Source: Kribbella sp. NBC_01245 (GTDB taxonomy: Bacteria > Actinomycetota > Actinomycetes > Propionibacteriales > Kribbellaceae). From it: DNA of 64,000 nucleotides. Shown here one piece after another: positions 1 through 64,000 of the stretch; the stretch's first letter is position 1, and every line of letters starts with the position of its first letter. The notes beneath the pieces are model-generated. The model was not told the DNA's origin and searched no databases. It saw nothing but the letters and a program-made list of their open reading frames with translations. Where the stretch lies: positions 3,596,001 to 3,660,000 of the forward strand of contig NZ_CP108487.1 of the NCBI RefSeq assembly GCF_036226525.1, read 5' to 3'. The translations under genes were made by a program, and so were the position numbers.

Positions 1-821
1 TTCAAGGCTCCTTGCATCAGCGCCTTGACGAAGTTGCGCTGGAAGATCAGGAAGATCACCAACGAGGGCAGGATGATCAGCAGCGATCCGGCGCAGAGCA
101 GCACGATGTCGGTGCCGTACTGGCCCTGGAAGGCGCCCAGCCCGCCGGCCACGGTTCGCTTCGTCGGGTCGTCGACGAGGACGAGGGGCAGGAGGTACTG
201 GTTCCAGCTGGCGAGGAAGAAGAGCACGGCCAGCGCGGACCACGCGGAGGTGGCGAGTGGCAGGTGGATGCGGCGGAATGTCTGCCAGGCGTTGGCGCCG
301 TCGACCTTCGCGGCTTCGGTGAGCGCCGGCTCGGCGCCGAGGAAGTGCGCGCGCATCCAGAAGACGCCGAAGGGCATGAGCAGTCCGATGAGCGGCAGGA
401 CGATCGCCAGCCGCGTCCCGAGCAGTCCCATGCTTTGGAGGTTGTAGTACAGCGGGGTGATGAGTGCCTCGAACGGCAGGGTGAGCCCGACGAGCAGAAG
501 ACCGTAGATCGCCTTGCCGAAGGGCACGTGCAGCTGGGCGAGGGCGTAGCCCGCGGCGGTGGCCATGGCGACCGTGGCCGGGACGACGCCCAGCACGATG
601 AGCGTGCTCGAACCGAACAGGGCAAGGAAGTTCGCCGCGCTCCACGCGTCCACGAAGTTGTGCCAGTGCGGGTCGCTCGGCCAGGTGAGCCCCTGGGGCG
701 TGCTGCCCGGCGCCGCGAGCGCCGTGGTGAACATACTCAGCAGCGGCACGATCGCGAACAGCATCAGCGCGAGCAGGATGCCGGTGCGCGTGACGCGGTG
801 GGCGACCCCGGACGTCGTCAT
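1..821 (-). CDS. carbohydrate ABC transporter permease, MalG type (3' end outside window)
   Basis: Inner-membrane permease of a CUT1-type sugar importer. Translation from the ATG at 821 gives a hydrophobic N-terminal segment, further membrane segments and the EAA loop (EAAKVDGANAWQTF), which docks the cytoplasmic ATPase. About 273 codons are visible and the frame is still open at base 1. Only a few residues should be missing, because this family is usually 270-290 aa. Its ATG overlaps the stop of the upstream permease (ATGA), so the two are translationally coupled. It is the last visible gene of the hydrolase/SBP/permease/permease operon. No ATPase is seen, as is usual where a shared MsiK-type ATPase serves many importers. 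The substrate cannot be read from sequence. Confidence 0.9.
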   Translation of the reverse strand, partial: MTTSGVAHRVTRTGILLALMLFAIVPLLSMFTTALAAPGSTPQGLTWPSDPHWHNFVDAWSAANFLALFGSSTLIVLGVVPATVAMATAAGYALAQLHVPFGKAIYGLLLVGLTLPFEALITPLYYNLQSMGLLGTRLAIVLPLIGLLMPFGVFWMRAHFLGAEPALTEAAKVDGANAWQTFRRIHLPLATSAWSALAVLFFLASWNQYLLPLVLVDDPTKRTVAGGLGAFQGQYGTDIVLLCAGSLLIILPSLVIFLIFQRNFVKALMQGAL

Positions 822-1819
822 TTCTCCCTCCCTAGACGCTGGATCGGCCAGATGACCACCAGCACGAGGGCGGCCAGGAACACCGCGAGCGCCGAGGCCT
901 GGCCGACGTGCTGCTGCAGGAACGTCAGCCGGTAGATCTCCACGCCGGGCACCATCGTCTGGTAGCCGGGGCCGCCCTGCGTCGCGATCTGGATGACGTC
1001 GAAGCTCGCCAGCGCGGCGATGATCGTGAACGTCGTGCAGACGACGAGTTCCCGGCGCAGCCCGGGCAGCGTCACGGCGAAGAACTCGCTGATCCGCCCG
1101 GCGCCGTCCAGCCGGGCCGCCTCGTACAGCGCCGGATCGATCTTGCCGATGCCCGCGAGCAGCAGCACCGTGCAGAAGCCGAGCATGACCCAGACCCCGA
1201 TCACACCGACCGCGGGCAGAGCGAACGTGAAGTCACCGAGCCACGCCCGAGTGTGCTGATCGAGGCCGACCGCGCGCAGGACCTGGTTGACCAGACCGTC
1301 CGAGGAGTACATCCAGGTCCATGCGATGCCGGCCGCGACCAGTGGCAGCACCTGCGGGATGAACAGCACTACCCGGGCGGTGGTGCTGAACGCGCCAGGC
1401 CGGAGTTCGCGGATGAATGAGGCGGCGATGAGCCCGAGGCCGACCGGCAGGATGGTGTAGAAGACGACGAGGATGAATGCGTGCTCCACGGAGTGCAGCA
1501 GCTCGGGCTGGGTGAAGATCGCCTTCCAGTTGTCCAGCCCGGCCGGCGTCGCCGGGCCGATGCCGTCCCAGTCGTAGAACGAGTACTGAACGGACTGGAG
1601 CATCGGATACAGCACGAACACGGCGTACATGCCGAACCCCGGCGCAACCCAGAGCAGCGCGCTCCAGTGCCGTGCCCGCCGTGCGTTTCGGCGCGGTACG
1701 ACGGGTTGCGTTGCTGCTGACGCGCTCGATGGGGCCGTCATAGGCGAAGCATGCCGCTTCACCGGCGGGCTCGAGATGCTCGGCCCAGCATTACCTCCGG
1801 GCCGGTTCGCCGAGATCAT
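818..1819 (-). CDS. carbohydrate ABC transporter permease, MalF type
   Basis: First permease of the CUT1-type importer, 333 aa. A polar N-terminal tail of about 50 residues is followed by six predicted membrane segments. The EAA loop (YEAARLDGAGRISEFF) lies in the C-terminal half. The ATG at 1819 overlaps the stop of the binding-protein gene (ATGA), which supports this start. An internal ATG 26 codons later (MTAPSS) is a possible alternative and would shorten the tail. The pair with the downstream permease forms the membrane channel. Confidence 0.9.
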   Translation of the reverse strand: MISANRPGGNAGPSISSPPVKRHASPMTAPSSASAATQPVVPRRNARRARHWSALLWVAPGFGMYAVFVLYPMLQSVQYSFYDWDGIGPATPAGLDNWKAIFTQPELLHSVEHAFILVVFYTILPVGLGLIAASFIRELRPGAFSTTARVVLFIPQVLPLVAAGIAWTWMYSSDGLVNQVLRAVGLDQHTRAWLGDFTFALPAVGVIGVWVMLGFCTVLLLAGIGKIDPALYEAARLDGAGRISEFFAVTLPGLRRELVVCTTFTIIAALASFDVIQIATQGGPGYQTMVPGVEIYRLTFLQQHVGQASALAVFLAALVLVVIWPIQRLGREK

Positions 1820-3174
1820 TGCCCGAGGTCGCGCTTGTAGTCGGACTGCACCTTGGCCGCGTACGCCTCGGGCGTCGTCTTGCCGGCCAGCAGCAGCTGC
1901 GTTTGCGGGATGAGGCTGTTGACGTGGATCGAAGCCGTCGCATCAGCCATGAAGCCGACCAGCCCGTTGCTCTTCAGCAGGTCCTGGAACGCGCTGATGG
2001 TGGCGGCGACTGCCGACCCCTCTGGCGCGGTCGGAGCGGGGGCGCCCGACGGGCCCGCGGGCACGAGGCCGCCGAGGGTCACTGTGTCCTGCCGCGCCTC
2101 CGGGTTGGTCTGCACGAAGTCCAGGAACGCGGCCGCGACGTCGGCATGGGGCGACTTCGCCGGGATTCCCAGGTTGGCGGCGGCGGTCATCGCGTACGAC
2201 GGCCCACCGGCGTCGCCGGGCGGGAAGAGGAAGAACCCGAACTGGCCGGCTCCGGCCTTGTCCAGTCCTGGCGCCTGCCAGTTGCCGCTCGGGAAGAACA
2301 CGCCGTTGCCCTTGGCGAACTCGGCTGGTGCCCGGGTCTGGTCGATGCTGTTCACGTCGGCCGGCAGGTATCCCGCTTGTCCCCAGCGCTGCAGCGTCGT
2401 GGCGGCCTTCACCGTCGCCGCGTTGTCGATACTCGCGCCGGGCTTGGCGTAGTTCCAGTCCTGGACGGCTTGTGCCTCGTCGGCGTAGGACATCACCAGA
2501 TTCTGGAGTGGATAGACGCTGCCGCCGTCCTTGCCGTTGATCATGATCGGCTGCAGCCCGGCGTCCTTCGCCTTGGCGAGCAACTGCTCGAACTCGGCGA
2601 CGGTCGCCGGCGGCCGTGTCATGCCGATCCGCTGCGCGAGCGTCTTGTTGTAGTAGACCCCGGTCAGGCCGAACCCGGGGCCGGCAGCGTAGAGCGATCC
2701 CGTGCCGCGCTGCTTGCCGTCGGGCCCGACCCGGGTGGTGGCGAACTGCGACTGCGGCCACTTGTCCCATCCGTATGCCGTGGCGTACGGATCCAGGTTG
2801 GTCAGCAGGTGGTTCTTGATCAGGTTGCCGAACTGCGGCACGCGAACGAGGTCGGGCACGTTGCTCCCTGCGAGGATGTGCGCGATGTTCGTGGTCAGGG
2901 CGGCGTAGTCCTGGCTCTCCACCTTGACCGTAACGTTGCCGTACCTGGCGTGGAACAGCTTGCCGAGGGCGGTGAAGTACGGCACGTCGACGCCGCTGGT
3001 GACGAGCAGCTTCAGCGTGACGGGCTCGCTGCCGACTCCGGTGGCCACCGGCCTGGACGGCATCGGACCTGCTTCGGAGTTCCCGCCGGGTGCACAGGCG
3101 GCGAGGAGCAGTGCAGCGGCCGCGGCTACGGCGGCCACCGGGACGGTTCCGCGGTACTGGGTCAGCGATCGCAT
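1816..3174 (-). CDS. extracellular solute-binding lipoprotein of sugar ABC importer
   Basis: 452-aa family 1 (SBP_bac_1) binding protein. The N-terminus has a basic start, a hydrophobic stretch and a lipobox ending in LAAC, so the mature protein should be lipid-anchored outside the cell. The rest shows the mixed alpha/beta pattern of CUT1 binding proteins. It lies between the esterase gene, whose stop overlaps its start by 13 bp, and the MalF-type permease (ATGA overlap). The family binds mono- to oligosaccharides. The ligand is not predictable, but the linked esterase suggests an esterified glycoside or a small ester. Confidence 0.9.
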   Translation of the reverse strand: MRSLTQYRGTVPVAAVAAAAALLLAACAPGGNSEAGPMPSRPVATGVGSEPVTLKLLVTSGVDVPYFTALGKLFHARYGNVTVKVESQDYAALTTNIAHILAGSNVPDLVRVPQFGNLIKNHLLTNLDPYATAYGWDKWPQSQFATTRVGPDGKQRGTGSLYAAGPGFGLTGVYYNKTLAQRIGMTRPPATVAEFEQLLAKAKDAGLQPIMINGKDGGSVYPLQNLVMSYADEAQAVQDWNYAKPGASIDNAATVKAATTLQRWGQAGYLPADVNSIDQTRAPAEFAKGNGVFFPSGNWQAPGLDKAGAGQFGFFLFPPGDAGGPSYAMTAAANLGIPAKSPHADVAAAFLDFVQTNPEARQDTVTLGGLVPAGPSGAPAPTAPEGSAVAATISAFQDLLKSNGLVGFMADATASIHVNSLIPQTQLLLAGKTTPEAYAAKVQSDYKRDLGQ

Positions 3175-4178
3175 GAGAACTCCTTCGAAGGCTGGATGGG
3201 GTGGCTGGACTGGAAGGCGCGGCGGACGGCGTCGCCGGCCACGCCGACGGCGTGATGCGCGTCGGTCATGACGGTGAACATCTCGAAGAAGCCATGGATC
3301 TGGCCTGCGTACTCGTCCAGCTCGACCGGTACGCCGGCCGTCTTCAGGCGCCGCGCGTAGTCCTCGGCCTCGCCGCGGAGGAAGTCGTGTTCGGCAGTGA
3401 TGATCGCCGCGGGCGCGACGCCGCCCACAGATTCGGCGTGGAGCGGGGACGCGTACGACGCCTTGCGGGCCGCTGGGTCGGGAACGTAGGTCTCCCAGAT
3501 GTGCTTGAGCCGCCGGTAGCTGTTCGAGCCGAAGCCTGGCCGGCCCGCGAAGCGCGCATATCGCTGCTGGAACGCGACCTTGTAGTCGGTGCCCTCGGTG
3601 CTGTCGAGCACCGGGTAGACGAGCAGCTGGGCCGCCAGCTCGACGCCTTCATCGCGCGCCTTGAGCGCCGCCGCCGCGGCTAGATTGCCGCCCGAGCTGT
3701 CGCCACCGACGGCCACGCTGCCGAAGTTGCGCCGTGCCCACGTTATGGCGGTCCAAGCGTCGTCGAAGCCGGCCGGGAAGGGATGTTCGGGCGCGAGCCG
3801 GTAGTCGATCGACAAGACCGCGCAGGCGGCCCGGTTCGCCAGAGCGCGGGCGACACCGTCGGCGGTGTCGAGGTCGCCGTGCATCCAGCCGCCGCCGTGA
3901 GCCCAGACCAGCACCTCTCGTTCCGCGCCGGTGGGCCGGTAGAGCCGGCCCGGCACGCCGTCCGCATCGATCGGCTCGACGGAGGCCACCGACGAGGGCT
4001 CGCCGGTCACTGCCAGGACCTTCTCGCGCGCGTCCGCCCGCACGGTCGCGATGTCGGCGCTCCACGGGTCGGGCGATGAGCCTGAGCTGTCCAGGAATGC
4101 CTGGACCTGCTCGTGCGGCCGTGGCGGAGTGTCCCCATCGCGGATGACCGGGGATTCCCGCCGGAACGCTGCGCTCAT
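3162..4178 (-). CDS. alpha/beta hydrolase, hormone-sensitive-lipase type esterase
   Basis: 338-aa cytoplasmic carboxylesterase of the HSL family. The oxyanion motif HGGGW lies near residues 94-98, the nucleophile elbow GGDSSGG near 158-164 (Ser161), and the C-terminal part holds the acid (EHDFLRGE) and the histidine (QIHGFF). I chose the ATG at 4178 because AGAGGA sits about 9 bases upstream. A longer frame to 4289 would run through the TetR operators. Its 3' end overlaps the binding-protein gene, so it is the first gene of the importer operon. It probably cleaves an imported acetyl or acyl ester. It is divergent from the TetR gene and probably controlled by it. Confidence 0.88.
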   Translation of the reverse strand: MSAAFRRESPVIRDGDTPPRPHEQVQAFLDSSGSSPDPWSADIATVRADAREKVLAVTGEPSSVASVEPIDADGVPGRLYRPTGAEREVLVWAHGGGWMHGDLDTADGVARALANRAACAVLSIDYRLAPEHPFPAGFDDAWTAITWARRNFGSVAVGGDSSGGNLAAAAALKARDEGVELAAQLLVYPVLDSTEGTDYKVAFQQRYARFAGRPGFGSNSYRRLKHIWETYVPDPAARKASYASPLHAESVGGVAPAAIITAEHDFLRGEAEDYARRLKTAGVPVELDEYAGQIHGFFEMFTVMTDAHHAVGVAGDAVRRAFQSSHPIQPSKEFSCDR

Positions 4179-4206
4179 CGGATCCGTCCTCTCGTTGCCA
4201 CCATTC

Positions 4207-4254
4207 CAGACTGAGTACTCAGTCTGTTTTGCAAAAGCTACCGAGTACTCAGTC
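4207..4254. promoter_or_regulatory. tandem palindromic operator for the adjacent TetR regulator
   Basis: The gap between the divergent esterase and TetR genes holds a perfect 20-bp palindrome at 4207-4226 with core CTGAGTACTCAG. A second copy of the core, CGAGTACTCAGT, is centred 30 bp further on, about three helical turns. The second copy is symmetric only in GAGTACTC plus part of the flanks. Paired palindromes in the shared promoter of a TetR gene and its divergent neighbour are the classic autorepressor arrangement. That TetR binds here is an inference from position and symmetry. Confidence 0.75.
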
Positions 4255-4306
4255 AGTTGTCTATGCTTGGCCGCGACCGTCTCGGCCACTGCGAGGGAGA
4301 TCGACC

Positions 4307-4933
4307 GTGCCCGCTACCCAGAAGCCCAAGACCTCGTCGGCCAAGGGCCTCGAGACGCGGGAGCGCATCGTCGACGTCGCCGTGCGATTCATCGCCCGCA
4401 ATGGGGCGCGCGGCACGAGCCTCGCCGACATCGCGGCCGAGGCGGGCGTGTCACAGACCGGGTTGCTGTACCACTTCGGCAGCAAGGAGGCACTGCTCAA
4501 CGCCGTCCTGGACCGCCACCTGGCCTTCACCGAGGAGTGGCTGTGGGGCGACGGACCCGACCCCGGCGTCAAGATCGTGGACATCATCGCCAGGCACATG
4601 GCCAGCTGGCCGAGCCAGCACGACGACAAGGTGTACAGCCTGCTCGGCATGAACACCGTCGTGCTCGGGGAGAACGTCAGCCCCGATACCGACCTCCACC
4701 CGCGCCTGGTCGAGGGCTACCGGACGACGATCGACCGCGTGACGGAGACCCTGCGGTCCGCACAACAACGCGGCGAGATGCGCGACGACGTCGACCCGCA
4801 GCTCAAGGCGATGGAGATCATCGCGTTCTGCTACGGCCTGGAGGCCGCGTGGTTGGTGAACCCGACGATCCCGGTCGCCGACGCAGCCGCCCAGTGGGCA
4901 GCGCAGCAGACCACGCAGATGACGACGTCCTGA
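4307..4933 (+). CDS. TetR family transcriptional regulator
   Basis: 208-aa regulator. The N-terminal helix-turn-helix is clear (SLADIAAEAGVSQTGLLYHF, about residues 40-60) and a helical C-terminal ligand domain follows. I start at the GTG at 4307, which has GCGAGGGAGA just upstream. Starts further 5' would translate the operator region. It is transcribed divergently from the esterase/importer operon across two palindromes, so it most likely represses that operon and itself until an effector, perhaps an ester or its hydrolysis product, is bound. Confidence 0.88.
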   Translation: MPATQKPKTSSAKGLETRERIVDVAVRFIARNGARGTSLADIAAEAGVSQTGLLYHFGSKEALLNAVLDRHLAFTEEWLWGDGPDPGVKIVDIIARHMASWPSQHDDKVYSLLGMNTVVLGENVSPDTDLHPRLVEGYRTTIDRVTETLRSAQQRGEMRDDVDPQLKAMEIIAFCYGLEAAWLVNPTIPVADAAAQWAAQQTTQMTTS

Positions 4934-4968
4934 CGACACGCCTCCCGGGAGTCGCATCGGCAAGTAAC

Positions 4969-5550
4969 GTGAGCCTCGATGTGACATCGAACGTCCTCAG
5001 TACCGAGCTAACGTTTGAGCCTCGCCGGCACGTGGTCTTTCTCAGTCGCCTGGGCGCTAGCGCCGCGACTAGCCTGTTGATCGGACTTCTAGCTACCGGC
5101 ATAGGAACCGGGGCGGCGTTCGTTGTGGTGAGGGCGCTCGCTGCGACCGAGGCTGACGCGCGAGGAGATATGTCTCGGCTATTGGAGTTCTCGGCCCGCT
5201 CCACTCTTGTTGTTGTGGCAGTGGGTGTTGCTGGATTTGCGCTGACATGGCTAACACGACATGCCTTAGCTGCGCTGCTCATCATCGCAGCATGGTGCGC
5301 TTTCGTGGAGCTGCCAGTAGCTCAACTGTCAGCCCTAACTTTCCTTCGGCCGTGGACGTTCGCTTCAAACTTCGGAGCATTGGCCTACGGTCGTGGTAGT
5401 TACGAGTCGATGTCGTGCGATCCAGTCGGTGGTTGCGTCACGAATTTTCTGACTTTTTCTGTTATGCACGCAATACTGCTATTTACGGTGCTCCCGCTAG
5501 TACTCGTTGCAGTGGCCGGCGTGCGGTTCCGCCGACGTGACGTGTTCTAG
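4969..5550 (+). pseudogene. N-terminally truncated ABC-2 type permease remnant
   Basis: The longest plausible reading (GTG 4969 or 4981) gives about 190 aa with four hydrophobic segments. It opens with ELTFEPRRHVVFLSR, which corresponds to the middle of typical actinobacterial ABC-2 permeases (a T-L-x-x-x-P-R-R motif followed by TM3). The first third of the protein, with two TM segments and the large extracellular loop, is missing. No convincing ribosome binding site precedes it, and no partner ATPase is adjacent. Base composition is visibly less GC-rich than the TetR gene before it. I read it as a decayed fragment at the edge of an inserted island. It could also be a small uncharacterised membrane protein. 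Confidence 0.55.
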
Positions 5551-5564
5551 ACGTTCTCGGGAAC

Positions 5565-6065
5565 TCAACCGATGGCGGCGTCTAGCATGTCGCCGCGAAG
5601 CGTATTGCCAGACTCGTCGATCAGTTCGGCCCGTACAGCGGGACCGAACTGCTCTCGCGACCATGCAAAGATCGCAACGCCACTCTCGACGCGCTCTCGC
5701 ATCTGCCGGTCATCGCGATCGAATAGCGCTACTTCCGCTGCGTTGCCGTCGGCGACCCACCCAGCAAAGACGATCAGCTCGCCAGCTGTAAATCCTCCGT
5801 AGTTGGACCACACCGTCGATCGATCGCGTGAAGCATCAGCCACACCGACGTACGAGCCTTCCGCCCGCCAGGTATCCACTGTGTTAAAGGAAAACAGGCC
5901 GCGCATTGGCACACACCTCTGCGCGGCCTTCTGTAGATATCCATCACACTCGACGGCAATGAGTTGCCTCTCGTGTTTCGATACTGTGCGCCGGATGACA
6001 ACAGTGTCCGGATCGATACGCCGCTGGCGGCGAAGCTCTTTCAGTACTGCCTGATGGGTATCCAT
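5565..6065 (-). CDS. hypothetical protein
   Basis: 166-aa soluble protein of unknown function. The start at 6065 has a strong AGGAGG about 8 bases upstream, so it is probably expressed. It has an arginine/lysine-rich N-terminus, no signal peptide and no membrane segment. A central part is rich in Trp, Tyr and Gly. I do not recognise a family. Composition is more AT-rich than neighbouring operons, and it sits between a truncated permease and a resolvase, consistent with acquired DNA. Confidence 0.6.
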   Translation of the reverse strand: MDTHQAVLKELRRQRRIDPDTVVIRRTVSKHERQLIAVECDGYLQKAAQRCVPMRGLFSFNTVDTWRAEGSYVGVADASRDRSTVWSNYGGFTAGELIVFAGWVADGNAAEVALFDRDDRQMRERVESGVAIFAWSREQFGPAVRAELIDESGNTLRGDMLDAAIG

Positions 6066-6503
6066 AACGCGCGCCTCCTATGCGGCCCTTTGGCAACGCT
6101 ACGCCTGTTATGGTCGGCATCGATCAGGGATTCCCCTGGTCTTGCCTGGATTCCCTGGCTCATGTCCATGACTCGGCCGTTGGCCGTCCGGCACATCTGG
6201 AACACCGTGGACCAGTCGACAGTCGCAGTGCTCTGCTGCCTCCCGCTGCGGTGAGGCCAGTTCGACCGCAGCCTGATCTGAGGCGGCCCAGCAACCACAT
6301 GCGAGCCTCAGGCACGTCGTCAGCTGTCCCCGACGCGTTCGCGATCTCACCACCTAACGCCGCAGCGCACCCTTACCGCCATGAAACGCCCACAGAACGC
6401 CGCCACATAGCGTCGTGAACGACAGCGCCGCCGTTCCGGAAGTCGTCCCACAAATGATGTTTCAAAAAGCAGTCACAGAGCTGACTTCCGGCACGGTGAC
6501 GGC
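6066..6503. other. 438-bp stretch without a supportable gene
   Basis: Short frames exist on the minus strand (for example ending at 6041 and 6108), but none has a good ribosome binding site, a consistent codon bias or a recognisable product. The last 90 bases before the resolvase are comparatively AT-rich. They could contain the resolvase promoter or a recombination (res-like) site, but I could not define sub-site repeats by eye. Confidence 0.4.
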
Positions 6504-7118
6504 ATGGCCATCCCTCACAACCACCCGGCCGGACTCGACCTCGGCTACGCCCGAGTCTCCACCACCGAACAAAGCCTCGAACGGCAACTCGACGCACTCT
6601 CCGCCGCAGGCATCCCGGTCGAGCGGATCTACACCGACAAGAAGACCGGCACCACCATCGACCGCCGCGGCCTGACCGAGGCCCTCGGCTACGCCCGCGC
6701 CGGCGACACCATCGTGGTGCACACCCTGGACCGGCTCGGCCGCAACCTGCGCGAAGTCCTCAACCTCGTCCACGACCTCGCCGGACGAGGCATCGGCGTC
6801 CGGTCGCTGGCCGATCCGCTACCGATCAACACCACCGACGACGGCATGGGCCGGATCGCGTTCCTGCTGCTGGCGCTGTTCGCCGAGATGGAACGCACCT
6901 TCACCGCCGAACGCGCCGCCCACGCCCGCGCCGTCGCCGAAGCCAAGAACCGGCGCGTCGGCCGCCCGATCGCCCACCCCGCCGACAAGGTCGAATACGC
7001 CCGCCTCCTCAAAGCCAAAGGCCACAGCCTCGGGCAGATCACCGCCAAGACCGGCACCCCCAAGACGTCGCTGCACCGCTACCTCGCGGCCGCGGCGACC
7101 GGGGACCGTGCCCGGTGA
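6504..7118 (+). CDS. serine recombinase, Tn3-type resolvase/invertase
   Basis: 204-aa small serine recombinase. The catalytic domain starts with [10 protein letters not shown], with nucleophile Ser19, followed by the [10 protein letters not shown] arginine motif and the long dimerisation helix after the [11 protein letters not shown] stretch. The C-terminus carries a short helix-turn-helix ([22 protein letters not shown]) for site binding. Length and order match Tn3-family resolvases, which resolve cointegrates at a res site. It appears intact, unlike the transposase remnant 1 kb away. A GTG eight bases upstream is not in frame, so ATG 6504 is kept. Confidence 0.9.
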
Positions 7119-7271
7119 ACACGAACAGCGGCTCGCTCGACCAGGCCGGACGGCCCAAACCCAACCGATCGGAGTCCAGCCACGCCACCCGGCAGCGAAG
7201 TCAGGTCAGCCGGACAAGCCCCAGCGATCGCGGTCGCGCCGTGGCGCGACGTACTCCCGCCTGGTCGCGCT

Positions 7272-7763
7272 GTGGCTGACGAGGAGGAGGGCGTCGAGTT
7301 ACGCCGCACGACCGACGGGAAAGGCGACGGGGTTGTGGCCACCCACCCGTTCGCGGCCGGCGAGACCGTCATGGTCGGCTTCCTGGTCGGGCCGCTGACG
7401 GGCAACGACGCGCACGCGACGCAGATGGGTCCCGGCCGCTGGGCCCGCCACGGCGGCCTCGGACCGAAGGTCAACCACTCCTGCGACCCCAACTGCGGTA
7501 TCCGCCTCAACGACGGGCACGCCTTCGACATCGTCGCCCGCCAGCCGATCCGCGCCGGGCAGGAACTGACGTTCGACTACGCCATGCGCAACTACACGAT
7601 CGACCACTTCCCGGCCGCGTGCCTGTGCGGTGCCGCGCGCTGCCGCGGCACAGTCACCGGCTGGAAGGACCTGCCCGCCGCACGCAAGGCCGACTACGGC
7701 GAACTTGTCGCGCCCTACCTACGCACGATCGACGACCAGACCCAGCAACCCGCCAACGGCTGA
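7272..7763 (+). CDS. SET domain protein-lysine methyltransferase
   Basis: 163-aa stand-alone SET domain protein. Seen directly are an N-terminal GKGDGVVA motif (about residues 17-24), NHSCDPNC (68-75, the knot-forming NHS motif), AGQELTFDY (95-103, catalytic Tyr), and a post-SET CLCGAARCRG (117-126) that resembles the zinc-binding cysteines of eukaryotic enzymes. The family transfers methyl from SAM to protein lysines. Targets of bacterial members are mostly unknown. The start is a GTG with only a weak ribosome binding site. It follows the resolvase by 153 bp inside the decayed Tn3 island, so it may be transposon cargo. Confidence 0.82.
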   Translation: MADEEEGVELRRTTDGKGDGVVATHPFAAGETVMVGFLVGPLTGNDAHATQMGPGRWARHGGLGPKVNHSCDPNCGIRLNDGHAFDIVARQPIRAGQELTFDYAMRNYTIDHFPAACLCGAARCRGTVTGWKDLPAARKADYGELVAPYLRTIDDQTQQPANG

Positions 7764-7844
7764 CCGCGAGGGAGCGTCTCCAGGTCTGCCGGTTGCCGTT
7801 GCAATTGTCCACGGCCAGGCCCGTGAGGGGACCGCCGAACAGGC

Positions 7845-8104
7845 TTAACGGGACTTTCCCGCGTGTTGGTCCTCACGGGCCTCATAGGCATCCCGGGACT
7901 GGTCAGACAGGTCAGCGCGGGAAGCCATGACCACGTCCCTCACCCGGGCGGTGGCCTCGGGTCCGTCGGGGTCACCGCCCGCGGTAGTGATCTCCGCGGG
8001 CGGATCTCGGCGCTGACGGCTTCAACAGAGCCGATCCATTCGGCGAACGCTGCCGCGACATCACCTACCGCGGCGTCGAGGCGGGCGTTACCGGTGTTCG
8101 GCAT
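7845..8104 (-). pseudogene. small frameshifted gene downstream of transposase remnant
   Basis: An ATG at 8104 is preceded by an excellent GAAGGAGA. It opens a helical reading (MPNTGNARLDAAVGDVAAA) that in the original frame ends after 54 aa at 7940. From about base 7995 good coding sequence continues in another frame (PAEITTAGGDPDGPEATA and on) to a TAA at 7845-7847. Loss of a single base best explains this. The restored protein would be about 85 aa, mostly helical, of unknown function. It overlaps the transposase 3' end, as accessory genes of transposons often do. Confidence 0.5.
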
Positions 8105-8420
8105 GGCTGTCTCCTTCGAGGTCGACGTGATGGGTCGGGGCACGCAGCGGCCGGTAGCCGTCGGCGTCGAGCTTGGCCAGCTCGCCGTCGACGTCGACCG
8201 AGTGGGTGCCGTAGAAGTTGACGTTCTCGTAGTGGCTGGGCCAGATGTGGGCCAGCACTTCGTCGTCGATGTGCCGACCGGCGCGGCGTAGTGCGGCGAT
8301 CGACAGTCCGTAGTACTCGGTGGTCCAGGTGACGATCGCGTTGGTGGCCAGGGTCCGCAGCACGACCGAGCCCGGGTCGCCGATCCGGTGGCAGTGCAGC
8401 GGCTGCGCCGACGAAGGAGT
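8088..8420 (-). mobile_element. tnpA: 3' fragment of a Tn3-family transposase gene
   Basis: The last 105 or so codons match the C-terminus of Tn3-family transposases: TNAIVTWTTEYYGLSIAAL, the helix RRAGRHIDDEVLAHIWP, then YENVNFYGTHSVDV and DGYRPLR. The full enzyme is about 1,000 aa, so the catalytic DDE core is gone. Upstream of about 8400 the homology stops, and another broken gene on the opposite strand begins. With the intact resolvase at 6504 this marks a dead Tn3-type transposon. I could not identify terminal inverted repeats. Confidence 0.75.
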
Positions 8421-8429
8421 GATCAGCAA

Positions 8430-8708
8430 CTGGGAGGACTCGCCGTTCGATCTGCGCCGCCAACGGCTCACCCTCGCTAGTGCCGTCGGCCAGATCGTCA
8501 TCGGTGCCGAGGTGGCCGCGGCACTGCGCGAGTTGCGGCTGCTGGACCCGGACTGCGAACGACTGGTGTTCCGGATCCGCGCGCACCCCGACGGCGGTTC
8601 GTGGCCGCCGAAGCCAACCATGAACCCAACCGGCGCCGCCGCCGGCGACTCGACACCGCCTTCGACGCGCTCAACACCGCAGCCCAGATGGGCCAGTCCC
8701 AGAGATAG
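8430..8708 (+). pseudogene. frameshifted small conserved gene
   Basis: One frame reads EVAAALRELRLLDPDCERL and FRIRAHPDGG up to about 8602. A second frame then continues as VAAEANHEPNRRRRRRLDTA to the stop at 8706-8708. The two halves together resemble short actinobacterial proteins found in transposon-linked pairs, but I cannot name a function. A single lost base near 8602 joins them. The 5' end is uncertain because the sequence abuts the transposase fragment. Confidence 0.5.
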
Positions 8709-8718
8709 GTTTCCTGCC

Positions 8719-9117
8719 GTGGCCAAACACACCCGCTGGATTCAGTACGACGTTCCGCCGCTCGTCCGGTCGAAGTCGATCACGAGTTCCTCGACGAAAA
8801 GGTGACCCAGGCCGTGCTGGCGATCCCCGTTCCCGATCCGGGGTTCCAGCCGCCGCAGGAGGGCATCGAACTGGCCCGCGATCACCGCGGCCAGTTCCTC
8901 GTTTACGACGGGGATCCCGGCGCCGAGATGGTCCGATCGACGACGGCCTTGCCGATCGGGCCATCAGCGTGGCCGAGTACCGATCGGACTGGCCGCAGCG
9001 TGCCGACTGGGAAGAGGGCCCCGACCCGCGCCGGATGCCCGGCCTGTACGGCGACTACCCGAAGACGGTGACAAGGGCGACGACCCGGCGATGCAGGAGC
9101 GCCACCCGGCCGAGTGA
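8719..9117 (+). pseudogene. conserved hypothetical gene with three frameshifts
   Basis: From GTG 8719 the product reads AKHTRWIQYDVPPLV. It then continues in a second frame (VEVDHEFLDEKVTQAVLA and ELARDHRGQFLVYDG), in a third (DDGLADRAISVAEYRSDWPQ and EEGPDPRRMPGLYGDYPK), and closes with a fourth segment to TGA 9115-9117. Each join, near 8768, 8938 and 9066, is consistent with loss of one base. The repaired protein would be about 133 aa, acidic and soluble, function unknown. It follows the preceding broken gene by 10 bp, suggesting a former two-gene cassette. Confidence 0.6.
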
Positions 9118-9283
9118 TGGCCGGGGAACGCTTTGGCGCGGCGATGATTGATCTGCATCGCTGCCCTGGACGACCATCGGTCGCTGCCCTTCGTGCACCA
9201 ACCGGCCTTGAAGGGATGGCTAGGGAAGACACCTGGATCTCGCGCGATCTGCCAGTCCTGGAGGCTGCAACGGGCTTCCCTGC

Positions 9284-10126
9284 TCATTTGGTTGCACCGG
9301 CGGTTAGTCCTGCGATGACTTGTCGTTGCAGGAGCAAGAACAGGATGACCGGGACGATCATGACGAGGGTTGCGCCGGCCAGGGAGCCGGTGACGTTGCT
9401 GCCGAATTGGGATTTGAAGCCGGCGAGCGCGAGTTGGACGTTCTGGTTCCGTTGGGAGACGGTGAGCAGGTTGGCGAAGAAGAATTCGTTCCAGATCAGG
9501 ACGAACGACACGACGGCGACGGTCGCCAACGCGGGTCGTGACAGGGGCAGCACGATGGTTCGCAGGATGGCGAAGTATCCGGCTCCATCGACGTGGGCTG
9601 CTTCTTCGAGTTCGGGTGGCAGGCTTGCCAGGAATGATCGCAGTACCACGAACGACAGTGGAAACATCAGCGCCGCGTAGAAGATCACCATGCCGGGTCG
9701 GGAGTTGAACAGGCCGAGCTCGCGCATGATGAAGAACTCTGGGGTGGCCAAGCCGACCAACGGGACGGCAAGGGCCAGGCTGAACGCGGCGGTGATACTT
9801 CCGCTGCCGCGGAAGCGATAGCGAGCCAGCGGATATGCGGCCAGTAGGGCCACGGTGAGTGCGCCGGTGGTGCCTCCGACCGCGTAGAGCAGGGTATTGG
9901 CGACGTACTCGTGGAGGCGTACCTGGGTGAACGCGTCGATGTAGCCAGAATCGGTGAAGGGGCTCGGCCAGAATCCGGACCCGGAGGTGAACTGATCCGC
10001 TGTTTTGAAGGACGACAACACGACCCACAGGGTGGGGCCTAGCGACAGTAGGCAGGCGAGGATCAGAACCAGATAGAGGCCCGCGACAACAAGCCTTGAG
10101 TTGTGACGTGTGCGTGAGCCGGTCAC
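9284..10126 (-). CDS. carbohydrate ABC transporter permease, MalG type
   Basis: 280-aa second permease of a CUT1-type importer, with about six membrane segments. The EAA loop is visible (LEEAAHVDGAGYFAIL). The GTG at 10126 overlaps the preceding permease stop (GTGA), supporting both the start and co-translation. It is the last gene of the operon; the downstream region is the end of the decayed island. The substrate is unknown. Confidence 0.92.
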   Translation of the reverse strand: MTGSRTRHNSRLVVAGLYLVLILACLLSLGPTLWVVLSSFKTADQFTSGSGFWPSPFTDSGYIDAFTQVRLHEYVANTLLYAVGGTTGALTVALLAAYPLARYRFRGSGSITAAFSLALAVPLVGLATPEFFIMRELGLFNSRPGMVIFYAALMFPLSFVVLRSFLASLPPELEEAAHVDGAGYFAILRTIVLPLSRPALATVAVVSFVLIWNEFFFANLLTVSQRNQNVQLALAGFKSQFGSNVTGSLAGATLVMIVPVILFLLLQRQVIAGLTAGATK

Positions 10127-11043
10127 AGGGCTCTCTCCCCTATGCGGAAGGCCCGGCGGACGGTCACGATGAGGATCAGCCCGATAAGCAGGATTGTGGT
10201 GCCGACGGCGTTGGCATAGCCCCAGGCGCCGTCGAGGTAGGCGCGGTAGGCGTAGAGCGCGAGGGTGACGGTGGAGTCGTTCGGGCCGCCGGAGGTGAGG
10301 ATGAACACGACGTCGAACATTCCAATGTCACCGAGTAGCCGGACCAGGATGCAGGTGCCGATCACGTTGCGCAACAGCGGAAGGGTGATCCGTAGATGCT
10401 GTTGCAGCAGGCTGGCGCCGTCGGTCTCGGCCGCCTCGTAGAGCTCGCGCGGGATGGAGGCGATCTCGGCCATGACGAGGATGACAGTGAAGCCAATGAT
10501 GAACGCGAAGGTCGCGGCGACCGCCGACCGCGCGGTGCTGGTGTCGTAGAGCCAGTCTTTCCCGCCGGCGCCGACCACTGAAAGTGTCTGGTTGAGCAGT
10601 CCGTAGCGGGAGTTGTAGAAGGCGGCGTAGACCAATGCGTAGGCAGCGCCGGAGATCACGAAGGGCACGAAGATGACGGTGCGGAAGGTGCGCCAGCCGG
10701 GCAGCTTCTGGCTGAGGATGATGCCGACGACGACGCCGAACGGCACCTGGATGACTATGCTGACTGCACTGTAGAACAAGGTGTTGCGGACGGCTTTCCA
10801 GAACACCGGGTCCTGGACCATGGTCTGATAGTTGTCCCACCCGGTGAAGGTGAAGTCGAGGCCGCCCCAGCTGGCGAAAGAGCTCCCGATCAAAACGGCG
10901 AACGGTGCCAGGAAGAAGACCGTGAAAAGTATGGCTCCGGGCGCAATCGACACTGCGACTGGTCTGGCCATGCCGGGCGGGACGCGGGACGCGACCACTA
11001 GTGGTGTGGGGCGCGGCCGGCGTCGGGTTGCGGGGCGAGTCAC
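10123..11043 (-). CDS. carbohydrate ABC transporter permease, MalF type
   Basis: 306-aa permease of the second importer. I start at the GTG at 11043 because it forms a GTGA overlap with the stop of the binding-protein gene. A longer frame to 11130 would extend through an arginine-rich non-conserved stretch inside that gene. Six membrane segments and the EAA loop (YEAAETDGASLLQQ) are visible. With the downstream permease it forms the membrane channel. Confidence 0.9.
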   Translation of the reverse strand: MTRPATRRRPRPTPLVVASRVPPGMARPVAVSIAPGAILFTVFFLAPFAVLIGSSFASWGGLDFTFTGWDNYQTMVQDPVFWKAVRNTLFYSAVSIVIQVPFGVVVGIILSQKLPGWRTFRTVIFVPFVISGAAYALVYAAFYNSRYGLLNQTLSVVGAGGKDWLYDTSTARSAVAATFAFIIGFTVILVMAEIASIPRELYEAAETDGASLLQQHLRITLPLLRNVIGTCILVRLLGDIGMFDVVFILTSGGPNDSTVTLALYAYRAYLDGAWGYANAVGTTILLIGLILIVTVRRAFRIGERAL

Positions 11044-12380
11044 TTGGCGCCGGCCTGCTTGGTGGCGTCGGTGCCGAGGCGGCTGAGGAACTTGTGGGTG
11101 TCGATCTCGCCCTTTACGTAGGCGGGCCACAGGTTTTTCCAGGCGTTGCCGAAACCGGCGGGGCCGTAGACCCGTACGTGGGGGTAGGTGTATTTGGTGG
11201 TGGCAACTGTCTTGGCCAGGCCGGTGGACAGCGGCTCGAGACCGGCGTTGGCGATGGCGGATGTTTCGACCTTGACGGGTGGGTTCGCGCCGGTGGCCTG
11301 GGCTTGTTTCAGCGACTCGGCCGGGCTTGAGATGAACTTGGCGAACTCGGTCACCGCTTTGGCCTTATCGCCATCGGCTTGAGTTCCGCTGACCCAGCCT
11401 GCACCTGTGACGACGATGACTCCACGCTCGCCGTCGGCCCACCCGGGCGCGGTGGTGTAGGCGGTGTCGTGGTAGAGGTCTGCCGGCGCGGACTTGGACT
11501 TGAGGGTCGTCTTGACGAACCAGGGGCCGTTGGCAACGGATGCTGCCGACTGTGAAAGGTACGCCGCGGCAGCGTCTTGGAAGTCGCCGGAGAAGGCATC
11601 GGAGTTGACCCAGCCCTTGTTGTGCCAGGCGCGAAGCGTCTCGCTGGCCTTGACCGCTTGGGCGTTGCCCGAGTAGTCACCGGAGTCCAGTTCGCCGGTG
11701 AGGAAGTCCTTGCCTCCGGGCTGGGTGCCGATCAGGTTGACCCATATCAGCATGGTCGCCCAGTCACCGTCGGCGGCCAGCGCTGTCGTGCCGCGGGCTT
11801 TGAGTTTCGCCGCGGCCTGCTCGAAGGCAGCCCACGTGGCAGGGAACGCGGCGTAGCCTGCTGAGGCGAAGAGCTTGGTGTTGTAGAACATGCCGATGGC
11901 GTCGCGTTGCTGGGGGATGGCCCAGATCTGCCTGTCGTCGCCGCTGAGTGCGTCGAAGACCGACGGGAGGAAGGTGTCCTTCCAGGCGGGATCGGCGTTG
12001 AGGTCGCCGGAGAAGTTCCGTAGCTTGTTCGTCGTCTGGAGCGACTTGATCTCGCCGCTGTTGAGCTGGAACAGGTCGGGCAGGTCGTCGGCAAGGGCGA
12101 GCCGCTGGTAGTACTGCAGCCGGTCTGGACTGGATCCGGCGTTCTGGTTCTGTTGCACCTCGATGCGGTACGTGCCGGCGAACTGCTGGTTGAAGCGCTG
12201 GGCTGCCTCGTAGTTGTACTGAAGGAACGGATCGGTGGGGCTTTGCTGGCACGCTGCGCATGTGATGACAACTTCACCGCTGCTCGTGGCGTCGTCGCTG
12301 CACGCGGCGACTGTCAGCCCCAGGCTCGCTAGTGCGAGCATGGCGATTGTTTTGCTTGAGAGTGATCTGGTGCCTGTCAT
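11040..12380 (-). CDS. extracellular solute-binding lipoprotein of second sugar importer
   Basis: 446-aa SBP_bac_1 family protein. A signal peptide ends in the lipobox VAAC near residue 26, so it should be anchored on the outer face of the membrane. The rest matches CUT1 sugar-binding proteins in size and pattern. A GGAGTG motif precedes the ATG. A gap of 131 bp separates it from the AraC gene upstream. The gap contains a short hairpin (12402-12418) but no obvious terminator. Co-regulation by the AraC protein is likely. Confidence 0.92.
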   Translation of the reverse strand: MTGTRSLSSKTIAMLALASLGLTVAACSDDATSSGEVVITCAACQQSPTDPFLQYNYEAAQRFNQQFAGTYRIEVQQNQNAGSSPDRLQYYQRLALADDLPDLFQLNSGEIKSLQTTNKLRNFSGDLNADPAWKDTFLPSVFDALSGDDRQIWAIPQQRDAIGMFYNTKLFASAGYAAFPATWAAFEQAAAKLKARGTTALAADGDWATMLIWVNLIGTQPGGKDFLTGELDSGDYSGNAQAVKASETLRAWHNKGWVNSDAFSGDFQDAAAAYLSQSAASVANGPWFVKTTLKSKSAPADLYHDTAYTTAPGWADGERGVIVVTGAGWVSGTQADGDKAKAVTEFAKFISSPAESLKQAQATGANPPVKVETSAIANAGLEPLSTGLAKTVATTKYTYPHVRVYGPAGFGNAWKNLWPAYVKGEIDTHKFLSRLGTDATKQAGAK

Positions 12381-12511
12381 CGTGACACTCCATCTTCATC
12401 GTGCTGGCGTGTCCAGCATTTCGTGTGTCAGCTCATGCTCGGCCTCTGACAGGCGGGAAGGTATGGCCAGCGTGCGCGCGCCTGTGTCCAGGAATGATCA
12501 GCCGTTGCGAG

Positions 12512-13336
12512 CTACGGCTGCCAGATCGCGGCACGTAGCTCTGTCGGTGATTGACCTGTCGCCTCGCGTATGCGGCGGGCGAAATGGAAACTGGTTTTGA
12601 ACCCGCTGCGGCTGGCCACGGTCGCTACCGTGAGACCGGTGCTGGTGAGCAGTTCGATGCCCAGGGTGATTCGCCTGTCCCACAGGTAGCGGACGGGAGT
12701 GGTGTCCATGTGTTCTCGGAACAGCCGGATGAGGTGCGCGGGGGTGACGGCCGCGGCCTCCGCGATGTCGGTCAGGTTGATCGGTTCGCTTACGTGGGTG
12801 TGGATGAACAGGCGGGCAGCCTCGATCGGGGCGGGGAGTGCAGCGGGGTAGTTCTCGAATTCGGCGATGAATCGCCACAGCAAGGCTGTGGCTAATGCGT
12901 CGAGGAGGGCGCCGTCGGCGGTGAGTCTGGTTTGTTCGGTGACGACCGCCTCGCGGGCGAGATAGGTCATTGCCGACGACAGGCGCCGAGTCGGGCGCAC
13001 GGATTCGAGCCACTGATGCATCTGCGGGGTGAGATCGTCCAGACGTCCGCGGACAAGTGTCTGGCGGACCTCGCTGTCGCGGCCCATCCGGATCGTTTCG
13101 GTGTGACCGGGCAGCAGCATGCAGATCTCGCCTGCGCCGACCGCGAAGGCCGTCTTGTCGTCCACTTGGATGTGCATCGTTCCGGCATGCATCAACAGAA
13201 GCTGGAGCCCGCGCTGGACGCGTGGCCCGATCACTGATCCCGCGGGGTGCGGCACCTCCCGTGCAGTGGCGTCGACAACTCGGAGCCGGCGGGATGCAGA
13301 ATCAACGTGAGACACGCGTTGGATCACGTGAGCCAT
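12512..13336 (-). CDS. AraC family transcriptional regulator
   Basis: 274 aa. The N-terminal half is a cupin-like effector domain (LLMHAGTMHIQVDDKTAF). The C-terminal about 100 residues contain the two AraC helix-turn-helix units (LTDIAEAAAVTPAHLIRLFR and VATVASRSGFKTSFHFARR). ATG 13336 is chosen because the longer frame to 13390 would overlap the divergent FAD oxidoreductase gene. Position suggests control of the importer operon below it and of the divergent gene, as for rhamnose- or glycoside-responsive AraC proteins. The effector is unknown. Confidence 0.88.
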   Translation of the reverse strand: MAHVIQRVSHVDSASRRLRVVDATAREVPHPAGSVIGPRVQRGLQLLLMHAGTMHIQVDDKTAFAVGAGEICMLLPGHTETIRMGRDSEVRQTLVRGRLDDLTPQMHQWLESVRPTRRLSSAMTYLAREAVVTEQTRLTADGALLDALATALLWRFIAEFENYPAALPAPIEAARLFIHTHVSEPINLTDIAEAAAVTPAHLIRLFREHMDTTPVRYLWDRRITLGIELLTSTGLTVATVASRSGFKTSFHFARRIREATGQSPTELRAAIWQP

Positions 13337-13371
13337 TCTATGACGGCGTAGTCCGTCGATAACCTGCGAGC

Positions 13372-14997
13372 ATGAGCGAATTACGGACACAGATGCTGGT
13401 GGTGGGTGGAGGGTTCGGCGGCGTCGCGGCTGCCCTGGCAGCGGTCAGCCGAGGTGTGAATGTCGTCATTACCGAGCCCACTCGCTGGCTGGGCGGCGTT
13501 CTGACCAGTCAGGCCGTGCCACCGGATGAGCACGTGTGGATCGAACAGTTCGGGTCCACCGCCTCCTACCGCGACTTCCGGGAACGGATCCGGGCATACT
13601 ACCGGGCGCACTATCCGCTCACAGCCGAAGCCCATGCTAGTCGTGCGCTGAATCCGGGAGCGGCCAGAGTCAGCCATCTGTGCCACGAACCCCGCGTCGG
13701 TGTCGCAGTGCTCGAGTCACTTCTCGCGCCGCACCGATCATCAGGTCGGCTGCGCGTCCTGCTTCAACACGACCCGATTTCAGCGTCCACGACTGGAGAC
13801 CGGGTGGACGCTGTTACGTTTCGCGACAGCACCACTGGCCAGCACATCACCATCACGGCACCGTGGTTCGTCGACGCCACCGAGACGGGGGACCTCCTGC
13901 CGATGGCAGGCGTCGAACATGTCACCGGCGCGGAATCCCAAGCCCAGACCGGGGAACCTCACGCTCCAGCAAAGGCTCAACCGCTGAACATGCAGCCGGT
14001 GTCGGTGTGCTTTGCCCTAGATCATCTTCCCGGCGCTGACCTGACCATCGACAAGCCATCCGGGTACGCCGGCATCGCGGCAGCCCGTTCGCTCGACTGG
14101 CCGGAAGGCCAGCTCTCCTTCATCACCCCGCACCCAAAGACCCGCCAACCCATGCAGCACCGGTTCGAGCCCAACCCCGACGGCAACCCCGACGACATCA
14201 CGCCGGACTACGACGACCGCCGGGCACACACCATTGACCGGAACCTTTGGACGTTTCGTCGGATCACCGCCCGCAACAACTTTGTCCACGGCAGCTACAC
14301 CTCCGACATCACGCTGGTGAACTGGCCCCAGATGGACTACTGGGGAGGCCCCCTCTACGGGGTGTCCGACGAGGACGCCAGTGAGCACCTGCAGGGGGCC
14401 CGCAACCTCAGCCTGAGCCTGCTCTACTGGCTTCAAACCGAAGCGCCACGCCCCGACGGAGGCACTGGCTGGCCAGGCCTGCGGCTGCGAGGTGACGTCG
14501 TCGGACACACCCCCGACGGACTCGCGATGGCGCCCTACATCCGCGAATCGCGCCGAATCGCCGCCGAACACACCATCGTCGAGCAAGACATCGCGCTCGA
14601 CGTCCGTGGCCACCACGGGGCCGTTCAACACCCCGACAGTGTCGGCATCGGCCTCTACCGCATCGATCTGCACCCGTCCACCGGAGGCGACCCCTACATC
14701 GATATCGGCTGCTGCCCCTACCAGCTACCGCTCGGCGCGCTCCTGCCAGTCAGAGTCGAGAACCTGCTGCCGGCCGCCAAGAACATCGGCACCACCCACA
14801 TCACCAACGGCGCCTACCGCATGCCCCTTGTTGAGTGGAACATCGGTGAGGCCGTCGGCCATCTAGTCGCCTTCTGCACCGCAAATGACGTTTCCCCGCG
14901 CGCGGTACGCCACACAGAGGAGCTGTTGGCCCAATTCTCGACTGAACTCGACAGAGTCGGGGTGGAACGAGCGTGGCCAAATGTCCAAGGCTACTGA
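13372..14997 (+). CDS. FAD-dependent oxidoreductase (FAD_oxidored family)
   Basis: 541-aa flavoprotein. The N-terminal dinucleotide-binding motif VVGGGFGGVAAALAA lies at about residues 10-24 and is followed by the family motif TEPTRWLGGVLTSQ. FVDATETGDLLPMAGVEHV in the middle and a C-terminal flavin-binding stretch (NIGTTHITNGAYRMP) match the PF12831 group, often found in polysaccharide- and glycoside-use loci. The substrate is not known. It is divergent from the AraC gene with a 35-bp gap, so they share a promoter region. The start has only a weak ribosome binding site. Confidence 0.82.
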   Translation: MSELRTQMLVVGGGFGGVAAALAAVSRGVNVVITEPTRWLGGVLTSQAVPPDEHVWIEQFGSTASYRDFRERIRAYYRAHYPLTAEAHASRALNPGAARVSHLCHEPRVGVAVLESLLAPHRSSGRLRVLLQHDPISASTTGDRVDAVTFRDSTTGQHITITAPWFVDATETGDLLPMAGVEHVTGAESQAQTGEPHAPAKAQPLNMQPVSVCFALDHLPGADLTIDKPSGYAGIAAARSLDWPEGQLSFITPHPKTRQPMQHRFEPNPDGNPDDITPDYDDRRAHTIDRNLWTFRRITARNNFVHGSYTSDITLVNWPQMDYWGGPLYGVSDEDASEHLQGARNLSLSLLYWLQTEAPRPDGGTGWPGLRLRGDVVGHTPDGLAMAPYIRESRRIAAEHTIVEQDIALDVRGHHGAVQHPDSVGIGLYRIDLHPSTGGDPYIDIGCCPYQLPLGALLPVRVENLLPAAKNIGTTHITNGAYRMPLVEWNIGEAVGHLVAFCTANDVSPRAVRHTEELLAQFSTELDRVGVERAWPNVQGY

Positions 14998-15054
14998 TTC
15001 GAGACCCATGCCGCCCGCCACCGACACGAACTAGAACCAACAAACGAGTTACAC

Positions 15055-15698
15055 CGAAAAGTTGCCAGCCCCCACACATGTGGTTGTGTCCGTTGATCAC
15101 CACATCGACCCGATAGGTGTCGAACAGTGGCGTCCACCGGTCATGGACCCGGGCATCCGAGCCATGCCGCACCGAGGAGCGCGACAAACCCGACATTGCC
15201 GATCCGCAACGACCAGTTAGTCGCACCAGCCGGGTGATCGAGGCCAGTGGCCGGTGGAGTGAACCGCGCGAAGTAGGACTCATAGCCCAACTCGCTGCCG
15301 GTCGCCTCCACCTCGTGGTTTCCCAGCACCGGCATCCACGGGATGCGAGCCTTCGTGCCCTGGTCACCGAAGGCGGTGAACCGCACAACTCTGTCGCTCC
15401 TCGCGGTACTCGGCGCGACGGTATCGAACGAGAAGTCATCGCTCTGCCCACCGTCGTGGGCGGCCCGGTAGAAGTACCCAGCGTTCGGATCCAGCCCAGT
15501 CAGCCGGGCGTGATGCTGCACTGTCGCCAGTCCCGGCGACGGCCTCGACTCCACCGCGATCAGCTCACTCAACTGTCCACTCGTTTCGCCCAGCCGCAGC
15601 GGCCCCACGACGGCACCGCCACCGATCGCAAGTGCCCCGCCCAGCAACCGCCGCCGCGGATCAAACCTGCCACCTCGATGTCCTCTCGTCCGGCGCAT
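15055..15698 (-). pseudogene. purple acid phosphatase-like gene with internal deletions and frameshift
   Basis: Reading from ATG 15698 there is a twin-arginine-like leader (RRRLLGGALAIGGGA), then an N-terminal beta domain (TVQHHARLTGLDPNAGYFYR) and FTAFGDQGT. This jumps directly to RIPWMPVLGNHEVE, so about 60 residues with the first metal ligands are missing. After NWSLRIGNVGFVAL the frame is lost. The tail VHDRWTPLFDTYRVDVV followed by INGHNHM continues in another frame after a further gap of roughly 70 residues. Family members are normally over 450 aa. The gene cannot make an active phosphatase. Confidence 0.75.
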
Positions 15699-16234
15699 CC
15701 GACCGCAGGCGGGTGAACGACGCCTGACCGTCACACCAACACCGGGAACGGAGGGCGAGGCCTTCGCCACAGGGTCGGCACCAAGGCGGTCCACGGGACG
15801 TCCGCCTCGGCATACGGGAGAGGCGCGCCACCTCACCGCGGCCCGCCGAATCAGCGGGCGGGCAGGATCGCCACCACGGTGAGGCCGACTACTCATTCGG
15901 GAACTTCAGGTTGTTGCCCTCGGCAACGCCTGCGGTGATCGACGGTGGGATCGCCAAAGGAGACGCCGCTGGGCCCAGCGGCCGCCCGACTCGTCGCGGC
16001 CACCTTCAACCTCGACCCCGAATCCCGGGAGGTGTGCTCTACCGGCGCCGCCGGGTTCGGCCGACCCCGGGGCAGGCCGAACCGGGGCAGGCCGCCGCTG
16101 AACAGCGTTGCTCGATGAGCTCGGACGTCACCGCGTACCCCGCGGTAACGGGGCTTGAGTTATTGACGCGCGCAAGGCTGCTCTCCATGATGCTCATCAG
16201 ACATCAGAGGAGTTCGCCTCGAGGAGCCGCCCCG
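15699..16234. other. 536-bp intergenic region upstream of the Nramp-like gene
   Basis: No supportable gene was seen; frames here are arginine-rich by-products of GC bias. A possible promoter for the downstream transporter is TTGACG (16163-16168) with CATGAT 17 bases later (16186-16191). The 5' part probably contained the ancestral upstream region of the broken phosphatase gene. Confidence 0.35.
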
Positions 16235-17638
16235 ATGAGCACAGGTACGGAAACAACCGCCACCGATCCGTACACACTGACCGCGGACGGCATCAAGGAG
16301 CCACCGACCGGCTGGCGCGCCAGCATTCGGTACCTCGGCCCAGGTCTCATCCTGAGCGCCTCGATCGTCGGATCGGGCGAGCTCATCGCGACCACCACGC
16401 TCGGTGCCCAAGCCGGCTTCGCGATCCTGTGGATGGTCATCTTCAGCACGCTCGTGAAGGTGGCAGTGCAGGTCGAACTGGCGCGCTGGACCATCGCCAC
16501 CGGACAACCCGCCCTCACCGGCTACAACAAGGTGCCGCCGAGGCTCGGGCGGCTGGGCTGGATCAACTTTCTCTGGATCATCCTGGCACTGTCGAAGCTG
16601 CTCCAACTGGGCGGCATCATCGGCGGCACGGCGGTCGCGTTCAGCATCCTGCTGCCGTTCGGCGACGACCCCTTGGGCAAGACATCTCTGACGATCTGGA
16701 CGGTCATCCTGGTGATCGTCAGCATCGCCATGCTCTACAAGAGCAAGTACAGCCTGATCGAACGCGGCGCCGTCGCCCTGGTGGTGATCTTCTCGGCGAT
16801 CACGATCCTGATCGCTCTCGGCCTGCCATTCACGCCGTATCCGTACGACGCCGGGGACATCGCCGGCGGCCTCACCTTCATGATCCCGGCCGGGGCGCTG
16901 GGCGCGGCGATCGCGATGTTCGGCATCACCGGTGTCGGCGCCGACGAGATCACCTTCTACACCTACTGGTGCGTCGAGAAAGGCTATGCCCGCTGGGCAG
17001 GTCCGAACGACGGTAGCGAGGAATGGGCACGCCGGGCCAACGGCTGGATCAAGGTGATGTACAAGGACGCCTTCATCTCCTGGTGCGTCTACACCTTCGG
17101 CACCCTCGCCTTCTTCATCATGGGCGCGGCTGTACTGAAACCACAGGGCATCCTGCCCAAGGGCAACGAGATGATCACCTCGCTGTCACGCATCTACACC
17201 GACACCCTCGGCGAATGGGCGAACGTCCTGTTCCTGATCGGTGCGATCGCGGTCCTCGGGTCGACCTTGTGGGCCTCGATCCCGAGCTGGTCGCGAATGT
17301 ACTCCAACGTGCTGGCGACCCTCGGAGTGTTCGACTGGCAAGACCCGGTCGCCCGGCTCCGCTGGATCCGTATCTTCACCGTCGCCCTGCCGATCCTGTG
17401 GGGCATCGCCTACCTGACTATCCAGTCACCGGTGATCATGGTCCAGATCGGCGGCGTGATGACCGGCATCTTCCTGGTAGCCGTCGTCATCGCGGTCTGG
17501 TACCTGCGTCGTACCGAGACCGACCCGAGGCTGTACGGCGCGAACCTGTTCAACATTCTCCTGGCTGTCAGCAGCATCGCGATCGGCTTGCTCGGGGTGT
17601 ACACACTGCTGCAGGTCTTCGGCGTCAAGATCGGCTGA
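16235..17638 (+). CDS. Nramp-fold transporter lacking canonical metal-site motifs
   Basis: 467-aa membrane protein with about 11 hydrophobic segments. ATG 16235 is chosen because GAGGAG lies 8 bases upstream. The opening RYLGPGLILSASIVGSGELI aligns with Nramp TM1, but the metal-binding DPGN is replaced by VGSGE. In the TM6 region the usual methionine-proline-histidine motif is replaced by FGITGVGADE. Classical Nramp proteins import Mn2+ or Fe2+ with protons using those residues, so the cargo here is uncertain. It ends 5 bp from the convergent GntR gene. The general fold call is firm; metal transport is not. Confidence 0.75.
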   Translation: MSTGTETTATDPYTLTADGIKEPPTGWRASIRYLGPGLILSASIVGSGELIATTTLGAQAGFAILWMVIFSTLVKVAVQVELARWTIATGQPALTGYNKVPPRLGRLGWINFLWIILALSKLLQLGGIIGGTAVAFSILLPFGDDPLGKTSLTIWTVILVIVSIAMLYKSKYSLIERGAVALVVIFSAITILIALGLPFTPYPYDAGDIAGGLTFMIPAGALGAAIAMFGITGVGADEITFYTYWCVEKGYARWAGPNDGSEEWARRANGWIKVMYKDAFISWCVYTFGTLAFFIMGAAVLKPQGILPKGNEMITSLSRIYTDTLGEWANVLFLIGAIAVLGSTLWASIPSWSRMYSNVLATLGVFDWQDPVARLRWIRIFTVALPILWGIAYLTIQSPVIMVQIGGVMTGIFLVAVVIAVWYLRRTETDPRLYGANLFNILLAVSSIAIGLLGVYTLLQVFGVKIG

Positions 17639-17643
17639 GCAGG

Positions 17644-18372
17644 TCAACCGGTCGCGGGATCGGCTATATCGTCCGGACCCAGGAAGGTCTCGAAGTCCTC
17701 CTCGGTCTGGAGGAGGTGGGCCTGCATCGCCTCCCGGGCCGCCACCGGATCCCCCGAAGCCACCGCGTCGAGGATGAGTCCGTGCCGGATCAGAGCGTGC
17801 TCCCGGATCTCCGCCACCGACGAGGTCTGATCCCTCAGACTGCGCACGACGGACTCGAGCGGCTCGAACAAGGCATTCAAGAAGACGTTGTCGGCGGCCT
17901 CGAACAGCACACCGTGAAACGCCAGATCCGCCTCGGCACATGCAGCCACATCGCCACGTCCGTGCGCCACGCGCATCTGATCCTGCAGCGTTCTCATCCG
18001 CTCGAGGTGCGTGCCGTCGCGACGAAGCGCCGCGAGCTCCGCGATCGCGACTTCGACCACGCGGCGAGCCTCCAGCAACCGCCTTGGCAGCATCAGCGGA
18101 TCGGCACCCGCACGACTGCGTGCCTTGAGCAACCGCCCGTCCAACGGCGACCACTGCTCAACGGGATTGACGATGCTGGACTTACCCTGCCGGACAGCGA
18201 TCACCCGGGTCGACGCCAACGAGCGGATCGCCTCGCGGACAGTCAGCCTGCTGACATCGAACCGGCCGGCCAGCTCGACCTCGCTCGGCAACGCCTCCCC
18301 CACCCCGAACGTGCCGTCGAGCACCAGCGCAAGCAAGCTCTCAGCGACGGCATCCGCGCGCCCCATCCGCAT
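17644..18372 (-). CDS. FadR-subfamily GntR transcriptional regulator
   Basis: 242 aa. The N-terminal winged helix (ALPSEVELAGRFDVSRLTVR) lies at about residues 27-46 and is followed by a helical FCD effector domain. That domain has the metal/ligand histidine pattern (AFHGVLFEAADN, ALIRHGLILDAV). Start ATG 18372 gives MRMGRADAV; ATG 18366 is also possible. Longer frames to 18744 enter the GH16 gene upstream. FadR-type FCD regulators usually answer to organic or sugar acids. It may control the convergent transporter or the carbohydrate locus behind it. Confidence 0.87.
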   Translation of the reverse strand: MRMGRADAVAESLLALVLDGTFGVGEALPSEVELAGRFDVSRLTVREAIRSLASTRVIAVRQGKSSIVNPVEQWSPLDGRLLKARSRAGADPLMLPRRLLEARRVVEVAIAELAALRRDGTHLERMRTLQDQMRVAHGRGDVAACAEADLAFHGVLFEAADNVFLNALFEPLESVVRSLRDQTSSVAEIREHALIRHGLILDAVASGDPVAAREAMQAHLLQTEEDFETFLGPDDIADPATG

Positions 18373-18518
18373 ACCCGCAGCGTACAACCCCGGGGCTACG
18401 CGCTGAGGCCCCCGCGCGCCGCACGGGTAGGCGCACGGATCGTCGTCCGCCGAGATCGCGGAAGCGGGTCGTCGCCGGCCCGTGGTGGCCTCAATGGATC
18501 GGTTTGTCACCGCGGAAA

Positions 18519-21179
18519 TTAACTGACGGGGATGAACTTCACGGCGCTGGTGCGCAGGTAACCTCGGCCGGCGGCGTTGGAGACGGTGACGTGCCCCGCT
18601 GTGCCGACGTCGAACTCGTGCCGCCCGAGCAGAATCCATTGGTTCCCGCCGGTGGTCTGATCGATGTCGGTGATGCCGGTGCCGCCCGCGTGAGTGACGG
18701 TATAGCGAGCGGCGGTCGTGCTGTTGGCATGGTTGGGTACCCACGCGTACACGTCGTACGTTCCGGCCACGGCCAGCTCAGGATGCCATTGCGCTGTGGC
18801 CGAGGTGACGTTTGTGGTGCGCGTTGGCGAACTCAGCCAGCCTCTCACGCTCGACGGCGTCCAGGCGCCCTGTTCGGTGTATCCCTCGTCCCCGATGCCG
18901 ACGATGTTCATGGGCAACGGCGTGACGGCGACGGCAGCCGGCCGCGACTCGTTTCCCGAGAGGTCGACGGCGCGCACCTCCAGGCTGTGTTCCACGTTGT
19001 TGGCCAGGCCATGCACCGGGAAGCCCAGCCGGGTGAAGTCTGGGTCGGCGGGATGTCCGACCGGATCGCCGGTGGTGACCAGCTCACCGTCAGCGTAGAT
19101 GCGGTAGCCGAGCAGATCGACCTCCGAGTTCTGTTCCCAGTACAGGATCGCCATGCCGTTGGCTGCCTCGCCGATCAGAGTGTCGGGCGCGGCAGGCGGG
19201 CGCGTGTCGGCCGGGATCCGGATCGGAACCCGGCGCGACGGCGCGGACTCGTTGCCCGAGCTGTCCACGGATGTCACGCTGATCTTGTACGTCTGGCCGG
19301 CCAGCATCTGACGCATCCGGAAGGATGGCCGCTGGACTGGCTTCCAGCTCACCCGCTGGCCGTCCAGGTAGACGTGGTAACCGACCAGGTCCGGCTCGTG
19401 CACTGTGCGCCAGTGCCAGGTCAGGACCGCGTCGCCGGTGTCGGGAACGGTGTAGACGTCGCCCCGGACGTCGGATGGTACCGCTGGTGCGTCATCGTCG
19501 GCGGCGGGCACTGGGACGAACTTCACGGCGTCGGCGCGCAGGTTACCTGTCACCCCGGTGTCTTTGCCCAACTCGACGTAGCCACCGGCGCCGGCCTCGA
19601 AGGCGAATGTGCCCAGCTTGGTCCATCGGTCGACGTGATCCACTTCGACGACGGCTGGTCCGCCGTTGTGGACGACCTTGTAGCGCGCGATGTTCGTGTT
19701 CGATTCGTGAACGGGTGTCCACGCATACACGGCGTATGTTCCGCTCTCGGGCAGCTCGGGCGTCCAGCGAGCGGCAGACGTGGAGCTACTGGCGTACCGG
19801 GTGTCGGTGTCGCGCCAACCGGCTACAGCCGACGACGTGGACCACGTTCCCGTTTCCGAGTAGCCGGAGCCGGTGACCCCGATGGCGTCCAGGGCACCGC
19901 CGTTGTCGACCACGATCGCCGGTGTGAACATCGCAGAGTCGGCGCGCAATGTGCCCTTACCTGACGTGTCGCCGGTGAGGCGCAGGCCATGACCGGCACC
20001 AGGTTTCATCCGGTAGGAGCCGAGGCTGACCCACTGCTGCCCGGCTGTGCTCTGGTTGACCACCACGTCGCTGCTTCCTCCGGCATGAGCGACGGTGTAA
20101 CGCGCCGCCGTGTGCCCGGTGGCGAGGAAGCTTGGATTCCAGGCCAAGACCTCGTACTCGCCCGCGTCCTCCAGTTCCGGTGTCCAGGTGGCGGCCGCGT
20201 CAGGTGAATCGGACCGACGGGTCTGGCGATCCTGGAAGCCGAACGCCTCTTCGTGGCTGTCGGTGACGGCGTCTTTCCATTCACCGGACTCCGCGTAGCC
20301 GGCATCGCCGTTGTCCACGACGGCGCTGCCCGGCGCGGCGTCGTTGCCGCCGTCGGTGGGAGCGTAGTAGCGGAAGTAGTCCCAAGTGGTCTCGCCAGGC
20401 AGGTTGCCCTCGTCGACCGGGGCCGTGTAGCCGAGCGTCGTGAGCCAGATGCTCTGTAGTCCGTGCGGGCCTGCATACGGCTGGACCCGGGCGAGCATCC
20501 CGTCGACGTAATACCGGATCTCGGTGGGCAGCCACTCGAAGCCGTACGTGTGATAGCCGTCGGAACTGTCCGGCCCGACGTAGAGGCCGCCCTGATTGCC
20601 GATGTGACGTGGCACGAACCAGTGCGAGTGATGGGCGATCCGGGTCGGGGCGTGAGAGTCGATCTCGAACCCGTCGATCTCGTTGACGCGGTTGTTCGGG
20701 CCCTTGTAGCCGGGCGTGTCAGGCATGCTGTCCGAGAGGCCGGTCGTCCAGAACGCGGAGTGGAACCCCCGATCTCCCCATAGCTCGGCTCGCGTCTCGT
20801 AGTAGCCGTAGCCGAACCACTGCTTGCTGATCACACCGCCACACGTGTACTGCTTGCCGTTGCGGTCTTGACGCTTGAGCGCGATGCGGAGCTTCCCGCC
20901 GGCGACCGAGACGTTGTCCGGGCTGTTGGAGCAGATCGCCTTCTCGCCCTCCCGGTAGTACCACGCATGGGTGTCGAGCCCGGTCCCGCCCGGTTCAGTG
21001 CCGTCGAACTCGTCCGTCCAGGCGAGCTCGTATCCGGCCGGCCGCGGGACGTCAGCCGACGCGACCGTGGACGATTCCGCCGCGGCAGGTGTTGCTGGCG
21101 GGGCGACTGGCGCGCCCGCGAGTCCGCCGGCGGCAAGAGCCACCGCCACGGCGGCGTGGATGGTTCTCCGGATATTCAC
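18519..21179 (-). CDS. secreted GH16 glycoside hydrolase with golvesin-like and FnIII modules
   Basis: 886 aa from the GTG at 21179, which has AGGAGG 8 bases upstream (an ATG at 21197 would include that site). An N-terminal signal peptide is followed by a GH16 domain (about residues 45-270) with the catalytic NEIDGFEID, matching E-x-D-x-x-E. Next come two golvesin-type beta modules, each ending in LRAD..F/VKF, then two fibronectin III-like repeats (PSDVRGDVYTVP, PDTLIGEAANG), and a third golvesin-like module ending AVKFIPVS. GH16 enzymes cut beta-1,3/1,4-glucans or galactans. The extra modules probably bind polymer. It follows a second GH16 gene by 32 bp. Confidence 0.9.
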   Translation of the reverse strand: MNIRRTIHAAVAVALAAGGLAGAPVAPPATPAAAESSTVASADVPRPAGYELAWTDEFDGTEPGGTGLDTHAWYYREGEKAICSNSPDNVSVAGGKLRIALKRQDRNGKQYTCGGVISKQWFGYGYYETRAELWGDRGFHSAFWTTGLSDSMPDTPGYKGPNNRVNEIDGFEIDSHAPTRIAHHSHWFVPRHIGNQGGLYVGPDSSDGYHTYGFEWLPTEIRYYVDGMLARVQPYAGPHGLQSIWLTTLGYTAPVDEGNLPGETTWDYFRYYAPTDGGNDAAPGSAVVDNGDAGYAESGEWKDAVTDSHEEAFGFQDRQTRRSDSPDAAATWTPELEDAGEYEVLAWNPSFLATGHTAARYTVAHAGGSSDVVVNQSTAGQQWVSLGSYRMKPGAGHGLRLTGDTSGKGTLRADSAMFTPAIVVDNGGALDAIGVTGSGYSETGTWSTSSAVAGWRDTDTRYASSSTSAARWTPELPESGTYAVYAWTPVHESNTNIARYKVVHNGGPAVVEVDHVDRWTKLGTFAFEAGAGGYVELGKDTGVTGNLRADAVKFVPVPAADDDAPAVPSDVRGDVYTVPDTGDAVLTWHWRTVHEPDLVGYHVYLDGQRVSWKPVQRPSFRMRQMLAGQTYKISVTSVDSSGNESAPSRRVPIRIPADTRPPAAPDTLIGEAANGMAILYWEQNSEVDLLGYRIYADGELVTTGDPVGHPADPDFTRLGFPVHGLANNVEHSLEVRAVDLSGNESRPAAVAVTPLPMNIVGIGDEGYTEQGAWTPSSVRGWLSSPTRTTNVTSATAQWHPELAVAGTYDVYAWVPNHANSTTAARYTVTHAGGTGITDIDQTTGGNQWILLGRHEFDVGTAGHVTVSNAAGRGYLRTSAVKFIPVS

Positions 21180-21211
21180 AACACGAACCTCCTGCATGGA
21201 AGGGAGCCGAA

Positions 21212-22411
21212 TCAGAGGCGGACGAATTTGATGGCGTCAGCGCGAATACAGCCGGGGCCGTCCTTGTCGATGCGGACGATGTACGTGCGGCCGCCGACCA
21301 GAGAGAGGTTGCGGAGCGGAACCCACTCGCTGCCGCTCACCGTGAGATCGACCCGCATTCTGGCAAGCGCCGTGCTGCCGTCCCACACGGTGACGAGAGC
21401 GTCGGCCTGCCCGCCGGTCCCGCCTACTCGGTAGAAGGAGGCGGCATACGAGCCGGTGGCCGGAGGGTTGAGCGTCCAGCGACCGGCCGTACCGCTGTCG
21501 CAGGAGTAGCGAGCGGTCATGCCAGCGAACCCACGCAGGCTCGACGTCAACCACCCGGTGCCGATCTCGGTATAGCCGGCCGGCGCGTCGTTGTCCGCGT
21601 AGGCGTCACGCTCGTAGAAGCGGAAGTACTCGAACTGCACCTTGCCCGGAAGCGCGCTTGTGTCTACGAGATCCTGATCGTTGATCTTGAGAGCGATGGC
21701 GGTCAGCCACACGTTGAGGAAGTTGTGCATGTACGTGTCGGGCGAGTAATCCGTGTGCCACGCGTACTGGCCGTCGACGTAGAACGTGACGGAGTCTTCG
21801 CGCCACTCGAACCCATACGTGTGGAACGCCGCCGAGGTATCGAACCCGACCTCGTAGGGCCCCTCGCTGAGGTAGCCCTGGGTCCATGGGATGACGTTGT
21901 GCCGGATCATGGTCGGCGCGTGCGAGTCAACCTCGAACCCGTCGATCTCGGTGCGCGGGCCGTCGGCACTACCCGCCGCCCAGAAGGCCGAATGCCAGCC
22001 GCTACCGACATTCGTCTTCGCACGCGTCTCGTAGTAACCGTAGCGGAAGTTGCGCTTACTGATCAGCCCGCCGCCCGTGTAAAAGTCGCCGGTATCGCCG
22101 GACAGCGCACAGTTACGACCGAACCGGCCCTTGGGACATAGGTGGATGGTCATGATGCCGTCGCCGACGGTGACGTTCTCCGGCCGCTGCACACTCAAAC
22201 TCTTCGTATCCGTACGGAAGCTCCACCGGCTGCTGTCCACCGACGTGCCGCTGAACTCGTCCGCCCAAGCGAGCTGGTAGCCGGTCGGCACGTAGTCGGG
22301 CCCGGCCACCGGATCGGCTGCTGCCGGTCCGGTCCCGGCCAGCGTGGCGGCGGTCAGGGCGAAGGGGATCAGAACAGGTGAGGCCAGGAATCGGGCCGGG
22401 CGGAGGGTCAT
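21212..22411 (-). CDS. secreted GH16 glycoside hydrolase with one C-terminal beta module
   Basis: 399 aa. A signal peptide ends near residue 33 (GPAAA). The GH16 catalytic domain covers about residues 40-270 with motif TEIDGFEVD. One golvesin-like C-terminal module ends in CIRADAIKFVRL. It is a paralogue of the 886-aa enzyme downstream and reads like that enzyme reduced to catalytic domain plus one module. Both are secreted endo-hydrolases and probably supply oligosaccharides to the importer encoded upstream on the same strand. A 70-bp gap containing an imperfect palindrome separates it from the lactonase gene. Confidence 0.9.
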   Translation of the reverse strand: MTLRPARFLASPVLIPFALTAATLAGTGPAAADPVAGPDYVPTGYQLAWADEFSGTSVDSSRWSFRTDTKSLSVQRPENVTVGDGIMTIHLCPKGRFGRNCALSGDTGDFYTGGGLISKRNFRYGYYETRAKTNVGSGWHSAFWAAGSADGPRTEIDGFEVDSHAPTMIRHNVIPWTQGYLSEGPYEVGFDTSAAFHTYGFEWREDSVTFYVDGQYAWHTDYSPDTYMHNFLNVWLTAIALKINDQDLVDTSALPGKVQFEYFRFYERDAYADNDAPAGYTEIGTGWLTSSLRGFAGMTARYSCDSGTAGRWTLNPPATGSYAASFYRVGGTGGQADALVTVWDGSTALARMRVDLTVSGSEWVPLRNLSLVGGRTYIVRIDKDGPGCIRADAIKFVRL

Positions 22412-22481
22412 CGGGCGGCTCCCAACGTTTCAGATGTGGGGCGACTCTATGACGAAGTGATTTCAATGTCCATAGTACGGA

Positions 22482-23351
22482 TTAGACATCCGCATAATGC
22501 ATGCCCTGCCATGGGCGGGTGGGCGGGCCGCTGACACCGACGTCGGCCGCGAAGAGATGTCCACTGCCGGCCGGGGGCTGATCGAGCCCGAGGGACGCGG
22601 TCGTGATCACCAGCGTGCTGCCCTGGAAGCAGACGGCGGTCGGTCTGGGGACGGGTAGTTCGACCGTGGCAAGGAGTTCCCCGGTCGGGGCGTAGCGGCG
22701 TACTTCGCTCGCGTCCCACACCGCGACCCAGACGCAACCGTCGTCGTCGAGGACCAGTCCGTCGGGGTTGCCGCCACTGATCTCGGCGATGGTGGTCCGC
22801 CGGCCTGGCCTCCCGTCATCCAAGGTGATGGCCTCGAGGCGGCGGCGCGGGAGGGTGTCGACGAAGTAGAGGGTGTGGCCGTCCGGGCTGAAGTCGATGC
22901 CGTTGGCAACAGTCAGGCCGGTCATCATCGTCTCGGCCTGGCCGTCCGGCGAGAGCCGGAAGAGGGCGGCGCGAGGTTCGCGCGGGATGGCCTGCGAGCC
23001 GGCCCAGAAGCTGCCGTCCGGGTGGCAGGCCCCGTCGTTCATCTGATCCTGGCCGCTGGTCAGCCCGCTCACCAGGGTCGTCACTGTGCCGTCATCGGCC
23101 AGGTGCGCGAACCCGTCCCGTACGGCGAGCGCCCAACCGGCGCCTAGAGAAGCCAGGGGTACCGCGACCCCCACCGGGCGGCCGATGTCGTAGCTCCGTA
23201 CGACTGCCAGCACCCCCTCGGCCAGGCGGCCGCGATGCACGTGCCCGGCCTTGATGTTCACCCAGATCAGCTCACCGGTTCTGGCGTCGAGCCGGGGAGA
23301 TTCTCCTTGGATATACGAGTGTGCGGAGATGCGGTCAGCTTTTGACCGCAC
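22482..23351 (-). CDS. SMP-30/gluconolactonase family sugar lactonase
   Basis: 289-aa cytoplasmic six-bladed beta-propeller. Family motifs are visible: GESPRLDARTGELIWVNI at the N-terminus (metal-binding Glu), NDGACHPDGSFWAGS in the middle, and NGIDFSPDGHTLYFVDT. It opens aldono-lactones to aldonic acids. The GTG at 23351 lies inside the end of the permease gene (17-bp overlap) and has GAGGGG just upstream. In this locus it is the natural second step after the SDR dehydrogenase encoded at 29.5 kb. Confidence 0.9.
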   Translation of the reverse strand: MRSKADRISAHSYIQGESPRLDARTGELIWVNIKAGHVHRGRLAEGVLAVVRSYDIGRPVGVAVPLASLGAGWALAVRDGFAHLADDGTVTTLVSGLTSGQDQMNDGACHPDGSFWAGSQAIPREPRAALFRLSPDGQAETMMTGLTVANGIDFSPDGHTLYFVDTLPRRRLEAITLDDGRPGRRTTIAEISGGNPDGLVLDDDGCVWVAVWDASEVRRYAPTGELLATVELPVPRPTAVCFQGSTLVITTASLGLDQPPAGSGHLFAADVGVSGPPTRPWQGMHYADV

Positions 23352-24174
23352 CGGCGATCCCCTCGACGAAGGTCCGTTGCAGGAACAGGAAGACCACCAC
23401 GACCGGGATCACGCTGATACAGGCCGCAGCCGCGAGCCCGGTCCAATCGGTGGTGTCCTGGCCGTAGAACCCGTACATGCCGACCCCGAGCGTGCGCAGG
23501 TCCGGGTTGCCCAACGTGAACACGAGCGGGATGAAGAAGGCGTTCCACGCGCCGATGAAGTTCATCAGCGCGACCGTGCCCAGCACCGGCTTCGCCAACG
23601 GCAGCATCACCCGCCAGTAGGTGCGGAGATACCCCGCGCCGTCCATCCGCGCGGCCTCCTCCAACTCCTTCGGGATACCGCTGAAGAATCCCATGAACAA
23701 CAGCACCGGTACGACGAGCGCCGGGCCGGCCTGGGCCAGCGCGGCACCGAGCAGACCGTTGCCCAGCCCGATGCCGTTCACCAGTACGAACGTCGGGATA
23801 ATCGTGTATCCGTGCGGGATGAACATCGTCGCGATCAGGATGCCAACCAGGATCTTCTTGCCGGGCAGGCCCGGTCGTGCCAGCGCATACCCGGCGGTCG
23901 AGGCCACCAGCAGGACGAGGATCACCACCGCGATCGAGAAGGTGATGGTGTTCGCCGTGTAGGTGCCGAACTTCGCGGTCGTCCAGGCCCGCCGGAAGTT
24001 CTCCAGCGTGGCATCGTTCGGCATCAGGGACAGTCCACCGATCAGCATCTCCCGAGGGGTCTTGAAGGCCGCCGAGACCATCCAGACGAACGGATAGACC
24101 CAGACCAGACACAACGGGATCAGCAGCAGGTGCCAGATGTTGCGCCGGGCAACAACCCGCCAGCGCCCGGTCAT
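23335..24174 (-). CDS. carbohydrate ABC transporter permease, MalG type
   Basis: 279-aa permease of the third CUT1 importer, with about six TM segments. The EAA loop (LEEAARMDGAGYLRTYW) is present. The ATG overlaps the stop of the MalF-type gene (ATGA). It is followed by the lactonase gene with 17 bp of overlap, so import and metabolism are translated from one message. Confidence 0.93.
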   Translation of the reverse strand: MTGRWRVVARRNIWHLLLIPLCLVWVYPFVWMVSAAFKTPREMLIGGLSLMPNDATLENFRRAWTTAKFGTYTANTITFSIAVVILVLLVASTAGYALARPGLPGKKILVGILIATMFIPHGYTIIPTFVLVNGIGLGNGLLGAALAQAGPALVVPVLLFMGFFSGIPKELEEAARMDGAGYLRTYWRVMLPLAKPVLGTVALMNFIGAWNAFFIPLVFTLGNPDLRTLGVGMYGFYGQDTTDWTGLAAAACISVIPVVVVFLFLQRTFVEGIAGAVKS

Positions 24175-25133
24175 CGGTCACCTCCCATCCGGCGCTTCAA
24201 TAAGGGAGCCTGCAGCACCGTGACGACCAGCGTCAGCAGGCCGAAGACCACCCCCGCCGCAGAGGCGAACCCGTACCGAGGCGCCTGCAGCGACGGGTCG
24301 AACGCGTACCGGTAGATGTAGGTCGGCACCACGTCGGTGGCGTAGTCCGGGCCGCCTTCGGTGACGGCCCGGACCAGGTCGAATGTATTCAGGCTGCGCT
24401 GGAAAACCAGCAGCAGGATCACGATCGCGATCGGCATGACGACCGGCAAGGTGACGAACCGCAAAGCCCGCCAGAACCCGGCCCCGTCGATCGCGGCCGC
24501 CTCCTGCAGGTCCCTCGGCACCGTCTGCAACGCCGCGAGCCAGTAGATCAAGGTGATCCCGAACCCCTTCCAGACGTCGATCGACAGCAGCGTGGGCAGC
24601 GCGATCGATGTACTACCGAGGAAGTTGACCGGCTGGTCCACCAGGCCGGTGTCGAGCAGGATCCGGTTCACCAGCCCGCCGGCCGGGTCGAGCAGGATGG
24701 CGATGACGATCCCGATCACGGCAGTGGTCGCGACCACCGGCAGGAACAGGACCAGCCGGTAGAGGTTGCGGAACCGCAGCCAGCTGTTGTTCAGCAGGAT
24801 CGCCAGCACCAGGGCCAGTGGCATCTCGATGAAGATCGCCGCCAGCGAGAAGACGAACGAGTGCCAGAACGCCCGCCAGAACGAGTCGGCCCCGAGAACC
24901 TCGCGGAAGTTCGCGAGGCCAACCCAGTCCGTCGGTGAGCCGACGCCGTCCCAGTTGAAGAACGAGTACCACCAGCTGGCGATCATCGGCCACACGGTGA
25001 AGCCACCGAACAGCAGCAGCATCGGGATCAGGAACACGAAGCTCCACAGGTGCTTGCGGAACCGTCCCGGTCGGCGAGGTCCGCGCTCCGCGACCGGGAC
25101 CTTTCCGAGCGGACGCTCGACGGTCGTCGTCAT
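24171..25133 (-). CDS. carbohydrate ABC transporter permease, MalF type
   Basis: 320-aa permease of the third importer. A cytoplasmic basic N-terminus (RGPRRPGRFRKHLW) is followed by six hydrophobic segments. The EAA loop reads LQEAAAIDGAGFWRAL. The start lies 4 bp after the binding-protein stop. Confidence 0.93.
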   Translation of the reverse strand: MTTTVERPLGKVPVAERGPRRPGRFRKHLWSFVFLIPMLLLFGGFTVWPMIASWWYSFFNWDGVGSPTDWVGLANFREVLGADSFWRAFWHSFVFSLAAIFIEMPLALVLAILLNNSWLRFRNLYRLVLFLPVVATTAVIGIVIAILLDPAGGLVNRILLDTGLVDQPVNFLGSTSIALPTLLSIDVWKGFGITLIYWLAALQTVPRDLQEAAAIDGAGFWRALRFVTLPVVMPIAIVILLLVFQRSLNTFDLVRAVTEGGPDYATDVVPTYIYRYAFDPSLQAPRYGFASAAGVVFGLLTLVVTVLQAPLLKRRMGGDR

Positions 25134-25137
25134 GCGG

Positions 25138-26586
25138 TCAGCCTCCCGGCGTGTAGTCCTTGAGCGGGTCCCAGCCGGAGAAGGTCAGATCCTTGGCGGA
25201 CGCCTCCTTGCCCTTCGCCGTCAGGTCGGCCGACGTTTTGTCCAGGTAGGTCTGCAGATCCTTGTCGAGCTTGGCCGCGGCCGGCGCGAACGGCTGGTTC
25301 TTGATGATCGAGCTGAACGCGGCGTCGGTGTGCTTCAGGTCGGGGTTGGCCGCGAGCGCGTCCGTCATCGCCCGGCCGCCCGCGGTCGCTAGCGCCGGGT
25401 TCGGCGCCCGCCGCATGCTCTCCTGCGCGACCTTCAGGATCGCGGCCTGGTCCGGGTTCTTCTCCGCGTCGGCCTTCCAGGCGCTTTCGAGGGCGGTGAG
25501 CGTGCCGAACTTCTTGTAGTAGGCGTTGTGGAAGGCCTCCGAGGCGAGGAAGTCCATCACCTTCCAGCTCTCGGCCTTGTGCGTCGACTTGGCCGACATC
25601 GACCAGAGCGGGCTGAACGACTTGGTGATCGGCAGGTAGGCGCCACGGCCGGCCGCGGGCACCGGCAGACCGGTGATGCCCATCTTGATCTCGGGCGCCA
25701 GCTTGCGAACCTCGGCGACATGCCACGGCGGCGTCGGGTACATCGCGAGCCGACCGGCGGCGAACTCCTTGAAGGCGCGGCTGCCGTCCCAGCTCTCCCA
25801 CCCCGGCATCATCACCTTCGCGGCCTGCATCCGGCGGTGCAGCTCGACGGCCTCGACCAGTCCCGGGCTGGAGGTGGCGGGCTTGCCGGTCCGGTAGTCG
25901 ATGCCGGTCGCCGGTACTGAGTACGGGACGGCTGTGTCGGCGAGCATCTCGACGCCCACTGCCTTGGCTGCGGTCGGCGAGTATCCGAAGTACTTGCCCT
26001 TGCCGTCGGCACTGACCTTGGTGGCCATCTGCTCGAGCTCGGTCCACGTCTTCGGCGGGCCGTCGAAGCCGGACTTCTTCAGCAGATCCTCGTTGTAGAG
26101 GAAGACTCGCAGCGTCGACCACGGTCCCCACACCAGCGGCAGGCTCATCAGCTTGCCGTCGCGGTGCAGGCCGGAGGTGGCCGGGTCCATGCTGCCCTCG
26201 GGGAACTGCTTCAGGAAGTCCGGCGTGACGAACTCGTCGAGCGGCGCGACCCAGCCGCGGGCCGCCATCCGGTCCATGCCGTCGTCCTGGGCCCGGAAGA
26301 CGTCAGGAGCGTTGTTCTGCTGGAACATCAGCTCGACCGCGTTCAGCTGCTGGTCCGACGGGTTCTCCAGCACCTTCACGGTGATGCCGGGGTTGGCTTT
26401 CTCGAACTCGTCGAACTGCTGGCGGTAGAACTGGCTGGCGCCGGGCGGATCCGGGACCAGCGCGACGGTGACGGTGACCTTGCCGGTGGCGTCGCCCGAG
26501 TCCGGGCTGCCTCCGACCAGGTTGCACCCGGACAGGGCGAGCGCCACCGCGCAGGTGAACGCGGTGAGTGCAGGGCGGATCTTCAT
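25138..26586 (-). CDS. extracellular solute-binding lipoprotein of third sugar importer
   Basis: 482-aa SBP_bac_1 protein with signal peptide and lipobox (LSGC, about residue 21). The mature part contains the typical FRAQDDGMDRMAARGWVAPL region of CUT1 binding proteins. The ATG overlaps the IclR stop (ATGA), so regulator and importer are co-transcribed. The ligand is probably an oligosaccharide or glycoside released by the secreted GH16 enzymes, although only proximity supports this. Confidence 0.92.
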   Translation of the reverse strand: MKIRPALTAFTCAVALALSGCNLVGGSPDSGDATGKVTVTVALVPDPPGASQFYRQQFDEFEKANPGITVKVLENPSDQQLNAVELMFQQNNAPDVFRAQDDGMDRMAARGWVAPLDEFVTPDFLKQFPEGSMDPATSGLHRDGKLMSLPLVWGPWSTLRVFLYNEDLLKKSGFDGPPKTWTELEQMATKVSADGKGKYFGYSPTAAKAVGVEMLADTAVPYSVPATGIDYRTGKPATSSPGLVEAVELHRRMQAAKVMMPGWESWDGSRAFKEFAAGRLAMYPTPPWHVAEVRKLAPEIKMGITGLPVPAAGRGAYLPITKSFSPLWSMSAKSTHKAESWKVMDFLASEAFHNAYYKKFGTLTALESAWKADAEKNPDQAAILKVAQESMRRAPNPALATAGGRAMTDALAANPDLKHTDAAFSSIIKNQPFAPAAAKLDKDLQTYLDKTSADLTAKGKEASAKDLTFSGWDPLKDYTPGG

Positions 26587-27386
26587 GATCGGCTCCGGAG
26601 GTTGTGGCGCAGGGGCGCCGGGGTCTGACGGTCGGTCGGGCCGTGGTGGCCCAACTGCGAGTTGATGGCGTCGGCGGTCTCGACCACGAGGCGGGACAGC
26701 TCCTGCTCCCGACCGGGAAGGTCGACGACGCTGGACGGACCGGACAGGGACAGCGCGGCGACGACCTGACCGGTGCGGTCGCGAAGCGGCGCCGCCAGGC
26801 AGGACCGGCCGAGCGAGAGTTCCTCTGTCTCGGTCGAGTAACCCCGCCAGGCGACCTGTTCCAGTGCGTCACCCAGTACGTCGTGGTCGGTGATGGTGCG
26901 CGGGGTGTATCTCTGCAGCTCCCCCAGCAGGTCGCGGCGAGCCTCGACTCCCAGCAGCAGGCACTTGCCCAGCGCGGTGGCGTGCAGAGGGTTGCGGCGG
27001 CCGGTCAACGCGAACGACCGCGGCGCGAGGTGCCCCTCGAAGTTGCAGAGGTAGAAGGCGTGATCACCACGCCGTACTGCGACGTTCGCGCCGAGTCCGG
27101 TGGTCGCCGCGAGCGACTGGGCGTGTTGCCGGGCCGCGTGGTGCACGGGGTGACCGTTGAGCGCGGCACCGGCCAGTGTGATCAGGTCGGCGCCCAGCCG
27201 GTACTGCCCGTCCGCGTCGCGCTCGACGAAACCGGTTTGCTCGAGGGTGCTGAGCAGCCGGGAGGCAGTGGACTGCCGGAGGCCGGCCAGCTTGGCGACC
27301 TCCGTGACGCGCAGGGCGCCCAGACCCGTGAATGCTCGCAGCACGGCCACAGCGCGCTCAACGCTCTGGTTCGTGTCGGCACCCAT
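26583..27386 (-). CDS. IclR family transcriptional regulator (copy A)
   Basis: 267 aa. The N-terminal winged helix-turn-helix (VTEVAKLAGLRQSTASRLLS) lies at about residues 25-44 and is followed by the IclR effector domain (LHATALGKCLL, RGYSTETEELSLGRSCLAAPL). It heads the importer/lactonase/GH16 operon and is divergent from the aldolase/dehydratase/SDR operon, so it probably controls both. It is a close paralogue of the IclR gene at 30.8 kb. Confidence 0.92.
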   Translation of the reverse strand: MGADTNQSVERAVAVLRAFTGLGALRVTEVAKLAGLRQSTASRLLSTLEQTGFVERDADGQYRLGADLITLAGAALNGHPVHHAARQHAQSLAATTGLGANVAVRRGDHAFYLCNFEGHLAPRSFALTGRRNPLHATALGKCLLLGVEARRDLLGELQRYTPRTITDHDVLGDALEQVAWRGYSTETEELSLGRSCLAAPLRDRTGQVVAALSLSGPSSVVDLPGREQELSRLVVETADAINSQLGHHGPTDRQTPAPLRHNLRSRS

Positions 27387-27409
27387 AACTGCATCCCCTG
27401 CCTCGAATC

Positions 27410-27427
27410 ATGGACGTTGTTATCCAC
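27410..27427. promoter_or_regulatory. candidate IclR operator ATGGAC-N6-ATCCAC
   Basis: The 120-bp divergent region holds ATGGACGTTGTTATCCAC. A related arrangement, ATGG-N7-ATCCAC, occurs at 31666-31682, just upstream of the second IclR gene. Shared half-sites in front of two paralogous regulators suggest common binding sites. The spacing differs by one base and symmetry is imperfect, so this is tentative. Confidence 0.35.
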
Positions 27428-27506
27428 TATGTGGCAGCCTTACGCACATGATGGATCTCGTCAAGCATCCATCGGATGATGAATACCGATCACCGAGGAG
27501 CACCCT

Positions 27507-28427
27507 GTGACCCACCCCGTCCAAGGCCTGGTCCCGATCCTGGCCACGCCCTTCCATCCCGACGGCAGCCTGGATCTGCCGAGCCTGCGCCGGCTGACCG
27601 GGTTCCAGTTGGCCAGCGGGGTCGACGGCGTTGCCGTGCTCGGCATGGCCAGCGAGGCGTTCGCCCTGACCGCGGCCGAGCGCCGGCTGGTCACCAGCGC
27701 GGTAGCCGAGGTGGTGGCCGGCCAAGTGCCACTGGTGGTCGGGGTCGCGGCGACTTCGACGGTGACGGCAGTCGAGCAGACCACGGAAGCAGCGGCAGGT
27801 GGAGCCGTCACCGTCATGGTGTTGCCGCCGTACATGGTCCCGGCGAGCCCTGCGCAGCTCCCGTTGTTCTATGCGGCCGTGGCCGCGGTCGGCCCTGAGG
27901 TGATGGTGCAGGACGCTCCGGGTGTCACCGGGGTGGCCATGTCACCGCAGCAGATCGCCGAGCTCAGCAGCATCCCGGGGGTCACGTCGGTGAAGGTCGA
28001 AGCACCTCCGACCGCGCTGAAAGTCGCCGCCGTGGTGGATCGCCTCGACGAGCCCGGCTTCGTCGTCCTGGGCGGGCAGAACGCCCAGTTCCTGCTGGAC
28101 GAACTAGCAGCCGGCGCGGTCGGCTCGATGCCCGCCTGCGAGATCCCCGACCTCCTGTCGGCCGTCTTCACCGACTGGCGGGCAGGCCGCTACGACGACG
28201 CCCGGGCCCGGTTCGACCTCCTGCTGCCGCTGCTGGTGTTCGGCTTGCAGTCCGGGATCGCCTGGGCCGTGCACAAGGAAGTGCTGGTTCGCCGCGGACT
28301 GATCGAGCACGCCACGGTCCGGGTGCCGGCCCGTGAGCTCGACAGCAGGGCACGGGCGGGCCTGACTGCAATACTCGACCGGCTGGACCTTCCTGCCGGA
28401 ACCACTCCGCTGACGGGGATTCGCTGA
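27507..28427 (+). CDS. DapA-family (DHDPS/NAL superfamily) aldolase or dehydratase
   Basis: 306-aa TIM-barrel protein. The N-terminus VPILATPFHPDGSLD is the superfamily signature. The active-site Tyr lies in VLPPYMVP (about residue 111) and the Schiff-base Lys in TSVKVEAPPT (about residue 171). The GTG start at 27507 has GAGGAG 8 bases upstream. In sugar loci such enzymes cleave or dehydrate 2-keto-3-deoxy sugar acids. It is the first gene of a coupled three- or four-gene operon, with its stop overlapping the dehydratase start (ATG at 28427). True lysine-pathway DapA is unlikely here. Confidence 0.85.
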   Translation: MTHPVQGLVPILATPFHPDGSLDLPSLRRLTGFQLASGVDGVAVLGMASEAFALTAAERRLVTSAVAEVVAGQVPLVVGVAATSTVTAVEQTTEAAAGGAVTVMVLPPYMVPASPAQLPLFYAAVAAVGPEVMVQDAPGVTGVAMSPQQIAELSSIPGVTSVKVEAPPTALKVAAVVDRLDEPGFVVLGGQNAQFLLDELAAGAVGSMPACEIPDLLSAVFTDWRAGRYDDARARFDLLLPLLVFGLQSGIAWAVHKEVLVRRGLIEHATVRVPARELDSRARAGLTAILDRLDLPAGTTPLTGIR

Positions 28428-29545
28428 TGCCGACCATCATCGACGTACAGGTTTTTCCTCTGGTGCTGGGAACAGACCGCGCTTACACCACCAAGCCGCC
28501 GTGGCCGAGCATCTACGCCTCGGGACGGGAGGCCCTGCTGGTCAAGCTGACCGCGGACGACGGCTCGGTCGGCTGGGGTGAGGCGTTGGCGCCGGTGGCT
28601 CCGGAGGTTCCGGCCAAGATCATCGAGCTGCTGCTGAAGCCCGCCCTCCTCGGAGCCGACCCGACCAGGGTCCGCCCGCTCGTCACCGCCCTTCGCGCCC
28701 TGATGCGGGAGCGGGGCCACCTCGGCGGACACCAGGGCGACGCGGTCGCCGCGATCGATGTGGCGCTGTGGGACCTGGCCGGCCGGATCGCCGGGGTGCC
28801 GGTGCACCAGTTGCTCGGCGGAGCCCAGCGGGAGGTAGTACCGACATACGTGTCGGGGCTACCGGGGAAGAAGGACAGCGAGCGGGTTGCCATCGCGCGG
28901 GAGTGGGTGGACCAAGGCGTACGGCAGGTGAAGCTCGGACTCGGCTACGGCGTGCGGGCCGACCTTGCGACGGTCGAGGCCCTCCGCAACGTCCACGACG
29001 ACTTGCTGGTCGCTGTCGACATCCACGGCGTGTACGAAGTCGCCGAGGCGGTCCGGCTCGGCCGGGGACTCGACAGTCTCGGCGCCTGGTTCCTGGAGGC
29101 GCCGGTCGGCTTCGAGGACGTGGCCGGGCATGCAGAGGTGGCTCGGCGCATCGATACGCCGGTCGCGATCGGAGAGAGCCTGCGGCACCGGCAGGAGTTC
29201 AAGCCGTGGCTGGTCGGCGGTGCCGTCTCGATCCTGCAGCCCGATCCTGGCCGCACCGGGATCACCGAACTGCTGGATCTCGCGGCGGTCGCCGAAACCT
29301 GGTTCACGCCACTGGCCCCGCACCACTCGTCCGGGCTCGGGGTCATCATGGCCGCGAGCATCCATGCCTCGGCGGCGATCGGGAACCTGCTGGCGTACGA
29401 GTTCCACCCGATGCTGTTCGGGCCGGTGAACGACGTCCTGGTGACGCCGTTGGAGCCAGGCATGCTCGGGTTCGCCGTACCGGCCGGGCCGGGGCTCGGC
29501 ATCGAGGTCGACGAGGATGCCGTGCGCGCGGCGTGCATCCGGTGA
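28427..29545 (+). CDS. enolase-superfamily sugar-acid dehydratase (MR/MLE)
   Basis: 372-aa protein with the mandelate racemase/muconate lactonizing enzyme fold. Metal ligands are visible as Asp in VAVDIHGVY, Glu in FLEAPVGF and Glu in AIGESLRH. The DIHG motif and the later PHHSSGLG histidine match the galactonate/mannonate dehydratase type, where His acts as acid. The second Lys of the classical KxK motif is absent (VKLGLG). It should dehydrate an aldonic acid to a 2-keto-3-deoxy acid. It is translationally coupled on both sides. Confidence 0.87.
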   Translation: MPTIIDVQVFPLVLGTDRAYTTKPPWPSIYASGREALLVKLTADDGSVGWGEALAPVAPEVPAKIIELLLKPALLGADPTRVRPLVTALRALMRERGHLGGHQGDAVAAIDVALWDLAGRIAGVPVHQLLGGAQREVVPTYVSGLPGKKDSERVAIAREWVDQGVRQVKLGLGYGVRADLATVEALRNVHDDLLVAVDIHGVYEVAEAVRLGRGLDSLGAWFLEAPVGFEDVAGHAEVARRIDTPVAIGESLRHRQEFKPWLVGGAVSILQPDPGRTGITELLDLAAVAETWFTPLAPHHSSGLGVIMAASIHASAAIGNLLAYEFHPMLFGPVNDVLVTPLEPGMLGFAVPAGPGLGIEVDEDAVRAACIR

Positions 29546-30273
29546 CCCGCCGCGCCCTGGTGATCGGGGCCACTACGGCCATCGGTACGGCGATCGTCGC
29601 CGCGCTGGTCGCGGATGGCTGCCGGGTCGCCGGCGCTTCGCTGGAGGACAAGCCGGTGGATGGCCTCGACCTGCATCTGGCTGCTGACTGCTCCGATCCG
29701 GTAAAAGCGACCGAGGTGGTCGAGCAAGTGGTGGCCGAGTTCGGCGGGCTGGACGTCCTGGTCACCGCGGCCGCACGGATGCCGCTCGAGCCGGCCCACC
29801 GAACCACGGATGCGCAGTGGACCAGCGCCCTGTCGAACACACTCGACACCGTCTTCTATCCGGTCCGGGCCGCACTGCCATACCTCTTCGAGAGCAACGC
29901 GGCCGCAGTGGTTGCCGTGTCGTCGGTCAACACGCTGGTCGCCGCTCCCTGGACCGCCGCCTATACAGCAGCCAAGGGCGGCGTCGATGCCCTCGTCCGC
30001 CAGCTCGCAGTGGACTACGCGGCCCGCGGAGTCCGGGTGAACGCAGTAGCGCCCGGCATGGTCGGTGGGGAGTCGTTGCCGGATGCCGCAGCGGGTTACC
30101 CGATAGGCCGCACCATCAGGCCTTTCGAGGTTGCGAATGCCGTGGCATTCCTGGCCGGGCCGAGAGCGTCAGCCATCACCGGGGTGGTGCTGCCAGTTGA
30201 CGGCGGATTGTCTGTCCTCTCCCCTGCCGCTGTCAGCCGGGCCGATCTGCAAGCCAGGTTGAGGGATGCCTGA
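29542..30273 (+). CDS. short-chain dehydrogenase/reductase
   Basis: 243-aa classical SDR starting at a GTG that overlaps the dehydratase stop (GTGA). The cofactor motif is slightly unusual (GATTAIGTAIV instead of TGxxxGIG). NAG is replaced by TAAAR in VLVTAAARMP. The catalytic Ser (AVSSVNTL) and YTAAK are intact. The end has the normal PVDGGLSV. It probably oxidises the imported sugar to its lactone, feeding the SMP-30 lactonase. A role in reducing a pathway intermediate is also possible. Confidence 0.88.
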   Translation: MTRRALVIGATTAIGTAIVAALVADGCRVAGASLEDKPVDGLDLHLAADCSDPVKATEVVEQVVAEFGGLDVLVTAAARMPLEPAHRTTDAQWTSALSNTLDTVFYPVRAALPYLFESNAAAVVAVSSVNTLVAAPWTAAYTAAKGGVDALVRQLAVDYAARGVRVNAVAPGMVGGESLPDAAAGYPIGRTIRPFEVANAVAFLAGPRASAITGVVLPVDGGLSVLSPAAVSRADLQARLRDA

Positions 30274-30910
30274 CTTTGAGCTGGCAGGGCGAGCCGCCCC
30301 GGTCTACCGATTGCTCGACTGGCCTGTGCGGCTTGCACTGGTCACATTGCTGTGGATCGTGGGCGTTGCGGCCGGCCTGTTGATCGCAGGACTGGCTCCC
30401 GCGACACTGGCGGCCCACCATGTGCTGCTGGCTTACCTGGATGAGGTCGAGGTGCGCCCATGGTCCCGGTTCTGGAGGGCGTGGCGTGAGTGGTTCGGCC
30501 GAGGTCAGGTTGTACTAGGCCTGCCTCTTGCGACTGTCTGGGTCCTGCTGTTCTACCTGTCCACTGCACGACAGACGGTGCTGGCCCTGCCCCTTTCGAT
30601 GGTCCTGCTCGGCTACCTGGTCACGTTGTGGCTACTGCCTGCCGCAGCAGCTACGGTCGGCCCACGGTCGGCGAAAGCCCTGTGGGCGTTGACGATCCAC
30701 CTCAGCTGGCGCCACCCAGGACCACCACTCGCGGTGGCCGGCGTACTCGCCGTACTGGCTGTCGGGGCCTGGTACGTCGCACCGGCCGCACTGCTATTCG
30801 GCCCGGCCGCCGCCGGGCTTGCCGCAGTACTGGTGGTGCGGCGGGTCAGCTCACCGCGGCCGACGCGTGGTAACCGAGGCCCGACGAGATCTGGTCCGCC
30901 TGCTCGATGA
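30266..30910 (+). CDS. DUF624 / YesL-like membrane protein
   Basis: 214-aa protein with about five hydrophobic segments (for example LVTLLWIVGVAAGLLIAGLA near the N-terminus). The arrangement DWPVRLALVTLLWI, then PATLAAHHVLLAYLDE, then WRAWREWFGRG fits the YesL/DUF624 family, which accompanies sugar ABC importers. Its molecular role is not established. It overlaps the SDR gene by 8 bp. Its last 65 bp overlap the 3' end of the convergent IclR gene. Confidence 0.75.
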   Translation: MPDFELAGRAAPVYRLLDWPVRLALVTLLWIVGVAAGLLIAGLAPATLAAHHVLLAYLDEVEVRPWSRFWRAWREWFGRGQVVLGLPLATVWVLLFYLSTARQTVLALPLSMVLLGYLVTLWLLPAAAATVGPRSAKALWALTIHLSWRHPGPPLAVAGVLAVLAVGAWYVAPAALLFGPAAAGLAAVLVVRRVSSPRPTRGNRGPTRSGPPAR

Positions 30911-31646
30911 CCTGCATGGCCAGGGACTCCTCGCGGTGCGGCAAGTCCATCGCCGACAGCGGGCCGGATGCCGACAGGGCTGCGACGATCGCACCCGTTC
31001 GGTCCCGGATCGGCGCGGCCAGGCAGGCACGGCCGAAGGCCAGCTCTTCTACTTCCAGGGCATAGCCCCGCTCTTGCACCAGCCGGAGCATCTTCTCCAA
31101 CTGGGCATGCGCCGTCACGGTGTGCGGCGTGTAGCGGGCCAGGTCCTCGCCAAGCAGCTCCTGCCACTCCGCACGTGGCAGCTCGCTGATCAGCGCCTTT
31201 CCGATGGCCGTGGCATGCAGCGGACCGGTCCGGCCGACCAGGGTCGACGACCGACCGACCGCGCGGCCCTCGAAATGACACAGGTAGAACATCTCCGCGC
31301 CACGCCGCTCGGCCACATTGGCACCCAGGTTGAGGTCGGCGGCCAGGTTCTGCGCGACCTGCCGGGCCTGCTGGTGCACGGGCATCTCGTTCAGCCCGAT
31401 ACCGGCCAGCGTGATCACCTTCGGCCCGATGCCGTACAGGCCGCTGCGCTGGTCGTAGGCGAGGAAACCGAGCGCCACCAACGCAGCGACCAACCGCGAC
31501 ACGGTGGACTGTCCGAGCCCGGTCGCCGCGACCAGCTCGGAGACTCGCCGCTGCGGATGCGCCTCGGTGAACTCGGCCAACAGCGACAACGCCCGCTCGA
31601 CACTCTGCGTCCCCGGTCCCGCCTCACGGCCGATCGCACGCGCCAC
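30846..31646 (-). CDS. IclR family transcriptional regulator (copy B)
   Basis: 266 aa, starting at the GTG at 31646 with AGGAGG 8 bases upstream. The helix-turn-helix reads VSELVAATGLGQSTVSRLVA. The effector domain has the same signature stretches as copy A (LHATAIGKALI, RGYALEVEELAFGRACLAAPI). It converges on the sugar-acid operon. Copies A and B bracket that operon, which suggests duplication. They may respond to different intermediates or cross-regulate. Confidence 0.9.
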   Translation of the reverse strand: MARAIGREAGPGTQSVERALSLLAEFTEAHPQRRVSELVAATGLGQSTVSRLVAALVALGFLAYDQRSGLYGIGPKVITLAGIGLNEMPVHQQARQVAQNLAADLNLGANVAERRGAEMFYLCHFEGRAVGRSSTLVGRTGPLHATAIGKALISELPRAEWQELLGEDLARYTPHTVTAHAQLEKMLRLVQERGYALEVEELAFGRACLAAPIRDRTGAIVAALSASGPLSAMDLPHREESLAMQVIEQADQISSGLGYHASAAVS

Positions 31647-31787
31647 GACTCACCCCTCCTAAATTATGGTTCCCTCATCCACATCGTAGATGGCCGAGGG
31701 ATCGCATTCCAGCAAACGCACTCTTCACGCCTCTAAACTGACGGAGATGGTTGACACTCGGGCCTCTTGATCACTGAAGGAATTCGG

Positions 31788-32281
31788 GTGAGTGAGTTGA
31801 ACCACCAGGCGCGTCGGCGTCTGGCGGTCTTGCATCATGTCGAGGAAGTCAGCGGCAACGTGGCCATGACCTGCCGGTACTACCGCATCAGCAGCCAGAC
31901 CTACTATGCCTGGCTGCGCCGCTACGAGACCGAGGGCACCGATGGTCTGCGTGACCGGTCCAGGCGGCCGCGGTCCAGCCCGAATGCAACTCGTGCCGAA
32001 GTCGTCGAGAAGATCATTCATCTGCGGTCGAATTACCACTTCGGGCCGCAGAAGATCGCCATGTACCTCAAGCGATACCACGACGTCACGATCAGCACGT
32101 CTGGCGTCTGGCGTCTGGCGTCTGGCGTCTGGCGTCTGGCGTCTGGCGTCTGGCGTCTGGCGTCTGGCGGATCCTCCACCACCTGGGCATGGGCCGGCTA
32201 CCCGCTTCCCAGCGTTACAAGCGCCACGAGCAACGCTGGAAGCGTTACGAGAAGCAGCGCCCCGGACACGACGTCCAGTGA
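31788..32281 (+). pseudogene. truncated IS481-type transposase disrupted by a 7-bp repeat array
   Basis: From GTG 31788 (AGGA upstream) the reading shows the helix-turn-helix half of an IS481/integrase-type transposase: NVAMTCRYYRISSQTYYAWL, DGLRDRSRRPRSSPNAT and NYHFGPQKIAMYLKRYHDV. At 32099 a tandem array of GTCTGGC shifts the frame. Beyond it the expected continuation (ILHHLGMGRLPASQRYKRHE) is present in another frame and stops at 32279-32281. The DDE catalytic domain is absent, so the gene is both frameshifted and truncated. Confidence 0.85.
32099..32168 (+). repeat. ten perfect tandem copies of the heptamer GTCTGGC
   Basis: Seventy bases consist of exactly ten GTCTGGC units. The surrounding transposase normally needs only two (coding S-G-V-W-R), so eight extra units add 56 bp and shift the frame. 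Because three units encode seven residues in frame, the array translates as repeated SGVWRLA. This is a replication-slippage microsatellite inside coding sequence. Confidence 0.95.
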
Positions 32282-32657
32282 AGCCCTAAAGCCGGGTATT
32301 CACAGCACCTCACCGCGGGTCTGATCGAGCGGCGCGAGTTGGAACCAGCGCTGGCTGGGTGGGACGAATTGCAGCACGATCGCCGCGACCGCGAACACCG
32401 CGGGCAGCAGCGCGAGGCAACTCGCGCCACCCATCATCAGCAGCACCAGTCGTACGTCGCGACCGCTTGCGAGCAGCGTCCCGAACTTCCGACCACCAAC
32501 GGCCACGTAACCCTCACCCTCGACGGCGCACCACGCATCTACTACGGCCTGGCACCCCAAGCAAAGCGCGGCACCTACACCCTCGCCGGCTGCCGGCCCG
32601 GACGGCCACGCAGGTGATAAGCACAGAGCAGCGGGTCCAGCCAGGTCGAGGCGCTGC
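32282..32657. other. gene-free stretch with a membrane-protein-like remnant
   Basis: On the minus strand between about 32560 and 32300 a frame encodes a basic segment followed by one hydrophobic segment (LALLPAVFAVAAIVLQFV) and a short polar tail. It lacks a convincing start and partner domains, and looks like the end of a broken membrane protein gene. Nothing else is recognisable. Confidence 0.35.
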
Positions 32658-33310
32658 TCACAGGGTCACCTCCCCATGCTGGGTAGCCGGCACACCGTAG
32701 ACAATGGTGCGGGCCTGCACATCCTTGGTCACGACCGATGCGGCGCCGACGAGGGCCTGTTCGCCAACAGTGACGCCGGCGAGGATGACCACACCGGAGC
32801 CGACCTTGCAGCCGTAGGCGAATGACGGAGGCAGCAGCGGCTGCTCGTGGTCCGGATCGCGCCAGATCAATTCCTTGTCGTTGATGGTGCGCACCCCGGC
32901 GCCGATGCCCGGTCCGAGATCACGGTGTCGGCGGTCAGGTGCGACCCCGGCGAACAACGCACCCCATCGCCGATGACACAGCCGCGCTCGATGGTCAGGT
33001 TCGCCGCGAGCTGGCTGCCGGAGCCAACCCTGACGTTGGTCCGCAGCAGTGTGTTGTGCCCGATCGTGGTGTCGTCACCGATGGTGGCCCCTGCATAGAT
33101 GCTGGCCCCGGGAGGCAGCACCACCCCAGCGCCAACCACCGTGGATGCGCCGGTGCCCGGGTAGACCCGGCGTACGGCATATCCATACTCTGGCTCGCCC
33201 ACAACGGTCCGGCGCCCGATGCGGGTGTCGCGGCCGACCGTGGCGCCGCCGTGCACGATCGCGAACGCGCCGACGGTGACGCGACGATCGACGGATGGTG
33301 CCGAGCATGT
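32658..33310 (-). pseudogene. left-handed beta-helix acyltransferase gene, frameshifted
   Basis: Hexapeptide-repeat protein in pieces. One frame gives VTVGAFAIVHGGATVGRDTR through ATIGDDTTIGHNTLL to SHLTADTVISD. Near 32905 good coding moves to another frame (GIGAGVRTINDKELIW, VGSGVVILAGVTVGEQALVG) and ends at 32658. Loss of one base explains this join. A second join is likely near 33297, where the 5' part changes frame. Intact relatives acetylate nucleotide sugars or sugars (WcaF/NodL/PglD-like). The 5' end is lost against an opposite-strand fragment. Confidence 0.6.
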
Positions 33311-33339
33311 CGGCCGGCAGGAACACTGCAGTCGGGTGG

Positions 33340-33833
33340 TCAAGCAGGTCGAGCCGCTGCCTCCGTCGCCGCCGGACGCTCCGGTGACCGAGCAGTTCAC
33401 CATCGCCGCCGGCGACCCCGCCAACGTCGTCGATCCAGGCGTGACCGGCACCGAGTTCGTCAACACCTGCAAGGCTCCCCCGACCAGCCAAGACACCGAC
33501 GGTCACGTCACCACCCTCACCGGCGAGTCCGGCGACGGCGCCCACGCCATCTCGGTCGAGGGCGCAGGCGTCGGCACCTGGGACCTGGACCGGTACTTCT
33601 ACAACTCCACCTGCCAACTCCTCGGCCAGGTCGCGACCTCAGCGGCCGACGAAACCGGCATCATCCCCTCCAACACCAAGTACGTCGTCACCCACCTCTT
33701 CCTCGGAGCGGCCTTACCAGTAACCCTCACCATCACCGACACCCACAAGTGGTTCCGCGACATCTCCGCAAGTCGGTGGCATCCACCGCGGTCTGACGGC
33801 GGTCGTCGATCAGCGCCCGGACGGAGGCTCTGA
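33340..33833 (+). pseudogene. C-terminal fragment of a secreted protein
   Basis: A start-less frame with good GC-rich codon bias encodes a beta-rich segment (TIAAGDPANVVDPGVTGTEF, GVGTWDLDRYFYNSTCQLLG, NTKYVVTHLFLGAALPVTLT). This resembles the C-terminal pre-peptidase-like domains of secreted actinobacterial hydrolases. The N-terminal catalytic part is absent. It abuts the acyltransferase remnant and ends 20 bp before the convergent GH3 gene end. Confidence 0.45.
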
Positions 33834-33852
33834 TCGACGACCGGCGAGACCC

Positions 33853-36060
33853 CTAGCAGTCCACGGTGCCGTGCCCCCCGCTGATAGTGCTTTGCAGCGG
33901 TAGGTGGCGGGACGAGGAGCCGACCTGTACGTCGTAGCAGCCGGGTGCGACTCGCCAGTCGCCGGCCTCGGTGCTCCAGTAGGAGAGGGCGCGCTCGTCG
34001 AGCTGGAAGGTGACCCGCGCACTGTTGCCTGGGGCAAGGGTCACCTTCTCGAATCCCTTCAGCTGCTTCGGCGGCTGCTCGACGCCTACCGCCGGATTGG
34101 GCAGGCCCAGGTACAACTGCGGCACCGCGGTCCCGGTCCTCTTGCCGGTGTTCGTCACCTTGACGCTCACTGACGCCGCCACGCGGCTGCCAGGCGTACC
34201 GCGGGCAATCCGCAGATCGCTATAGGCGAACGAGGTGTACGACAACCCGTACCCGAACGGGTACGCCGGTGTCACGCCGCGAGCGTCGTACCAGCGGTAG
34301 CCCACCAGGACGCCCTCCTTGTAGACGGCGTTCTCCAGCACACCAGGGTAGGCTTCAGGATCGCCGCCGGTGGTCGGCAGATCCCGTTCGCCCCGCGGGA
34401 AGGTGACGGGCAGCCGGCCGCCGGGGTCGACGTCGCCGAAGAGCACCCGGGCCAGCGCGGTGCCACCTTCGGCTCCCGGGTACCAGGCCTCCAGCAGGCC
34501 GCGCACTTTCGATCGCCAGGGCGTGAGCACCGGACCGCCTGTCTCCAGGACGACGATGGTGTTGGGTTGCTTGGCGGCTACCTTTTCGATCAGCGCGTCC
34601 TGGTCGCCCGCTTGCCCGGAGTCGATGTCGAGCGAGGCCTTGTCTGATCCTTCGGAGGCCTTGTCGGAGGCGAAGACGACGGCCACTTCGGCGGCTGCGG
34701 CGACCGAGGCCGCGCGGTCGGCGTCGCTGCCGTCGTCGTAGGTCACCTTGTCCGCGCCCACTCGGCGTTCGATGCCCTTTCGGGGTGTTGTGAAGGAGTA
34801 TGGGTCGATCTGGGACGAGCCGCCGCCGGTTTTGAACTGCTCGGCCTCCTCGCCGATCAGGGCGATCCGGCCCAGCTTGGTCGCGTCCAGCGGGAGGATG
34901 CCGTCGTTGCGCAGCAGGGTGATCGCCTGCTCCGCTACCTCCCCTGCGGTTCGGGCGTGGCCCGGCTTGTCGATCCGGGTCTCGTCGTCGGCGTACGCCG
35001 GTCGGTCGAAGAAGCCGAAAGCGAACAGCGTGCGCAGGATGCGGCGCACGTGCTCGTCCACCGCGGCCGAGCCGGCCTGGCTGGTCAGCAGCGCCCCCTT
35101 GACGGCCAGCGGCGAGTAGCTCAACCCCGGCCAGGGCTCGAAGTCGAGGCCGTTGTTCAGCTGGTTGGCAGTGCTGTGGGTGGCGCCGTAGTCGGCCAGC
35201 ACAAAACCCTTGAATCCCCATTCCTGTTTCAGGATCTCGTTGAGCAGTCGCTGGTTCTCGCAGGCCCACTGACCGTTGACGCGGTTGTACGAGCACATCA
35301 CCGAGCCGACGCCTGCCTCCTTGACGGCCGCCTCGAAGGCCGGCAGGTAGATCTCCCGCAGGGTTCGGTCGTCGATCACCGCGTTGGTGGTGAATCGGCT
35401 TCCGATCAGCCCGGTGAGCGGGGGGACCGCCAACTGTCCCTCCTGGTTGTTGGCGGCGAAGTGCTTGACGTTGCCGATCACGCCCTCGCTCTGCGCACCG
35501 CGGAGCCAAGCAACTCCGGTTCGGGCCGAGAGGTACGGATCCTCGCCGTACCCCTCGAAGGTCCGGCCAGCCAGTGGAGTGCGCATGATGTTGACGGTCG
35601 GCGCGAACACGACGTCGTTGCCCTTGTGCTTGACCTCGTTACCGACAACGGCGCCGTGGCGCTGCGCCCATAGCGGCGAGAAGGTGGCGGCCAGGCCGAG
35701 CGGGGACGGCATCGCCGTCGCCTTGCCTTGCCTCGGGCCAGCGGGTCCGTCGCTGTAGAACGTCGTGGGCAGTTCCACCCGCTCCACCCCATCGCTTGTA
35801 CCGGTGTGAGTGCCTTCACCGCCGAGTACGCCGAACAGGTCGTCGCCGGCCAGCAACGACACCTTCTCGTCGAAGGTCAGCAAGCCGAGCAGCCTCCCGG
35901 CCCGCTCGTCCGGCGACAGTGTTGTGTCACACCATGGATGGTCACCACACCTCCCGGTGCTCGGCGTCGCGGTCGAACCGGACGCTGGTGGCGCCAGGGT
36001 CGCGAACACGAGCACCGGTACGGCGACCAGCCCCACGCGAGCCATCGACGGAAAAGACAT
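33853..36060 (-). CDS. secreted GH3 beta-glycosidase
   Basis: 735 aa from ATG 36060, preceded by AAAGGTGG. The signal peptide is MARVGLVAVPVLVFATLAPP. The GH3 N-terminal barrel contains KHFAANNQEG and the nucleophile motif GFVLADYGATHS (Asp). The C-terminal alpha/beta domain begins around GILPLDATKLGRIALIG, and a fibronectin-like third domain ends the protein. GH3 enzymes remove terminal beta-glucose, xylose or similar from glycosides. It is the last gene in a run of four secreted enzymes, 25 bp after DUF6351. Confidence 0.9.
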   Translation of the reverse strand: MSFPSMARVGLVAVPVLVFATLAPPASGSTATPSTGRCGDHPWCDTTLSPDERAGRLLGLLTFDEKVSLLAGDDLFGVLGGEGTHTGTSDGVERVELPTTFYSDGPAGPRQGKATAMPSPLGLAATFSPLWAQRHGAVVGNEVKHKGNDVVFAPTVNIMRTPLAGRTFEGYGEDPYLSARTGVAWLRGAQSEGVIGNVKHFAANNQEGQLAVPPLTGLIGSRFTTNAVIDDRTLREIYLPAFEAAVKEAGVGSVMCSYNRVNGQWACENQRLLNEILKQEWGFKGFVLADYGATHSTANQLNNGLDFEPWPGLSYSPLAVKGALLTSQAGSAAVDEHVRRILRTLFAFGFFDRPAYADDETRIDKPGHARTAGEVAEQAITLLRNDGILPLDATKLGRIALIGEEAEQFKTGGGSSQIDPYSFTTPRKGIERRVGADKVTYDDGSDADRAASVAAAAEVAVVFASDKASEGSDKASLDIDSGQAGDQDALIEKVAAKQPNTIVVLETGGPVLTPWRSKVRGLLEAWYPGAEGGTALARVLFGDVDPGGRLPVTFPRGERDLPTTGGDPEAYPGVLENAVYKEGVLVGYRWYDARGVTPAYPFGYGLSYTSFAYSDLRIARGTPGSRVAASVSVKVTNTGKRTGTAVPQLYLGLPNPAVGVEQPPKQLKGFEKVTLAPGNSARVTFQLDERALSYWSTEAGDWRVAPGCYDVQVGSSSRHLPLQSTISGGHGTVDC

Positions 36061-36085
36061 CGGGAACCACCTTTCTCGGTTGGTG

Positions 36086-38281
36086 CTATTCCATCGGTGA
36101 CGAGACAGGCGCTTGTCCGAGCGCACGCCCGCCGGGCCCGTCGGTGTACGAGAGCCACGCGATAGCTGGTTGCTTCCCGACCGCGGGCTTCCGGTAGTCA
36201 CACACCCCCGACGGGAAGGCGGCTTGGAGACGCTGCCACTGCGCATCGGTGAAGCTGACGCGGTGGTCGGCACGGTCGAGCGGCTTGAGCTCGCACTTCA
36301 GGACGTCGTCGGACAGCGGGCCACCGGCTGCGATCCGCGGGTCTCCGAAGTACGGGAACAGGGCCCGGCAAGTCGCCTGGTCGGTCACCGGGCGACCCTC
36401 GAACCAGCAGGTGTCGACGGCGGCCGCAGGCCTGTGCAGCCGCACCTTCTCCTCGAGTGGGAGGCCGCTGGGGTCCGCCTCAATCCGCCTCAGCCACTCG
36501 TCGACCAGGTCGAAGGCGGTGGTGAACGAGGTGGGGTCTGGAACCTGCGGTCTCAAGCCGGTGAAGATCACCTGATTGTCATGATGCCCGTTGACACGGT
36601 CCAGCCGCGCGCGCATCTCGTAACTGTGGAAATCGGCGTGGATCTCGTAGTTGTCGTGACCGCGGACGTCGAGGATCGGCACCTTCGCCAGCTCGCGCCC
36701 CTGGTTCAGTAGTCCTGAGCGATAAGCGACGTCCAGGGCCGCGCGATCGGCGGTGCTGCGCTGCGGCTGGTGCTTCCAGTCGACGTCGAGTCCGCCGAGC
36801 TTCTCGTTCAGGTCGACGAACTGCTCAGGAGTGATCGTTCCCGACTCCAGTGCCCGGAGCCCGTACTGGACACCCACATTGTCGTACTGGCGGTTCGCGA
36901 ACCCGTCGGAAGCGCGGCGCCCGACGATCGATACGAGGTAGTCCTGCAAGGTACAGCGCACCCCTTGCCCGTTGGCCTGGGCATCGTACACCTGTTCGGC
37001 CGGCAGACCGCAGCCGGTCGCGTTGGAGGGATCCATCCAGGTGCCGGCGTAGTTGCCGACGACCGGCGTGCCGAGCCCGTGCGGTCCGTCGAACTGCGTC
37101 CGGCAGCCGAGCGAGCCCAGCGTGCCGAGGACGGCGCTCCGCTGTGTCTCGAGGAGCCACAGGTGTGGGGACACGGTGTCGAAGTAGCGCATCAGCAGAT
37201 GGCAGTCTTCGGCCTCGTTGACCACCGACCAGGTGTCCGGGAATCCGCTCACCGGCTGGAGCCCGTCCAGCAGCCCTGGGTAGGCCGCCGCGATCAGGTG
37301 TTGCTGCATGGCACCGCCCGAGCCGCCTGCACCGATGGTGTAGCGGATCTGCCCGTAGGTCTCGGTGATGTGCTCCTTGAGCATCATCACCGCCTCGGCC
37401 GAGACCACCGGGTTGCACTGCTCCCCCAGCTTGTTGAGGCTGCTGGTCGCCACCATGAACCCGCGCGACAACCCGACTGCCGCGTTGCCGTTGCCGAGTA
37501 TGCTGCCGAGGGCCTCGTCGAGACCGGGATCGATCAGGCCGCCGAGGTCGGGATCGAGCTGTACGCCGCCGAGGACGTCGATCGGTTCGGCCTGTCGGTG
37601 CCAGGGCTTGCAGTCGCCGCCGAAGGGCCAGATCAGCTTGCCGTTCCAGCCGGACTGTGCAGACCACGGCTCCCAGGGCCGATCGGGGTCGTACAGTACG
37701 CCGACGGCGTACGTGCCCCGGTCCATCGTCCCGGTCTCACGCCGCACGATGAAGGGGACGTTTTCGCCGCGGTCGGTCGTCGTACGGGCTATATCGGCCG
37801 GTGGATGCTCCACGTCATACGGCCGGAAGCCGGGCTTCAGCGGATCTGTCGACTTGTAGAAGAAGTCGAACCGGGTGGCGGCGTCGCAGTCGGTCGTGCA
37901 GAGCCAGGGCTGCACCTGTGGTCCGGCGAAGACCGGGCCGCCGATCGGGTGGTTCGTGATCCTGATGCGGGCCGCACCGCCCGGACCTCGCGCGGTCAGT
38001 TCGTTGCCTCCGACCCGCAGTCCGTCGACCAAGCCGAGGTAGCGCCCGTCCGCGCGGACCGCGAAAGAGTTGGTGACGTCCCTGCCATCCAGGGCGACCC
38101 GCATCCGCGCCGGATCCGCACCGATGGGCATCAGCACCTGGACCAAGGCGTTACCACCAGAGATCAGATCCGCCCGGTTGGACAGCACCCGGATCCGCAC
38201 GCCCTCCGCGGCGGTCGACGGCAGACCTGTGATGCCCAGCATCGCCAACACCGCGACCAGAACGGCCAATGACCGCTTCAT
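36086..38281 (-). CDS. secreted DUF6351 family protein, predicted alpha/beta hydrolase
   Basis: 731 aa from ATG 38281, with GGAGGCG upstream and ATGA overlap with the preceding gene. A signal peptide is followed by an Ig-like N-terminal domain (VRIRVLSNRADLISGG to ITNHPIGGPVFAGPQVQPW). A large domain then carries the nucleophile elbow GAGGSGGAMQQ and PGLLDGLQPVSGFPD, and a late HADFHSYEMRARL may hold the catalytic His. The fold call is from these motifs. The reaction is not established, but tannase- or esterase-like activity on acylated glycosides or hydroxy acids would fit the operon. A truncated paralogue lies at 54.2 kb. Confidence 0.8.
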   Translation of the reverse strand: MKRSLAVLVAVLAMLGITGLPSTAAEGVRIRVLSNRADLISGGNALVQVLMPIGADPARMRVALDGRDVTNSFAVRADGRYLGLVDGLRVGGNELTARGPGGAARIRITNHPIGGPVFAGPQVQPWLCTTDCDAATRFDFFYKSTDPLKPGFRPYDVEHPPADIARTTTDRGENVPFIVRRETGTMDRGTYAVGVLYDPDRPWEPWSAQSGWNGKLIWPFGGDCKPWHRQAEPIDVLGGVQLDPDLGGLIDPGLDEALGSILGNGNAAVGLSRGFMVATSSLNKLGEQCNPVVSAEAVMMLKEHITETYGQIRYTIGAGGSGGAMQQHLIAAAYPGLLDGLQPVSGFPDTWSVVNEAEDCHLLMRYFDTVSPHLWLLETQRSAVLGTLGSLGCRTQFDGPHGLGTPVVGNYAGTWMDPSNATGCGLPAEQVYDAQANGQGVRCTLQDYLVSIVGRRASDGFANRQYDNVGVQYGLRALESGTITPEQFVDLNEKLGGLDVDWKHQPQRSTADRAALDVAYRSGLLNQGRELAKVPILDVRGHDNYEIHADFHSYEMRARLDRVNGHHDNQVIFTGLRPQVPDPTSFTTAFDLVDEWLRRIEADPSGLPLEEKVRLHRPAAAVDTCWFEGRPVTDQATCRALFPYFGDPRIAAGGPLSDDVLKCELKPLDRADHRVSFTDAQWQRLQAAFPSGVCDYRKPAVGKQPAIAWLSYTDGPGGRALGQAPVSSPME

Positions 38282-40089
38282 CGGATCGCCTCCGTCCACG
38301 ACGTCGCGCAACGAGCCGGTGGCTCACCGAAGGGCAGCAGCGGAACCGAACGCTGGCAGCGAGCGGGAATCAGCGGCACGAGCACACTGGAGGCACCACG
38401 GTGGATGGTCACCGCACCGGCACCGCCCAGCCGTACATCGACGCTGCTCCCGGCCACCGGCAGGATGTCGAGCCGGATCCGATGCCCGGACCGGAACACG
38501 TTGGACAACGGCGCCACCTCGACGAGGTACTCGACCGGTTGCGCCAAGGGGACCGGCTGGACCGTGTCGAAGCGGTGCCAGGGCCGGACGACCTCGCCGG
38601 CGGCGTTGCGCAAGGACTTCTGCTGGTCGACCTGCCGGAGGGTCGCCCGCAGGTGGCCGTCGCTGATCCATTCGCTGCGGCCATCCGGCCAGACGTCGGT
38701 CAGCCGCACGGCCCAATCCAGGTCCGGCGCGGTCGATGAAGCGACCAGTCGCAGCGTGATCGGTCCGGTGAGCTCCACGTTCCGGGTGAGCTCCGGCGTC
38801 GTGTACGTGAGCCCGGAGCGCTCGTCGTCGCGCTGGTCTGTTCGCGCCGCGCTGCCGGCGAGCCAGGCCGTGGTTCTGAAGTCACCTCGCGAGTTGGGGA
38901 ACGAGATCACCGGCGCGACATCGGCCCCGATCTCCGGAGGTACCGCGCTGAGCGTGCCGTCGTTGAGCGACGATGCGGTGCCGCTCGGGCCGCTATCGAG
39001 GTAGAGCCGGGTCCAGTTCGTGCCAGGCAACGGCCAGGATGCCTCGTTTCGCACCAGCGCCTCACCCGCGCGCCATCGGGCGTTGCTGCCCGTCGTCGTG
39101 GCGACGACGACCCGCGGGTCGTGCTCGGCGCCGTTGTCGTCACCCAATCCGTAGTGCGCGACGAACCGATCCACCTGACGACGTACGAGCTCAGCATGCC
39201 GGCCGTCGCTGGCCACTGCCGGCTCGACCGACGTGTGGCCCATGCCGAGCACGAGCCGCGCGTTGGGGGTCCGCTGGTAGGCGTCGAAGCTCTGCACGAT
39301 GTCGTAGGGGTCGGTGGTGTACAGCACCGGGATGGTTGTCCCGGGCAACTTGTCCAGTGCGGACCGGGCCGACCAGAAGCCGTCGTTCACATCGTGGGCC
39401 TTGGTCGCCGCGAGCGCCGAGACGAAGGCTGCCTGCTGCTCGACCGGTATGGGATTGGTGCTGGTTCCAAGGCGTAGCCGGTCCGCCAGCGCGCCGAGGT
39501 AGCCGCTCTCGGTCCCGGCGAGATACACGCCCGGCAGTCCGTTGTCGGCGCCACCGCGGCGAAAGCAGCGGTACATGTCGGCGCAACTGGTGTAGATGAC
39601 GGCCGCGCGCACCGCCGGTTCGCGGAGGCCGTGGTGCGCCGCGAACCCGGTGCCGGACTGACCGGTGAGCACGATGTCCCCGGTGCTCCACGGCTGGTCG
39701 GCCGCCCAGGCGATCACCTCACGGACGTCTCGCTGCGTGTCCGGCCCGGTCAGGTCGAACACCCCCTCGCTCGAGCCCGCCCCTCGGTAGCTCACATGCA
39801 CGAGGGTGAACCGGTCGATGAGCTCCGGCGACAGGAAATGCGGGTAGTAGTCGCCGGGCAGGAACGTCGGGCACTTGTTACCGGGACGCGCGTAGGACTC
39901 GATCTCCAGGAGGACCGGCCGCGGCTTGTCCGGCGCCACCCGGCTGACCCAGGTGTGCAGCCGGACACCGTCCGACATGCTGACCAATTTCTCCTCACAT
40001 ACCCGGGCCGAGTCGGTCGCGGCGGTGGCGGCCGTCGCGGCCGATAGGGCAGCCAGTAACAGGCAGAGCACCAGCATCAGCCGCTTCAT
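38278..40089 (-). CDS. secreted CocE/NonD family hydrolase (X-Pro dipeptidyl-peptidase-like)
   Basis: 603 aa with a signal peptide (MKRLMLVLCLLLAALSAATA). The alpha/beta-hydrolase core shows HVSYRGAGSSEGVFD, nucleophile GQSGTGF, acid TTDPYDIV and histidine GMGHTS. The C-terminal jelly-roll typical of the family follows (SGHRIRLDILPVAGS). Family members hydrolyse esters or acyl-proline peptides. Coupled by 4-bp overlaps to GH106 upstream and DUF6351 downstream, it probably removes an acyl group from the same substrate. Confidence 0.85.
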   Translation of the reverse strand: MKRLMLVLCLLLAALSAATAATAATDSARVCEEKLVSMSDGVRLHTWVSRVAPDKPRPVLLEIESYARPGNKCPTFLPGDYYPHFLSPELIDRFTLVHVSYRGAGSSEGVFDLTGPDTQRDVREVIAWAADQPWSTGDIVLTGQSGTGFAAHHGLREPAVRAAVIYTSCADMYRCFRRGGADNGLPGVYLAGTESGYLGALADRLRLGTSTNPIPVEQQAAFVSALAATKAHDVNDGFWSARSALDKLPGTTIPVLYTTDPYDIVQSFDAYQRTPNARLVLGMGHTSVEPAVASDGRHAELVRRQVDRFVAHYGLGDDNGAEHDPRVVVATTTGSNARWRAGEALVRNEASWPLPGTNWTRLYLDSGPSGTASSLNDGTLSAVPPEIGADVAPVISFPNSRGDFRTTAWLAGSAARTDQRDDERSGLTYTTPELTRNVELTGPITLRLVASSTAPDLDWAVRLTDVWPDGRSEWISDGHLRATLRQVDQQKSLRNAAGEVVRPWHRFDTVQPVPLAQPVEYLVEVAPLSNVFRSGHRIRLDILPVAGSSVDVRLGGAGAVTIHRGASSVLVPLIPARCQRSVPLLPFGEPPARCATSWTEAIR

Positions 40090-43000
40090 CGTGGTCCCTC
40101 CCCACGGGAGATCGAGGCCCGCGCGAAGGGGACCAGACGCACCGGCCCGAGCAAGCCATACGGCTGAGTCGCGGGTTGTGCCGCTATCGTCAGAGGTCTT
40201 GGATCACCGCGTACCGCAAGTCCGGCGAGCCGGTTCTTCAACGTCGTGGCCAGCACGATCTCGAGATCGTTGCTCCCGGCCCGGATGAACTCGCTCACGT
40301 CGAAGCGGCGACCGGCAACCGCGTCCGGCGCGACACGCTGACCGTTCATCGACACTTTGATCGCACCATGAACCAGGCCGAGATCCAAGAAGGTCCCCCG
40401 GTTGGACGCGACCCAGCTCGACGGCACCATCAAGCTCGTTCTGTAGGTGCCAGTACCTGAAGCACGCGAGAGCTCCGAGATGTCGCGCCAGTCGGCGAGC
40501 TCGGTCAGCTCCAGGTCGTGTGGGGTCGGGCCGTTCGGTCCCACCTCGTCGACGTGCAACGACCAGCGCGCCGGTGAAAGCGGTTCTGGCAACTCCGGCA
40601 TCGTGACCTTGCGCTCCGAGCCGTCGCTGAGTCGGACCGAGTGTGCACCCGAGCTGGTGTCTCGCAGTTCGAGCCCACCGTCGCGGGATACGACCTCCCC
40701 GGCATCGGCCGACACCGCGTGCAGCTGCTGGGAACGGCCGTGCCGGAAGGCCAGCACCTTCGTCTCTCCCGGTCCGAGTTCGAGCGGTACGACGACCCGG
40801 TCGCCAGTGGATCGGTAGCGACCGAGCGGCTGGATCTCGCCCGTCCACATATTCAGCTCCGACAGCGCGCCACTGGTGCGGAAAGAGCCGTCGAAGCTCA
40901 CCGCGGTGGTTCCCGCGTTCCACAAGTACCAGTAGTCGACGCCGTCCGTGCGCCGGTGGTTCGAGTACACCGGAAGAGCTCGCGACCAGCTCGCCGCAGG
41001 GGTCACACCCGCGTCCGCCAACGCACCGAGTACGCCTGCCTGGGCGGTGGAGCGTCCTACCGTAGGCATGGCGAGCATGCGCTGGACGGCGGCACGCACG
41101 CGGGTGTCTTCGTCGGTGGCGGCGGCGTACCCGGTCCCACGGTCCGGCAGCGCCCCGACGAACACGACCCGCAGGCCCTTCTCGGCCTCCCGGGCGATCG
41201 CCTCCGCCACCGTCGCCGGCAGCGCGCGCTCGTCGATCACCAGCGCGCGGTACGACGGTCCGCCCGGGTACAACACACCGTTGCCGGCGGCACCCGGTTC
41301 GAGCAGCCCCTGCGGGTCGACGTACTCGAAGGTGAATCCGGCCCGTTCGAGCGGTTCGCCATCGAAGAGCCGGGACGGCTTCAGCTTCAGCGTGTCGTCT
41401 ACCAGCTCGCGCCCATCCGGAGTCGTGAGCACTTGAGCCGGTAAGGCCGGGTCGACCTGGTGGTTGAGCGCATCGGTGGCCAGAGCCGCGAAGCTGGCCG
41501 CACTCGTGAGGAACCCGTCCCGGTACACCGCGAGATCGACCTGCGGGCGCCCCTGTTGTAAGACGAGATTGCCCCGCGCCCAGTAGTCGGTCAGCGGCCG
41601 CCACATGCTCCACTGCGGGAAGTTCCGGTGGTTCCAGCTGTCAGAGACGATCCCGAAGAACTGGCTGCGCCCGGGCCATGCGGACCCTGGCGGCTGGTAG
41701 GCGAACCCGTGCAGGATCGGCGTCGTGACGCCGGCGGCCCACTGCTTGTCCATCACGGCCTTCAGGTCCGCAAGGCCCGGCTCGTACTCGCGCCAGAACA
41801 TCGCGCCCAGCTCGCTCGAGATCTCCCGGCCGCCGCCCTGATGTACGCCGCCGACGACGCTGCGGTAGTGATCCATCGCGAACCGCCAGTTGGTGTCGCC
41901 GAGCATCGCCGGATCGCCGGCGTTCAGCGACTCGTCGTCGGCGATGCCACCGGCCTTCGCCACCTCGCGCGCGCTCCGCGTCACGTCAAGCGCGGCACCG
42001 AAGGCCGGCTGGGTCCGGAACCGCATCCCATGAGTCCCGGCCCATTGCTGGAACGGCTGGATGTGTTCGTCGACATACAGGTCGGTCAGCGTCTGGAAAT
42101 AGTCGTGCCGAACCCGCTCACCCGCACCACCGGGCAGGTCGAAGTCCGCCGCCGGCGACTTCTCCAGCACCGGATAGTGGTGGATGCCCTGGACGAACAG
42201 CAACGGCAAGTACTTCCGTACGTCGTACCCACGCCGCCGGCGGAACTCGTCGGCGAACCGGCCGGTCCACATCACCTCGGCGACGTCGAGCTCGAGCGAG
42301 TCCTCGAAGAAACTCCCGCCCGTCCCCGGCAGCAGCGAAGCGGTGTCACCGAGCATGTTCGCGTCGAGATAGTCCACCACCGCCCGGGCGGAGTCCGCGT
42401 TGAAGTGGTCCATCACATTCTCGGTGGCCGGTCGTTGCCAGAACCCGAAGAGGACCCAGTGCCCGGGCGGCACCTTCCAGGAAAGGTTGCCTGCAGCATC
42501 CACCGCGCCGGTCAGGTCAACCAGGGACGCCGGGTCGAGCACGGTGCTGTACATTGGCGCGGCCGTCGGACCGGTCGGCGTGAGGTTCGGCCCCAGCAGC
42601 GGCACCGGCACCGGAGTGCCCGGGAGCACGACCCGAGCCGCGGTGACGGCATACAGGGTCCCAGCCGTCCCGTCCCCCGGCCCCGGCGGCGGGCCGGCGT
42701 ACACCGAAGGACCGAGCAGGTCGCGTCGGCCGTACTGCAACTCCTGCTCCGACAGCCCCGTGCTCTTGTCGACAGCGGGACTGCGGACCGGCCACGCGGC
42801 TCCCATCGTCATGTCCAGGCTGATACCGTGCCGGTCCGCGGCCGCCAGCGAGGTCCGCAACATCTCCCGCTGCGCCTCGGTCGCCCAGCCCTCCTCGTTG
42901 AACGCCACCTCGACGCCACCGAAACCCGCCTTCGCGACCTCCTCGATCTCGGCGGCGAACTCCCCCGCGTCGTAGGGAGTGGCCCACCACCACCGGGTCT

Positions 43001-43184
43001 TCGGCCGGAACGCCGCCGGCGGGTTCGCGAAGGCGGCCGGGTCGAGCAGCGGGTCCGCTATCGCCGTGCTGTCCGCGGTCGTTGCCGCGGCCGCCGATAC
43101 CTGCGGGCCTGTTGCCGGCAACACCGCGGCGAGCAGGGCGGCCGTCACCGCCACCGCTGCCGTCCATCGCATTCTCGAGCTCAT
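40086..43184 (-). CDS. secreted GH106-type alpha-L-rhamnosidase
   Basis: 1,032 aa with a signal peptide (MRWTAAVAVTAALLAAVLPA). The N-terminal barrel region (KTRWWWATPYDAGEFAAEIE, GFGGVEVAFNEEGW) and the long middle region (RTQPAFGAALDVTRSA, GREISSELGAMFWREYEPGL) match GH106. C-terminal beta-sandwich domains follow (RGTFLDLGLVHGAIKVSMNG). GH106 removes alpha-L-rhamnose from plant glycosides and rhamnogalacturonan. ATG 43184 has AGGAGT upstream. It is first in the four-gene secreted operon. Confidence 0.85.
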   Translation of the reverse strand: MSSRMRWTAAVAVTAALLAAVLPATGPQVSAAAATTADSTAIADPLLDPAAFANPPAAFRPKTRWWWATPYDAGEFAAEIEEVAKAGFGGVEVAFNEEGWATEAQREMLRTSLAAADRHGISLDMTMGAAWPVRSPAVDKSTGLSEQELQYGRRDLLGPSVYAGPPPGPGDGTAGTLYAVTAARVVLPGTPVPVPLLGPNLTPTGPTAAPMYSTVLDPASLVDLTGAVDAAGNLSWKVPPGHWVLFGFWQRPATENVMDHFNADSARAVVDYLDANMLGDTASLLPGTGGSFFEDSLELDVAEVMWTGRFADEFRRRRGYDVRKYLPLLFVQGIHHYPVLEKSPAADFDLPGGAGERVRHDYFQTLTDLYVDEHIQPFQQWAGTHGMRFRTQPAFGAALDVTRSAREVAKAGGIADDESLNAGDPAMLGDTNWRFAMDHYRSVVGGVHQGGGREISSELGAMFWREYEPGLADLKAVMDKQWAAGVTTPILHGFAYQPPGSAWPGRSQFFGIVSDSWNHRNFPQWSMWRPLTDYWARGNLVLQQGRPQVDLAVYRDGFLTSAASFAALATDALNHQVDPALPAQVLTTPDGRELVDDTLKLKPSRLFDGEPLERAGFTFEYVDPQGLLEPGAAGNGVLYPGGPSYRALVIDERALPATVAEAIAREAEKGLRVVFVGALPDRGTGYAAATDEDTRVRAAVQRMLAMPTVGRSTAQAGVLGALADAGVTPAASWSRALPVYSNHRRTDGVDYWYLWNAGTTAVSFDGSFRTSGALSELNMWTGEIQPLGRYRSTGDRVVVPLELGPGETKVLAFRHGRSQQLHAVSADAGEVVSRDGGLELRDTSSGAHSVRLSDGSERKVTMPELPEPLSPARWSLHVDEVGPNGPTPHDLELTELADWRDISELSRASGTGTYRTSLMVPSSWVASNRGTFLDLGLVHGAIKVSMNGQRVAPDAVAGRRFDVSEFIRAGSNDLEIVLATTLKNRLAGLAVRGDPRPLTIAAQPATQPYGLLGPVRLVPFARASISRGEGPR

Positions 43185-43375
43185 GCCGACTCCTGTGATT
43201 CATCCGAAGCCCTCAGCGGACCCGGCCGGTACCCCGATTGAAAGGTTTCATCAGCATGGGACCGGTCGGTCGCTCCGACAAGATCCTGAACCTGGCCGAA
43301 TCCGGCAGCAGCCTTGCCACCGCGAGACAACGGCTTAGGGCAAGCGTTTGCCGCTCGCACGCCGGGCCATGCGTC

Positions 43376-45190
43376 TCAGGACTTCCTCACAGCCGATGCC
43401 GTGAGCAACTGATCCCAGGTGAGGTACAGCGGCTCGTCCCCGGCTCCGGCTGTGAGCAGGGCCAAGGCCTGGCGAAGCGTGTCCGTGGACAGCTCTTCGC
43501 CGAAACGGTCGACGAAGGCGAGCGCCCGCGGGCGCGACAAGCCGCCCAGCACTTCGCGCACCGCGTCCAGCAGATCACGGGCCACCGCGTCGTCCGCTTG
43601 TGCCTCCGGCGTCAGCACAACGGCCGCGGCCAGCGATCGACCAAGCTGCGGGTCGGCCCGCTCGAACACCTCGGCCGCCTCGACGAACGGCTGTTCGAGC
43701 AGCACCTCGCGCACCTCGCCGAGCGACACCAGCTGCCCCGATACGCTGACCACCTTGTCGATCCGGCCCAGGAACTCCAGCGTTCCGTCCGGCCTGCGGC
43801 GAGCCCGGTCGTACGTCGAGTAGGCCCCCGGGCGGTGCCAGTGCCGTCGTACCACCTCGTCGGCTCCGGAACCCTCGATGCTGCGCATCGTTCCGGCCCA
43901 GGGTCTCCGCATGATCAGCTCGCCACGCTCGCCCGGCGCGACCTCGCGGCCCTGCTCGTCGACGATCGCGAACCCCGGATCCGGTAGCGCGGCGGTCTCG
44001 ACCGGATGGTCGACGGTGACGATGCCGCCGAGCTGCACCTGCCCCCACGCGTCGGCGACACTGATCCGGCCCCGGCCGACGTCGCTGCGCAGCCACTCCG
44101 ACAGTGCCGGGTCGGCCGGCTCCGCCATGGTGACCACTCGGCGCAGGCTGGCGATCACGCCCCGGGCCGGCGGGCGGTGAGACCAGCCGCGAAGCTGCCG
44201 GACGACCGTCGGCGTGGTCAGCAGCGTGGCCACGCCGTACCGCTCGACGATGTCCCAGGCGCGGTGCCGCGTGGGCACGTCCAAGGTGCCTTCGAACATG
44301 ACCGCGGTGGCACCAGCCGCCAGTGGTCCGTAGATGCCGTGCGACTGCGCACCCAGCCAGGAGATGTCACCGGCGCACCAGAAGACACCGTCGGCCGCCA
44401 GCCCGTGGCGATGCACGGCGAGCGCGGAGGCGATCAGCGTGGCCCCGCCATGCAGCAGCGAGACCGTCTGGTCGCGCCGGTTGGCCAGATGGACGGCGAG
44501 TACCGGGTGTTCTGGGTCGAGAGAGGCCCGGCCTTGCTCGGTGGATGCGCCTCCGGGCCTTGCCCCGACCACGAGATCGTGCAGCCACCGGTCGCCCTCG
44601 AACCAGGCCACGTCCACGCCGGTACGTCGTACCACGACCGTGTGCTGCACTCCGCCGACAGCGGTCAGCGCCTCGTCGGCGCGGGCCTTCAGCGGCAGAA
44701 TCGTGCCGTGCCGCCACGCTCCGTCCTGGGTGAAAAGCACACGTGGCCGGAAGTCGGCCAGCCGCTCGGCCAGGGCCTCGGCCGGCAGAGGCGTCGGCAG
44801 CACCGTGTAGATCGCGCCGATGCGCGCGCACGCCAGCATCGCGGTCACCGTCTCGGGCAGCCAGCCGAGATGCAGCGCCACCCGGTCACCGGCGGCGACG
44901 CCCAAGCCACGAAGGGCACCGGCGAGCAGCACCATGTCGTCGTACAGCTCGCGATAGGTGAGTTGCCGCCGGTCGCCGGGCTCACCTTCCCAGAGCAGTG
45001 CCGGCTGATCGCCACGCAGCCCGACATGCCGGTCGACGCAGCTGGCGGTCAGGTTGAACCGGCCACCGGCGAACCAGCGGCCGACCTGCGCCTCCGGTTC
45101 GTACAGCGAGGTCCACGGCTCGTCCCATTCGAGCTGGTCGGCGACCGCAGCCCAGGCCGCGAGCTCGCCGGGGACGAAGCGGTCAGCCAT
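43376..45190 (-). CDS. acyl-CoA synthetase-like protein with degenerate catalytic motifs
   Basis: 604 aa, resembling acetyl/propionyl-CoA synthetases in order and length: the N-terminal ACS domain (PWTSLYEPEAQVGRWFAGGR), VFWCAGDISWLGAQSHGIYG, GATAVMFEGTLDVP, and GRIDKVVSVSGQLV. However, the phosphate-binding A3 motif (normally YTSGSTGxPKG) reads HLANRRDQTVSLLHG. The acylation lysine near the C-terminus (normally SGKIMRR) is replaced in ELSTDTLRQAL. It therefore probably cannot form acyl-adenylates normally. ATG 45190 overlaps the IclR stop by 8 bp. It could be a regulatory or scaffold paralogue, or decaying. Confidence 0.8.
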   Translation of the reverse strand: MADRFVPGELAAWAAVADQLEWDEPWTSLYEPEAQVGRWFAGGRFNLTASCVDRHVGLRGDQPALLWEGEPGDRRQLTYRELYDDMVLLAGALRGLGVAAGDRVALHLGWLPETVTAMLACARIGAIYTVLPTPLPAEALAERLADFRPRVLFTQDGAWRHGTILPLKARADEALTAVGGVQHTVVVRRTGVDVAWFEGDRWLHDLVVGARPGGASTEQGRASLDPEHPVLAVHLANRRDQTVSLLHGGATLIASALAVHRHGLAADGVFWCAGDISWLGAQSHGIYGPLAAGATAVMFEGTLDVPTRHRAWDIVERYGVATLLTTPTVVRQLRGWSHRPPARGVIASLRRVVTMAEPADPALSEWLRSDVGRGRISVADAWGQVQLGGIVTVDHPVETAALPDPGFAIVDEQGREVAPGERGELIMRRPWAGTMRSIEGSGADEVVRRHWHRPGAYSTYDRARRRPDGTLEFLGRIDKVVSVSGQLVSLGEVREVLLEQPFVEAAEVFERADPQLGRSLAAAVVLTPEAQADDAVARDLLDAVREVLGGLSRPRALAFVDRFGEELSTDTLRQALALLTAGAGDEPLYLTWDQLLTASAVRKS

Positions 45191-45938
45191 GACCGACCGC
45201 CCGGCCTGCCGCAAGCGCGGTCCGGGACAGGTGCTCGGCCGTCTGCTCGGCCTGCCCCGGGGGCGCGCCCGGCGGCAGGGTCGCGGCCAGTGCGGCCAGG
45301 ACCCTGCCCTGGCTGTCCAGGACCGGTACGGCGACCTCGCCGGGCCCCGCGGCGCCACCTCCGGGTGTGACCAGGTAGGCGGCCGCACGCCAGGAACCCC
45401 GCTCTGCCTCCGCGATCTTGCGATCCGCCGGCGCGGCCGCCGCGGTGAGCTGTCGCCAAGCCTCCTCGTCAGCCGCAGCGGCCAGCACCCGGCCTGCTGC
45501 GGTGCTCAGCGCGCCGGTGACCCGATGGCTGTCGCGATAGATGCCGCCGCCCGCGCCGTCCACCTGGTCGACGTACACCACGCTGCCGCGCACCAGGACG
45601 GCGACCTGGACCGTCGCGCCGATCGCGTCGCGCAGCGGAAGCAGGTAGGGCGAAAGCCCGCTGAGGATCGGCAGCCGCGCGAGGTAGCGGTGGGACAGCC
45701 GGGTCACCCCGGGACCGAGTCCGTACCGGGCGGACCGGTAGTCCTGCTCGACCAGGTCGGCCAGGACCAGCGACCGCAGCAACCGGTGCACCGTCGGTAC
45801 CGAAAGGCCGGAGCGCTCGGCTAGATCGGTCAGCTGTTGATGGGCCTGGCCCTCGCTGAGCAACTCAAGCAGCAGCACTGCATTGCGCACAGTGCCCAGC
45901 GTGCCCCGCGCCTCACTGCCGGCCACGACCTCACCCAC
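45183..45938 (-). CDS. IclR family transcriptional regulator of the HAAT cluster
   Basis: 251 aa, GTG start with GGAGG upstream. The helix-turn-helix is LTDLAERSGLSVPTVHRLLR. The effector domain includes ATVQVAVLVRGSVVYVDQVD. It is divergent from the LivG-type gene with an inverted repeat between them, and co-transcribed with the degenerate ACS. It probably controls the importer/ligase operon in response to an acid or acyl-CoA. Confidence 0.9.
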   Translation of the reverse strand: MGEVVAGSEARGTLGTVRNAVLLLELLSEGQAHQQLTDLAERSGLSVPTVHRLLRSLVLADLVEQDYRSARYGLGPGVTRLSHRYLARLPILSGLSPYLLPLRDAIGATVQVAVLVRGSVVYVDQVDGAGGGIYRDSHRVTGALSTAAGRVLAAAADEEAWRQLTAAAAPADRKIAEAERGSWRAAAYLVTPGGGAAGPGEVAVPVLDSQGRVLAALAATLPPGAPPGQAEQTAEHLSRTALAAGRAVGHG

Positions 45939-46045
45939 CTATGCCTCCCAGCCTGCATCTGCCACGGACCGCACACGCGGCCCCGCGTTCGACCACACTT
46001 CCACATATCGACCACGTCACGCTATCAATCGCAAGAGATTTCCGA

Positions 46046-46075
46046 ATTCCACTATTGCCTTCCAGATAGTGGAAT
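46046..46075. promoter_or_regulatory. perfect inverted repeat ATTCCACTAT-N10-ATAGTGGAAT, candidate IclR operator
   Basis: Two perfectly complementary 10-base arms are separated by 10 bases. They lie 108 bp upstream of the IclR start and 44 bp upstream of the LivG start. IclR-family sites are often palindromes containing TGGAA/TTCCA, which are present here. The surrounding bases are locally AT-rich, as in promoters. Binding is inferred. Confidence 0.7.
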
Positions 46076-46118
46076 CGTACGCTCATCGAAACTTCCCCGA
46101 CGTCGAGAGGTGCAGCCA

Positions 46119-46970
46119 GTGCTCACTCGGGCCTACCTCCATCAGCTCAACAGCAGCAACGTCCAGTCCGGACAGCCGCTGCTCGAGGTTCGCGACATCT
46201 CGCTGCGGTTCGGCGGGGTGCACGCGCTGGCCGACGTTGGCTTCACCGTCACCCAGGGCAACGTCCACGCGGTGATAGGGCCGAACGGTGCCGGCAAGTC
46301 CAGCCTGCTGAACTGCATCTCCGGCCTCTACCGCCCGCAGCGGGGCGAGGTCGTCCTGCACAGCATCGGCAGCGGCGGCAACCAGGAGCAGCGCGACCTG
46401 ACCGGCCTGCCGCCGCACCGGATCGCCCGGCTGGGCGTCGCCCGGTCGTTCCAGAACATCGAGCTGTTCTCCCACCTCACGGTGCTGGAGAACCTGATGC
46501 TCGGCCGGCACGTGCACATGCGGCACCGACTGCTGCCGTCGCTGGTGTGGTTCGGCCCCGCCCGCCGGCAGGAGATCGCGGAGCGGGGACTGGTCGAGGA
46601 GGTCGTCGACCTGCTGCAACTGCAGGCGCACCGGCACCAGCCGGTCGGATCTCTTGCCTACGGCATCCAGAAGCGGGTCGAGCTCGGGCGGGCGCTGTGC
46701 CTGCAGCCGGCGTTGCTGCTGCTCGACGAGCCAATGGCCGGCATGAACGCCGAGGAGAAGGAGGACATGGCCCGCTATGTCCTCGACGTGCACGAGCTCG
46801 CCGGCGTCACCGTCGTCCTGATCGAGCACGACATGAACATCGTGATGGACATCTCGAACCGGGTCACTGTGCTCGACTTCGGGCGGGTCATCGCCGACGG
46901 CACACCGGCGGACGTGAAGGCCGACCAGCGCGTGATCGAGGCCTATCTCGGGGCGGAGGGAGCAGCGTGA
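46119..46970 (+). CDS. HAAT-family ABC transporter ATP-binding protein, LivG type
   Basis: 283 aa from GTG 46119 with GAGAGG 8 bases upstream. Walker A is GPNGAGKSS (about residues 53-61), the signature region is SLAYGIQKRVELGRAL, Walker B is LLLLDEPMAGMN, and the H-loop lies in VVLIEHDM. The C-terminal extension (GTPADVKADQRVIEAYLG) is typical of LivG. It powers uptake through LivH/LivM. The next gene starts at its stop codon. Confidence 0.92.
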   Translation: MLTRAYLHQLNSSNVQSGQPLLEVRDISLRFGGVHALADVGFTVTQGNVHAVIGPNGAGKSSLLNCISGLYRPQRGEVVLHSIGSGGNQEQRDLTGLPPHRIARLGVARSFQNIELFSHLTVLENLMLGRHVHMRHRLLPSLVWFGPARRQEIAERGLVEEVVDLLQLQAHRHQPVGSLAYGIQKRVELGRALCLQPALLLLDEPMAGMNAEEKEDMARYVLDVHELAGVTVVLIEHDMNIVMDISNRVTVLDFGRVIADGTPADVKADQRVIEAYLGAEGAA

Positions 46971-48979
46971 TGACCGACGCACACCCGGAAGCCACGCGGT
47001 CAGAGCCCCGGCCCGTCGAGGTCCCCGAAGCGGCCCGTACGACGTTCCCGCGGCTGCTGGCGGCCCTCGCCGCGGACCGGCCGGAGGCCATCGCCGTACA
47101 GGAGAAGCGCTACGGCATCTGGCAAGGGGTCACCTGGCGGGAGTACGCCGACCGGGTGCGGGACTTCGCTCACGGGCTGGCCGCACTCGGAGTGGACCGC
47201 GGCGACGTGGTCGCGGTGCTCGGGGACAACCGGCCTGAGTGGCTCGTCGCCGAACTCGCCGCGCAGTCGGTCGGCGCCGCCGTGGTCGGGATCTACCCGA
47301 CCAGCATCCGCGAGGAGATCCTGCACGTCCTGACCGTCGCCGACGTACGCGTCGTGGTGGCCGAGGACCAGGAGCAGGTGGACAAGCTGATCCACCTGGC
47401 CGGCGACCTACCGGAACTGAGCACGATCGTGTACTACGACCCGCACGGCCTGGAGAGCTACGACGAGCCTTACCTTCGCGACTTCGTCGCGGTCGAGCAA
47501 CTCGGCCGCGAGTGGGCGGCCGACCATCCGGGCTGGCTCGACGAACGGCTGGACGGAGCCGGTCCCGACGACATCGCGGTCATCTGCACGACCTCCGGTA
47601 CCACGTCGCGACCGAAGCTCGGCGAGCTCAGCCACGCCAACCTGCTGGCGATGGCGGCGCACCTGACCGAGGTGGATCCGGTCGGTCCGAAGGACCGGTA
47701 CGTGTCATTCCTGCCACTGGCCTGGATCGGCGAGCAGATGCTCGGCGTCGCCTGTGCACTCTCGCGGGGACTCACGCTGTCGTTCCCGGAGGATGCCAGC
47801 ACCCAGCGAACGGACCTGCGCGAGATCGGCCCCGACCTCCTGTTCAGCCCGCCGCGGATCTGGGAGTCGATGTTGTCGGAGGTCCAGGTCCGGATCGACG
47901 AAGCCGGCCGGCTGAAGCGGCGGGTGTTCGGCTGGGGCTACCGAATCGGTGACCGGGTGGCCGGGTTGCGCGTCCAGGGTAAGCGGCCGGCGGTTCTGCT
48001 GCGAGTCGGTCACCGGCTCGCCGACTGGGTCGCGCTGCGACCGGTGCGCGACCAGCTCGGCCTGGCCCGGATCCGTCGCTGCTACACCGGCGGCGCACCG
48101 CTCGGTCCCGACGTGTTCCGCTTCTTCCACGCGATCGGCGTCAACCTCAAGCAGATCTACGGCCAGACCGAGATCTGTGGCATCGCCATCGTGCACCGCG
48201 ATGACGACATCAAGTTCAACACCGTCGGTGTTCCACTGCCGGGCACTGAGGTCCGGATCTCCGCCGATGGCGAGATCCTGCTGCGATCGGCGTCGGTCTT
48301 CCACGGCTACCACGGCAACCCCACCGCGACCGCCGGCACCGTCGACGCCGAGGGCTGGCTGCACACCGGTGACGCCGGCTACCTGGACGACGACGGCCAT
48401 CTGGTCGTCATTGACCGGGCCCAGGACGTTATGACGACGCCGGACGGCGCCCAGTACTCCTGCGCGTTCATCGAGAACAAGCTGAAGTTCTCGCCGTACG
48501 TCGATGAGGCCGTGGTCTTCGGGGGCAGCAGTGGAGGCATCACCGCACTGGTCGTCATCGAGCCGAAGACCGCCGGCTCGTGGGCCGAGCACGAGCACCT
48601 CAGCTACACGACCTACACCGACCTGGCCCAGAAGCCCGAGGTGTACGACCTGCTCGCCGAGGAGGTCGACCGCGCCAACGCCGATCTGCCGGACGCCATC
48701 AGGGTCACAAGGTTCGTTCTGCTGCACAAGCAACTCGACCCCGACGACGACGAGATAACCCGCACCCGCAAGGTCCGCCGCAACGTCGTCAACGACCGGT
48801 ACGCCGACATCATCGCCGCACTCGACACCGGCGAGCCGTCAGTCACCATCCACAGCCAGGTGACCTATCAGGACGGCACCTTGGCGGACCGGGAGATCGC
48901 GCTGCGCATCTTCGACCTGCGGGGCTACACCGTACCGGCCGGCCTCGGCCGCCGGCCGATCTGGAGCGGCCGCCGATGA
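46970..48979 (+). CDS. long-chain acyl-CoA synthetase, FadD15 type
   Basis: 669-aa AMP-forming ligase. Motifs are intact: A3 CTTSGTTSRPKLGELSH, A5-like YGQTEICGIA, A7 LHTGDAGYLDDDGHL, A8 VVIDRAQDV, and a basic C-terminal RTRKVRRNVV carrying the acylation lysine. It activates fatty or aromatic acids with ATP and CoA. The ATG at 46970 overlaps the LivG stop (a GTG one codon earlier is possible). Its stop overlaps LivH by ATGA. Placement inside the importer operon implies it traps the imported acid as a CoA ester. Confidence 0.9.
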   Translation: MTDAHPEATRSEPRPVEVPEAARTTFPRLLAALAADRPEAIAVQEKRYGIWQGVTWREYADRVRDFAHGLAALGVDRGDVVAVLGDNRPEWLVAELAAQSVGAAVVGIYPTSIREEILHVLTVADVRVVVAEDQEQVDKLIHLAGDLPELSTIVYYDPHGLESYDEPYLRDFVAVEQLGREWAADHPGWLDERLDGAGPDDIAVICTTSGTTSRPKLGELSHANLLAMAAHLTEVDPVGPKDRYVSFLPLAWIGEQMLGVACALSRGLTLSFPEDASTQRTDLREIGPDLLFSPPRIWESMLSEVQVRIDEAGRLKRRVFGWGYRIGDRVAGLRVQGKRPAVLLRVGHRLADWVALRPVRDQLGLARIRRCYTGGAPLGPDVFRFFHAIGVNLKQIYGQTEICGIAIVHRDDDIKFNTVGVPLPGTEVRISADGEILLRSASVFHGYHGNPTATAGTVDAEGWLHTGDAGYLDDDGHLVVIDRAQDVMTTPDGAQYSCAFIENKLKFSPYVDEAVVFGGSSGGITALVVIEPKTAGSWAEHEHLSYTTYTDLAQKPEVYDLLAEEVDRANADLPDAIRVTRFVLLHKQLDPDDDEITRTRKVRRNVVNDRYADIIAALDTGEPSVTIHSQVTYQDGTLADREIALRIFDLRGYTVPAGLGRRPIWSGRR

Positions 48980-49848
48980 GCAACCTCTTCAACCTCACCG
49001 TCTACGGCCTGGCCGACGGCGCGATCCTGGCGCTGGCCGCACTCGGCTTCGTGCTGATCTACAAGGCCACCTCGGTGATCAACTTCGCCCAGGGCGAGTT
49101 CCTGCTGGTCGGCGCATACACCGTCTACGCGGTGTTCGTGCTGATGGGCCTGCCGGTGGTCGCGGCGGTCGTGGTCGGCCTCGGGATCGCCGTGCTCCTC
49201 GGGATCGGAATCGAACGCTTCGTGTTGCGACCGCTGGTCGGCGAGAGCGCGATCAGCGTGATCATGGTGACCATCGGTCTCGCGGCGGTGCTGCGCGCGG
49301 TGGTGCAGATGTTCTTCGGGACCGCGGTGCGCGAGCAGCCGGCGATCCTGCCGCGGGGGTCAGTGCGGATCCTCGGTGCGCTGGTGCCGCTGGATCGGCT
49401 GCTCGTCATCATGATCGCGGCGGTGGTCCTGACCGGGTTCACTGTGTTCTTCCGCCGGTCCCGGCACGGGATCGCGATGCGGGCGGTGGCTGACGACCAG
49501 CAGGCCGCGCTCACCGTCGGCATCTCCGTACGGCGGGTGTTCGCGATGGCGTGGGCGCTCGCCGCGGCCAGCGCGCTGGTCGCCGGCGTACTGCTCGCAG
49601 ACATCTCCGCCGTCGAGCAGAACATCGCCGCCTTCGGCCTGATCGTCTTCCCGGTGGTGATCCTCGGCGGGCTCGACTCGGTGCCCGGCACGATCGTCGG
49701 CGGACTCACCATCGGCCTGCTGAAGGTGTACGTCTCCGGCTACGCCGATCCGGGTCTCGCCGAGGTCGTGCCATACCTCGTGCTCGTCGCGATCCTGATG
49801 GTCCGGCCCTACGGGCTGTTCGGCGAGACACGTATCGAGAGGGTCTGA
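48976..49848 (+). CDS. HAAT-family ABC transporter permease, LivH type
   Basis: 290-aa permease with about eight hydrophobic segments. Family motifs are GLADGAILALAALGFVLIYK, NFAQGEFLLVGAY and GISVRRVFAMAWALAAASA. The ATG overlaps the FadD15 stop (ATGA). It forms the channel with LivM. Confidence 0.93.
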   Translation: MSNLFNLTVYGLADGAILALAALGFVLIYKATSVINFAQGEFLLVGAYTVYAVFVLMGLPVVAAVVVGLGIAVLLGIGIERFVLRPLVGESAISVIMVTIGLAAVLRAVVQMFFGTAVREQPAILPRGSVRILGALVPLDRLLVIMIAAVVLTGFTVFFRRSRHGIAMRAVADDQQAALTVGISVRRVFAMAWALAAASALVAGVLLADISAVEQNIAAFGLIVFPVVILGGLDSVPGTIVGGLTIGLLKVYVSGYADPGLAEVVPYLVLVAILMVRPYGLFGETRIERV

Positions 49849-49849
49849 T

Positions 49850-50914
49850 GTGAGTACTGTCACCGCCACCGGGATCCATCACCGCAGCTACCGCGGCGAG
49901 CTCGCACTCCGGCACACCAGAGCCGAGTACGCCCGCCTGGCACTCGTCGTCCTGCTCCTGGTCGCGCTCCCCTACATGCTGAACATCTACTGGCTGGGCA
50001 TCGTCAACACGATCCTGATCGCGGTCATCGGTGCGGTCGGGCTGAACATCCTTGTCGGCTTCACCGGGCAGATCTCACTCGGCCAGGGCGGGTTCCTCGC
50101 CGTCGGCGCGTTCACCTCGGCGATCCTGCACGAACGGGCCGGGCTGCCGGTCCCGCTGTCGGTGTTCGCCGCGGTGCTGACGACCGCCACGGTCGGTGCG
50201 TTCTTCGGCCTGCCGGCGCTGCGGCTCAAGGGGCTGTATCTCGCCATCGCCACCCTGGCCAGCCAGGAGATCATCGTGTTCACCGTCAAGCGCTGGTCCT
50301 GGCTGACCGAGGGCCAGGGCTTCCTCGACGTGTCCCGGCTCGAGATCTTCGGCTGGCGGATCGAGCGCACGATGTTCGAAGTCCAGTGGTACTGGATCCT
50401 GCTGGTGATCGCCGCCGTCGCGGTCGTTGCCGCGCGCAACCTGTTCCGCACCGGGCTCGGCCGGTCGTTCATGGCGGTGCGCGACCAGGACATCGCGGCC
50501 GCCGCGATTGGCGTCAACGTGACCCGCACCAAGGTCACCGCCTTCGCGGTGTCCAGCGGCTTCGTCGGGCTCGCCGGCGCCCTCACCGCGCACTACACCG
50601 AGACGGTCACCTGGGAGCGCTTCACGCTCGACGTGTCGGTGCTGTACCTGGCGATGATCATCGTCGGCGGCCTGGGCTCGATCGCCGGCGCGGTCTACGG
50701 TGCGGCGTTCCTGATCCTGCTGCCCGTCCTGATCTCCGAGCTGAGCGAGGCGGTCGAACCGGCGTTCCCCTTCCTGTCCACGCAGCTCCCGGCGATCCGG
50801 AACGCGGTGTTCGGCCTGGTCATCCTGCTCTTCCTGATCTTCGAACCTCGCGGCCTGGCTCGCGTCTGGCAGCGAATGAAGGACTACGTGCGGTTCTGGC
50901 CCTTCCGGTACTGA
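49850..50914 (+). CDS. HAAT-family ABC transporter permease, LivM type
   Basis: 354-aa permease. Motifs are GLNILVGFTGQISLGQGGF, LRLKGLYLAIATLASQEI, AIGVNVTRTKVTAFAVSSG and the terminal FLIFEPRGLARVW. The GTG start at 49850 lies 1 bp after the LivH stop, with GAGAGGG upstream. An ATG at 49848 is out of frame. Confidence 0.93.
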   Translation: MSTVTATGIHHRSYRGELALRHTRAEYARLALVVLLLVALPYMLNIYWLGIVNTILIAVIGAVGLNILVGFTGQISLGQGGFLAVGAFTSAILHERAGLPVPLSVFAAVLTTATVGAFFGLPALRLKGLYLAIATLASQEIIVFTVKRWSWLTEGQGFLDVSRLEIFGWRIERTMFEVQWYWILLVIAAVAVVAARNLFRTGLGRSFMAVRDQDIAAAAIGVNVTRTKVTAFAVSSGFVGLAGALTAHYTETVTWERFTLDVSVLYLAMIIVGGLGSIAGAVYGAAFLILLPVLISELSEAVEPAFPFLSTQLPAIRNAVFGLVILLFLIFEPRGLARVWQRMKDYVRFWPFRY

Positions 50915-50956
50915 ACCAACTGACTTGTTCGACCCACTGCAATCGGAGGAACGGCA

Positions 50957-52156
50957 ATGAAGCGACTCAGCGCGATCGCGGCACTCTCGACGGCCGCCTT
51001 GCTCGGCCTGTCGGCGTGCGGGGGCGGCGCGGCGACAGGCGGCGGCGACACCGAAGGCCCGATCAAGATCGGCGTCATCGCCGACCGGTCGGGCGCCACC
51101 GCCGACGTCGGCACGCCGTACAACGAGGGCATGCTCGGCTACGTCGAATGGCGCAACGCCAAGGGCGGCATCGAGGGACGCAACATCGAGGCCATGTCGA
51201 ACGACTACGCCTACCTGGTGCCCAAGGCCGAGGAGCTCTACAAGAAGTACATCGCCGAGGGCGCGGTCGCGATCCAGGGCTGGGGAACGGGCGACTCCGA
51301 GGCACTGCGCAAGAAGGTCGCCGCCGACGAACTGCCGTTCATGTCCGCGTCGTACGCCGAGGTGCTCACCGACGTCGCGGAGTCGCCGTACAACTTCGTC
51401 GTCGCACCGACGTACTCCGACCAGATGCGGGTCGCGCTGGACTGGATCGCCCAGGACAGCGGCGGGCAACGCACCCAGGTCGCGGTGTTCCACCACGACT
51501 CGCCCTTCGGCACCGCACCGGTCGCCGACGGGCAGAAGTGGCTCGTCGAGAAGGGCTACGACCTCGGCTACAAGTCGTTCGCGATGCCGAAGACCCCGAA
51601 CTTCGTGGGTCTGCTGTCACAGGCACGGTCCCTCGGCGCGAAGTACATCGTGATCCAGAACGTCTCGAGTCCGGCCGCCCAGGTGGCCAAGGACATCAAG
51701 GCGCAGAACCTCGACATGAAGATCGTCTGCCTCAACTGGTGCTCCGACGAACTGTTCATCAAGACCGCGACACCGGCCGTTGCCGAGGGCCACATCATGA
51801 TCCAGCCGTTCGCACCGCCGACCACGGCGAAGCCCGGACACGCCGACATCGAGGAGTTCCTGAAGAGCAAGGGCTCCTCACTGCAGGACAAGGGGCTGCA
51901 CTATGTCCAGGGATGGTGGACGATGGCGGCCATGGCACAGGGCATCGAGAAGGTCCTGAAGGACGGCGACGAGCTCAACGGCCCGAACATCCGCAAGGCG
52001 CTCGAGGGACTGCAGCTCGACACCGGCGGCGTCGTCGGCGGCGGCACCGTGAAGTTCAGTACCGACAGCCACCGCGGGTCGACCGGCACCGGCATCTACC
52101 AGGTCAAGGGTGGCCAACTCACCGAACTCACCGCCAACGCGGCCCCGAAGGAGTAG
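50957..52156 (+). CDS. HAAT substrate-binding lipoprotein (LivK-like)
   Basis: 399-aa Peripla_BP_6 type binding protein with lipobox LSAC (about residue 21). The mature start PIKIGVIADRSGATADVG and the bilobal pattern are typical. In actinomycetes this family binds branched amino acids, but also aromatic acids, short amides or steroid side-chain acids. Neighbouring CoA ligases favour a carboxylic acid ligand here. AATCGGAGGA precedes the ATG. Confidence 0.92.
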   Translation: MKRLSAIAALSTAALLGLSACGGGAATGGGDTEGPIKIGVIADRSGATADVGTPYNEGMLGYVEWRNAKGGIEGRNIEAMSNDYAYLVPKAEELYKKYIAEGAVAIQGWGTGDSEALRKKVAADELPFMSASYAEVLTDVAESPYNFVVAPTYSDQMRVALDWIAQDSGGQRTQVAVFHHDSPFGTAPVADGQKWLVEKGYDLGYKSFAMPKTPNFVGLLSQARSLGAKYIVIQNVSSPAAQVAKDIKAQNLDMKIVCLNWCSDELFIKTATPAVAEGHIMIQPFAPPTTAKPGHADIEEFLKSKGSSLQDKGLHYVQGWWTMAAMAQGIEKVLKDGDELNGPNIRKALEGLQLDTGGVVGGGTVKFSTDSHRGSTGTGIYQVKGGQLTELTANAAPKE

Positions 52157-52158
52157 CG

Positions 52159-53004
52159 ATGGCCGTCGAGACCAGTGCGGGAGCGGGCAGTTCGCCGGCC
52201 TCCTCACCCGGAGCGACGCTGCTGGCTCTCAACAACGTCGAGGTCATCTACGACGAGGTCATCCTGGTGCTGCGCGGCCTGTCCCTGGAGGTACCGGAGG
52301 GGAAGATCGTCGCCCTCCTCGGCTCCAACGGTGCCGGGAAGTCGACGACCCTGAAGGCGATCTCCGGCCTGCTGCCCACCGAGCACGGCGAGATCACCGA
52401 CGGCCGGATCAACTTCGGCGGCACGGACATCACCCGCATCGACGCCGCCGAACGGGTCCGCCGTGGACTCTCGCTATGCATGGAGGGCCGGCACGTCTTC
52501 GAGCACCTGAGCGTGCACGAGAACCTGGTCGCCGGTTCCTATTCCCGGGGCCGGGCCTCGACCGAGGACCTCGACCTGGTCTACGGCTACTTCCCGAAAC
52601 TCGCCGACATGCGCACAAGGGTAGCGGGATATCTGTCCGGCGGTGAGCAGCAGATGCTCGCGATCGGCCGTGCGCTGATGTCCAGGCCGCGGCTGCTGAT
52701 GCTCGACGAGCCGTCACTCGGTCTCGCGCCTCTGCTGGTGCAGGAGATCTTCGGCTACATCGCCCGGCTGAACGCCGACACCGGGCTCACCGTCCTCGTC
52801 GTCGAGCAGAACGCCCGGCGCGCACTCGAGGTCGCTCACCACGGCTACATCATGGAGCAGGGCCGCATCGTGCTGGAGGGAACGGCAACCGAACTGCGGG
52901 ACAACCCGGACGTCAAGGAGTTCTACCTCGGTCTCGGCGAGGAAGGCAGCCGCAAGAGCTACCGCGATGTCAAGCACTACAAACGCCGGAAGCGGTGGCT
53001 ATGA
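52159..53004 (+). CDS. HAAT-family ABC transporter ATP-binding protein, LivF type
   Basis: 281 aa. Walker A is GSNGAGKST, signature YLSGGEQQMLAIGRAL, Walker B LLMLDEPSLGLAP, and the H-loop equivalent VVEQNARRALE. GAAGGAG precedes the ATG. A basic C-terminal tail (SYRDVKHYKRRKRWL) extends beyond typical LivF, and such tails are seen in cluster-type LivF proteins linked to CoA ligases. It completes the five-component importer. Confidence 0.92.
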   Translation: MAVETSAGAGSSPASSPGATLLALNNVEVIYDEVILVLRGLSLEVPEGKIVALLGSNGAGKSTTLKAISGLLPTEHGEITDGRINFGGTDITRIDAAERVRRGLSLCMEGRHVFEHLSVHENLVAGSYSRGRASTEDLDLVYGYFPKLADMRTRVAGYLSGGEQQMLAIGRALMSRPRLLMLDEPSLGLAPLLVQEIFGYIARLNADTGLTVLVVEQNARRALEVAHHGYIMEQGRIVLEGTATELRDNPDVKEFYLGLGEEGSRKSYRDVKHYKRRKRWL

Positions 53005-54215
53005 CGGAGGCGACCATGCCCGAAAGCACAACACACCCGCTCGACGACCGCGTCGTGGCCATGGTCCGGGAGGCTGCGTCCCGGGTCACGGTGTTCGCCG
53101 ACCGCCTGCGAGCGGCCGGCCTCTCGCCCGACGACATCCGCGGCGTCGGTGATCTCGACGCGTTGCCGATCCTCACGAAGGACGAGGTCCTGGCCATGCA
53201 GCGGGAGCAGCCGCCTTACGGTGGCCTGCTCGCCGCCGACGCGACCGTGCGGCGGGCATTCCAGTCCCCCGGACCGATCTACGAGCCACAACTGGACGGG
53301 GCCGATCCGTGGCGCTGGCGTGAGGCGCTGGCCGCGGCAGGGTTCGCCTCGGCGGACATGCTGCTGAACTGCTTCGGCTATCACCTCTCCCCCGCCGGCG
53401 CGATGTTCGAGGAAGCAGCACTCGCGGCAGGCTGCACCGTCGTACCCGGTGGTGTCGGCAACCTCGACCTGCAAGCGCAGGCCATCGCCGACCTGGGCGT
53501 CACGGCGTACACCGGGCTGCCGAGCTACCTCAAGGCACTGATCGAGCGGTACGACGAGTCCGGGCTGGACCCCGCTCGCTGGCGACTGGACAAGGCAATC
53601 GTCACCGCGGAACCGCTACCCGACTCGCTGCGCGCGTTGCTCACCGAGCGGGTACCGGTCGTCCGGATGGCCTACGGTACCGCCGAGACCGGGCTGCTCG
53701 GCTACGAGACGGAACCGGCCGGCGGGCTCGTCGTACCCAACGACGTACTCGTTCAGGTTTGCGACCTCGACACCGGCAGATCCCTCGCCGCCGGTGAGGG
53801 CCAGATCGTCGTGACGCTGCTCAGGCCGGACTATCCGCTGGTCCGGTTCGGCACCGGCGACCTCTCGGCCTGGCAGCCAGGCCCCGTGCCCGGCGACAGG
53901 CCCCGGCTGGCCGGGGTGCTCGGCCGCGTCGGCGCCGCGGTGAAGGTCCGCGGGATGTTCCTGCACCCACGCCAGATCGAGGCCGTGATGCGCGACCTGC
54001 GCGGCGTCACGTCGTACCGGTTCGTCGTCGACCGCGTCGAGCACCGCGACGAGCTCCGCTGCGAGGTGGTACCGGCAGCCGAAGCCACGGCTGAACGAGT
54101 GGCCGCCGCGGTGCGGGACCGGATCCGATCCGGCCTGCGCTTCGCGGCGCGCGTCGAGGTCGTCGCCGACCTGAGCGAAGGACCACTGCTGGTCGACGTC
54201 CGCACTTGGGACTGA
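53001..54215 (+). CDS. PaaK-like AMP-binding enzyme with altered core motifs
   Basis: 404 aa, related to phenylacetate-CoA ligase: the N-terminal LDALPILTKDEVLAMQRE, the central LNCFGYHLSPAGAMFEEAA, YGTAETGLLGYE, and VRFGTGDLS. The usual SSGTTGxPT phosphate loop reads QSPGPIYEPQ. The C-terminal EGKxxRV lysine motif is changed to EGPLLVDVRTWD. Catalysis may differ or be lost. ATG 53001 overlaps the LivF stop (ATGA); ATG 53016 has a better GGAGG and is an equal candidate. It is the last gene of the importer operon. Confidence 0.8.
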   Translation: MTEATMPESTTHPLDDRVVAMVREAASRVTVFADRLRAAGLSPDDIRGVGDLDALPILTKDEVLAMQREQPPYGGLLAADATVRRAFQSPGPIYEPQLDGADPWRWREALAAAGFASADMLLNCFGYHLSPAGAMFEEAALAAGCTVVPGGVGNLDLQAQAIADLGVTAYTGLPSYLKALIERYDESGLDPARWRLDKAIVTAEPLPDSLRALLTERVPVVRMAYGTAETGLLGYETEPAGGLVVPNDVLVQVCDLDTGRSLAAGEGQIVVTLLRPDYPLVRFGTGDLSAWQPGPVPGDRPRLAGVLGRVGAAVKVRGMFLHPRQIEAVMRDLRGVTSYRFVVDRVEHRDELRCEVVPAAEATAERVAAAVRDRIRSGLRFAARVEVVADLSEGPLLVDVRTWD

Positions 54216-54239
54216 CCGACCGCGGGCAAGGCAGGAGAC

Positions 54240-54715
54240 ATCAAGAGACGGATCGCAATCATCGCCGCGGCCATGGCGCTGCTGGTCGTCGGTGCCGGCC
54301 AGGCCATGGGACAAGACGCTGCCCGCCGGATCCGACCCAGCGAAGGTGCGGGTCGGCGTTGACGGGCGCGACATCACGGCCGCCTTCGCCGTACGCCCGG
54401 ACGGGCGGTTCGCCGGGCTCGTCACCGGTCTGCGGGTGGGCGCCAGCACAGTGACCGCACGTGGCCCGGGAGGAGCGGTCCGGCTCACCGTCACCAACCA
54501 CCCGGTCGGTGGCCCGGTGTTCGCCGGCCCGCAGGTGCAGCCCTGGTTCTGTGCCACCGAGCAGAACGGCCTCGGCCCCCCTCAGGACGCGCAGTGCAAC
54601 GCCGGGCCGCGGTACGACCTGTTCTACCGGTCCTCGCTCACCGGCCTATTCCGCTCCTACGACCCGGCGAATCCCCCGATCGACCTCGCCTACACCACTA
54701 CCTGGCCGTCACGGT
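54240..54715 (+). pseudogene. DUF6351 gene remnant, internally deleted and 3'-truncated
   Basis: A ribosome binding site (CAGGAGA) is followed by ATC where ATG is expected (54240), then a signal-like KRRIAIIAAAMALLVVGAG. The frame then shifts, and reading resumes as PAGSDPAKVRVGVDGRDITA through LTVTNHPVGGPVFAGPQVQP, closely matching residues 50-150 of the intact paralogue at 36.1-38.3 kb. It ends at 54715 where sequence of the convergent surface-protein gene begins. About 85 percent of the gene is missing. Confidence 0.8.
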
Positions 54716-56260
54716 GAAGGTGTAGGACGTGCCGTTGTCGAGGTTCGGGATCGAAGCATTGGGCGTCGCCGAAGGGATTTCCGCACCGCCAGGGCTGACT
54801 TTCACCGTGTAGCCGCTGATGGTGAGGTCACCGGTGTCGGCGGGCGCGGTCCAGGAGACTGCCGCCGAGCGGTCGCCCGCCTGCGCGATCACGTTCGTGG
54901 GCGCTTGGGGCTTTCCTGGGTTGAGCGCGTAGCCCTGAACATCGACATACAGGCGGGCCGCGGCGTTCGTGCGGTTGGCGATGGTGATGTCGCCGGAGGC
55001 GTTCGGCCGGACCCACAGCTGGTTGAACTGGTGCGGGCTAGGAGCGAAGATCACATCGGTCGCGGCAGGTGCGGACTGTCCCGCGGTATACGCCTTGAAC
55101 TCGCCCGACGTGGCCGACCCGGACGCGACCAGGTTGATCGCCGCCGCCGCGAGGTTGCTTGCCGGTATCCCGCCCACGCCGGTCAGCCGCAGATTCACCG
55201 TGGCACCGGCCGCGACCAGCGTGGTGCCCGTGTCGAGGATCCGGCGTGACGACAACGCGACCACGCGGCTGGACGCAGCGGTCGCGTTCGAGGCGCTGGT
55301 GAAATAGCCGGTCACATCCACCGTGAAGTGCGTCGTGCCGGTCGAGGTATTGGTCAGCGACAAGCGGCCGTCGGTCGCGACCTTGACGATCGAGCTGCCG
55401 GTCTTCGGCCGGGTCTGCAGGTGTAAGCCGTGATTCACTCCAGGACGGGTAGCCCCAGCCGGGAACAGCGTCCAGCCACCGAAAGCCGACGGAACCAAGG
55501 CCGTGACGTTCACGGCGACCGCCGAGATCGACGAGGCCGCAGGCAGGCCTCCGACTCCGGCCACCTGGAACGTGATGGTTCAATTCGCTGCCACCGGGGC
55601 GGTTCCACCCACGCCGATCTTGGCGCGGGTGTCGACGATCCGGGACTGCTTCAGCGGGACGAACCGCGAACCCGCGGTGGTCGCGGTGTCGCCGGTGAAG
55701 TAGCCCGTGACGTCGACGCGGATGCGTAGCGTCCCTGCGCTTTTATTGGAGAAACTCGCCTGACCTGACGCGTTCAGCCGGATCACCGCCGAGCCGGACA
55801 TGTACTTCATGTTCGCCGCGAACAGCAGCCCCGACACCGCCGGCCGGGTCTCGCCGGCCGGCCACGCGGGCAGTGAGCCGGACGCGGTCGGGCTGAGGAC
55901 CTGGACCGTCGCGGCGATTGCCGTTACTCCGGTGGCCGGGATCCCGCCGAGGCCCGTGAAGGTGGCTGTTTTTGTCTCCTGAGCCTGGACCAGTGTCGTC
56001 CCGGAGTCGTAGAGCCGCTGAGTGGTTGCCAGCGGGACGTACAACCCGCCACCGGCACCAGGAGCGGCAGCAGCCGCCGCCGTGGGCGCCGCGGTTGAAC
56101 TGGGAGCCGCCACGGCCACCGGGGGCTGGATGGTCGACGTCGCGTGCAGCCCTGTGGCCAGCACGGCCAAGACAACGAGGTACCGGATGAGTCGCCGCGC
56201 TGATATCTCCCGAGCGCTGGTTCTATTGGGGCGGAGCGCGGCCACGAGTGACTTAGGCAT
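54698..56260 (-). pseudogene. secreted beta-repeat surface protein, split by an in-frame TGA and 3'-truncated
   Basis: ATG 56260 (GGAGG upstream) opens a signal-bearing protein (RRLIRYLVVLAVLATGLHA) with about three 120-residue beta repeats, each running from an R-x-x-D-[ST]-x-T/A start (QRLYDSGTTLV, SRIVDTRAKIGVG, RRILDTGTTLVA) to a DV.GYF end. A TGA at 55580-55582 interrupts the second repeat, yet the same frame continues unbroken to 54698. The last part is a fibronectin III start that stops at YTFTVTAR, exactly where the DUF6351 remnant ends. Such proteins are usually cell-surface or secreted. Confidence 0.7.
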
Positions 56261-56412
56261 CAGGGGAAGACCTCCAGGAAGGGTCGACAGACCGGCGGGT
56301 GCCGATTCTGGTGACCACACCCGTCACGCCACTGCCCGTACTCCGCCCGTACGGCCGATCAGCCGTAACGGCAACGGCTTCGCCGCTATCGAGACGGCGT
56401 GTTCGCAAGGGA

Positions 56413-58647
56413 TCAGGCAGGCGGAGCGGGTGCTTCGAGCCGGATCAGGACGCCCTTCGACGTCGGGGTGTTGCTGATGTCGGCAACGCTGTCGAGCGGG
56501 ACGAGCACGTTCGTCTCCGGGTAGTACGCCGCCGCGGACCCACGGGCGGCCGGGTAGCCGACGAGCCGGAACCCGGCGGCCCGGCGCTCGGTGCCATCCC
56601 GCCACACGCTGACGAGATCGACCAGGTCACCGTCGGCGAACCCGAGCCCGGCGATGTCCTCGGGATTGACCATCACAATCCGGCGGGCGTTGTGGATGCC
56701 TCGGTAGCGGTCGTTCATCGAGTACGGGATGGTGTTCCACTGGTCGTGAGAGCGCAGCGACTGCAGGATCAGGTGGCCGGGCGGGGTCTGCAGCCACTCC
56801 AGCTCGTTGCACGTGAACACCGCCCGCCCGCTCGGCGTCGGATACACGCCGGAGTTCACCGGGTTCGGTAGCGTGAAGCCGCCAGGCTGCTTGACCCGCT
56901 CGTTGAAGTCCTCGAAACCCGGTACGACGCGCGCGATCCGGTCCCGGACCAGGTCGTAGTCGGCTTCGAACTCGTCCCACGGGATCGCCGGCGAATCACC
57001 CAGGGTGCGCTGCGCGAGCCGGGCAATGATCGCGACCTCGCTGAGCAGGTACGGCGACGCGGGCGGCAAGGTCCCGCGCGACCGGTGCACCGCGCTCATC
57101 GAGTCCTCGACGGTGATGTACTGCTCGCCCGTCGCCTGGATGTCGCGATCGCTCCGACCCAGCGTCGGGAGGATGAGGGCGGTCCGTCCGGTCACGGTGT
57201 GGGACCGGTTGAGCTTGGTCGAGACCTGCACGGTGAGAGCGCAGTTGCGCAGGGCCGCCTCGGTGACCTCGCTGTCCGGTGTGGCCCGGACGAAGTTCCC
57301 GGCCACGCCGACGAACACTCGCGCGGCCCCGTCCCGCATCGCCCGGATGGCGTCCACCGAGTCCAGACCGTGTTCCCGCGGCGGATCGAAGGCGAACTCG
57401 TCCCGCAGCGCGTCCAGGAACGAGTCGGGCATCCGCTCCCAGATCCCCATCGTGCGGTCACCCTGGACATTGGAGTGGCCGCGAACCGGGCAGACCCCGG
57501 CCCCCGGTTTGCCGATGTTGCCGCGCAGCATCAGGAAGTTGACCACCTCGCGGATGGTCGGTACGCCGTGCTTGTGCTGCGTCAGGCCCATCGCCCAGCA
57601 GACGATGACGGACCGGCTGGCCAGGACGGCCTCGTGCACGGCCTCGATCTCGTCCCGGGTCAGGCCGGTGGCTACGAGCGCGTGCTCCCACGTGATCGTC
57701 CGGGCGTGGTCGGCGTACGCCTCGAAACCGGTGGTGTGCCGCGCGATGTAGTCCCGATCGAGTACGTCGTCCTCGAGCAGGCGGCGGTTCAGCATCTGGA
57801 ACAGCGCGAGGTCGCCACCGGGCCGGATCTGCAGGAACTGATCGGCGATCTCCGTACCGCGGCCGACGATCCCACTGGGCTTCTGTGGATTCTTGAAGCG
57901 CATCAGGCCGGCCTCGGGCAGGGTGTTGACGGCGATCACCCGGCCGCCGTTCTTCTTCGTCTGCTCGAGCGCGGAGAGCATCCGCGGGTGGTTGGTGCCC
58001 GGGTTCTGCCCGACCACGAAAACCAGGTCGGACCGGTAGATGTCCTCGAGTTGCACGCTGCCCTTGCCGATGCCGAGGGTCTGGCCGAGCGCGGAGCCGC
58101 TGGACTCGTGGCACATGTTCGAGCAGTCCGGCAGATTGTTGGTGCCGAAGGCCCGGGCGAACAGCTGGAGCAGGAACGCCGCCTCGTTGTTCAGCCGGCC
58201 GGACACATAGAACAGTGCCTCGTCGGGTGAGTCGAGCCCGTTCAGCTCGTCGGCGACGATCCCGAATGCCTCGTCCCAGCCGATCGGCGCGTAATGGGTG
58301 GCACCGGGCCGCCGGACCATCGGCTCGGTCAGCCGGCCCTGCTGGTTGAGCCAGAGGTCGGACTTGCCGTCCAGTTCCTCGATCGAGTGCTCGGCGAAGA
58401 AGTCGCGGGTGACCCGGCGGGTGGTCGCCTCGTCGTTGATGTGCTTCGCGCCGTTCTCGCAGTACTCGTTCGTGTGCCGGTGATCCGGCTCCGGCCACGC
58501 ACACCCGGGGCAGTCGAAACCCTTGACCTGGTTGAGGTTGAGCAGCGTCAGCGCGGTACGGCGTACCGTGGTCTGCTCGACTGAATACCGCAGCGCATGC
58601 ACGACCCCCGGCAGGCCGGCCGCGTACGTTTTCGGCTTTCCTCGCAC
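56413..58647 (-). CDS. FdhF/YdeP-type molybdopterin oxidoreductase
   Basis: 744 aa from GTG 58647, with GGAGACC upstream. The N-terminal GFDCPGCAWPEP and EYCENGAK are characteristic of the YdeP/FdhF-like branch, and only three of the usual four iron-sulfur cysteines are seen. The Mo-ligand region is NMCHESSGSALGQTLG. MGD-binding stretches include VGQNPGTNHPRML and GNIGKPGAGVCPVRGHSNVQ. The C-terminal domain is VYPTPSGRAVFTCNELEW. The branch is annotated as formate dehydrogenase-like; activity of most members is unproven. Next to folate C1 genes, formate oxidation is the simplest role. Confidence 0.88.
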   Translation of the reverse strand: MRGKPKTYAAGLPGVVHALRYSVEQTTVRRTALTLLNLNQVKGFDCPGCAWPEPDHRHTNEYCENGAKHINDEATTRRVTRDFFAEHSIEELDGKSDLWLNQQGRLTEPMVRRPGATHYAPIGWDEAFGIVADELNGLDSPDEALFYVSGRLNNEAAFLLQLFARAFGTNNLPDCSNMCHESSGSALGQTLGIGKGSVQLEDIYRSDLVFVVGQNPGTNHPRMLSALEQTKKNGGRVIAVNTLPEAGLMRFKNPQKPSGIVGRGTEIADQFLQIRPGGDLALFQMLNRRLLEDDVLDRDYIARHTTGFEAYADHARTITWEHALVATGLTRDEIEAVHEAVLASRSVIVCWAMGLTQHKHGVPTIREVVNFLMLRGNIGKPGAGVCPVRGHSNVQGDRTMGIWERMPDSFLDALRDEFAFDPPREHGLDSVDAIRAMRDGAARVFVGVAGNFVRATPDSEVTEAALRNCALTVQVSTKLNRSHTVTGRTALILPTLGRSDRDIQATGEQYITVEDSMSAVHRSRGTLPPASPYLLSEVAIIARLAQRTLGDSPAIPWDEFEADYDLVRDRIARVVPGFEDFNERVKQPGGFTLPNPVNSGVYPTPSGRAVFTCNELEWLQTPPGHLILQSLRSHDQWNTIPYSMNDRYRGIHNARRIVMVNPEDIAGLGFADGDLVDLVSVWRDGTERRAAGFRLVGYPAARGSAAAYYPETNVLVPLDSVADISNTPTSKGVLIRLEAPAPPA

Positions 58648-58683
58648 TGGTGGTCTCCGTTCTCGTGCGCGACAGGGTGGGGT

Positions 58684-58714
58684 TTGGGCGCCGGAAGTGG
58701 CTTCCGGCGCCCAA
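58684..58714 (-). terminator. strong hairpin between folC and the FdhF gene
   Basis: A 14-base stem, TTGGGCGCCGGAAG, pairs perfectly with CTTCCGGCGCCCAA across a 3-base loop (TGG). It lies just downstream of the folC stop. There is no long T tract, as is common in actinomycetes. It probably ends the folate operon transcript before the FdhF gene, which then needs its own promoter or read-through. Confidence 0.65.
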
Positions 58715-58734
58715 CCCCGAACCGATGGGAGTGC

Positions 58735-60099
58735 TCACCCGGGCAAGGGTTGACCCATCGGTCGTCTGGGCGTGTCCGCGGGCAGGACCTGGTTCGCGTC
58801 GCCGACGGTCACGACCGAGCCGGTGACGAGCACCAGGCCGTCGGGCTCGTTCCCGGGCAGCGGCGCCGCGAGTGTGCGGGCCTTGTCGAGCGCGGTCGCC
58901 ACGTTGAACGCGACATGGACGCGCTGCGCCCCGAACACCTGCCGGGCGGTGGCGGCGAGCTTCGCCGGCGCGAGGCTGCGTGGGCTCGAGTTGCGGGTGC
59001 AGACGACGACGTCGACGACCGGCTCGAGCTCGCGCAGCATGCCCTCGACGTTCTTGTCCGCCATCGCCGCGATGACCGCGAACGTCCGGCAAGGCGCCAG
59101 CTCCGTCAGCGACTCGGCCAGCGCGCGGGCGCCGTGCGGATTGTGGGCGGCATCCAGAATCACCAGCGGCGAGCCGGGCCGAACGTCGAAGCGACCCGGC
59201 GACGCAGCCTGGCCGAGAGCGGCTCGCACCGCGCCCAGTTCCAGTTCCCGGCCGAGTGCTCCTTCCGCTGCGGCGATGGCGCAGGCAGCGTTCTCGGCCT
59301 GGTGACGACCGTGTAAGGCCAGGAAGACGTTGCTGTACGACCGGTACAGGCCCCGCACAGAGATGACCTGGCCACCCTCGACGACAGTCCGGCGCTCGAG
59401 GATGAAGTCCGCGCCCTGGCTGACCAGACGGGCGTCCACGGTCTGTGCCCGTTCCCGCAGTACCGCGGCGACCTCCTGGCTTTGCAACGCGCTGACGGCG
59501 ACCGACCCCGGTCCGATGATGCCTGCCTTCTCCTCGGCGATCGCGGTCGTCGTCGGGCCGAGGTAGTCGGTGTGATCGAGGTCGACCGGGAGTACGACGG
59601 CGACGTCGGCGTCGATCACGTTCGTGGCGTCCCACCGCCCGCCCATCCCCACCTCGACCACGGCGATGTCGATCTCCGCATCAGCGAAGGCGCGGTAGGC
59701 CATGGCCACCGTCATCTCGAAGAACGACAGCGGATGCGGCATCGACGCGTCGACGAGTTCGGCCTGCTTGCCGACCGCGCTGAAGGCGGACCGGAAGGCC
59801 GGCACTCCGATGACCTCCTCGGCGATGCCGATCCGCTCCCGGACGCTCGTCAGGTGTGGGCTGGTCAGCCGGCCGGTGCGCTCGCCGGACCCGGCCAGCA
59901 GTGCCTCGATCATCCGAGCCGTGCTCGTCTTGCCGTTGGTCCCGGTGATGTGGACGCTGCGGTACCTGCGCTGCGGATCGCCCAGCAGCCGCAGCACACT
60001 GACGATGCGGTCCAGGGACGGCTCGAGCTTGGTCTCCGGCCATCGGGCCAGCAGCCGTCGTTCGATCGCCCGGATCGACGGGCTGTTCGACAGGCTCAT
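58735..60099 (-). CDS. folC: bifunctional folylpolyglutamate/dihydrofolate synthase
   Basis: 454 aa from ATG 60099, in ATGA overlap with the MTHFR gene. Mur-ligase family motifs are the P-loop TGTNGKTSTARMIEALL, SPHLTSVRERIGI, EVGMGGRWDATNVID, and DAAHNPHGARALAESL. It adds glutamate to folates so they are retained and used by C1 enzymes. Being in an operon with FolP, FolD and MTHFR rather than with cell-division or nucleotide genes, it may be a catabolic-dedicated copy. Confidence 0.9.
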   Translation of the reverse strand: MSLSNSPSIRAIERRLLARWPETKLEPSLDRIVSVLRLLGDPQRRYRSVHITGTNGKTSTARMIEALLAGSGERTGRLTSPHLTSVRERIGIAEEVIGVPAFRSAFSAVGKQAELVDASMPHPLSFFEMTVAMAYRAFADAEIDIAVVEVGMGGRWDATNVIDADVAVVLPVDLDHTDYLGPTTTAIAEEKAGIIGPGSVAVSALQSQEVAAVLRERAQTVDARLVSQGADFILERRTVVEGGQVISVRGLYRSYSNVFLALHGRHQAENAACAIAAAEGALGRELELGAVRAALGQAASPGRFDVRPGSPLVILDAAHNPHGARALAESLTELAPCRTFAVIAAMADKNVEGMLRELEPVVDVVVCTRNSSPRSLAPAKLAATARQVFGAQRVHVAFNVATALDKARTLAAPLPGNEPDGLVLVTGSVVTVGDANQVLPADTPRRPMGQPLPG

Positions 60100-60989
60100 G
60101 AAACTCCCCGTCCCGGGACACCGGCCGCCGGGCGGACGCCCGTCCGGTTGCGCAGACGGGCCAGCTGGGCCAGCCGCCATTCCTCGGTCGCCGCGATCTG
60201 GTTGAAGGTGAACAGGTGCAGACCGGCCACGCTCAGGTCCTCGCGGCCGAGCGTCGCCGCGGCTCCGGTGAGGAACCGGGCCGGGTCGGACCCGCCGGGT
60301 GCCGCGATGCGGGCGAACAGTCCGCGGTGCTTCGCCAGGAACCTGGCCGACTCACCGACCCCGATCTTCGTTGCCATTCGCAACAACCTGGCGCGCTCGA
60401 CCGGCCCCGGCACCCCGACCAGGATCGGCAGGTGTACGTCGCGGGCGCGCACGCGCCGTACCCAGGACGACAGCACGCGCGGGTCGAAGGTGAGGTTGCT
60501 GACCAGCTCGGTGGCGTACCGGCGCTTGTCCCACATCGCCTGGATGGTCAGGTCGTCGGAGATCCCCGGATGCGACTCGGGGTAGCCGGCGATCCCGACG
60601 CCGGCGAACGGATTGCCCAGCTGCGCCAACTCCGTCAGCACCTGCAGGGCCGAGTCGTAGCCGCCGGCCGGGTCGGCATCGCCGCCGGGGACGAACACCT
60701 TCGTGATCCCGGCACTGCGCAGCCTGCTGACGAGCTCAGCGAGTTCGCCCGGTCCGGCGATCATCCGCGCGGCGAGATGTGGCACGACATCGAAGTCCTG
60801 CGCCGCCAGCCGTTCCGCCGTACGAAGGGTCGCTTCGAGACCCTTCGCGGGTGACGCGGTGACCGTGACGGTCGCGCCGCTGGGAAGGCCGGCACACACC
60901 TCGTCCACCACGCTCGCCGTCGGCAGCACTTCGTAGCGGACCCGGGTGAGCAGTCCTTCAAGTACGTCGCGCGTGTGCCGGCGCATCAT
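60096..60989 (-). CDS. methylenetetrahydrofolate reductase family protein
   Basis: 297-aa TIM-barrel flavoprotein-like enzyme. Motifs are GATVTVTASPAKGLEATLR, FDVVPHLAARMI, KVFVPGGDADPAGGY, GIAGYPESHPG and DLSVAGLHLFTFNQI, matching the MetF superfamily, including the GYPE.HP active-site loop. MTHFR interconverts methyl- and methylene-THF. ATG 60989 overlaps the FolP stop (ATGA). In this cluster it would run in the oxidative direction on methyl-THF. Confidence 0.85.
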   Translation of the reverse strand: MMRRHTRDVLEGLLTRVRYEVLPTASVVDEVCAGLPSGATVTVTASPAKGLEATLRTAERLAAQDFDVVPHLAARMIAGPGELAELVSRLRSAGITKVFVPGGDADPAGGYDSALQVLTELAQLGNPFAGVGIAGYPESHPGISDDLTIQAMWDKRRYATELVSNLTFDPRVLSSWVRRVRARDVHLPILVGVPGPVERARLLRMATKIGVGESARFLAKHRGLFARIAAPGGSDPARFLTGAAATLGREDLSVAGLHLFTFNQIAATEEWRLAQLARLRNRTGVRPAAGVPGRGVS

Positions 60990-61855
60990 CGACCACCTAC
61001 CGCCGCGATCCGGGCAGCGACCCGTACGGCGGCTGCCGCCGGAGGAACCGTGTGCACGCGAACCCCCCACACTCCCGCCGACGCCGCGAGCGCCGCGACC
61101 GCGCTGGAGGCGTCGTCGCGATCCAACGGGCTGTCCGGATCAAGTCCGCCGTAGTCCACGCAGTCGGCCAGGAACCGCTTGCGGGAGGCACCGATCAGGA
61201 TCGGGAAACCGAGCTCACGCAGGGCCGGGAGAGCGCCGAGCAGGGCCCAGTTGTGCTCAGCCGTCTTGGCGAATCCCAGCCCCGGGTCGAGCACGAGCTG
61301 CTGGGTCAGGATCCCCGCGGACAAGGCGGCATCCACACGCTTCGACAGTTCGGCGCGGACGTCGTCGACCACCGCGTCGTAGCTGGCGAACGCGTCCATG
61401 ACGGCCGACTGCGCACGCCAATGCATCAGGACGCAGGATGCCCCCGTGTCGGCGATCAACGGCAGCATCGCCGGATCCGCCAGCCCACCCGACACGTCGT
61501 TGACCAGCTCTGCTCCGGCATCCAGCGCCTTCGCGGCGACACTCGCCCGCATCGTGTCCACCGATACCCTGATCCCGGCGTCGCACAACGCGGCGATCAC
61601 CGGGATCACCCGTCGTACCTCCTCGGCCGCATCCACGCGGACGGCGCCGGGCCGGGTCGACTCTCCCCCGACGTCGACGAGGTCCGCGCCCTGCCGGACC
61701 AGTTCGAGGCCCCGGGCCACTGCCTCGTCGTACGCGTCGTGCTGACCGCCGTCGGAGAACGAGTCTGGCGTGACGTTCAGGACGCCGAGCACCTGGCACT
61801 GCGTCACCACCGTCTGCCGGGCTGTCGCCGCTTCGGCGACCCGCAACCCGTTCAT
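60986..61855 (-). CDS. folP: dihydropteroate synthase
   Basis: 289 aa. Motifs are [15 protein letters not shown] (residues 23-37), [45 protein letters not shown] and [10 protein letters not shown], all the conserved pterin- and pABA-site segments. It condenses pABA with the pterin pyrophosphate in folate synthesis. It is coupled by ATGA to both neighbours. It may be a second copy beside a housekeeping folP. Confidence 0.93.
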
Positions 61856-62709
61856 GCCACCGCCGCCCGCTCGGCGATCTCGACGATGTTCATCAGCAGC
61901 ATCGCCCGGGTCATCGGGCCGACGCCGCCGGTCGCGGGACTCACCAAGCCGGCCACCGCGTCGACCTCGGGATGGACGTCGCCCAGGATGCCTTCGATCG
62001 TGCGGGTGACACCGACCGACAGCACGGTCGCCCCGGGGCTGATCCAGTCCGGCTTGACCAGATGGGCCACCCCGGCGGCCGCGACGACCACCTCCGAAGC
62101 CCGCGTGTGCGCGGCGATGTCAACGGTCGCCTCGTGGCACAACGTGACCGTCGCGTGTTCGCTCGGACGCGTCAGCATCAGCCCGAGCGGCCGGCCGACG
62201 GTCAGCCCGCAGCCGATCACGCAGAACCGCTGCCCGGTGATCTCCACGTCGTGCCGGCGGAGCAACTCGATGATTCCGCGCGGCGTGCAGGGCAGCGGGC
62301 CGGGAATGCCGAGCACCAGCTTGCCGAGGTTGGTCGGATGCAGGCCGTCGGCGTCCTTCGCAGGGTCGATCAACTGCAGGACCCGATGCATGTCGACGTG
62401 CGGCGGCAACGGGAGTTGCACGATGAACCCGGTGCACGCCGGGTCGTGGTTGAGCCGCCGTACCGCCGCCTCGATGTCTTCCTGGGTAGCGGTGGCCGGC
62501 AGTTCGACCCGGATCGACTCGATTCCGACCTCGGCACAGTCACGGTGCTTGCCGGCGACGTAGGAGTGGCTGCCCGGGTCGTCGCCGACCAGGATCGTGC
62601 CGAGACCAGACCGGATCCCCTGCCTGCGTAGGACTTCGACGCGGACCGCCAGCTGCGCCTTCAGCTCACCGGCGACCGCCCGTCCGTCAATCCTCGTTGC
62701 GATAGCCAC
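61852..62709 (-). CDS. folD: methylenetetrahydrofolate dehydrogenase/cyclohydrolase
   Basis: 285 aa from GTG 62709 (AAAGGCG upstream); an extended start at 62769 would overlap the reductase gene. Motifs are [76 protein letters not shown] and [17 protein letters not shown]. In typical FolD the GRSxxVGxP loop has Ser; here it is GCGLTVGRP. It oxidises methylene-THF to methenyl-THF and hydrolyses it to formyl-THF. Confidence 0.92.
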
Positions 62710-62749
62710 CGGCACGCCTTTCCGAGACTCGTTGGGGGAACACGGAGGT

Positions 62750-63913
62750 TCAGACCGGTACGGCGGCATTGAGCCGCCGCCGCCATCGGCCGAACAGACG
62801 TGGCTGGTTCATGCCGAGGACACCGACGGGGATCTCGCCGCGGCGGTACACGGCCAGCAGGTCGCGGCCCTCCGCCGTACCGTCCTCGACCGTGACCGAG
62901 TCGGCTTCGGCAGCATGCCCGGCGAACTGGATCCGGACGTCGTACTGGTCGGACCAGAAGTAGGGAACGGCCGCCTGGCGTGGGTTGTCGCCGCCGAGGA
63001 GAGCGGCGACCGCGATGGCCGGTCGCTCCATCGCGCCGGTCCAGTGCTCGACCCGGTGGCTGCGGCCGAGCCGCTGGTCGTACCAGGCAGCGCAGTCGCC
63101 GACCGCCATCACGGTGGGAACGCTGGTACGACCCTGGTGGTCACACTCGACCCCGTTGCCCAGGGCAACGCCAGAGCGGATCAGCCATTCGACATTGGGG
63201 ATCGCGCCGATGCCGACCACCACCACGTCGGCGGGCAGCACGGTGCCGTCGGCGAGTTCGACGGCCTCGACTCGCTCGGCACCGACGAGCCCTCGGACCC
63301 CGACGCCGCACCGCAGCGCGACGCCGTGCGCAGTGTGCAGCCCGCTCACCACAGCGCCCATCTCCACGCCCAGCGGCCCGGCGAGCGGCGACGCCATCGC
63401 CTCGACCACCGTGACCTCGAGGCCGAGTGCGTTGGCCGTAGCGGCGACCTCGCCGCCGATGAAGCCGGCACCGATGACCACCAGGCGCGCTCCGGGCTGC
63501 AACTCCGCCCGCAGCGCGACGGCATCCTCGAGCGTCCGCAACGAGTGCACGCCGGCCAGGCCCGCCGATCCGGGCAACGCGCGGGCGCGGGCGCCGGTCG
63601 CGAGAATCACGCCGTCGCTGCCGACCCGGGTGCCGTTGGCGAGGATCACCTCGCGGGCGGCCGGGCTCAGCGAGACGGCCGGCGACCCGAGCAGCCAGCG
63701 CGCTTCCAGGTCGTCGTCATCGGCCGACTCCAGCGCCAGCACGTCAGCGTCGATCTTGCCGGCCAGGAACTCCTTCGACAGCGGCGGCCGGTCGTAGGGC
63801 CGGTGCCGCTCGTCGCCGACGACCACGACCTGACCGTCGAACCCCTGTGTCCGCAGCGCCTGCGCGGCGTAGAGACCAGCGAGCGAGGCACCGACGATCG
63901 TGATCGTCCTCAT
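62750..63913 (-). CDS. FAD/NAD(P)-dependent ferredoxin reductase
   Basis: 387-aa pyridine nucleotide-disulfide oxidoreductase. The FAD motif is [15 protein letters not shown] (residues 5-19), then [26 protein letters not shown], the NAD motif [16 protein letters not shown], and [16 protein letters not shown] reductase C-terminal domain follows ([18 protein letters not shown]). This type passes electrons from NADH to a ferredoxin or Rieske partner of an oxygenase or demethylase. The partner may be the gene cut at the window edge (ATGA overlap). Confidence 0.9.
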
Positions 63914-64000
63914 GACGACACCCCGAACGTGACACCGGGCGGGAGGTTGGGCTCGGCATCGGACAGCTCCACACAGATGTGGTCGTCCTCGATGTGCACG
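63910..64000 (-). CDS. C-terminus of a gene continuing beyond the window
   Basis: Only 29 full codons are visible, ending [16 protein letters not shown] followed by TGA at 63910-63912. The stop overlaps the ATG of the ferredoxin reductase (ATGA), so it is the upstream gene of the C1 operon. The fragment is acidic and too short to identify. A demethylase, ferredoxin or Rieske protein would fit the context, but none can be claimed. Confidence 0.6.
   Translation of the reverse strand, partial: VHIEDDHICVELSDAEPNLPPGVTFGVSS

Follow-up and report, generated by a model that had tools for sequence, protein, structure and literature searches.

The closest described counterparts of the locus analyzed here are the glyA-soxBDAG-sdaA-purU clusters of Corynebacterium U-96 and Arthrobacter, together with the dimethylglycine oxidase (DMGO) of A. 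globiformis, which, in the parts of the reports available to us, combine the same demethylases with GlyA, SdaA, PurU and the route to pyruvate (PMC3534580, PMC3691474). Those parts name no folP, folC, MTHFR or FdhF in the clusters, whereas here a folP-MTHFR-folC chain overlaps with folD. As far as the available part of its description goes, plasmid pCMU01 of Methylobacterium extorquens CM4 likewise carries a C1-catabolic set (folC2, folD, metF2, purU) with its own divergent MTHFR, FolD and PurU and an extra FolC, but it serves chloromethane demethylation by CmuAB, and the table in that part lists none of folP, pabA and pabB as present on the plasmid (PMC3621897). In sequence and fold, the MTHFR of the SYK-6 LigM + S6MTHFR module matches the type found here, but that module contains LigM, which the present cluster lacks, and the demethylases here should give methylene-THF. 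The MttB/corrinoid quaternary-amine systems of Nocardioides and its kin, many with PurU alongside, hold a sister clade of the MTHFR. Such clusters likewise load THF, but FolP and FolC occur in none of the 44 found among the best 80 of 271 MTHFR relatives, and MttB-type demethylation was rejected as the methyl source here, with no match to PF06253 in this genome at E ≤ 0.01. A literature search pairing folP, folC, pabB and dihydropteroate synthase with betaine, sarcosine and O-demethylase, judged by titles and the start of abstracts, returned no description of such a cluster.

The window, a 64,000-nucleotide stretch of the Kribbella sp. NBC_01245 genome, ends on the right in the following genes:

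56413..58647, minus strand: fdhF, FdhF/YdeP-family molybdopterin oxidoreductase, presumed formate dehydrogenase (TIGR01701, 909 bits; cut-off 582)
58735..60099, minus strand: folC, dihydrofolate/folylpolyglutamate synthase, the genome's second copy (TIGR01499, 319 bits; cut-off 163)
60096..60989, minus strand: MTHFR, Sphingobium SYK-6 (LigM-partner) type (106 bits to 7xg9/7xlf, its best solved relative)
60986..61855, minus strand: folP, dihydropteroate synthase (DHPS), dedicated extra copy (TIGR01496, 280.5 bits; cut-off 162.6)
61852..62715, minus strand: folD, methylene-THF dehydrogenase/cyclohydrolase (NF010789, 430 bits; cut-off 401)
62750..63913, minus strand: ferredoxin-NAD(+) reductase of the Rieske-oxygenase type (Pyr_redox_2 and Reductase_C domains)
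63910..64000, minus strand: gene for a Rieske-type [2Fe-2S] ferredoxin, 3' end (NF007422, 152 bits; cut-off 113)

Building on the observed gene content, order, copy numbers and kinship, we read this region as the one-carbon part of a complete (glycine) betaine catabolic cluster equipped with folate-supply genes of its own, with a probability of about 0.64; the activities, the regulation and the effect on the folate pool are predictions. The locus is best read as a known pathway to which a dedicated folate-supply branch would be attached.

The earlier note, made from the letters of the window, had listed FolD, FolP, MTHFR and FolC as a tightly coupled set behind a ferredoxin reductase, with an FdhF/YdeP-type oxidoreductase next; all are present on the minus strand where it placed them, and successive 4-bp overlaps at the FolD-FolP, FolP-MTHFR and MTHFR-FolC junctions confirm the coupling from FolD to FolC (the folD start codon is our choice). 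The unseen upstream gene it postulated is the Rieske ferredoxin gene, which runs on past the window to about 64260 (window numbering) and whose stop overlaps the reductase start at 63910. The reductase, for which HcaD is the top NCBIfam model (253 bits, under the cut-off of 450), is most likely a partner of the Rieske oxygenase and not of the folate enzymes. The operon ends with fdhF, 87 bp beyond folC; a promoter/terminator scan of 56200-58800, of a kind that covers actinobacterial promoters poorly, gave no signal.

Profile searches of all 20 genes of the 25-kb cluster point to a route from (glycine) betaine to pyruvate. The demethylase, Rieske oxygenase or betaine genes predicted to the right of the window are indeed there: a Rieske oxygenase, the THF-coupled DMGO and SoxA (as part of SoxBDAG) and a BCCT transporter, along with GlyA, SdaA, PurU and a mycothiol-dependent formaldehyde dehydrogenase; an IclR-family regulator and an MBL hydrolase are also among the cluster genes. 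DMGO aligns with 1pj5 over nearly its full length (1019 bits) and has the DAO, FAO_M, GCV_T and GCV_T_C domains of a dimethylglycine oxidase with a GcvT-type folate domain. The heterotetrameric SoxBDAG was recognized by SoxA (TIGR01372, 1232 bits, cut-off 1164; 1221 bits to 2gag), SoxD (TIGR01374, 124 bits, cut-off 116.5), SoxG (TIGR01375, 138 bits, just under the cut-off of 144) and SoxB (TIGR01373, cut-off 529, with 492 bits for a sequence truncated to 327 residues), and GlyA, SdaA and PurU score above their model cut-offs. The Rieske oxygenase, with 3vca/4qup/3n0q and carnitine monooxygenase as its nearest solved relatives, reaches 224.7 bits against the GbcA equivalog model NF058607 (cut-off 670) and is presumed to be of the betaine type; the transporter satisfies the BCCT family model TIGR00842 (544 bits, cut-off 408) and falls just under the glycine betaine model NF047988 (620.7 bits, cut-off 650). 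Because both proteins fall under the betaine-specific cut-offs, betaine is the presumed first substrate.

The BCCT transporter would import betaine, and the Rieske oxygenase, served by its ferredoxin and reductase, would strip the first methyl as formaldehyde, to be converted to formate by the mycothiol-dependent dehydrogenase and the MBL hydrolase. DMGO and then SoxBDAG would take the next two methyls and load them on THF as methylene-THF, the form that demethylases of the DMGO/sarcosine-oxidase type are expected to deliver. Glycine and one methylene unit would yield serine and then pyruvate via GlyA and SdaA, the other methylene unit would become formate via FolD and PurU, and FdhF would oxidize formate to CO2. 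For this last step, an FdhF that is a YdeP-like oxidoreductase with another substrate, formate being exported or oxidized elsewhere, is an improbable alternative. TIGR01701 spans both FdhF and YdeP, and the score against the Fdh-alpha equivalog TIGR01591 (251 bits) lies under its cut-off of 666; however, Cys179, His180 and Arg389 align with U140, H141 and R333 of Escherichia coli FdhH, which we take to be its catalytic residues, and the gene ends an operon that should make formate. The FdhF of Corynebacterium glutamicum presumably belongs to the same family. It is reported to oxidize formate, in the part of the source available to us (PMC8879981).

The cassette FolP and FolC, which the earlier note had suspected of being dedicated, are extra copies, since homologs of both lie elsewhere in the genome: two further DHPS-family genes (58% and 36% identical to the cassette FolP) and a second FolC (47% identical). 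FolP belongs to the TIGR01496 family and scores 263/260 bits to the DHPS structures 6omz/1eye, with conserved motifs that we take to be the substrate-binding sites. A sulfonamide-resistance enzyme finds no support as its identity (the Sul1-4 models, whose cut-offs are 475-600, give 110-185 bits and the general DHPS model 280), and a recent duplication of the housekeeping copy is ruled out by the tree, in which the 10 cassette FolPs form one clade (support 97/99) apart from the housekeeping FolP of the genus. FolC, assigned by the TIGR01499 subfamily model, scores 341 bits to the solved FolC 2vor and 512 bits against the bifunctional equivalog NF047860 (cut-off 700). Comparison with the sister species indicates purifying selection on FolP, FolC (dN 0.11, dS 0.66) and MTHFR (dN/dS by two methods; FdhF and PurU by the first alone).

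The FolD-FolP-MTHFR-FolC arrangement recurs in Kribbella, Nocardioides and Hoyosella. Among the best 80 of 271 MTHFR relatives, a set in which close kin are over-represented, FolP lies within 100 bp of the MTHFR match at 9 loci and FolC beside it at 10 (one FolC in two frames); neighbors were counted by tblastn (E ≤ 1e-12, with coverage filters) in flanks that end at 10 kb, several contigs being shorter. Each locus bearing FolP or FolC also has betaine genes or the IclR, ferredoxin/reductase or PurU genes of the cluster. By rough arithmetic, with 2-3 DHPS genes per ~7-Mb genome, about half a DHPS gene is expected in the 1.48 Mb of these loci; the FolP-MTHFR adjacency is more than chance. As the closest kin of the window's MTHFR, the 80 loci are not independent draws. 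In five genera, each of a different family, the operon has retained one FolP clade and one MTHFR clade, and DMGO and FolP with more than 62% identity occur in the same two of 38 Kribbella-genus genomes (among the matches listed, each genome's best E-value included). The class survey comprised 394 genomes. One locus has FolP and no FolC (L063), two have FolC and no FolP (L020, L021), and both genes are absent from the flanks read at 17 Streptomyces loci with this MTHFR family, most of which have betaine genes. Among 48 other SoxA neighborhoods, FolP is present in two (once split over two frames) and FolC in none; folate genes in sox clusters are a minority habit.

Immediately next to DMGO, the sister species (G040) has PabB and a PabA-type amidotransferase, and the present genome retains a pabA relic at that position. 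PabA-type and/or PabB genes are found at 7 of the same best 80 of 271 loci; the amidotransferases pass TIGR00566, a model spanning PabA and TrpG, have anthranilate synthase component II as their top-scoring model, under its cut-off, and are named PabA because PabB adjoins, a reading that is weaker at L020 and L021, where no PabB was found beside the amidotransferase. Operons of the LigM type show a related pattern: in another genome of the genus (G020), a LigM-like gene is followed by FolD, MTHFR, PurU and FolP, and three such operons (L122, L174, L175) contain folP and/or pabB, while across 21 LigM regions the MTHFR family is present in 14, FolP in one and FolC in none. The FolPs of LigM operons (G020, G224) fall outside the cassette clade, where the branching is without resolution and the G020 branch is long; a separate origin for them is not supported as it stands.

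These pabA/pabB genes of sister clusters, and folP or pabB in some O-demethylase operons, lend support to the suggestion that the folate pool may be enlarged. Against the folate-supply reading stand the Streptomyces, MttB and LigM counts, the loci that have one of the two genes without the other, the absence of folP/folC from most sampled sox clusters and the reduction of pabAB to a relic here. The last two observations, with the split FolC of L017 and the split FolP of L156, would suit a real betaine pathway in which folP and folC are passengers captured with folD, providing only gene dosage or back-up. That explanation appears rather unlikely, however, given the single FolP and MTHFR clades retained across five families, the tight gene overlaps with purifying selection, and the folP and/or pabB of the three LigM-type operons.

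The MTHFR is of a divergent, catabolic type by its sequence, reaching only 45 bits against the standard MTHFR model (cut-off 293.7) and 106 bits to 7xg9/7xlf, with 27 bits for the next best solved protein. Its structural model is likewise closer to 7xlf (Z-score 27.5) than to E. coli MTHFR (23.6) or the flavin-free mycobacterial enzymes (about 18.3), and an identity as mycobacterial Mfr was dropped on both grounds; Glu20 is invariant in 23 of 23 aligned sequences. By this kinship it belongs to the methyl-THF-oxidizing type, the SYK-6 MTHFR being reported to oxidize 5-methyl-THF (PMC12585457). A LigM-type O-demethylase partner was found neither in the 20 cluster genes nor in the genome at E ≤ 1e-40. 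The earlier interpretation, in which methyl-THF oxidation carried methyl groups to formate and CO2, is thus partly supported: the predicted neighbors and second gene copies are borne out, but methyl-THF oxidation is not required by the cluster, because C1 should enter as methylene-THF and formaldehyde.

A reductive MTHFR, diverting part of the methylene-THF flood to 5-methyl-THF for methionine and SAM so that the cassette balances catabolic and anabolic C1, is accordingly a possibility, albeit one we hold doubtful. The expected methylene-THF product leaves no evident source of methyl-THF, and this MTHFR family is also retained at the Streptomyces betaine loci, where the flanks read show neither MttB nor LigM; yet the closest solved structure is the methyl-THF-oxidizing SYK-6 enzyme (PMC12585457), and a separate canonical MetF elsewhere in the genome is already there for methionine. 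Moreover, relatives sit in MttB/corrinoid clusters, as a sister clade, and beside LigM, where methyl-THF should need oxidation (of the MttB loci, and of the betaine loci lacking folP/folC, the tree includes one in three; it also joins long LigM branches). Under the preferred, oxidative reading, the housekeeping MetF would make 5-methyl-THF from the flooded methylene-THF pool and the cassette MTHFR would return it to methylene-THF, the least certain step of the scheme.

With the operon on, FolP and FolC, joined in relatives by PabA/PabB, would raise and polyglutamylate the THF pool, an extra supply proposed because THF-binding demethylases tie up folate. We also entertain, as a long shot, the broader idea that aerobic actinobacteria build a substrate-induced private folate pool, with pabA/pabB, folP and folC traveling with unrelated THF-coupled demethylases (dimethylglycine/sarcosine oxidases, LigM-type and, once, MttB) and the FolC-made tail keeping folates with the catabolic enzymes rather than general one-carbon metabolism.

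Catabolic operons usually draw their cofactors from housekeeping genes. The betaine route itself is known, and what is unusual is the folate supply, with genes for folate synthesis and polyglutamylation inside a methyl-catabolic operon. The presence of cofactor-synthesis genes here, and likewise in some differently built demethylation operons, makes folate limitation of methyl catabolism testable. An additional DHPS copy in the vicinity of catabolic genes is not necessarily a resistance gene. For engineering, folP-MTHFR-folC and pabAB are candidate parts where betaine or lignin aromatics are to be demethylated in a THF-dependent way. For the organism, folate for methyl capture could be made whenever betaine arrives.

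The folate genes of Kribbella sp. NBC_01245 lie at the left end of a putative betaine cluster that comprises 20 genes over ~25 kb of the single 8.68-Mb contig, on which the window occupies bases 3,596,001-3,660,000, and is also present in a sister species of the same genus (G040). Family models assign its genes as follows.

Window 64000 down to 56413, minus strand: Rieske ferredoxin (end), ferredoxin reductase, FolD, FolP, MTHFR-like protein, FolC, FdhF/YdeP
Right of the window, minus strand: SdaA, SoxG, SoxA, SoxD, SoxB, GlyA, Rieske oxygenase, dimethylglycine oxidase (DMGO)
Right of the window, plus strand: IclR-family regulator, BCCT transporter, PurU, S-(hydroxymethyl)mycothiol dehydrogenase, MBL hydrolase

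FolD, FolP, MTHFR and FolC are coupled by a 4-bp overlap at each of the three joins, with FdhF starting 87 bp past FolC and FolD 34 bp past the reductase, which, like the Rieske ferredoxin, is most likely a partner of the Rieske oxygenase and not of the folate enzymes. To the left, two neighboring minus-strand ORFs with alike repeat-like sequence in different frames (54698-56320, by eye) may be one broken gene, and the branched-chain-type ABC transporter genes at 48580-54215, which are accompanied by genes for a substrate-binding protein and an AMP-ligase-like protein (also by eye), are apparently unrelated to the folate operon.

The earlier note, which took the cassette to serve methyl-THF oxidation, predicted demethylase genes to the right of the window and second copies of folP and folC. 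DMGO, SoxBDAG and a Rieske oxygenase are indeed all there, and the genome holds two further genes for dihydropteroate synthase (DHPS; 58% and 36% identical to the cassette FolP) and one further FolC (47%; a weak third match over ~67 residues was left out of the count), so that the cassette copies are extra. A PF02219 search for MTHFR recovered the canonical MetF (330 bits), the cassette copy (27.5 bits) and a third match under the cut-off; no second MTHFR of the cassette type was detected in the genome, just a weak 30% stretch.

DMGO matches the solved N,N-dimethylglycine oxidase 1pj5 with 1019 bits, SoxA the solved heterotetrameric sarcosine oxidase with 1221 bits, and the mycothiol dehydrogenase scores 673 bits against a cut-off of 513. 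Because the Rieske oxygenase falls under the GbcA cut-off (225 versus 670 bits) and the BCCT transporter slightly under that of the betaine model (621 versus 650 bits), glycine betaine is a likely, rather than proven, first substrate. Enzymes of the DMGO family pass their C1 unit to THF as methylene-THF, from which FolD and PurU enzymes yield formate. The same transfer is described for heterotetrameric sarcosine oxidase (PMC3691474), and formate oxidation by C. glutamicum FdhF is reported in a review (PMC8879981).

The cassette MTHFR found its best PDB sequence match in 7xg9/7xlf (106 bits; next, 27), and its AlphaFold2 model (mean pLDDT 84.9) its best fold match in the MTHFR of Sphingobium SYK-6 (Z 27.5 and 27.1), ahead of the E. 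coli enzyme (Z 23.6) and the flavin-free mycobacterial enzymes (Z ~18). The SYK-6 enzyme was reported, in a conference abstract, to oxidize 5-methyl-THF supplied by the O-demethylase LigM (PMC12585457). Across 23 aligned sequences, Glu20 is invariant (23/23), and residue 165 is Asn in the betaine and MttB types and Gln in three LigM-type rows; judged from the alignments, these positions probably match the Glu that acts in catalysis and the Gln that binds the pterin in MTHFRs (PMC11094777).

Among the best 80 of 271 relatives of this MTHFR in named genomes, the neighbors include proteins of the corrinoid-linked methyltransferase family MttB or corrinoid proteins in 44 loci, representatives of which showed MTTB, B12-binding, pterin-binding methyltransferase and DUF1638 domains in a family scan; neither FolP nor FolC was found in any of these 44. 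DUF1638 proteins (family 4; Pfam) occur in 41 of the 80, often with MttB/corrinoid genes (for example, Nocardioides L055, 10894-11562). FolP adjoins MTHFR in nine loci and FolC in 10 (one in two frames, L017 10954-11469, by decay or sequencing error), all in betaine-type surroundings, the hosts being Kribbella turkmenica, several Nocardioides, two Hoyosella, Micromonospora sp. KC606 and Isoptericola. The FolD-FolP-MTHFR-FolC order is complete and intact in seven (L015, L016, L018, L019, L023, L044 and L049). The 17 Streptomyces loci also carry this MTHFR family, mostly accompanied by betaine genes, but their flanks, as far as they were read, contain neither FolP nor FolC. In Hoyosella, a second FolD, 61-63% identical to that of the window, lies between DMGO and the Rieske oxygenase (L019 16808-17644; L023 14851-15702).

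Ten cassette FolPs form one clade (support 97/99), separate from that of the genus's housekeeping FolPs (100/100), and the interleaving of organisms within it may reflect transfer between lineages. Likewise, in a thinned tree of 55 rows, the 12 MTHFRs of folP- or folC-bearing clusters are one clade (100/97), adjoined by the MttB-associated MTHFRs (97/78). Between the window and K. turkmenica (L015), dN and dS (NG86) are 0.11 and 0.69 for FolP, 0.16 and 0.68 for MTHFR, and 0.11 and 0.66 for FolC; all three are constrained, yet change faster than FolD, FdhF, PurU or MscR.

Genes for p-aminobenzoate synthesis recur as well, with PabA-type and/or PabB genes in seven of the 80 MTHFR loci (L019, L020, L021, L044, L045, L046 and L049) and two weak matches at locus edges. 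Their neighbors in L046 (10001-20852) and L045 (10001-18793) include MTHFR, FolD and SdaA, and L046 has an MttB/corrinoid cluster as well. The PabBs of L019, L049 and the sister species score 311-325 bits to TIGR00553, just under the cut-off of 328, and those of L174, L175 and L156 350-363 bits, in every case above any TrpE model; the amidotransferases could, by sequence, be PabA or TrpG. In the sister species (L124), intact pabA-type and pabB genes lie immediately beside DMGO. The same place in the window's genome holds a pabA fragment alone (short stretches of 46-72% identity, E 4e-9), in DNA ~85% identical to that of the sister species; three other chorismate-binding enzymes are encoded elsewhere (54%, 40% and 32% identical to the L019 PabB).

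Within the genus, DMGO is found in two of 38 genomes and the MTHFR family in three; a search of 147 genomes of the order placed FolPs of >62% identity, among genus genomes, in the same two as DMGO. The third MTHFR-bearing genome (G020) has a different operon (L122 13863-19580), again with a dedicated FolP, in which a LigM/DesA-like O-demethylase, FolD, a YciI-like protein, MTHFR, PurU and FolP are closely spaced on one strand. The O-demethylase falls under both cut-offs (DesA, 500 versus 800 bits; LigM, 471 versus 580), and methyl-THF oxidation should be required there. Two YciI-like genes are present, and aromatic-acid transporter and hydroxylase genes are not far off.

A class-level survey of 394 genomes turned up 49 SoxA loci, spread over 48 genomes. 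In the 48 neighborhoods other than that of the window, FolP was found in two, immediately 3' of soxG in both, PabA/PabB in one (L156, as a fusion) and FolC in none. One of these FolPs is a full-length DHPS-family gene in a betaine cluster (L138 12235-13020, G161); the other is in two frames (L156 7059-7953), by decay or sequencing error. Seventeen genomes encode LigM-like proteins, at 29 places in all, covered by 21 regions, 14 of which contain the MTHFR family, one FolP (L174), three PabB by tblastn (two, L174 and L175, confirmed by family scan) and none FolC. The L174 genes run LigM-LigM-MTHFR-PurU-FolD-PabB-FolP on one strand.

Clusters of glyA-soxBDAG-sdaA-purU have been described (PMC3534580), as has the pairing of LigM with a methyl-THF-oxidizing MTHFR (PMC12585457). 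A chloromethane catabolic plasmid carries its own folC2, folD, metF2 and purU, but the table in that paper shows no plasmid copies of folP or pabA/pabB (PMC3621897), and no account of folP or pab genes as members of such demethylation clusters turned up in the literature searched. On the counts for the class, the inclusion of folate-synthesis genes in these clusters is a real habit, yet a minority one. In the window's cluster, the substrate would presumably induce the genes, the MTHFR may run in the oxidative direction, FdhF would act on formate, and the extra FolP and FolC would enlarge the folate pool.
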